A DNA stretch of 25,072 bases, taken from positions 1 to 25,072 of IMG/VR virus record IMGVR_UViG_3300028571_000108; one strand, given 5' to 3'. This DNA comes from a virus. Under the pieces are notes generated by a model. That model ran no database searches. It saw only the letters and a list, made by a program, of their open reading frames with translations, and was not told where the DNA came from. Shown here one piece after another: positions 1 to 25,072 of the stretch (position 1 is the first letter of the stretch; each line of letters opens with the position of its first letter). The translations under genes and the position numbers were made by a program.

Positions 1-777
1 AAAACATGATACATCACCTGCTTTTACACATGTAGCCTCAGCTCTATTTATATCTATTGGCTTAGCCTCTTTAAAATTAGTAGTTAATACATGTCTCATC
101 ATCTTTTCACTAAAAAAATACTTATCATCCACCTCACTCTCAAGCACATCCTTTAGCCTCTTAGTTAGCTCCTCCTCTTTAGGCCATGTGAATGTATTAT
201 CCTGATCATCTCTAATACCTATTAAAAATACTCTTTCTCTATTCTGAGGTACTCCATGCTTTTTAGCATTCAATACTTTATAGTGTAGATGATAAGGTAC
301 TGAGCCATCAATTGGCATCATGGTAGCTATTCCATTAACTGATTTTCCACCTAGATAATCTATCCACTCCTGGAATGTTTTACCTATCTTATTCTTTTTA
401 TTTTCTTTATCATGAGATAGTAATCCTTTCACATTCTCAAATATAAAAAAACGCGGATTATTCACTCTAATAAATTCTAAGCTATTAAAGAATAATATAC
501 CTCTCTTATCCTCTTTACCTAATCTTTTACCTGCCATACTAAATGCTTGACATGGTGGAGATGTCATGTAGATATCTAATGGCTCCGATGGTATCTCTCT
601 ATCGTACACATTCAAAGGATAGTATTTTGGCTCACCATAGTTATGGATGAATGTTTGCCTTGCATACTTATCCATATCACAGGCAAATACTTCCTGATAA
701 TTAATATCTAACCTAGTTAGGGCTTGATTAAACGCTCCTACTCCTGAGAAGTCGCTACCTACTTTAATTGTTCTCAT
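1..777 (-). CDS. C5-cytosine DNA methyltransferase (3' end outside window)
   Basis: Transfers a methyl group from S-adenosylmethionine to C5 of cytosine in a DNA target. From the ATG at 775-777 the frame stays open to the window edge (259 codons). Conserved blocks occur in family order: motif I DFSGVGAF (residues 9-16), motif IV SPPCQAFS with catalytic Cys76, motif VI ENVKG (114-118) and motif VIII QNRERVFLIGIR (178-189). The part still present after motif VIII should be target-recognition sequence; motifs IX and X lie beyond the edge. It is the last visible gene of the operon starting at 1560. A few hand-counted lines are about 25-35% GC, somewhat below the tail genes. No restriction enzyme gene is visible beside it, so it is probably an orphan phage enzyme protecting phage DNA from host restriction. 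The enzyme class is secure; the target sequence is unknown. Confidence 0.95.
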   Translation of the reverse strand, partial: MRTIKVGSDFSGVGAFNQALTRLDINYQEVFACDMDKYARQTFIHNYGEPKYYPLNVYDREIPSEPLDIYMTSPPCQAFSMAGKRLGKEDKRGILFFNSLEFIRVNNPRFFIFENVKGLLSHDKENKKNKIGKTFQEWIDYLGGKSVNGIATMMPIDGSVPYHLHYKVLNAKKHGVPQNRERVFLIGIRDDQDNTFTWPKEEELTKRLKDVLESEVDDKYFFSEKMMRHVLTTNFKEAKPIDINRAEATCVKAGDVSCF

Positions 778-787
778 ATCTTTTCAA

Positions 788-1012
788 TTACAAAGTATCC
801 GTAAAGGTGAGTTCCTGCTGCCATGAACTTGTTAAGTTGCCAATGGCAGAGTGCTTTGGTAGGGAAATCGTAGCTCTCTGAGAGTCTTTTTTCATAGTAG
901 TACAATAATCTATACATGAGTTTTTACATTTTAAGTATTCTAAATATAGGGCGAAATTAAAGGAGCCTCCCTTGTCTCCTGCAAATGACTGCTTGGTCCA
1001 CCATCGAGCCAT
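788..1012 (-). CDS. Small hypothetical protein, 74 aa
   Basis: I do not recognise a family. The product begins MARWWTKQSF, is mixed in charge with several Cys and Trp, and has no signal peptide or membrane segment. I chose the ATG at 1010-1012, which lies 14 bases after the stop of the preceding gene. In-frame ATGs at 1045, 1054 and 1078 would make it longer but overlap that gene; the 1045 start (85 aa, overlap about 20 bases) is a real alternative. The stop is 10 bases from the methyltransferase start, so the two are almost certainly co-transcribed. Function unknown. Confidence 0.6.
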   Translation of the reverse strand: MARWWTKQSFAGDKGGSFNFALYLEYLKCKNSCIDYCTTMKKDSQRATISLPKHSAIGNLTSSWQQELTFTDTL

Positions 1013-1025
1013 CTCTGATATATCT

Positions 1026-1307
1026 CTACCTCCAATCTTCCTCATCCAAGTCATCTTCAGGGTGTTGCATATCTTCAATAAGTGTAGTCTCTTGGATACA
1101 CCAAATGATCTCTTGTTTTAGCTCATTAAGTTCTACATCTGTGAGGATATAGTCAAGCTCTACCTCACCAACTATCTGAGTGGCTAGGACATTAGTGATT
1201 TCTACCTCATAATCCTCATCTGTAATGTTAGTTATGTTAAACTCACAGCTCCCAAGGACCTCATCAAAGTCAAAGAAAGCATGTCTAAATGTTATTGTTA
1301 CTTGCAT
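1026..1307 (-). CDS. Acidic hypothetical protein, 93 aa
   Basis: No recognised family. The protein is strongly acidic: about a quarter of residues are Asp or Glu, with a C-terminal tail rich in both (DDLDEEDW). The N-terminal half looks like alternating beta strands. It overlaps the small membrane-protein gene upstream by 10 bases (1298-1307), so translation is probably coupled. Small, very acidic early phage proteins next to DNA-modification genes are sometimes DNA mimics that inhibit host DNA-binding enzymes. That role is only a guess from charge and position. Confidence 0.65.
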   Translation of the reverse strand: MQVTITFRHAFFDFDEVLGSCEFNITNITDEDYEVEITNVLATQIVGEVELDYILTDVELNELKQEIIWCIQETTLIEDMQHPEDDLDEEDWR

Positions 1308-1396
1308 ATCATAAAAATTAAAGTGTTATACATTGCTACCATAGTAGCTAAAATCACAGCTACACTTGCTGCTACATTAAATAGTTCTCTTTTCAT
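1298..1396 (-). CDS. Very small membrane protein, 32 aa
   Basis: Starts at the ATG at 1394-1396, inside an ATGA overlap with the stop of the upstream gene, and ends with TAA at 1298-1300, 10 bases inside the next gene. After the short charged start MKREL, nearly the whole product is one hydrophobic stretch (about residues 6-29), predicting a single membrane-spanning helix. The tight overlap on both sides supports a real translated gene. Function unknown; short early phage membrane peptides can act in superinfection exclusion or host takeover, but nothing here proves that. Confidence 0.55.
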   Translation of the reverse strand: MKRELFNVAASVAVILATMVAMYNTLIFMICK

Positions 1397-1560
1397 TTGT
1401 TAGCGTTTAAGATGGTTAAAAAATCTTCGGTGTGATCTAATGCTGTCTGAGTCATTTCCTCAGTAGCTTCAACTAGCAGTTGCTCTAGAAAAAAAGTAAG
1501 TGCTTCTGCGTTGTTTTGGTTGGTCTTGATAAAGTCAAGGGCTCTGTCAAACTGTTTCAT
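1393..1560 (-). CDS. Small hypothetical protein, 55 aa; first gene of methyltransferase operon
   Basis: ATG at 1558-1560, TGA at 1393-1395 in a 4-base ATGA overlap with the next gene. The product starts MKQFDRALDF, is acidic and looks almost entirely alpha-helical (regular Leu/Phe spacing with Glu and Gln), with no membrane segment. It lies directly downstream of a canonical Bacteroidota promoter, with about 28 bases between the -7 box and the ATG. It is therefore the first gene of the early operon that leads to the methyltransferase. No family recognised. Confidence 0.6.
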   Translation of the reverse strand: MKQFDRALDFIKTNQNNAEALTFFLEQLLVEATEEMTQTALDHTEDFLTILNANK

Positions 1561-1587
1561 AAATAATTTTTAAGTGTTAATACTTGA

Positions 1588-1617
1588 CAAAGATATAAAA
1601 AGTTTCATAACTGCAAA
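1588..1617 (-). promoter_or_regulatory. Bacteroidota-type promoter for the methyltransferase operon
   Basis: On the minus strand TTTG (1617-1614) is followed after 18 bases by TATCTTTG (1595-1588), matching the Bacteroidota housekeeping consensus TTTG, about 19-21 bases, TAnnTTTG. It lies in the AT-rich 138-base gap between the exonuclease gene and the 55-aa gene. Apart from this promoter I see no gene or clear terminator in that gap (1561-1698). A host-type promoter suggests expression by host RNA polymerase early in infection. Confidence 0.8.
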
Positions 1618-1698
1618 CTATTTTGAACAAAAAAAATAAGTTTTACACAAAATTAATGCAAATAACTACAATAAACTTAGTAAGGATAAGGGATTTAG

Positions 1699-2475
1699 CT
1701 AGGAAATATTTTTCTTTCGGCTGTAGAGATACTCCTGATACTTAGTGAACACCAAGTGATTGATCTTATTGTGTTTTTTGCAGTCTCTACATTGGAGCCA
1801 ATGGTGTACAGTACCTGCAGCTGTGACCACTTTCTTATTGTAACGGTAATTAGTACCTCCACATTCAGCACATTCGTACTTATCACCGCCATGCTGTACA
1901 GCATAGTTGTGATTGACTAGGGCATAGCTATTAAGTTTCTCAAATACTGCCTCAAGGACCTGCACATCCATCTTGCAATAGTCCACCATCTTATCTAATG
2001 CCTCTTGATCTTTGCGAAAAACAATGTCTTTCCACAGGTCAAGGCCTCCTGTCTCCATCTTAGCACCTACCTTGAGGAGCTTAGCAATGTAGTCTAGTTT
2101 ATTGGAGTTAAAATTAAAGTATCTTTTAGCCCATTTAAGCGTATCTAAGGTCTTAGGTGATGGCATAACATTGATACCATGAAATAAAGCTCTTGTGCGT
2201 ATCCATTTGAGGTCAAACCTATCCCCATTATGAGCCACAATTTCATCAGCTTCATTAAGAACTTTGACAAACTGCTCAATCATCTTCTTATCACTCTGTG
2301 ATTTGGACCATGTTAGGCTGTGAATTTCCTCTTCACCCTCCCATTTGTAGCAGATGCATATAATGGCCCGTTCATGGATGATATCCCCTGGGTTAATGGT
2401 TAGGTTGTACCCTGTTCTCCAAAATACACCAACATTAAAGGATGTTTCAATGTCGTAAAATAATCTTTTTCTCAT
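1699..2475 (-). CDS. DnaQ-like 3'-5' exonuclease with C-terminal zinc ribbon
   Basis: Predicted RNase H-fold exonuclease. The acidic motifs are in order: FYDIET (Asp8, Glu10), AHNGDRFD (Asp88 most likely metal-binding) and YCKMDV (Tyr166, Asp170). This matches DEDD-type ribonuclease H-like exonucleases found in phages. A C-terminal four-cysteine module (Cys202, Cys205, Cys229, Cys232) looks like a zinc ribbon that could bind nucleic acid. The start overlaps the u-spanin stop as ATGA, so it is co-expressed with the lysis genes, an unusual place for a DNA or RNA processing enzyme. Whether the substrate is DNA or RNA cannot be told. Confidence 0.85.
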   Translation of the reverse strand: MRKRLFYDIETSFNVGVFWRTGYNLTINPGDIIHERAIICICYKWEGEEEIHSLTWSKSQSDKKMIEQFVKVLNEADEIVAHNGDRFDLKWIRTRALFHGINVMPSPKTLDTLKWAKRYFNFNSNKLDYIAKLLKVGAKMETGGLDLWKDIVFRKDQEALDKMVDYCKMDVQVLEAVFEKLNSYALVNHNYAVQHGGDKYECAECGGTNYRYNKKVVTAAGTVHHWLQCRDCKKHNKINHLVFTKYQEYLYSRKKNIS

Positions 2476-2909
2476 CTGTTGAGTTTACTTAGTACAGCGT
2501 TCCACGCAAATCTAAGAATAAAAGGAATAGCAAGCCCTAACCAAAATGGCCACCATAGTGTTTTATATACAGGCTGAGCTGATTTGTACACAGTCTTACC
2601 TCGTATCTTTTCTACCTTTGTTTTGTACCTGTACTCTATCCTTGTTTGAAACCTAGTCTTAGGCACATAGATGTTATTAAACTGAATGACTGTATCCTTG
2701 GTAGTGTAAAACTTTTCGTATACAATCGTATCATTGTGTATCACAGGGATGCTATCAATGGAAGTAATGCGGATGGTATCACTATCCTGTACTAACTTCA
2801 GACCATTCTTAAGGGCTTTGTTGTAATGGTATTGAGCTCTCTTTGCAGGGGAGCAGGATGTCGCAAATATAGTAGAAATTAGCGACAAAATAATTATTGA
2901 AAGTCTCAT
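2472..2909 (-). CDS. Putative unimolecular spanin (u-spanin), lipoprotein with C-terminal membrane helix
   Basis: The 145-aa product starts with a hydrophobic signal followed by a lipobox ending at Cys19 (ATSC), so it should be lipid-anchored. A periplasmic stretch of about 90 residues follows, with a basic, probably helical or extended part near RYKTKVEKIRGK. A strongly hydrophobic segment (about residues 118-138, WWPFWLGLAIPFIL) then forms a C-terminal transmembrane helix. Lipoprotein N-terminus plus C-terminal inner-membrane helix is the architecture of u-spanins such as T1 gp11, which fuse inner and outer membranes at the last step of lysis. It starts 3 bases after the amidase stop and follows the holin. 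The assignment rests on architecture and context, not sequence similarity. Confidence 0.7.
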   Translation of the reverse strand: MRLSIIILSLISTIFATSCSPAKRAQYHYNKALKNGLKLVQDSDTIRITSIDSIPVIHNDTIVYEKFYTTKDTVIQFNNIYVPKTRFQTRIEYRYKTKVEKIRGKTVYKSAQPVYKTLWWPFWLGLAIPFILRFAWNAVLSKLNR

Positions 2910-2912
2910 GTG

Positions 2913-3560
2913 CTATAGGTTTTGTAGCATCTTAATTATTCGGGGGCATGGGTAAATATCACTCTTATCTTTTCTCACTGAGTTATGGGTGTAGATGCCA
3001 GGTGTACCCTTAAAGGCCTCCTTGTCTATTGAGAATATCTCTGATCTGTATGCCTTAGGGATGTTGTATGTATCACATAAGTATACAAGTAGCTGCCGAG
3101 TAGATTCAATCTGCTCATCAGTATATTTGTACCATAGCACATGACCCTTGTATGGCTTATCTAAGATAGTGACCATTGATGGGTCCACTACTCCCTTAAC
3201 ATAGTTGTAGTACTTACCATCTTTTAGCTTCAAAGGCCCCCAATTGCATATCTCAATGCCAACAGATAGCTTGTTGAGGTTTTGATACTTGAGGCCATGT
3301 GCTGAGAAATCTTGACTATCTATGCCTAGGTGGTAAGCCCAGTGCTTAGAGGAGAAACATTGTACAATAGATCCTCTCTCCCCCACCACAAATGCAGTAG
3401 CTATCCTATCACCGTTACTATTCCACCACCTAGATACGGCTACGGGGTTACCATTGCCTGCAGTGTGGTGTAGATAAATTTGTTTTTTCTCAGACTCCTC
3501 ATGAAAGTACTGAGAGTTAGATAGGCGTTCCTGAAATATCTTGCTTGTGTCTAATTTCAT
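2913..3560 (-). CDS. Endolysin: N-acetylmuramoyl-L-alanine amidase (Amidase_2/PGRP fold)
   Basis: Cuts the amide bond between N-acetylmuramic acid and the peptide stem of peptidoglycan. YLHHTAG places the first zinc ligand at His31 (His32 follows), VGIEICNWG is the typical core strand with Glu103, and the second and third ligands fit His192 (GIYTHNSVR) and Cys205 (YPCPR). The basic stretch between them fits the family's catalytic lysine region. There is no signal peptide, so export must depend on the holin. The start lies 44 bases inside the holin gene. The single catalytic domain fills the 215 residues, with no separate cell-wall binding domain. Confidence 0.92.
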   Translation of the reverse strand: MKLDTSKIFQERLSNSQYFHEESEKKQIYLHHTAGNGNPVAVSRWWNSNGDRIATAFVVGERGSIVQCFSSKHWAYHLGIDSQDFSAHGLKYQNLNKLSVGIEICNWGPLKLKDGKYYNYVKGVVDPSMVTILDKPYKGHVLWYKYTDEQIESTRQLLVYLCDTYNIPKAYRSEIFSIDKEAFKGTPGIYTHNSVRKDKSDIYPCPRIIKMLQNL

Positions 3561-4008
3561 CTACCTCTTTTTTAATATCCTTAGCCCTTGCAAATAAGTT
3601 TTTCATTGCCTGCCATAGGTCAAGGCCTTTCACTGCTTTGTAATTTTCATTAATACTCATCACCTCAATTGATACTAGGATAAGTGCAAGTATCTTAGTG
3701 AGCAATAAATCTACAGAAAAAAACTGCAGAATGATACTATTTAATATAAATTTATCAATCATGTAGAACATGATAACAGTTACCTCATACAGTAACATCT
3801 TACTAATGATAGCAGATAGGCCCCTGCTTGTGATTGGCACCTTGTGTTTATAGCTTTTCCATACTCCTGTAACAGTATCCAATGCAATAACAAACCCCAC
3901 AAGGAACAATAGCCCTGAGACTGGCATTAAGAATGTACTGATAACAGCTAACAACTTAAACCAATTGGCCTGCATGGTAGCAAATAGTATGGTAAGCTGT
4001 GACCTCAC
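3517..4008 (-). CDS. Holin (Bacteriophage_holin_4-like)
   Basis: The 163-aa membrane protein has about three to four hydrophobic segments (near residues 18-44, 66-88 and 95-117) and a charged, helical C-terminal tail. ALDTVTGVWKSYKHK followed by a Ser-rich loop and a second helix with Lys (SAIISKMLLYE) matches the layout of the phage holin_4 family in Bacteroidota and Firmicutes phages. It would form pores in the inner membrane that release the endolysin. The GTG start (4006-4008) overlaps the upstream stop as GTGA; an ATG at 3975 (MQANWFK) is an alternative start and could give a second, shorter form. Confidence 0.8.
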   Translation of the reverse strand: MRSQLTILFATMQANWFKLLAVISTFLMPVSGLLFLVGFVIALDTVTGVWKSYKHKVPITSRGLSAIISKMLLYEVTVIMFYMIDKFILNSIILQFFSVDLLLTKILALILVSIEVMSINENYKAVKGLDLWQAMKNLFARAKDIKKEVDEIRHKQDISGTPI

Positions 4009-4571
4009 AATATTTGTATCATGTTATTGTACCCATTTTCTCTGAAATTACCACACATCCCTGTGCAGGTATTTTGCCATTGATTGATGCATGAGCAATT
4101 TTGAAACATAGGTCTAAGGTCCGTATCCTGATTAGTGGTACTGATAAAGATAGGGAACAGGTTGCGGTTAGCTAGTAGCCATCTGATAAGACGTTGCTCA
4201 AAAAAACTAGCCTTTTGTGCATAGTGTTCCATGCCAAAGGCTACCTCTGAACGTGATACGCTTGCAGAGTAGTCACCTGATTGTGTTTGTAGCCCTTTGT
4301 TTTTAAGTTGGTAGGTAAGTCCGAAAACTGCATCCTCAGCACTCCTCCAAGCTATCACTGGCTGTATAAATTCTACTAGATCTATCTCATCAGGGTTAAG
4401 TGTCTGAGTATTGTACTGAGTTAGCATATAGTTATAGAAAGTGGTGCCTAAAATAGGCTGTATTCTAAGTGCTGCCTGAGTAGCTACGTATGGAGTTACG
4501 TCAGTAACATCCACATTGGCTGTGATAGGGGTGTTTGTTTTGAGGTATGCCTCAGTTATAAAGTACAGCAT
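4005..4571 (-). CDS. Head-tail connector-like protein (DUF6712-like)
   Basis: A 188-aa soluble, mostly helical protein directly downstream of the portal gene, joined to it by a TAATG overlap. The N-terminal pattern, an acidic helix, PYVATQAALRIQPILGTTFYNYML, then a long second helical unit, resembles the head-tail adaptor/connector proteins of Bacteroidota phages grouped under DUF6712. The C-terminal region has a Cys cluster (NCSCINQWQNTCTGMC) that may bind metal or form disulfides. I infer a role as neck adaptor on the portal from position and fold pattern; the family name is from memory and not certain. Confidence 0.6.
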   Translation of the reverse strand: MLYFITEAYLKTNTPITANVDVTDVTPYVATQAALRIQPILGTTFYNYMLTQYNTQTLNPDEIDLVEFIQPVIAWRSAEDAVFGLTYQLKNKGLQTQSGDYSASVSRSEVAFGMEHYAQKASFFEQRLIRWLLANRNLFPIFISTTNQDTDLRPMFQNCSCINQWQNTCTGMCGNFRENGYNNMIQIL

Positions 4572-5866
4572 TATACAATAGGTTGAGTAGGTTCATCAAT
4601 TGGAGGTAGAGAGGCTAAAGATCGTATCTCATTGGTAGTCATTTTTTCAAGTACTTTACCTAGCAGTGCATCACTTAAGTTATTCAATGCATCCTTAACT
4701 TTTGCAGTGTCCTCATCCACCTCAATGATAGTATCACCAATGATTTGAAAGTTGTTGATTGTGAACTGAGCAGGAATACGAGCAATGGTCAAGAGCTGCT
4801 GAAATATAGTTGTAACTTGTTGACGTAGCTCCATTACTACATTCTTTTCAAAGATAACATAGGCCTGCTTAATATCAGAGCCACTGCCTAGTGATCCTGT
4901 GGTACGAATGCCCATTAGGATAGGGTCAATAGTGTGGCTAAAACAAATCTGCTCAGTATTCAATGCAGATGCCTCATGGAATAGCTTATCATTGCCATTG
5001 GTAGGTAGGCTTTCAATCTTTGGAAGTTGATCAGCTGAGTTAGCAAAGAATGCAACTGCTTTTCCTGCATTGGCTGCACCCTTAAGGCGATCAATAGTAT
5101 CCTTGATCATGTGTTTTTCCTCCTCAGACTGTGGTCTCTTAGGGAACATCATAGCAAAGGATGGGAATACGCTGTTTTGTATGTTACTTTTTGCAAAATA
5201 AGATAGCTCACCACTAAGAAATGCAAAGTTTAATGCACTTGTATAGGTAGGTAGTGGGTAATAATCCTGTCCTACTGACTTAACTTCATAGCTAAATAGC
5301 TGGCAAGAGTCTTTACAGGTGATGTGATAAGGCTTTATTTGTTCAGTATCTATCCTGGTTGACCAATCATCAGACAAATAGTAGTATCTTTTGCATGATG
5401 ATACCCTTACTTTCTCAGGAGATACGTTCTCAATCTTAATGAGCTTTCTATTCTCACCAAAAAATAGCTTAAAATATACTCTATTGTGTATGATTAACTG
5501 CTTAGTAACAGCCTTAACGGTGTGTTTTAAGTTAGCTTTCTTTTCAAAGGTAAACATCTCTAGTTTTTCCTGTGGCGTGAGCTTGTCAGTGGTAAGGTTA
5601 AACCCTCCACCAATTACAGCATTGGTCTTAAAGTCCACAATTGCACCATGTAATGGCGAGCTGTAGTACATTTGATTCAACATTTCTGGGTAAAGGTTGC
5701 CCTCCCCAAATCTCACCCATGACTCCTGAACATATCTACCATTGATATAGGGTAGTGTTAAGTTGCCTCTCCCTACCGGTAGGAATGGGGTGCTAAATGA
5801 TTGATAGCCCTCCACCATTTCGGGGGCTTTTGGTTTGCTGTTAAATAGTCTTTCGTACCAAGCCAT
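4571..5866 (-). CDS. Phage portal protein
   Basis: The 431-aa protein shows the hallmarks of portal proteins: an N-terminal clip/stem region with an early SPLHGAIVDFKTNAVIGGGF segment, repeated tyrosine-rich beta parts, and a C-terminal region with SGSDIKQAYVIFEKNVVMELRQQ, typical of the long portal helix and crown. Portals form the dodecameric vertex through which DNA enters and leaves the head. The length fits the small portals of Bacteroidota phages. The ATG at 5864-5866 lies 2 bases after the stop of the 116-aa gene. The head-tail connector follows at once, but the capsid and protease genes lie upstream rather than downstream, an unusual order. Confidence 0.88.
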   Translation of the reverse strand: MAWYERLFNSKPKAPEMVEGYQSFSTPFLPVGRGNLTLPYINGRYVQESWVRFGEGNLYPEMLNQMYYSSPLHGAIVDFKTNAVIGGGFNLTTDKLTPQEKLEMFTFEKKANLKHTVKAVTKQLIIHNRVYFKLFFGENRKLIKIENVSPEKVRVSSCKRYYYLSDDWSTRIDTEQIKPYHITCKDSCQLFSYEVKSVGQDYYPLPTYTSALNFAFLSGELSYFAKSNIQNSVFPSFAMMFPKRPQSEEEKHMIKDTIDRLKGAANAGKAVAFFANSADQLPKIESLPTNGNDKLFHEASALNTEQICFSHTIDPILMGIRTTGSLGSGSDIKQAYVIFEKNVVMELRQQVTTIFQQLLTIARIPAQFTINNFQIIGDTIIEVDEDTAKVKDALNNLSDALLGKVLEKMTTNEIRSLASLPPIDEPTQPIV

Positions 5867-5868
5867 AG

Positions 5869-6219
5869 TTAGTCATATATTGATGTACCTGCAGGACCAC
5901 TTACTACCATTCTACCCTCTTCTATTACTACTCCTGTAGTCTGAGCTATTGTAAGGGGCAAAACAAATGCAGTTGAGCTCTCATATACCTCATACGTGTA
6001 CTGCCCCTTTAAGAGTGTTATATCCGTTGGCTCATCAAGAGTGAACAGGTTGTATCTCTCAGGGTAAGCACTTGTATCAGCAGATGTAAAGAGCTGTGGT
6101 GTGCTTGTGGTGTTCATTTCATTGGTGAATACAAATAAGTAGTGTGGTGTGGGTACAGTTGTTACCTCTGTTAAGGTCAGTACAAACTGATTAATTATTC
6201 CCTGTTCAATGTATATCAC
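5869..6219 (-). CDS. Hypothetical virion-associated protein, 116 aa (GTG start)
   Basis: Predicted all-beta protein without membrane segments. It contains GQYTYEVYESSTA, close to FKYIFEVYESGTA near the start of the 488-aa tail protein (16823-18289), suggesting a shared Ig-like or tail-associated fold. The start codon must be GTG (6217-6219), because no ATG occurs in frame nearby. It directly abuts the TATAGGT motif and lies just after a strong terminator, so it opens a new transcription unit leading into portal and lysis genes. Exact role unknown. Confidence 0.65.
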   Translation of the reverse strand: MIYIEQGIINQFVLTLTEVTTVPTPHYLFVFTNEMNTTSTPQLFTSADTSAYPERYNLFTLDEPTDITLLKGQYTYEVYESSTAFVLPLTIAQTTGVVIEEGRMVVSGPAGTSIYD

Positions 6220-6247
6220 ACCTATATTAATTTAGACTTGTCAAATG
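6220..6247 (-). promoter_or_regulatory. Putative phage late promoter (TATAGGT motif), copy 1
   Basis: On the minus strand TAATATAGGT (6229-6220) abuts the GTG start. A CATTTG element (6247-6242) lies upstream, with 15 bases between TTTG and TATAGG. It comes directly after a rho-independent terminator, so a promoter is needed here for the portal/lysis block, and no host-type TAnnTTTG box is present. Promoter function is inferred. Confidence 0.6.
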
Positions 6248-6252
6248 TTCAT

Positions 6253-6281
6253 AAAAAAAGCCCCACCAATTGGCAGGGCTT
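6253..6281 (-). terminator. Rho-independent terminator after tail tube gene
   Basis: On the minus strand a near-perfect 24-base inverted repeat (6281-6258) folds as AAGCCCTGCC, AATT, GGTGGGGCTT with only two G-U pairs, followed by seven T. It ends the protease-capsid-tail transcript 21 bases after the stop of the gene at 6302. It is the strongest terminator I see in the window. Confidence 0.9.
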
Positions 6282-6301
6282 CAATATAGAGAGGCAGAAT
6301 T

Positions 6302-6841
6302 TTAAGAGACTCCGATTACCGCAAGTGCAGCAGCTGACATATTCACCTCATATGCAAGGTACTCATTCTCAGCTACCAAAGTAACAGAGTATTTACTACC
6401 ATCTGCACGAGCTGTTCCTGAGCCCTCACCTGTTGCAGATACCTGCAAGTATGGGAAGTACCAATATATACCGTTAGCATCAAGTACAATAGCAGTTAAG
6501 TATTGCTGTCCTGAGCCTAGGATTTTGATAGCACGAGACTTATCAGCTTCTCTACGGTGGAACACTAAATTAATAGTCTGAGTTACAAAAGAGCTACCAT
6601 TGACTAGGTCAATAGTTGAGTCCTCTGTGAAGTTAGATGTGTTTCTGCGGACGTAGAAGTTATCAAATGGTACAGGAATAGACTGAAGAGTAATAGCTGT
6701 TATCGACCATCCCAGACCCGCTGATGGGTCAGTTGGAGTGATAGATAAAATTTCATCTTGTTGGTTAATCCAAATACCATAAATACCACCACTATTATTC
6801 TCGCATGATTTTAAGATTGTTTCTAATGCTTGACAAGACAT
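6302..6841 (-). CDS. Putative major tail tube protein, 179 aa
   Basis: Begins MSCQALETIL, then a largely beta-strand protein with a Gly/Ser/Ala-rich C-terminal part, no signal peptide and no membrane segment. It lies directly downstream of the capsid gene and its transcript ends at a strong terminator, as expected for an abundant structural protein. Size and predicted beta content fit major tail tube proteins of long-tailed phages, and small proteins starting with this Cys-containing helix are common after capsid genes in Bacteroidota phages. A head decoration protein is the main alternative. Confidence 0.55.
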   Translation of the reverse strand: MSCQALETILKSCENNSGGIYGIWINQQDEILSITPTDPSAGLGWSITAITLQSIPVPFDNFYVRRNTSNFTEDSTIDLVNGSSFVTQTINLVFHRREADKSRAIKILGSGQQYLTAIVLDANGIYWYFPYLQVSATGEGSGTARADGSKYSVTLVAENEYLAYEVNMSAAALAVIGVS

Positions 6842-6859
6842 GTGTTAAAGTATTATATA

Positions 6860-6877
6860 AAGGGGGTTGCCCCCCTC
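6860..6877 (-). other. GC hairpin between capsid and tail tube genes
   Basis: In the 48-base gap after the capsid stop, five G and five C pair around a four-base loop (6862-6875), followed on the minus strand by TTTAT. The T tract is short, so this may be a partial terminator or an mRNA stabiliser that sets the ratio of capsid to downstream protein. The stem is directly visible; the role is inferred. Confidence 0.5.
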
Positions 6878-6889
6878 TATGAGTTAGTA

Positions 6890-7855
6890 TTAAGAATAAT
6901 AAACAATATCCTGTGGATTAACAAAGCTAAATCCTACTTTCATGTTAGCGCGAGTTCTGATTACAGGCTCAGCTACAGTATCAGCTAAATTAACAGCACG
7001 TAAATCTGAAGAATCACCCTCACCGTCAAAGGCAAAGATTAAATTGTCTTTCAAAGTGATAACAAAAGTATTATTTGACATCCCTGGACAAAGAACAATT
7101 TTGATACCTAAGTAAGTCAAGTTCAAATCCTGAGTGATATATGCTTGAGTGTTACCTGCAGCTACACCTAATCGGTAGATGTTAACCAATTGAGTAGGCA
7201 TGTAGATACGTAGATCAGCAGTTCTTGAAGCAATAGAAGCAGGAACTAAAGCAAAAGCAGCCTGTAAACTAGCACCTAATTCACCTGCTCCTGAGAATGT
7301 AGTGATAGCACCTGTACCACCATTGATAACGTAATTAACACCTGGGACAGGAACTAGAGGAGGTAAAGCTGCAGTTAATGCTACCTCATAACCATCACAC
7401 AAAGCAAGTTGTGGATTAATAGATAAGGTATCACCTTGCCATCTCAAAGACTCAATTTGTCCGTTTACAGCGTTAGCCATTTCTGACCAATAGAAGTTAA
7501 AGAAGTTAGCTACAGAGAAATCACCGTTTGACCCTGCTGCCATCTGTAAAGATACAAAAGACTGCTCTAAGTCAAACTGACAAACCTGGCTCATCGCACT
7601 TAGCGCACATACGTCAACTTCTACTGAGCTTAAATCATCAGTGTTCAAGTTAGGGAAGTTACATGGGGATGTAGCTAAAAGTTGGTTACCAAAAGTAACA
7701 GTACCAATCTTAGTCTTGTACTTGATACCAGGTAGAGTACGGAAGTTATCAGCAATCTCAGTACCACCTAAATAAGCCTGAGCATAGAATGCCTCAGCGT
7801 TTGGTGCAAGAGTTGCACTCGGGTCGATAGTTAAATCAAATCTTAATTTACGCAT
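6890..7855 (-). CDS. Major capsid protein (HK97-fold candidate)
   Basis: The 321-aa protein follows the protease/scaffold gene by 8 bases, the standard place for a major capsid protein. Features consistent with the HK97 fold are a central hydrophobic helix region, an Ala/Gly-rich segment with LQAAFALVPASIASRTADLRIYMP followed by strands, and a C-terminal ANMKVGFSFVNPQDIVYY strand as in many capsid P domains. Ala/Gly content and codon use look like a highly expressed gene. The length is typical for Bacteroidota siphophage capsids. No decoration domain is obvious. Confidence 0.82.
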   Translation of the reverse strand: MRKLRFDLTIDPSATLAPNAEAFYAQAYLGGTEIADNFRTLPGIKYKTKIGTVTFGNQLLATSPCNFPNLNTDDLSSVEVDVCALSAMSQVCQFDLEQSFVSLQMAAGSNGDFSVANFFNFYWSEMANAVNGQIESLRWQGDTLSINPQLALCDGYEVALTAALPPLVPVPGVNYVINGGTGAITTFSGAGELGASLQAAFALVPASIASRTADLRIYMPTQLVNIYRLGVAAGNTQAYITQDLNLTYLGIKIVLCPGMSNNTFVITLKDNLIFAFDGEGDSSDLRAVNLADTVAEPVIRTRANMKVGFSFVNPQDIVYYS

Positions 7856-7863
7856 TTTGTTTG

Positions 7864-8820
7864 TTATTTGTTGTTGTTAAATTTATTAAACATACTTAGT
7901 CTTTGATGTGCACTCAAGGCCACATCCTCCACAATCTCCTCATCCTCTACTGAGGTAGAAAGAATCTCATCTAATTGGTTACGCATGTCTGCAATCATTG
8001 AGGCTACAGCGTTCATGTGCTCATCTAATAAAGGTCTAACAATAGCAATGATAGCCTCTGCATCTATTACAGGGTCAACAGCCATTGTCTCTTCTACTGT
8101 TTCCTCTTCGATAACAGTATCCTCTAGGGCTACCTCTTCTGAGGTCTCCTCTACGTTTTCAACATCACGTATCTCAATAATCTCTCCGTCTTTTACAACG
8201 TAGATTTTATCCTCAATAGTGTGTTCTCCATCAGGTAATTTGTTCATGTTTATATTTGTTTTAGTTTCCTCTTTTAACTTCATTCCAAGGTACCCCTCAA
8301 TGGAGAATCCTATCTGCTCTTGTGCTACAAGTTCGGCATAGTACTCTTTGTCAGTTACTTGTGCGGTTATCATAAGTGTACCTTGTGGTACCTCAATGCC
8401 AAATGATGAGTATGCCTTATCCTCTTTTGGGTTGTCAACTATCCATGCCTCAAGTACATAAGCAGGTACAGTCATAGTAGTATCATGCTCTAGGTTAAAT
8501 AAATCTCTGTTAACCATTTGTTTCATAAACTTACCATGAATAAGCTCTATCTCTTCCTTAGTAAACTTGACATTGTACTCCTCCTTAGTATCCTCATCCA
8601 ATCTGTAAATCTCCATAGGTATCAAAGCAGGTGCAGTGATGCGGTACTTTAACTCATCTGAGAAAAACAACGGCTTAGTTTGGGAGCTAAATGCCATACC
8701 TTTGACTTTGATTGCAGGAGTAGCTGTAAAAGCTATCTGCTCAATGCCAAGGTCCTCACCATTTTCAGCATATGCTGGGTCAATAGTGATTTGATAGGTA
8801 GGAATATTTTTAGATCGCAT
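7864..8820 (-). CDS. Prohead protease (XkdF-like) fused to scaffold domain
   Basis: The N-terminal part (about residues 60-180) resembles XkdF-type phage serine proteases: NLEHD (His112), the segment VLEAWIVDNPKEDKAY, PQGTLMITAQVTDKEYYAEL, and GFSIEGYLGM with Ser173 as the likely nucleophile. The C-terminal third (about 215-318) is very acidic, with long helical stretches, as in scaffolding domains that guide capsid assembly and are then digested. It sits directly upstream of the capsid gene. The catalytic residues are assigned by family pattern only. The ATG at 8818-8820 follows a TATAGGT motif by two bases. Confidence 0.82.
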   Translation of the reverse strand: MRSKNIPTYQITIDPAYAENGEDLGIEQIAFTATPAIKVKGMAFSSQTKPLFFSDELKYRITAPALIPMEIYRLDEDTKEEYNVKFTKEEIELIHGKFMKQMVNRDLFNLEHDTTMTVPAYVLEAWIVDNPKEDKAYSSFGIEVPQGTLMITAQVTDKEYYAELVAQEQIGFSIEGYLGMKLKEETKTNINMNKLPDGEHTIEDKIYVVKDGEIIEIRDVENVEETSEEVALEDTVIEEETVEETMAVDPVIDAEAIIAIVRPLLDEHMNAVASMIADMRNQLDEILSTSVEDEEIVEDVALSAHQRLSMFNKFNNNK

Positions 8821-8822
8821 AC

Positions 8823-8852
8823 ACCTATATTATAAATTCCCTATATTTGTTC
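8823..8852 (-). promoter_or_regulatory. Putative phage late promoter (TATAGGT motif), copy 2, with a second TATAGGG
   Basis: On the minus strand TAATATAGGT (8832-8823) ends two bases before the ATG of the protease/scaffold gene. A related AAATATAGGG lies a further 14 bases upstream, overlapping the plus-strand promoter of the opposite gene pair. The gap is only 43 bases and is divergent, so both directions must be controlled from overlapping sites. Confidence 0.5.
8842..8849 (+). promoter_or_regulatory. Host-type -7 box for the plus-strand gene pair
   Basis: TATATTTG fits the Bacteroidota TAnnTTTG element and lies 14 bases before the ATG at 8864. I see no good TTTG about 20 bases upstream, so the promoter would be incomplete. 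It overlaps the TATAGGG of the opposite strand. Confidence 0.45.
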
Positions 8853-8863
8853 AAAAATTAAAA

Positions 8864-9412
8864 ATGATAACTATCTTAAACAGGGAAATTCCCAATCAAC
8901 TAGAAGAGCTCACCATTGAGCAGTTTGAAGCCATTAGCGATATTAACAATGACACTAACTTGGACTCCATTGATAAGCATTTGCAGGTGTTTGCTTACCT
9001 AGGGATACCTGAGTCTGAATTTTGGGACTATGATGTGGCTAATTTTGTTGACGTGGTTAAACAGTTTAACAGCAGTGAGCACAAAGACTACCCAACAGTG
9101 GAGGAGATAGAACTTGAGGGCTATGTGTACAAAGCACAAATGAAGTTAACTGTACGGGATACAAAGCTCATTGAAAAGATAACCATAAAAAAAGAGAAAG
9201 GCTATATATCTGAGATGTTAGCGGTGATGTTCAAACGGGAGGACCTTACATCCACTGAACACTACACAGATGCACACATCAAGCATAAAGCAAAATTAAT
9301 TAGAAAGCTAAATGCATCTATTTCTATTCCTTACATCATGTTTATTGCACAGAAAATATCACAGCAAGCCAATGATCAAGCTACCGCAGAATTGGAGCCA
9401 AGTCAGTCTTGA
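8864..9412 (+). CDS. Tail assembly chaperone candidate A, 182 aa
   Basis: Soluble, acidic, mostly helical protein starting MITILNREIP. It is similar in pattern to the next gene: LTIEQFEAIS against VSLEQFIEFS, then a helix of the type VANFVDVVKQF against MAELVEEAKWC, then MKLTVRDTKLIE against FNKLTLYEYIDL, and a shared ending of two helices. Two overlapping genes near tail tube and tape measure usually encode tail assembly chaperones, which coat the tape measure during tail building. Here the pair lies on the opposite strand to all other genes. Function is inferred from position and pairing; I cannot name a family with certainty. Confidence 0.5.
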   Translation: MITILNREIPNQLEELTIEQFEAISDINNDTNLDSIDKHLQVFAYLGIPESEFWDYDVANFVDVVKQFNSSEHKDYPTVEEIELEGYVYKAQMKLTVRDTKLIEKITIKKEKGYISEMLAVMFKREDLTSTEHYTDAHIKHKAKLIRKLNASISIPYIMFIAQKISQQANDQATAELEPSQS

Positions 9413-10112
9413 GCAGTTCATTGAATTTAGTACTATAGATAGAGAACAGGGAGCCTACCACTACAACAGTGAGGCTCTCTCTATTTTATCAGATGAACCC
9501 ATGGAGGTTATTGAGGACATGAATGTAGATGACATGGCAGAACTTGTTGAAGAGGCCAAGTGGTGTACCTCTGAGCCATCTAAGAGATACAGGAATGAAG
9601 TGCTTAGCATGAAGTTCAAACCATTCAATAAGCTAACCCTTTACGAGTACATTGACTTAGATTATTTTTTTACAGATAACTATGTAAATAATCTTGACAA
9701 AGTGTGTGCCATCTGCTACCGAAATAGCAAGGTAAATGAGTGGGGTGATGAGATATTTGAGCCCTATGAGTTTGACTGCAATATCAGAGCAGAGCGGTTC
9801 CATGACCTACCCATTACAGATGTCTATGGCATTGTGCATGAGTTTCTCAAGTACAGGGATACGTTTCTAAAAAACTATGAGAACTTATTTAGTGGTGAGC
9901 TTGATGAGGACCTTACTCCAGAGGAACGTAGAGAGTTAGATCCTGAGGAGGTCAAAGAAATAGAGCAGGAGCAGAAGATTGCTAAATGGTCATGGGAGCA
10001 AACTATCTACGGCCTTACAAATGGGGATATAACAAAGAGTGAAAAGGTAGGAGCACTACCTCTCATCTATGTGTTTAATACCTTGGCTATGAAAAAAGAA
10101 TTAGACATCTAA
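9372..10112 (+). CDS. Tail assembly chaperone candidate B, 246 aa, paralogue of A
   Basis: I chose the ATG at 9372 (MIKLPQNWSQ) rather than 9312, because the alignment with the preceding gene begins there. It overlaps that gene by 41 bases in the +1 frame. Compared with A it carries an extra acidic, Glu-rich helical C-terminal part (DLTPEERRELDPEEVKEIEQEQ) and a final helical segment. The gene ends 12 bases inside the 3' end of a gene on the other strand. A programmed frameshift product joining A and B is possible, but I see no convincing slippery site. A chaperone role is inferred. Confidence 0.5.
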   Translation: MIKLPQNWSQVSLEQFIEFSTIDREQGAYHYNSEALSILSDEPMEVIEDMNVDDMAELVEEAKWCTSEPSKRYRNEVLSMKFKPFNKLTLYEYIDLDYFFTDNYVNNLDKVCAICYRNSKVNEWGDEIFEPYEFDCNIRAERFHDLPITDVYGIVHEFLKYRDTFLKNYENLFSGELDEDLTPEERRELDPEEVKEIEQEQKIAKWSWEQTIYGLTNGDITKSEKVGALPLIYVFNTLAMKKELDI

Positions 10113-10553
10113 CGGGAAGCCCTGCTCAAATCCTGGAGGAGCATATAGTGCCTCAAATGTGTAGACTATTTTTTGCTGTCTTTCGAGTACCTCAACAGCG
10201 CCCACCAATGGATACTTTTTAGTTAACCATTCAGTGTACTGCTGATAAATTTCTGCAGTGATACCTCTACTATTTAGCTCATCCGTAAACTGTGCTACGA
10301 AATCACGAGGAGTGATCACTCCATTATTCCATAGATAAGCTCCATTGTTTAAGAATATAAAGTAATAAGCTGCTACTATTTGTATCTCCAATTTTTGGAA
10401 GCCTGTTATCTTGGCATTAATTCTAATAGAGTTAACGAGTGTACCCTCACCACCTGCCAACTCACTATCTACTATTCTCTTAAGTATAGTAGCCATCTTT
10501 CTCCTAGTAGGATAAAGGATGTTAAACTCCCCTGTGTTTGCGTATCTACCCAT
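10101..10553 (-). CDS. Hypothetical neck/tail protein, 150 aa
   Basis: A basic-to-neutral alpha/beta protein starting MGRYANTGEF. The central part (LVNSIRINAKITGFQKLEIQIVAAYYFIFLNNGAYLWNNG) reads as strands around an aromatic core, and the C-terminal half is helical. Small proteins with a similar mid-region next to tail-completion genes are known in Bacteroidota phages and resemble HK97 gp10-type neck proteins in size. Family membership is not established. The start overlaps the preceding small gene by 8 bases, and the 3' end converges with and overlaps the plus-strand pair by 12 bases. Confidence 0.55.
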   Translation of the reverse strand: MGRYANTGEFNILYPTRRKMATILKRIVDSELAGGEGTLVNSIRINAKITGFQKLEIQIVAAYYFIFLNNGAYLWNNGVITPRDFVAQFTDELNSRGITAEIYQQYTEWLTKKYPLVGAVEVLERQQKIVYTFEALYAPPGFEQGFPLDV

Positions 10554-10689
10554 TGATTAATTCTTTATATATATCCATTGTATCATCTATTAGAATGATA
10601 CCCTTATCAGTTTCTACGTGAAGCTGTGTATCACTCACCACCTCAATGGGGCCAGTGATTGTGTAGTCTATTCCATTAATATTAAACAT
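10546..10689 (-). CDS. Small hypothetical protein, 47 aa
   Basis: Starts at the ATG at 10687-10689 (MFNINGIDYT), overlapping the stop of the upstream gene by 8 bases; a longer start at 10731 would overlap it more and adds an unlikely hydrophobic leader. The sequence reads as four short beta strands (YTITGPIEVVS, QLHVETDKGIILI) and a terminal helix, like a small SH3-like or KOW-like barrel. Overlaps on both sides support real translation. Function unknown; perhaps a small virion or assembly protein. Confidence 0.5.
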   Translation of the reverse strand: MFNINGIDYTITGPIEVVSDTQLHVETDKGIILIDDTMDIYKELING

Positions 10690-11308
10690 ATGCGAATACT
10701 TTGAATAGATTAATGTTAGCAACATCAGCAATGTTCTGACATTGCATGGTGAATATAACGTAATTATCTACTGTCCTGTTAAATGCTAAGTTTACAATGT
10801 TACCTGTGGTGTAATCACTATACGCAGAATTTAAATAGCTAGTCAAGTTAGTACCATTGTAACTGAAATTACGCTCAACATAAGCTGTCTGATGTCCGTT
10901 GTTCATTGTAAAGTTAGTGTTGAATAAGGTAGCACCTGTTAAGCTGTTGGTAGTATTAAAGTAGATACGTCCGTACATCTGCCCTGCAGCCCCACTAACT
11001 CTGTACATTCTGAATACTAACTGCAGGATGTTGTTAGTACCTAATGTGTTGGCAGGTATTAATAATGAATGGCATATAGTAACGGCAGTGCTAGTAGTGT
11101 TGGTGCCTGTGACTCCTGAGAAACCTAACAGCACAGGGTTGCTACTACCCCCTGCTGCTGCTGCAATAATCTGAGCACCTGTTATAGCTGTGTTGACAGG
11201 CGAGCCGCCCACAATAGAGGTACACTCTATCAAATCAGTTGGCTGTAAATTTCCTGTGTGAGGTGTGAGGGATGGTCTCCAATCTCCCCACCATAATGGT
11301 GAACTCAT
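10682..11308 (-). CDS. Putative virion surface or tail fibre protein, 208 aa
   Basis: Rich in Thr, Asn, Ser and Gly with low charge, the composition of extracellular beta-sandwich proteins. The N-terminal region has IECTSIVGGSPVNTAITGAQI, a short segment seen at the start of some structural fibre proteins, followed by a domain resembling a jelly roll (residues about 60-208). It is the first gene of a unit with a TATAGGT motif directly before its ATG. It could be a receptor-binding tip, a fibre or a capsid decoration protein; the sequence does not decide. Confidence 0.5.
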   Translation of the reverse strand: MSSPLWWGDWRPSLTPHTGNLQPTDLIECTSIVGGSPVNTAITGAQIIAAAAGGSSNPVLLGFSGVTGTNTTSTAVTICHSLLIPANTLGTNNILQLVFRMYRVSGAAGQMYGRIYFNTTNSLTGATLFNTNFTMNNGHQTAYVERNFSYNGTNLTSYLNSAYSDYTTGNIVNLAFNRTVDNYVIFTMQCQNIADVANINLFKVFAYV

Positions 11309-11336
11309 ACCTATATTATTTTAACCCTCTCAAATG
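11309..11336 (-). promoter_or_regulatory. Putative phage late promoter (TATAGGT motif), copy 3
   Basis: On the minus strand TAATATAGGT (11318-11309) abuts the ATG at 11308. CATTTG (11336-11331) lies upstream with the same 15-base spacing between TTTG and TATAGG as in copy 1. The element fills the whole 29-base gap after the previous gene. Confidence 0.6.
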
Positions 11337-11337
11337 T

Positions 11338-11775
11338 TTAATTAAGTGGGACCGCACAATCAGTCCAATCATTCACTGTCAGTGTGATGTTCATAACATA
11401 TCCTGCAGCATAGTCAAGTAGATCGTTGTTTAATGCCTGAAATGATGGAACACCTACCACATCAAAGGCATAGTCTTGACTGTCCATGTAGTAGATGTAC
11501 AGGTCATTGAGTATCTGCTGTGTATCACTTAGGATAGTAATGATATTAGCCCTATCTTTTTGAATGATGTCAAAGCAATAGATGTCAAAGTTAAACTCTG
11601 AGGTATTTTCGGTAGGGTTAACACTGACCGGTACCACAAACACAATAGGATACTTCTCGTTCTGAGTAGCAAAGTTGTACAGTTGCTCCTTGAAATCACT
11701 ACCTACTTTCATTACCTGTAGATGGTTAGTGTAAAATAGCTCAATGTGGTTAGTAATTGCTTGTAGTGAGTTCAT
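11338..11775 (-). CDS. Tail completion/terminator-like protein, 145 aa
   Basis: Alpha/beta protein with an N-terminal helix (MNSLQAITNHIELFYTN), then strand patterns such as YPIVFVVPVSVN and FNFDIYCFDII, and a final strand YVMNITLTVNDW. This helix-strand arrangement and length fit tail completion/tail terminator proteins (gpU-like fold). These cap the growing tail tube. It is joined to the tape-measure gene by a TAATG overlap. The assignment is from length, predicted fold and position, not from a clear motif. Confidence 0.55.
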   Translation of the reverse strand: MNSLQAITNHIELFYTNHLQVMKVGSDFKEQLYNFATQNEKYPIVFVVPVSVNPTENTSEFNFDIYCFDIIQKDRANIITILSDTQQILNDLYIYYMDSQDYAFDVVGVPSFQALNNDLLDYAAGYVMNITLTVNDWTDCAVPLN

Positions 11776-13976
11776 TATAGTTCAGCGTTTTTGTTAATCT
11801 TATTAATCTTATTCTGTACGTTGGTTACTTGAGTCTCGGAAACTACAGCAGTCACAGTCATAGAGCTATTATTTGTACCACCTCCTGCACTCATTACGTT
11901 CCCAGTGTTAGCTGAGCCAAAGAGCTGAGCACCTTGAGGTACTTGCTGTGCTACATTAGTAGTTGCACCACCTGTATCTCCACCACCACCACCACCACCA
12001 CCTGATGGGGTACCGCCTGATGTTAGTATAGACTTAGCCTTAGCTACGTTGGTAGCAATCTGTATGATACCTGCAGCAAACTGTGCAATACCTGAGGCAC
12101 CAAAGGTAACAGCATTGGATGGGTTAGCATTTGATGCAGCCACGAGTGATGAGATAGCCTTGGCAGTATCAATACCTATCTGTACTAATGCCATGGCCTT
12201 GTTGAATTTCTCAAGTTTCTTTTGGTCCTTGATAAATGCAGCTCCTACATTTTGTATGCCTGTGGCTATGTCTCCTGCTAGCGCTATTTTTGCATCCCTT
12301 TCTTTTGTAGCGTTCTCAATTTTAAGATTAGCCGCATCCTCTTCTATTTTCGTTGTATCATCTTCTAGTTTCTTAGTGAGAGCTAACTGCAGTGCAGCAT
12401 TACCCTCTGCTAGTTTGTACTCTTGGTCATACTTCTCCTGAAGTGCTTGCAGTTTTAATTGGTCCTCAGTGAGTGCAGCATCTGCCAAGGTCTTAGCAAG
12501 GGTTTGCTGTTGTAGCAACTTAGCATCTGCTCTCTTTTTATTTTCTGCAGCCTCCTGATCGTTGTACAGTTGAGTTAATGTTTTCTTTTGCTCTTCTGTT
12601 AGTGTGGTATCTGCCAATGTCTGAGCTCTGAGCTTATCATACTTTGCCTTAGTAACGGCAAGCTCTTTCTCCGTTCCCTCCTCCATCATCTGTAGCTGTA
12701 AATCAGCTATGATCTCATTGCCTTTCTTAAGGTTCTCCTGCTCCAACTTAGTCTTGTCTTCTGATAGCTTGTTAATCTCCTGTTGCTGTTGAATGAGATA
12801 CATCTCGTTAAACTTAGCTTTCTCATCTGCAGTTTTGTTAGCATCATTCTTGAGGTCATTCATTAGCCTTGCATACTTCTCATTCACGATGGCCACCTCT
12901 CTCTCATTGGCATCCTTTATCTGAGATAGTTCAAAGTCTCTGAGTGCCCTGGCATTGTCTAATCTATTTTTAGCAGCGGCCTTAGCTTTCTCTCTAGCTT
13001 TTTCTGCTGCTGCTGCTGCTGCATCTGCTGCTTTGTTATCTGCATCTTTATCCTCCTTGATCTCTTGAGCCTTTATTCTTTTACGTTCATTAACACCACC
13101 TCGAATAATTTTACTCTCTTCATCAATCTGCTTTCTTAACTCAGCTCTTTTCTTAGTTGCCTCCTCACCCTCTTGGTGCCTCATTGCCTCAAGTGCTTTC
13201 TTAGCTGCAGCCTTTCTCTTAATAGCCTCTTTCTCTAGGCCTCTTGACTTGTCAAGCTCAAGCTGTGTAGTATCCTTGCCTGCAATCTTAGCCATGGCAA
13301 TCTCCTGGTCATAGTTCTCGCCTAGTAACTCAGTTCTTTTCTTACTGCTCTCTGATACTTTCTCATTAGCCTTAGCCATCTTCTCAGCGTTCTCATCTGC
13401 AGCGTAGCTGCTTAATCCTAACCAATCACTTAAATCTTTTAAGCCCTGAATTAATGCCTTAACAGGTATCATCAAAAAGTCAATGACTTTCTGTAGTACC
13501 CCTATTTTATGGAGAAAGAGTGCAATAGCCGCCACAATAGCAACAATAACAACGACCAATAAAAAGATTGGGTTAGTTAGTATGGTCATACCTAATTTTA
13601 TAAAGGCTCCCCCTACTGTTTTTAGTGTACTAGTAAGACCACCAAATGCCTTGCCGATATCCTTGGGGTTAATACTCCCTAAGTTTTTAGCAAATACCTT
13701 AGCTTTCTCAGATGCACCCTCAAAGTCCAAACTCATCAGGTCATTCTTAATAGAACGAAAGCTGTTAGATACTGACTCAAACTTAGAGCCTGTGGTGAAG
13801 ATTGCTACCTGTTCATTAGCATCCTTGAGTTGGTCCTTTAATTGCCCTGCACGCTGTGCTAAACGGGTCATTGTTTCGGGATCAGATGCATCAGCTATCT
13901 GCCCTTTAAGGTCTCTGAGCTCTGCTTTGATGGCAGCTATGCCACTTATCTTTAATGGTATCTCTACTTCATTCAT
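11775..13976 (-). CDS. Tail tape-measure protein
   Basis: The longest helical protein here (733 aa) and the ruler of tail length; at about 1.5 angstrom per residue it would set a tail of roughly 110 nm. The N-terminal third has coiled coil (ISGIAAIKAELRDLKGQIA, then QRAGQLKDQLKDANEQ). A hydrophobic segment at residues 131-155 (NPIFLLVVVIVAIVAAIALFL) is a membrane-active helix typical of tape measures. The middle (about 190-560) is a long, charged Ala/Lys/Glu coiled coil. Near the C-terminus there is a second Ala/Ile-rich helix, then a Gly run of eight and a Thr/Val-rich end. No peptidoglycan hydrolase domain is visible. Confidence 0.85.
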   Translation of the reverse strand: MNEVEIPLKISGIAAIKAELRDLKGQIADASDPETMTRLAQRAGQLKDQLKDANEQVAIFTTGSKFESVSNSFRSIKNDLMSLDFEGASEKAKVFAKNLGSINPKDIGKAFGGLTSTLKTVGGAFIKLGMTILTNPIFLLVVVIVAIVAAIALFLHKIGVLQKVIDFLMIPVKALIQGLKDLSDWLGLSSYAADENAEKMAKANEKVSESSKKRTELLGENYDQEIAMAKIAGKDTTQLELDKSRGLEKEAIKRKAAAKKALEAMRHQEGEEATKKRAELRKQIDEESKIIRGGVNERKRIKAQEIKEDKDADNKAADAAAAAAEKAREKAKAAAKNRLDNARALRDFELSQIKDANEREVAIVNEKYARLMNDLKNDANKTADEKAKFNEMYLIQQQQEINKLSEDKTKLEQENLKKGNEIIADLQLQMMEEGTEKELAVTKAKYDKLRAQTLADTTLTEEQKKTLTQLYNDQEAAENKKRADAKLLQQQTLAKTLADAALTEDQLKLQALQEKYDQEYKLAEGNAALQLALTKKLEDDTTKIEEDAANLKIENATKERDAKIALAGDIATGIQNVGAAFIKDQKKLEKFNKAMALVQIGIDTAKAISSLVAASNANPSNAVTFGASGIAQFAAGIIQIATNVAKAKSILTSGGTPSGGGGGGGGDTGGATTNVAQQVPQGAQLFGSANTGNVMSAGGGTNNSSMTVTAVVSETQVTNVQNKINKINKNAEL
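11980..12002. repeat. CCA microsatellite encoding a Gly run in the tape measure
   Basis: Consecutive CCA units on the plus strand, read as GGT codons on the coding strand and giving eight Gly in a row. A change in unit number keeps the frame, so it would only alter a flexible linker. A second short CTG run (about 13004-13022) encodes Ala residues in the same protein. Confidence 0.8.
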
Positions 13977-13977
13977 G

Positions 13978-16830
13978 TTATGGCTTGTAATATTTTATTT
14001 CGATAGTAGTATAGTTAAGGTAGCCGTCTACATAGCCCACACCTATCTGAGTTGTTGTTATATCTAATCTATTACCCGATATTATATACTGAGCACTGAT
14101 TACCCCGTCAGGATTAACATTGTTTATCATCACAGTTAGCTCACTATCTAGGATAGTACCTATCTCCCAATTCTGAATAACTCCCTGATACTGACCTGCA
14201 GAAACACGAGTCCACAGGATATCCCCAAAGCTAGACTCTTTGACATCTGCAGTAGGGTCTGCTGTTCCTGTTTGTAGAAGTATAGCTGTGTACTTGTAAC
14301 AGGATGGCTCAATAGGTATCCCGTTCATGCGGCCCCTTACCACTATGTTGTCAGTAACTATACCATCATCTTCAACGGAGTAGCCCTCAGTGGCCACCAT
14401 TACTCTGAGCCCCCCCGGTACCACGTTACCCCGGTTAACTACCTCACCAAATACTTGACCACCTGTAAGCACATTGCTATTCATGCTCTTACTCTTGGCT
14501 ACACTGTTGTTAGCTACCTGCTGTATAGCTGAGATGTTAGGTAGCCCCACACCTGGTGTTCCAAATGGGCTAATGAACGGCATGAAGTTTACTTCACTAT
14601 CTATACTGATTAGCTCTACCTGTGTGAGCTGATTGGCATTGGCATTGTAGTCAATGACTCGGTTAATGTTCCACCATGAATTGTCAATGCGTATCTTATC
14701 ATTGAGCCTCAAAGCTTGGATGTCAGTATCCTTAAGATTAAACATGGCAGTCAACATCTTGCCACTATTAATCTGCCCCATGGTTCTCCTCCAATATCTA
14801 TTGTATAGATTGTTATCGGTTAGGCTTGAGGGTTGGTAATAGTAGAACGCACACACTGAGAAGTTTAAATCCCAGGTAGGGTTGAGTGGGTTATCGAAGT
14901 GGCCTACATAGGGATAGCTAGTAACACTTTGCATACCTACCGTACCATAGTCATAGATATGGTATGGTGAGCAGGAGGTTAAGCCTACATCTGCGGTGCT
15001 ATCATACAGGATACGGATGTTAGTCTTAGGTGCCTGCCCTGATAGCATCGGTACGTATGCACCAAATGAACTCTTGATGAGTGGAGTAGGTCCAAAGAGT
15101 ACAGGCTTAGTAGTTATATCCTTTACATACTCATTGTCAAACACTACCTCTGCCTGCCCATAGATTTGATTGGTAGCTGTTGTGTACGTAGCATTAGCAC
15201 CATCCGTATCAGGTGTATACGTGAGTATTACTTTCTTACTTGTGAGCTCAGGCAGGAATGATAGAGACTGCTCTCTATCCTTGGCTAGCTTGTATGTCCA
15301 ATCTACCTCTTGCCCTGCATCGTAGTACGCATCCCTGTGGATGAGGTTGAGCTGATTAGGTTGGTTCTTATCTACATCTACATACAGGTTGTACATGTTA
15401 AAGATACCCTTAACAAAATCATTCTGCTTTATTTTCTGAGGCACATAGTCATTCACATCAATGATACCGGCACTCGCATAAATGTTATTGCTAGGGGTAA
15501 TGCTAATGTTAATGCTAGTTACCACTACATGCATCCTAATTTTGTTAGCAGCACATTGAGGGCCTGTAGCTGAGCCTGTTTTCCATGATGGGTTTAAAGC
15601 AGGTTGGTTAGGTAGCTGAAAGCTATCCTTAATGACATCAAACTTTAAGAATGCTGTAGCACCTGATGGTACACTTGGAGCAGTTACAGGTATACTAGCC
15701 GTAACTGTTTGGCTTAAGATAGTAGTGGTACCTACAGGAATGGAGGTAGGGCTTTGTACTGCATAGGTAATAGCAGTACTACCATTCAATGGGGCAGGGT
15801 TAGTGTATAGGTTGACAGCAGCTACCTGAGTAGTGTTTATATTAGCCAATAGCCTAGGTCTGTAGAACACAGGGGAGGCAAAGGTATTGGTACCTGAATA
15901 CAATGTACCGGTATGGGAGTTTACTAACCTTAGCTCATAGGTCATAGTTACACTATAGTCATACTGCTGCGAGTTGTTAGAGCTGATGTTAAATGGTATG
16001 GTGTAATTACCTGTCGCTGGGTTAAAGATACTCTGAGGGTCCTCTATCTCAGTCCATGGCATTGTGGTCAAGTTGAATGTAATAGGGTTTCCTACACTAC
16101 CTGCAAAGCCATTAGAGATAAATGTCTTAGGTCCTGCGCTAGCCTTGACCGTATAATCATTATAATCAAAGTTATCTGTATCCCCATTGTAGGGAATGAT
16201 TAGCTTGTCAAACTTATCATCTACTAGATCAGGCCAACTGTATGTAAATCCTGCACCCTGAAAGATACGATCGAAGTAAGTCTTAGCAAAGATAGCAGGC
16301 TTATACTCTTGAGTAACGGTGAACACACTACCACTACCTGGGAGAAAGTACTTGAAGCCATCTACCTCAGTATTAGAAAACCTATTGTATACATTGAATG
16401 CATCATAGGCATGATTGAAATCACTGAAGTCTATATCAGTTAGCTCTTTGTTATTGATGGCTGTAAAGAAATCTGCTTTGCTTTCCTTAATCAATACCTC
16501 ATACTCCACGTGCTCCTCATACTGCTCAGTGAGCTGTACCTTTTTAACTGAGGTGAGCTGCATGCTAGCGTTCTCCATGACAGGTATTCCATCTTGGATA
16601 ACTGAGCAGGTAGTAACCGTATTGATGTTGAAGGTACCTGCTACGATGTTAACATCATAGTAGTGGTTAAGCAGGTCATTGTTATTCTTACTGCCTACCA
16701 AAGTAATGGTCTTAGAAAAGTTACCTTTTCTTTGTGATATATCTCTGATGTCTCCTACCTGAAAGCTTAGAGGGAATGATGTACCCTCCTTAACATCTAG
16801 GTAGCCTGTAGCTAATTGTATCCTAACCAT
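13978..16830 (-). CDS. Tail tip/baseplate protein, 950 aa
   Basis: The largest gene in the window. The N-terminal part (LATGYLDVKEGTSFPLSFQVGDIRDISQRKGNFSKTITL) and several later segments are beta-rich, with alternating Asn, Thr and Tyr residues typical of virion proteins at the tail end. It lies between the 488-aa tail protein and the tape measure, where distal tail, hub or tail-associated proteins are normally encoded. The C-terminal third includes a stretch (VFGEVVNRGNVVPGGLRVMV) that may be an insertion or carbohydrate-binding part. No enzymatic motif is recognised. Upstream overlap is 8 bases. The tail role is a contextual inference. Confidence 0.6.
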   Translation of the reverse strand: MVRIQLATGYLDVKEGTSFPLSFQVGDIRDISQRKGNFSKTITLVGSKNNNDLLNHYYDVNIVAGTFNINTVTTCSVIQDGIPVMENASMQLTSVKKVQLTEQYEEHVEYEVLIKESKADFFTAINNKELTDIDFSDFNHAYDAFNVYNRFSNTEVDGFKYFLPGSGSVFTVTQEYKPAIFAKTYFDRIFQGAGFTYSWPDLVDDKFDKLIIPYNGDTDNFDYNDYTVKASAGPKTFISNGFAGSVGNPITFNLTTMPWTEIEDPQSIFNPATGNYTIPFNISSNNSQQYDYSVTMTYELRLVNSHTGTLYSGTNTFASPVFYRPRLLANINTTQVAAVNLYTNPAPLNGSTAITYAVQSPTSIPVGTTTILSQTVTASIPVTAPSVPSGATAFLKFDVIKDSFQLPNQPALNPSWKTGSATGPQCAANKIRMHVVVTSINISITPSNNIYASAGIIDVNDYVPQKIKQNDFVKGIFNMYNLYVDVDKNQPNQLNLIHRDAYYDAGQEVDWTYKLAKDREQSLSFLPELTSKKVILTYTPDTDGANATYTTATNQIYGQAEVVFDNEYVKDITTKPVLFGPTPLIKSSFGAYVPMLSGQAPKTNIRILYDSTADVGLTSCSPYHIYDYGTVGMQSVTSYPYVGHFDNPLNPTWDLNFSVCAFYYYQPSSLTDNNLYNRYWRRTMGQINSGKMLTAMFNLKDTDIQALRLNDKIRIDNSWWNINRVIDYNANANQLTQVELISIDSEVNFMPFISPFGTPGVGLPNISAIQQVANNSVAKSKSMNSNVLTGGQVFGEVVNRGNVVPGGLRVMVATEGYSVEDDGIVTDNIVVRGRMNGIPIEPSCYKYTAILLQTGTADPTADVKESSFGDILWTRVSAGQYQGVIQNWEIGTILDSELTVMINNVNPDGVISAQYIISGNRLDITTTQIGVGYVDGYLNYTTIEIKYYKP

Positions 16831-18289
16831 TTACCATGTCGTTGTTAGCGAGCTTAATTGTAATGCTCTGCTTGATTAAGTTCTTATTCCGTTGCTTGAA
16901 GTACTCATAACTAGATGTCATTATGTTACAACTCACATACGCTGTGCTATCAGGTGCATCACAGTCATTAGCATAGTTGCTTATCTTAAAGTAAGTGTAC
17001 GGTGAACTGATTAGCTCAGTGAAATAGGTAGCCATGTCCTGAGTCATCCAATCGGTATTGAGGTCAATGGTTTCCTCCACTGTTACATAGCTGTTAACAT
17101 AGCCTCTATCTATCAGGTCATAGGTCCACTCACTGCTAGCTATCTTACCCTGCACATCCATGTTGTACTGCTCGCGTTGTACCGTACCTTTCTCATAGGC
17201 TCTGCCTGTGAATGCAAAGCTACCCCATGAGCCATAGCGGTCAAGGAATATAATGCTGTACTCCTGGCTCCTCACTCTACGATCTATGTTCACTCGGTAG
17301 GGCTGTGTGACCTGTGAACCTGCATGCTCATAGTAGAACTCATACCACTCAGTGGTAGGCTTAATCAATGGCAGTGAACCTACTACCACTGTCAAGGTAC
17401 CTGCATTGTTAGGACCTACTGCGTTCCCTGTTACATGGTCCGAAGCTGCTACTGACTTTCTCAATACATCACCTCCATCATTACTGAATACTATCCTATG
17501 CGTTCCTCCAGGCATAGAGCCGTACACTGCGTTCATCCACAGGTCTTGGGACAAGGTAGCGTAGAACTCTTGAGCAGGTAGCGTGGTGAGGAACTTATCT
17601 GTTGCGTTGTTAAGGTAGTAGTCATTCTCATCCCATGCAGGCCACTCAGTCCAAGGCAGCGCCCCATTGAATACATAGTTGTTGAGCTTACTTATGATAT
17701 TGTAAGTGGTAGTCTTTCTCCCATCGGCATAGGTTATCTGCACATCCTTATTAGGGTTAACAATAGAGCTCCAAAGAAAGTTAATCACAATGTATGTAGG
17801 TGTAGCCACAAGCACCGTGTAGAGCCCATCGAAGTTAGGGTTAACAGTACCTACTCCCGATTGCGTTAATACTATCTGATCACCTACCACAAATGAGTTG
17901 GTACCATTCAACTGTACTCTACCTGAATAAGGTGCAGTGGTGTAGTTACTCATAAGAGAGGTGAACGTGGTAGTAGTTAGATACTCCTCACCTACCTTAA
18001 CATCATACTTGTAATGACTGTTAGGTGCATCGTACACTGTGGTGTTGGTAGGGTACAGGTCAAAGCTTACCTTGGCTTGTAGTAGCTTACTGAGGTCAAT
18101 CTCCCCATAGCCTGTGCCATAGGTAGGTAGCACCCTGTACTCGGCTATCTGATTGGCAGTTCCACTCTCATATACCTCAAAAATATACTTGAAGCCTAAT
18201 AGGTTTTTATTGGTGCTATCATAGATATACTTGATAGGGTTGTATGCAGGTGTCAGAACTTGAGGCTGAGCCTTTAATGATATTGCCAT
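16823..18289 (-). CDS. Tail/baseplate protein, 488 aa
   Basis: Beta-rich protein starting MAISLKAQPQ, with Thr, Tyr and Asn in abundance and almost no predicted coiled coil. The N-terminal segment LLGFKYIFEVYESGTANQIAEYRVLP echoes the 116-aa protein at 5869-6219, suggesting a shared small fold, possibly Ig-like. It ends in DNDMVNG-like polar sequence overlapping the 950-aa gene by 8 bases, so the two are probably expressed together and interact. It heads the tail operon behind a TATAGGT motif. Receptor binding or tail-tip assembly is likely; no family is certain. Confidence 0.55.
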   Translation of the reverse strand: MAISLKAQPQVLTPAYNPIKYIYDSTNKNLLGFKYIFEVYESGTANQIAEYRVLPTYGTGYGEIDLSKLLQAKVSFDLYPTNTTVYDAPNSHYKYDVKVGEEYLTTTTFTSLMSNYTTAPYSGRVQLNGTNSFVVGDQIVLTQSGVGTVNPNFDGLYTVLVATPTYIVINFLWSSIVNPNKDVQITYADGRKTTTYNIISKLNNYVFNGALPWTEWPAWDENDYYLNNATDKFLTTLPAQEFYATLSQDLWMNAVYGSMPGGTHRIVFSNDGGDVLRKSVAASDHVTGNAVGPNNAGTLTVVVGSLPLIKPTTEWYEFYYEHAGSQVTQPYRVNIDRRVRSQEYSIIFLDRYGSWGSFAFTGRAYEKGTVQREQYNMDVQGKIASSEWTYDLIDRGYVNSYVTVEETIDLNTDWMTQDMATYFTELISSPYTYFKISNYANDCDAPDSTAYVSCNIMTSSYEYFKQRNKNLIKQSITIKLANNDMVNG

Positions 18290-18316
18290 ACCTATATTAG
18301 CTTAGATACGCAATGT
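18290..18316 (-). promoter_or_regulatory. Putative phage late promoter (TATAGGT motif), copy 4
   Basis: On the minus strand TAATATAGGT (18299-18290) abuts the ATG at 18289. ACATTG lies upstream (18316-18311), with 14 bases between ATTG and TATAGG. It sits in the 31-base gap after the TerL stop and would start the tail operon. Confidence 0.6.
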
Positions 18317-18320
18317 GTTT

Positions 18321-19469
18321 CTAAAAAGCATAGTACACATCATCGGAATAATACTGCTGCTTAATGTGAGTGGTTGCGTACCTGATTGCATCCATAGCAT
18401 CATCAAATAATTTGACAGGCTCATCTGTTATGAAGTCTCCTACTTTTTTCCACTTGTAGTTCTCATACTCTCTTCTCAGTGCCTTATCATCCTGACATAT
18501 CACCCCAAAGGTCTTAAGGTTATCTATCCCTTTCTTTACCACCTTGTTTGCATTGAGTACATCATACCCTGCTATGTTCATCTCCTGTATGATTTCAGGC
18601 CTTGAGTAATCTGCTAAGATAGATACTGTTTGCTCTATGCCTAGGGTTGCTAACTTTTCAATGAGCATGGTAGTGGTAAGGTAGCTCTCATAAATCACAG
18701 GCTCAATGTATACATCTTTATCACAGTAGTATACTCTAATGAGAGCTGTGGGGTGATTGTATCCAAAGTCTAACCCGTATACGAACTTAACAAATTTAGC
18801 CGGCCTATGAGTCACAAAGGTCCATTGGCTATATATGTTACTCTTGCTGATTGCTTTCTCACCCAAGGCATAGATTTGATACAAGGCTTCATCTGTTCTC
18901 TTCAGGTCTTCTATCTGTGCCCTGATACTCTGAGGTAGGAATGGGTTATCCCTGTAGGTAGACTTAATCATAATACTCTCATCCGTTGGTAGCTCATATA
19001 GCCATGATGCACTCTCACTCGGGTTGTAGTCAAAGATTAGCTTGGACTCAGTCCTCATGTTAAGCTGGGTGAAGTCATCAAAGTATAACTCATTGGCTTC
19101 ATTGCACCATGCTATATCTCTCTTCCTACCCCTTATCTTTTGCTCATCATCCACACTAAAAAACTCCACCATAGATCCATTGCTAAAGGTATAGATGTGC
19201 TCACTCTTATTGTGGTTATCTACTGAATAAATGTTAAGCTCCTTGAGTATCTCTATGAAGTCTCTGAGTACTGTAGCTCTGAGGGCAGGGAAAGTTTTAC
19301 GAATAATACTAACTACCTTATTGTTGTTCTGGAGGCAGTAGATGATAATTAACTGACAAATGCTGTAGGTCTTAGAGCTCCTACTACCTCCCTCATTAAT
19401 AATAAACCTACGATCACCTAAGATAGCCTCATAGTTTTTCTCAAATATTACTGTGCTCTTTATTTCCAT
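18321..19469 (-). CDS. terL: Terminase large subunit (Terminase_3 family)
   Basis: ATP-driven packaging motor and headful or cos-cutting nuclease. Walker A is EGGSRSSKT (residues 26-34, Lys33), Walker B is IAWCNE with catalytic Glu124, and FDYNPS (146-151) is the coupling motif region. The C-terminal RNase H-like nuclease shows YGLDFGYNHPTA (Asp234), ILADYSRPE (Asp287) and LFDDAMDAIRYA (Asp356, Asp357 and Asp360), the expected acidic residues. At 382 aa it is a complete but short large terminase. The N-terminus overlaps the 56-aa gene by 29 bases. TerS lies just upstream, and both act at the portal vertex. Confidence 0.95.
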   Translation of the reverse strand: MEIKSTVIFEKNYEAILGDRRFIINEGGSRSSKTYSICQLIIIYCLQNNNKVVSIIRKTFPALRATVLRDFIEILKELNIYSVDNHNKSEHIYTFSNGSMVEFFSVDDEQKIRGRKRDIAWCNEANELYFDDFTQLNMRTESKLIFDYNPSESASWLYELPTDESIMIKSTYRDNPFLPQSIRAQIEDLKRTDEALYQIYALGEKAISKSNIYSQWTFVTHRPAKFVKFVYGLDFGYNHPTALIRVYYCDKDVYIEPVIYESYLTTTMLIEKLATLGIEQTVSILADYSRPEIIQEMNIAGYDVLNANKVVKKGIDNLKTFGVICQDDKALRREYENYKWKKVGDFITDEPVKLFDDAMDAIRYATTHIKQQYYSDDVYYAF

Positions 19470-19611
19470 TCATTGCTATTTGGTAGGCATTCATTAGCAT
19501 TGCCATCTGTCTGCCATCACTAGCTACTGCCTGTCTATCTATCCTTACATGAACTCCCTTGAGTAGGTAGATGTAGTCCTCCACCACTGCACACATGAAG
19601 TTAATCTGCAT
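19441..19611 (-). CDS. Small overlapping ORF between TerS and TerL, 56 aa
   Basis: Runs from the ATG at 19609-19611, inside the last bases of TerS, to the TGA at 19441-19443, 29 bases inside TerL. It fills the gap exactly, overlapping both neighbours by 11 and 29 bases. The product has a hydrophobic N-terminal helix (NFMCAVVEDYIYLLKGV), a short basic stretch and an Ala/Met-rich helix. I do not recognise a family. It may be a packaging accessory factor or only a translational bridge. The overlapping geometry makes it more likely a real gene than not. Confidence 0.5.
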   Translation of the reverse strand: MQINFMCAVVEDYIYLLKGVHVRIDRQAVASDGRQMAMLMNAYQIAMNGNKEHSNI

Positions 19612-20023
19612 CTGGTCTTACAATGGTTACCTGTATGCTCTCTATCTTATCTCCCTTGGTGGTGGTATCAACTCTCTCAGTTAGGTTGTTGAGTCGCTGA
19701 GTAATGGAGGCATTGTACTGCCCTACCATACCTCCCTCTATTTGGTCCATGCGGATTGCCTCCTCTATGCGTGAGCAGATTGTCGTGTACGCTGAATATC
19801 TCCCCTCATAGTTTGCAAAATAATCTTGGACACTTTGCCCTTTCTCTGCAGCAAAAGTCCTGAATCCCACTTGAGTAAGCGGTCTCTCTAATGGAACTGC
19901 TGTAGCTTCTCCTGTCTTAGTGGATAGGGAATAGGAGTACCTAGGATTTTCCTTGCACCATCTCTTGTAGGCTTCAAATAGATCCCACATTGCTTCAGGG
20001 GTCTCTATGTGTTTAGGCCTCAT
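19601..20023 (-). CDS. terS: Terminase small subunit
   Basis: The 140-aa protein directly before TerL begins MRPKHIETPE, followed by WDLFEAYKRWCKENP, a helical stretch characteristic of DNA-recognition parts of gp3-like small terminases in Bacteroidota phages. The central helices include the amphipathic IEEAIRMDQIEGGMVGQYNASITQRL, which suits oligomerisation. It recognises the packaging start and regulates TerL. The start overlaps the 67-aa gene by 11 bases. Family assignment is by pattern and position. Confidence 0.8.
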   Translation of the reverse strand: MRPKHIETPEAMWDLFEAYKRWCKENPRYSYSLSTKTGEATAVPLERPLTQVGFRTFAAEKGQSVQDYFANYEGRYSAYTTICSRIEEAIRMDQIEGGMVGQYNASITQRLNNLTERVDTTTKGDKIESIQVTIVRPDAD

Positions 20024-20216
20024 TAGACTCGTTCTCTACTGCTTTATATTTCTTGCTCTTAGGCTCAGCATCTTCAAATAGATACCCAAGGCCTATAGAT
20101 GTTAAGTACTCAGCTTGTTCTGCTGTTTCTTCTGTTACTGTGAATGAGGTCTCAAACCCCAAACTGTTGTACCGTACCATGTACTGGCCTAAATACTCAT
20201 TCTTTACTTTCTTCAT
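20013..20216 (-). CDS. Small hypothetical protein, 67 aa
   Basis: I chose the ATG at 20214-20216 (MKKVKNEYLG) because the 16 extra residues from an upstream ATG at 20264 fall within the other reading frame of the 55-aa gene. The product is alpha/beta and acidic at its C-terminus: a strand-rich front (YMVRYNSLGFETSFTVTEET), a helix (AEQAEYLTSIGLGYLF), then a charged tail. It overlaps the 55-aa gene by 20 bases and TerS by 11. No family is recognised; a small virion or packaging-accessory role is possible. Confidence 0.55.
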   Translation of the reverse strand: MKKVKNEYLGQYMVRYNSLGFETSFTVTEETAEQAEYLTSIGLGYLFEDAEPKSKKYKAVENESNEA

Positions 20217-20364
20217 ATTGTTCTGTAAATAACCATGCGTAATAAAGTATAACCCATACCCCAAAGGCCCTCATTGCTTGTGTGCTGTCATCTCTCAGTA
20301 GGAATGTTGCACCGGTCAAGGCAGTAAATGTTGCCAAGATACTAATTATTTGAGATAGTCTCAT
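20197..20364 (-). CDS. Small membrane protein, 55 aa; first late gene
   Basis: Starts at the ATG at 20362-20364 directly after a TATAGGT motif, and overlaps the end of the sigma-like gene by 23 bases. Two hydrophobic helices (about residues 4-23 and 32-48) are joined by a charged loop (LLRDDSTQ), with a short acidic tail. The product begins MRLSQIISIL. It would be the first gene transcribed from the late promoter leading to the terminase genes. Function unknown; candidate roles are a host membrane modifier or accessory holin or antiholin. Confidence 0.55.
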   Translation of the reverse strand: MRLSQIISILATFTALTGATFLLRDDSTQAMRAFGVWVILYYAWLFTEQYEESKE

Positions 20365-20887
20365 ACCTATATTGTAATTGTTTCAATTTTTGTTTAATTT
20401 CTCTAATCAGGTAGTGAGCAGATGTAACAGGAATATCAAAGTACTTAGCCATTGCTCGAGCTGTAATGTATCCCTTATCAATGTATGCCTCAAATACTAT
20501 CCTGTGCACATTATCATCTATCTCACTTCTGTATATCTCAATCAGCCCCTTGTGAGTAGAGTATATCTTATCCTCCAATATCTTAGCATGTAGATCCTGC
20601 TCATCATCCACCTCATCATTGCCGTCATACTCCATGGAAGCTACCCTATCATGCTTGTGGCTTAATGAAGAGTTCCACAGTATTTGATACTTTATGGTGT
20701 TAAGTAGATAGCTCTTTACCTGAGCCTCACTCTCAGCATCCTCATTAATAGTTAGTACATGTAGATAACTATTGTTAATAACTGTATCCGCCTCGATATT
20801 GCTCCCCATCTTAGAGAGAAAGTACAGAGTGTAAGCCCTGACCTCATGATAGTGGTTACTGATGTACCTGTCTAAGACTTTTTTCAT
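20342..20887 (-). CDS. Sigma-70-like (ECF-type) RNA polymerase sigma factor, 181 aa
   Basis: The C-terminal part (about residues 128-171) is a sigma4-like helix-turn-helix: HRIVFEAYIDKGYITARAMAKYFDIPVTSAHYLIREIKQKLKQL fits the pattern of promoter-recognition helices, with a basic recognition helix. The N-terminal part (about 33-80: VINNSYLHVLTINED...KSYLLNTIKYQIL) has the spacing of sigma2, which contacts RNA polymerase and the -10 region. A strongly acidic linker lies between (about 86-105). It is the last gene of the early/middle block, right before the first late motif. I infer that it drives late transcription; sigma assignment is by pattern, without a search. Confidence 0.6.
   Translation of the reverse strand: MKKVLDRYISNHYHEVRAYTLYFLSKMGSNIEADTVINNSYLHVLTINEDAESEAQVKSYLLNTIKYQILWNSSLSHKHDRVASMEYDGNDEVDDEQDLHAKILEDKIYSTHKGLIEIYRSEIDDNVHRIVFEAYIDKGYITARAMAKYFDIPVTSAHYLIREIKQKLKQLQYRYETISNN
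20365..20374 (-). promoter_or_regulatory. Putative phage late promoter (TATAGGT motif), copy 5
   Basis: On the minus strand CAATATAGGT abuts the ATG at 20364, differing from the other copies only at the first base. It lies inside the 3' coding end of the sigma-like gene, where it encodes Gln-Tyr-Arg. The other copies are in gaps, so here the motif may be partly shaped by coding sequence. Confidence 0.45.
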
Positions 20888-21074
20888 ACCATACCATGAA
20901 ATCCTTGTACCACACTTTCCGCCTCACTGATGCACAAAAGCACTCTCTTGGCTGTTGACCATCATACTTAACCCGTATTTTATAAAGCTGTACACAGGAG
21001 TGCTTAGAATACTTTATAGCATCTGTAGTTCTATCTATCTTATCAATGAGCTCTATCTCAGTTTGTTCAAACAT
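20856..21074 (-). CDS. Small hypothetical protein, 72 aa, upstream of the sigma-like gene
   Basis: I chose the ATG at 21072-21074 (MFEQTEIELI) rather than 21110, since that upstream start adds a Cys/Ser-rich leader within the neighbouring gene. The product has an acidic helical front, then a basic middle and a Cys trio (Cys27, Cys45, Cys47, in ECFC). No motif is recognised. It overlaps the sigma-like gene by 32 bases and the membrane protein gene by 22, so it could be translationally coupled to both. A partner of the sigma factor is imaginable but unproven. Confidence 0.55.
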   Translation of the reverse strand: MFEQTEIELIDKIDRTTDAIKYSKHSCVQLYKIRVKYDGQQPRECFCASVRRKVWYKDFMVWYEKSLRQVHQ

Positions 21075-21301
21075 AATTCTAAAATATATACACCCAGTGC
21101 TGCCTGACATGCCAGGATAAAATCAAAGGTACAAATCAATGTAAGCCAAAAGGCCACACACTTACTGCAACTCAATGCATCTAGTAAGGGTATAGCCCAT
21201 GTGCCTAGTCTTAAAGACATGTAAATCTTTGTCAAGGTTGCTTGTAGTGGCTCAAAATTGCACCACCACCATGCAAAAGGTATTAGAGTTAGGAGTTCCA
21301 T
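21053..21301 (-). CDS. Membrane protein, 82 aa, with a Cys pair near a Trp-rich helix
   Basis: Very hydrophobic product with two or three membrane helices (about residues 2-14, 33-43 and 49-78). A Cys-x-x-Cys motif (LSCSKCVAFW) just before a helix resembles the small CxxC membrane proteins of Bacteroidota phages, and DUF1360 proteins show a similar Cys pair ahead of a membrane helix. It overlaps the HTH gene by 13 bases and the 72-aa gene by 22. Function unknown; disulfide or metal binding by the Cys pair is possible. Confidence 0.55.
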   Translation of the reverse strand: MELLTLIPFAWWWCNFEPLQATLTKIYMSLRLGTWAIPLLDALSCSKCVAFWLTLICTFDFILACQAALGVYILELCLNKLR

Positions 21302-21510
21302 TGCCTCAAATATACTCTAAAAAATGAATCATAGATCTCAGTGCCTACATTTTTTCCTCTCATAAACCTATATAGCTTAGCATAGTTTACATTCATATCC
21401 TCGGATAAATGAGTTAGCTTGTAGCGTTTACCTAGCATCCCTGTTATTTCTCTTCTCATCCAATCGGATACGTCTTGGTTCTCAGAAAGGTAAATCGTGA
21501 CTGCTCTCAA
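21289..21510 (-). CDS. Small helix-turn-helix-like protein, 73 aa
   Basis: Residues about 31-55 (KLTHLSEDMNVNYAKLYRFMRGKNV) read as a helix-turn-helix of the Cro/repressor type, with a turn near the Asn and basic recognition residues. The rest is helical with a basic front. It overlaps the SSB-like gene by 29 bases and the following membrane gene by 13. A small transcription regulator of the early block is likely. It is too short for a dimerisation domain of the usual type. Confidence 0.55.
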   Translation of the reverse strand: MRAVTIYLSENQDVSDWMRREITGMLGKRYKLTHLSEDMNVNYAKLYRFMRGKNVGTEIYDSFFRVYLRQWNS

Positions 21511-21817
21511 GGTCCATAGTTTTAGTTAGTTTATCAATAGGGGAGCTGAGGCTCATAGTCCATGCTTCGATAGAATTGAAGTATTTAATGGTACCATCCT
21601 GTGCCTCCCATCTACGACCCCGTAGGTTGTAGCTCACTTCTACCACCTCACCTGTCTTCAGGTTATTGGCTAGGTCGCACTTGTCCTGTGTTAATTGGAA
21701 CGTAACATACTGAGGATACTCATCCTGTGACTTGAGAGTGACCTCTCTCTTTTTGAATTTGTCTGATACAGACGTTGTTGGGGTAATGAATACCACCTCT
21801 CCTTTGAATTTACTCAT
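21482..21817 (-). CDS. OB-fold ssDNA-binding protein (DUF3127-like)
   Basis: An 111-aa protein starting MSKFKGEVVF. The pattern of strands with YVTFQLTQDKCDLANNLKTGEVVEVSYNLRGRRW, followed by YFNSIEAWTM, fits the DUF3127 family, which is OB-fold and SSB-like. The C-terminus ends in SSHDLPF, reminiscent of the acidic hydrophobic tip by which bacterial SSB recruits partners. In the same block lie ERF annealing protein and YqaJ-like exonuclease, so it likely protects ssDNA during replication and recombination. Overlaps the 30-aa gene by 8 bases. Confidence 0.75.
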   Translation of the reverse strand: MSKFKGEVVFITPTTSVSDKFKKREVTLKSQDEYPQYVTFQLTQDKCDLANNLKTGEVVEVSYNLRGRRWEAQDGTIKYFNSIEAWTMSLSSPIDKLTKTMDLESSHDLPF

Positions 21818-21902
21818 GGTTTATGTATTTGATGTAATTAATTGTACTTATCCATCCCCACACTATTGCAGGGGCTATTAAAATTGCTGCTAAAATAATC
21901 AT
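21810..21902 (-). CDS. Very small membrane protein, 30 aa
   Basis: ATG at 21900-21902 in an ATGA overlap with the stop of the upstream gene, and TAA at 21810-21812 just inside the SSB-like gene (8-base overlap). Almost the whole front (residues 2-18, MIILAAILIAPAIVW) is hydrophobic, giving one membrane helix, with a short polar tail. The overlaps support coupled translation. Function unknown. Confidence 0.5.
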   Translation of the reverse strand: MIILAAILIAPAIVWGWISTINYIKYINHE

Positions 21903-22147
21903 TTTAGCAAAGTTATTACGATTACTGTTCCTGTTATGTATCCTGCACTCAGTGCTACTGCATTAAATATCCTCTCACTCCAATTAGTAGCCTCTATCAT
22001 GTAGGTTAAGAATGGGAGCCCAAGGAATGGACCAATGGCAGCAAAGAATATCATTCCAGATGCATTGCCCTCTGATACAAATTTAATGTAAAAGGTGCTA
22101 CATATCTCAATGACTAGAGCTGATATAAATATAATTGGGTATCTCAT
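21899..22147 (-). CDS. Membrane protein, 82 aa, three predicted helices
   Basis: Product starting MRYPIIFISA with three hydrophobic helices (about residues 4-23, 31-50 and 60-80) and short polar loops containing ATNWSER between the second and third. It overlaps both neighbours by 4 bases (ATGA), so it belongs to one tightly packed cluster of tiny genes. No family recognised; host membrane modification or superinfection exclusion are possible roles. Confidence 0.6.
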   Translation of the reverse strand: MRYPIIFISALVIEICSTFYIKFVSEGNASGMIFFAAIGPFLGLPFLTYMIEATNWSERIFNAVALSAGYITGTVIVITLLK

Positions 22148-22365
22148 TTGTTTAGGTTTATTTCGTGATCATCTAGGCTACTTAATAGAAAGTTCTGTAT
22201 CTTTTCTACTATCTCATACTGCTTATCCGGTAGCTCTCCATACTTGAGCATACTACGGAGCTCTGCCTTGAGCTCCCATAGTACATTCAGCATATCAGCC
22301 CCTTTGATAGCACAGTAGTGTTCTGCTTGGTCCTCAGGGAGATTGAATTCAATTGTTGCTTTCAT
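22144..22365 (-). CDS. Small conserved-looking phage protein, 73 aa
   Basis: Begins MKATIEFNLP, a short strand, then two amphipathic helices (EDQAEHYCAIKGADMLNVLW, then LRSMLKYGELPDKQYEIVEKIQNFLL). The opening strand followed by an acidic helix and an LRSMLKY stretch recalls a widespread small protein found near phage recombination genes, whose function is not known. The gap to the upstream gene is 30 bases without a clear promoter. Likely cytoplasmic. Confidence 0.6.
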   Translation of the reverse strand: MKATIEFNLPEDQAEHYCAIKGADMLNVLWELKAELRSMLKYGELPDKQYEIVEKIQNFLLSSLDDHEINLNK

Positions 22366-22395
22366 ATTATTTAAGCATTTTGCTAAGTAAATTGG

Positions 22396-22599
22396 TTAAA
22401 ATAATCTTTCTTTAGGCCAATCAATTTCCTCACTAGGAAAGAACACATGCTCAGTTAACTCAGTTGCATATTGTTTTGCTGCTGTAGCAACATACTCACA
22501 TGGGTTTTTAATCAGTTCATCCCTGTAATGCCCTGAGGCAGCTAAGAGGCCTTGCATTGCTCTCAAGCAGGCCTCGTGGTAAAATTCTTCTCTGTTCAT
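22396..22599 (-). CDS. Small hypothetical protein, 67 aa
   Basis: I chose the ATG at 22597-22599 (MNREEFYHEA) because it makes an ATGA overlap with the stop of the upstream gene; a start at 22620 would add seven residues. The product is mainly helical with conserved-looking aromatic and acidic residues (YHEACLRAMQGLLAASG, then CEYVATAAKQYATEL). No membrane segment or known motif. Unknown function. Confidence 0.6.
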   Translation of the reverse strand: MNREEFYHEACLRAMQGLLAASGHYRDELIKNPCEYVATAAKQYATELTEHVFFPSEEIDWPKERLF

Positions 22600-22895
22600 T
22601 TTATTGATATTAATCCCCAAAATAAAGATATCTCTCTTCTTTTAGGTTTGGTTTTTATTACTTGTTTTTTAGCTGATGGAGATACTATCTGAGGTCCTAC
22701 ATAAGTCCACATTCTACGATATTCATACTTCCATTCATGGCTATTTTTCAAAGCTATAGACAAGTTTCCATTATTCAACATTCGATTATTTGTTGTTCCA
22801 ATAATGCTAGATATCTGCTTTGTAGAATACAAGTTGTTTTTTCTAAATCTTTTTGAATTTAACAAATCAATTACAATTTCTTTTTGTGTTTTCAT
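22596..22895 (-). CDS. AT-rich hypothetical protein, 99 aa, winged-helix-like front
   Basis: Base content is roughly 28% GC by hand count, visibly below its neighbours (about 40%), and codon use is A/T-heavy, suggesting recent acquisition. The first 60 residues (MKTQKEIVIDLLNSKRF, then QISSIIGTTNNRMLNNGNL) resemble a winged-helix or HTH with a helix-turn-helix around residues 26-48. The tail is Lys-rich, then hydrophobic (REISLFWGLISIK). It begins 1 base after the YqaJ-like gene stop. A DNA-binding regulator is a weak guess. Confidence 0.55.
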   Translation of the reverse strand: MKTQKEIVIDLLNSKRFRKNNLYSTKQISSIIGTTNNRMLNNGNLSIALKNSHEWKYEYRRMWTYVGPQIVSPSAKKQVIKTKPKRREISLFWGLISIK

Positions 22896-22896
22896 T

Positions 22897-23520
22897 TTAT
22901 TTATTTTCTAATTGGGTTAATACTTCATTGTAAAACGAATGTGCTGCTATCAGCTTCTCAGCCATCTGTATCTCTAGCTCTTTATCACGTTCAAAGGTAA
23001 TGGAGGTGATACGCTTAGCAGGATCTATGTGATCTACTTTATGCAATGCATAGCTATCATAGTCACTGAGAATATCATCTGCAGTAGATACCATGACATA
23101 GCATAGCTCAAATCGTGGTCTATCATACAGCCACATGTAGGCTCTACCTTGCCATTCATATTCATTTAGATCCTTGAGCTCATAGCTAGTTGCTGGGAAC
23201 GTATCTAAGGACCATGAGGTCTTAACATCAATGATAAGCTCCTCAGTAATGATATCACAGCTACCTGTAAGCCATTCATTCTCTGCCCTGTGCTCGTATT
23301 TTTTGTAGCTCTCGAATCTTACAGCATTCAGTAGATCAATAGAATCCTGCTCCTGATGAATACCTTTGAGTACATACTTGTTAGTGAGCTCAGCCTTGTA
23401 CTCATAGAAGTCCTCTTTGGCTTTCTGAATGATGTAGCTCTTAGCTGTTTGGCTTAATGCCTCCCCCTTAGTCCTGGAGGAGGTCATTAGCTTACCTAAT
23501 TGTGATGCTCTGAATTTCAT
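22897..23520 (-). CDS. YqaJ-like phage recombination exonuclease
   Basis: A 207-aa PD-(D/E)XK nuclease: LKGIHQEQDSI carries the conserved Gly and Glu57, LTGSCDIITEELIIDVKTSW gives Asp89, Asp98 and Lys100, and the following EYEWQGRAYMW stretch holds the Gln and Tyr expected in lambda-exonuclease/YqaJ relatives. It would resect double-stranded DNA ends to give 3' single strands for the annealing protein encoded just upstream; the two overlap by 4 bases. Such exonuclease/SSAP pairs drive phage recombination and replication repair. Confidence in class is high; the polarity of digestion is from the family. Confidence 0.85.
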   Translation of the reverse strand: MKFRASQLGKLMTSSRTKGEALSQTAKSYIIQKAKEDFYEYKAELTNKYVLKGIHQEQDSIDLLNAVRFESYKKYEHRAENEWLTGSCDIITEELIIDVKTSWSLDTFPATSYELKDLNEYEWQGRAYMWLYDRPRFELCYVMVSTADDILSDYDSYALHKVDHIDPAKRITSITFERDKELEIQMAEKLIAAHSFYNEVLTQLENK

Positions 23521-24056
23521 AGCTGCCCCTCCTGATCTTTAGATAGGTTGTAAGAAGCTTTTAGCTCATCAATGGAGTATCTACCCTCTTGAATAGCTTT
23601 TAATGCCTTAGAGAACTTCTCAGCGTCTAATGTAGGCTTTGCCTTGGGTGCTCTGCTTGCCTCATGGCCATCGTCATCTACAGCCTGCAGGGATAGAAGA
23701 GATACAAGGGTATATCTACGAAAGTATGTGATAGCTCCACCTAGCTTCTGTGCATCAGTGATGGCAGGTAACGTCATAAATGACTCAAGAGTATCCTCAC
23801 TATCCACATCTGCAATAATCGTGTACACTTTATCATCCTTTACAGGCTGCATAAGTAGCAGTCCACAGTCCAGGAGTATAGGCTCCACTGTATCAATGAT
23901 ACTGTTAATATCTGCATAGTTTCGCTTCAAATGGGGATTAGTAGCATTCTTTACCACCTTACCCATTGACTGCTTAGCCAAGTGCAGTTTTTGGTAAATG
24001 TTGAAGCTGATAGCTTCGGGTGCTGTTTGCTCAGCTGCTTTTCTTACTGTTGCCAT
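23517..24056 (-). CDS. erf: ERF-family single-strand annealing protein
   Basis: A 179-aa recombinase mediator. The diagnostic ERF core is at residues about 102-135: AQKLGGAITYFRRYTLVSLLSLQAVDDDGHEASR, with the double-Gly and Tyr/Arg positions conserved. The front (residues 19-60) contains the helical segment of this family, and the C-terminal tail is short and basic/acidic. It anneals complementary single strands produced by the YqaJ-like exonuclease, with which it overlaps by 4 bases. The promoter-like element just upstream suggests it starts a transcription unit. Confidence 0.92.
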   Translation of the reverse strand: MATVRKAAEQTAPEAISFNIYQKLHLAKQSMGKVVKNATNPHLKRNYADINSIIDTVEPILLDCGLLLMQPVKDDKVYTIIADVDSEDTLESFMTLPAITDAQKLGGAITYFRRYTLVSLLSLQAVDDDGHEASRAPKAKPTLDAEKFSKALKAIQEGRYSIDELKASYNLSKDQEGQL

Positions 24057-24078
24057 AATTTTAAGGTATTAATTTCTA

Positions 24079-24112
24079 CAAATATACAAATAATTTAATT
24101 CACTGATACAAA
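24079..24112 (-). promoter_or_regulatory. Host-type promoter for the recombination/small-gene cluster
   Basis: On the minus strand TTTG (24112-24109) and TATATTTG (24086-24079) are separated by 22 bases, slightly longer than the Bacteroidota optimum. The ERF start lies 22 bases downstream. The upstream part overlaps the 3' end of the nuclease gene. Confidence 0.55.
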
Positions 24113-24550
24113 CTCATTAAAAAAAATTACAAAATCATCAAAATTGCGAGCAATGTAGTAGGTACCTCCTGCTTTCTCTATGTTCTCTTGGTATCTCTTC
24201 TGAGCCTCTGACTGTTTATCCTTACCTATTTTTACCTCAATCTTAACTGAGCGGCCTTTAATGGTAGCAGATATATCAGCACTCCCTGCAGTGCTTGTGC
24301 CCTTTGTCCAGGTCACACCTATGACCTTACCGGCTGTGGTCTTTTTTTCTCTTGCTGTACCCATGGTGTTAATCCTTTCCGCTTGGTAGCCATGGTAGTT
24401 AATATAATCACAGATTGCTTTGGTTAGGCCGTTGGCCGTTGAGTCTTTGTACATTGTTTTGGGGATATAATCAGGTGGGTAATTGGGATGGGTGATTGCA
24501 TAGCGTTGTAATTTTAACTCATGCATTAACGTTTTGTACTCTTTTTTCAT
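24095..24550 (-). CDS. PD-(D/E)XK nuclease, VRR-NUC-like
   Basis: The 151-aa protein has the compact core TAGSADISATIKGRSVKIEVKIGKDKQSEAQKRY: Asp92, Glu105 and Lys107 are the probable catalytic triad, with Gln113 downstream as in VRR-NUC and related phage nucleases. The rest (residues 1-70) is an N-terminal helical cap with ICDYINYHGYQAERI. Such small stand-alone nucleases are often found in phage replication modules and may act on branched DNA or nicked ends. The ATG at 24548-24550 follows the lipoprotein gene by 1 base; a start at residue 9 (MHELKLQRYA) is possible. Confidence 0.8.
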   Translation of the reverse strand: MKKEYKTLMHELKLQRYAITHPNYPPDYIPKTMYKDSTANGLTKAICDYINYHGYQAERINTMGTAREKKTTAGKVIGVTWTKGTSTAGSADISATIKGRSVKIEVKIGKDKQSEAQKRYQENIEKAGGTYYIARNFDDFVIFFNEFVSVN

Positions 24551-24551
24551 C

Positions 24552-24788
24552 TTATAAGTTAATCTTCAATAGATACTCCTCATTTTGTTTCCATGCTTTC
24601 ACCTGGTATTCTCCCTTGGGTAGTTGCATCCATGTCTCACCAAAGGTAGGGATGGTATCAGTGTATCCAATTATCTGAATGTAGTCGTATTGATCCATCT
24701 TAATGTATCCGTAGGCATCACATTGCTGTGAGCTCTTGCACCCTGCTAGTATGCTAACTAGCAAGAGTATTTTTAAAGTATTTGTCAT
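24552..24788 (-). CDS. Small lipoprotein, 78 aa
   Basis: Begins MTNTLKILLLVSILAGCKSS: a short basic start, hydrophobic core and lipobox LAGC with Cys17 as the lipidated residue. The mature part (about 60 residues) is beta-rich with aromatic residues (YGYIKMDQYDYIQIIGYTDT, YQVKAW). It lies in the early block, overlapping the upstream gene by 4 bases. Early phage lipoproteins often block superinfection at the outer membrane; that role is plausible but not shown. Confidence 0.7.
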   Translation of the reverse strand: MTNTLKILLLVSILAGCKSSQQCDAYGYIKMDQYDYIQIIGYTDTIPTFGETWMQLPKGEYQVKAWKQNEEYLLKINL

Positions 24789-25072
24789 TGGTTATCTTCT
24801 TTTGTTAATTCAAAGTATCTGCCATGTTGATCTCTATTCTTACTGAATTTATATCCTGAGTAGGTTGCATAGGATTGCACCCATTTGATAAACTTCCTGC
24901 TGTCAAGTTCCTTAAAGCCATTAGCATCAGCTTGAAAGGACTCAGTGCAGGATTTGTTGTAGTGTCTCACCGATAAAGGGATATTGTTATCCATAACAAA
25001 ATCATAAAATTCCTTGGATGTGTTTTGAATTAATCGTTTTGCATCTGCATTAATACTTTTACTCCTAAGTAG
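24785..25072 (-). CDS. C-terminal end of a larger gene, unidentified (5' end outside window)
   Basis: An in-frame ATG at 24994 could start a 69-aa protein, but the frame is open for all 26 codons from there to the window edge and those residues read as protein (SINADAKRLIQNTSKEFYDF). I therefore take this as the C-terminus of a longer gene. The visible part has a helix (KEFYDFVMDN), then a compact unit with FIKWVQSYATYSGYKF and RDQHGRYFEL, resembling a terminal winged-helix domain such as those ending phage primase/helicase proteins. The family is a guess. It overlaps the lipoprotein gene by 4 bases. Confidence 0.5.
   Translation of the reverse strand, partial: LLRSKSINADAKRLIQNTSKEFYDFVMDNNIPLSVRHYNKSCTESFQADANGFKELDSRKFIKWVQSYATYSGYKFSKNRDQHGRYFELTKEDNQ

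Follow-up and report, generated by a model that had tools for sequence, protein, structure and literature searches.

A two-part motif at the late gene blocks of a freshwater phage family as the probable promoter of a phage-encoded ECF-like sigma factor

The window, a stretch of 25,072 nucleotides of viral DNA, raised the question of what signal is carried by a short motif that recurs directly before the genes heading its late blocks. TAATATAGGT lies at 6220-6229, 8823-8832, 11309-11318 and 18290-18299, and the variant CAATATAGGT at 20365-20374, all five on the minus strand. Four copies directly abut a start codon (ATG in three cases, GTG in one) and the other ends two bases before an ATG, so that the positions, strand and abutment described in an earlier note on this DNA were all borne out. 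That note had proposed a phage-specific late promoter class, probably leaderless. Our analysis leads to a more specific reading, to which we give a probability of roughly 0.83, namely that the motif belongs to the promoter of a late regulon read by a phage ECF-like sigma factor, with nearly leaderless mRNAs and an overlap with a host promoter.

As the earlier note had supposed, the repetition itself is not a product of chance. The pattern YAATATAGGT occurs five times in the window against 0.25 expected, and none of 100 shuffles reached five. Each of the five copies is preceded by (A)AACA at a distance of 15-16 nt, and the combined pattern AACA-N15/17-YAATATAGGT was again observed five times, with 0.00 expected. 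The earlier note had seen an upstream box, (A)CATT(T)G, at three sites; a conserved upstream element does exist, but it is AAACA, and it is present at all five. The bases that follow AACA differ between sites (TTTG, CATT, AATA, AAAA), and upstream conservation over 49 non-redundant sites, drawn from the window and from 80 relatives, amounts to (T)nnAAACA. A bigger collection (73 non-redundant sites) shows C at -17 to be the most informative upstream base. Because bases beyond AACA are not conserved, the (A)CATT(T)G box is best understood as a partial view of AAACA; conservation stops at AACA and the TTTG after AAACA is not kept across relatives, which rules out CATTTG as a -35 box. Seven non-redundant copies of YAATATAGG inside genes of relatives do not have AAACA at the right spacing and were set aside as chance copies.

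The two-part signal AACA-N15/16-YAATATAGGT stands at the head of each of the five late minus-strand blocks, as had been claimed for the motif. In the order of the minus strand, late promoter 5 (20365-20394, AACA-N16-CAATATAGGT) abuts the ATG of ORF 20197-20364, which heads a block of a small ORF, terS and terL; late promoter 4 (18290-18319, AACA-N16-TAATATAGGT) abuts the ATG of ORF 16823-18289 and the structural/tail block; and late promoter 3 (11309-11338, also AACA-N16-TAATATAGGT) abuts the ATG of ORF 10682-11308. Late promoter 2 (8823-8851) has the 15-nt spacer, AACA-N15-TAATATAGGT, and lies 2 nt before the ATG of the protease gene (7864-8820) in the block that encodes the protease and major capsid protein. 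Late promoter 1 (6220-6249, AACA-N16-TAATATAGGT) abuts the GTG of ORF 5869-6219 and the portal/lysis block. Just upstream of it an intrinsic terminator on the minus strand (stem 6282-6257) ends the protease/capsid block, and here too the earlier note had been correct in placing a terminator before this copy.

Relatives of this phage carry the same arrangement. A search of IMG/VR with the terminase of the window returned at least 80 relatives at 83-93% identity. In 24 near-complete genomes AACA-N15/17-YAATATAG occurred in 2-6 copies, with 4-6 in every genome except one; the copies of a genome always shared a strand, and a reversed-pattern control gave no matches in the same genomes. In 8 further near-complete genomes with more distant sigma genes the looser pattern ACA-N15/17-YAATATAG was found 3-6 times, again on one strand only, with 0-2 matches per strand for its reversed control. 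Taken together, all 32 near-complete relatives have the two-part signal two to six times on a single strand, and hundreds of contigs have it as well, which is the conservation that the earlier note had predicted. Five sites are conserved: in the 3' end of the sigma gene (ORF 20342-20887), after terL, before ORF 10682, before the protease gene and before ORF 5869. The earlier note had also named an observation that would count against it, the motif occurring equally at early genes or inside genes; this was sought in the 32 near-complete relatives, and the proposal withstood it.

Scans of IMG/VR viral contigs with the motif alone, which are blind to homology and whose totals are to be taken as at least the numbers given, led back to the same group: among the matches listed, 119 of 119 stretches with the GGT form and 112 of 115 with the GTT form came from this phage family. 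L318, L353 and L390 are GTT-form matches without a detectable homologue of any window gene, and represent either chance or a more distant phage with the same promoter. Neither the motif nor the sigma protein was found in five distant Bacteroidota phages with terminases about 32% identical to that of the window. Among cellular genome contigs the terminase of the window found one relative: a 29.6-kb contig from a pond metagenome-assembled genome (L416, JAIXRY010000011.1) encodes a terminase 77% identical to the window's, and is probably a phage sequence that entered the bin together with its host, or accidentally.

Whether the motif acts in DNA or in RNA could be judged from its geometry. Across the 542 same-strand sites lying no more than 15 nt from a start codon, the spacer after AACA was 16 nt at 446 sites, 15 nt at 83 and 17 nt at 13, and the gap from the motif to the start codon was 0 nt at 445, 1 nt at 15, 2 nt at 41 and 11 nt at 36. 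The 11-nt gaps are found before homologues of ORF 16823 in some relatives, and in other genomes the motif abuts the same gene. Because the AACA spacing is fixed while the distance to the ATG varies, the downstream element is tied to AAACA and not to the ATG, which argues for a promoter rather than a translation signal. The same comparison rules out a Shine-Dalgarno or Kozak-like reading and upholds the earlier view that the motif is not a normal ribosome binding site.

It could still be proposed that transcription starts further upstream, from AAACA or an (A)ACATTTG -7-like box serving as the -10 element, and that UAAUAUAGGU is an RNA-level translation signal on a short leader. The motif does adjoin the start codon at most sites, and the -7 box of primary Bacteroidota promoters also ends in TTTG, some of the late sites reading AACATTTG. 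However, the variable distance to the ATG and the constant 15-17 nt to AAACA are not what such a signal would give, the TTTG is not kept across relatives, and Bacteroidota, which lack Shine-Dalgarno-like signals, favour A at -3 (PMC6847099), where an abutting motif presents a near-invariant G. We consider an upstream start unlikely.

If the two-part signal is a promoter, its geometry constrains where messages would begin. In the register of the Bacteroidota primary sigma, T is at -12, G at -5 and the start 4-5 nt later (PMC6847099), and placing YAATATAG at -12 to -5 would move +1 to about the third base of an ATG that adjoins the motif, so that the spacing here would have to be about 2 nt shorter than that of the primary sigma, which counts against the proposal. 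In Salmonella phage 7-11 starts lie 6-9 bp from the element (PMC8948821), and by analogy +1 would fall at motif coordinates 10-13; geometry alone leaves start candidates spanning those coordinates. The message has to include its AUG, which makes the base immediately following the motif the most probable start. At sites where this base lies outside a start codon it is a purine in 94 of 97 cases (A in 88), the bias one would see in an initiating base, although a discriminator preference would produce it equally. The late mRNAs are thus predicted to be leaderless at most sites, while some sites would give leaders of 1-2 nt and others leaders of about 11 nt. The geometry leaves no room for a leader at 445 of the 542 sites, and we regard leaderless initiation at the late sites as a reasonably good prospect. 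A Bacteroidota host can make such messages, since leaderless messages make up 5.5% of those Flavobacterium psychrophilum mRNAs whose starts have been mapped (PMC9723704).

A candidate for the protein that reads the promoter, which the earlier note had not named, is encoded at 20342-20887 on the minus strand, by the last gene before the late blocks. The 181-residue product appears to be an ECF-like phage sigma factor, with sigma activity and specificity for the late promoter predicted from sequence and model. Of the eight NCBIfam families that the window protein matches, every one is a family of RNA polymerase sigma factors (best E 7e-4); across family members the best sigma matches have E values of 5e-4 to 2e-3. 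All of these matches score far below the curated cut-offs, and the Bacteroidetes sigma-70 model was matched, below its cut-off, by 12 of 21 members. The window protein gave no hit in Pfam, to sigma-70 or otherwise, nor in a sequence search of the PDB. Two AlphaFold2 models (pLDDT 80 and 79, pTM only 0.41) have helices at residues 2-73, a low-confidence linker at 80-94 and helices at 97-180, making two helical domains. ECF sigma factors of group 4 have about 160-200 residues with only sigma2 and sigma4 and a linker between them, and the length and the two linked domains of this protein agree with that architecture.

Foldseek comparison of the models with the PDB gave sigma factors or sigma domains as nearly all top hits in one run and as all listed hits in the other, with the best alignments, to SigL, SigH and SigE, being full-length, and many top hits among viral proteins are annotated as phage sigma-70 or ECF proteins. 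Over the whole chain TM-scores reached only 0.25-0.38, low values that would follow if the two domains had no fixed position relative to each other; the C-terminal domain alone matched sigma region 4 with a TM-score of about 0.6 of the target. All 32 near-complete genomes encode the protein, and no relatives of it were found in the cellular genome contigs that were searched. No phage-encoded RNA polymerase was recognised among the translated ORFs of one near-complete relative (G020).

The motif varies with this protein. Motif position 9 reads G at 80 of 82 sites, and T at none, in genomes whose sigma shares at least 72% identity with that of the window; at 61-72% identity it is G at 110 of 134, T at 16 and A at 8; and below 61% it is T at 50 of 51 and G at one, in a set of which part came from scans that selected G- or T-form contigs. 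The T form was first met in terminase-selected loci (L082-L084) and also appeared in loci fetched with the sigma protein, and most genomes are uniform at this position. Shared descent accounts for part of the co-variation, which follows a single phylogeny and to that extent limits it as proof of recognition. Promoter position 9 and the sigma clades together offer a natural specificity series.

Late promoter 5 lies inside the 3' end of the sigma gene, where its bases are also codons. In 60 of 60 non-redundant sigma genes carrying the site the Gln there is CAA (49% elsewhere in the gene) and both Tyr are TAT (38% elsewhere), and in the T clade the site replaces Arg (AGG) by Ser (AGT); judged from these codons, the sigma coding sequence obeys the promoter at this site. 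In one distant clade (L300, L302, L326, L340 and L399) the 3' end of the sigma gene encodes LK(N/Q)L(R/K)DEN and contains no internal late promoter, and the block after sigma must there be driven otherwise.

Promoters of the host type occupy a different part of the layout. Intergenic -7 boxes of the Bacteroidota form TAHHTTTG precede the first early gene, 1393-1560 (TATCTTTG, 1588-1595, minus strand, 28 nt upstream, confirming the host-type promoter reported at 1560), early gene 23517-24056 (TATATTTG, 24079-24086, minus strand, 23 nt upstream) and the divergent plus-strand gene at 8864 (TATATTTG, 8842-8849, plus strand). No such box was found on the late strand in the intergenic space before the late blocks of the window. 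The box of gene 8864 overlaps the AACA of late promoter 2, its -35 element, and the same overlap is present at 97 of 97 protease sites of relatives as against 1 of 344 other late sites. Because the boxes overlap, the late and host holoenzymes should exclude each other at the protease block, and we infer from the sequence such a mutual exclusion at 8823-8851.

These data bear on two other proposals. The motif could be a DNA operator through which another phage regulator, an activator or repressor, acts on promoters of the host sigma; phage regulators do often bind repeated sites at operon heads, and a further small HTH-like protein turned up in a complete relative. Against this, the late blocks of the window have no host-type -7 box in the intergenic space upstream on the late strand, two parts separated by a 15-17 nt spacer are the geometry of a promoter, and every genome encodes a sigma-like protein, so that an operator is very improbable. 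That the sites are ordinary promoters of a host sigma, primary or ECF, with the phage ORF in some other role, is suggested by a length and ends (TA....G) that resemble TAHHTTTG, but is scarcely credible when the late motif has no TTTG, the Flavobacterium host ECF motif has a CGT box (PMC9723704), the motif is missing from the five Bacteroidota phages that have no phage sigma, and its form changes with the phage sigma clade.

A phage-specific late promoter class is accordingly the part of the earlier note that is now well supported, by comparison of sequences, through the fixed spacing, the single strand, the five late operon heads, conservation and the tracking of the phage sigma. In the mechanism that we propose, host RNA polymerase with its primary sigma would first read the early region from Bacteroidota-type TAHHTTTG promoters, and the last gene of that region (20342-20887) would supply the ECF-like sigma. 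This would bind the host core polymerase and direct it to AAACA-N16-YAATATAG(G/T)T, where sigma region 4 would recognise AAACA (the -35/-33 element) and region 2 would recognise YAATATAG (the -10/-7 element). The five late blocks (small ORF/terS/terL, structural/tail, ORF 10682, protease/capsid and portal/lysis) would be activated together, with transcripts that begin at the start codon, or no more than about 2 nt from it, and are therefore leaderless or nearly so, and at the protease block the late promoter would shut out the divergent host-type promoter that it overlaps. Late timing, exact start sites and leaderless translation are predictions of this scheme.

The closest known system is Salmonella phage 7-11, whose sigma gp47 and late promoters, GTAAtg-(16)-aCTA, are known experimentally (PMC8948821). 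In both cases a phage sigma would work with the host core polymerase while early genes are read through the host sigma, as inferred here, and two-part late promoters with a 16-nt spacer stand at the heads of several late blocks; the fixed-spacing -35/-10 elements at late operon heads and the sigma gene in 32 of 32 near-complete genomes are of the 7-11 type. By analogy the regulon described here probably works like that of 7-11, with a consensus and hosts that differ from those of gp47 and with two predicted features, leaderless late starts and host-promoter overlap, that the accessible text does not report for 7-11; the 7-11 paper nowhere uses the word "leaderless".

The phiEco32 sigma gp36 uses the single element tAATGTAtA without a -35 box, a difference put down to gp36 having no homology to region 4 (PMC8948821, PMC4331800). 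That phage shares with ours a phage sigma and an AT-rich -10-like element resembling TAATATAG, but the protein here, unlike gp36, keeps a predicted C-terminal helix-turn-helix domain and its promoters keep AAACA. Bacteroidota primary-sigma promoters (-33 TTTG / -7 TAHHTTTG; PMC6847099, PMC9723704) have a comparable two-part geometry and occur at the early genes of this phage, whereas the late sites lack TTTG and have AAACA at -35. The late promoters of AR9, AACA-(6N)-TA/G, also contain AACA, but with a spacing of 6 nt, leaders of 26 nt or more and the phage's own multisubunit RNA polymerases (PMC5312081); no multisubunit polymerase was recognised among the ORFs of the near-complete relative here. 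The open-access literature yielded no earlier description of the motif, and no account of Bacteroidota phages that have a phage sigma together with late promoters.

The host-type promoters and the nearest terminases point to a Bacteroidota host, and the family is probably a widespread group of uncultured freshwater phages infecting that phylum. For this large group the proposal gives a concrete early-to-late switch, and an orthogonal sigma/promoter pair likely to function with Bacteroidota polymerase. That the whole late regulon runs on leaderless mRNAs made through a phage ECF-like sigma, with a shortened geometry and a built-in early/late switch, in Bacteroidota, is a combination to which we give even odds. 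Most late starts here are predicted to be leaderless, against 5.5% in F. psychrophilum, and if they are, one may ask how viruses translate their most abundant proteins leader-free in hosts without Shine-Dalgarno signals, where leaderless mRNAs are rare.

Two minor observations concern genome structure. The contig G013:C1 (31.6 kb) carries a nearly identical late site at 763-790 and 29410-29437, near both of its ends, which suggests a terminal repeat and a complete genome of about 28-29 kb. In the window, 8864-10112 on the plus strand holds two adjacent genes opposite in direction to all late genes and preceded by a host-type -7 box; the starts of their proteins look alike (LPQNWSQVSLEQF / IPNQLEELTIEQF), and the two may be paralogues.
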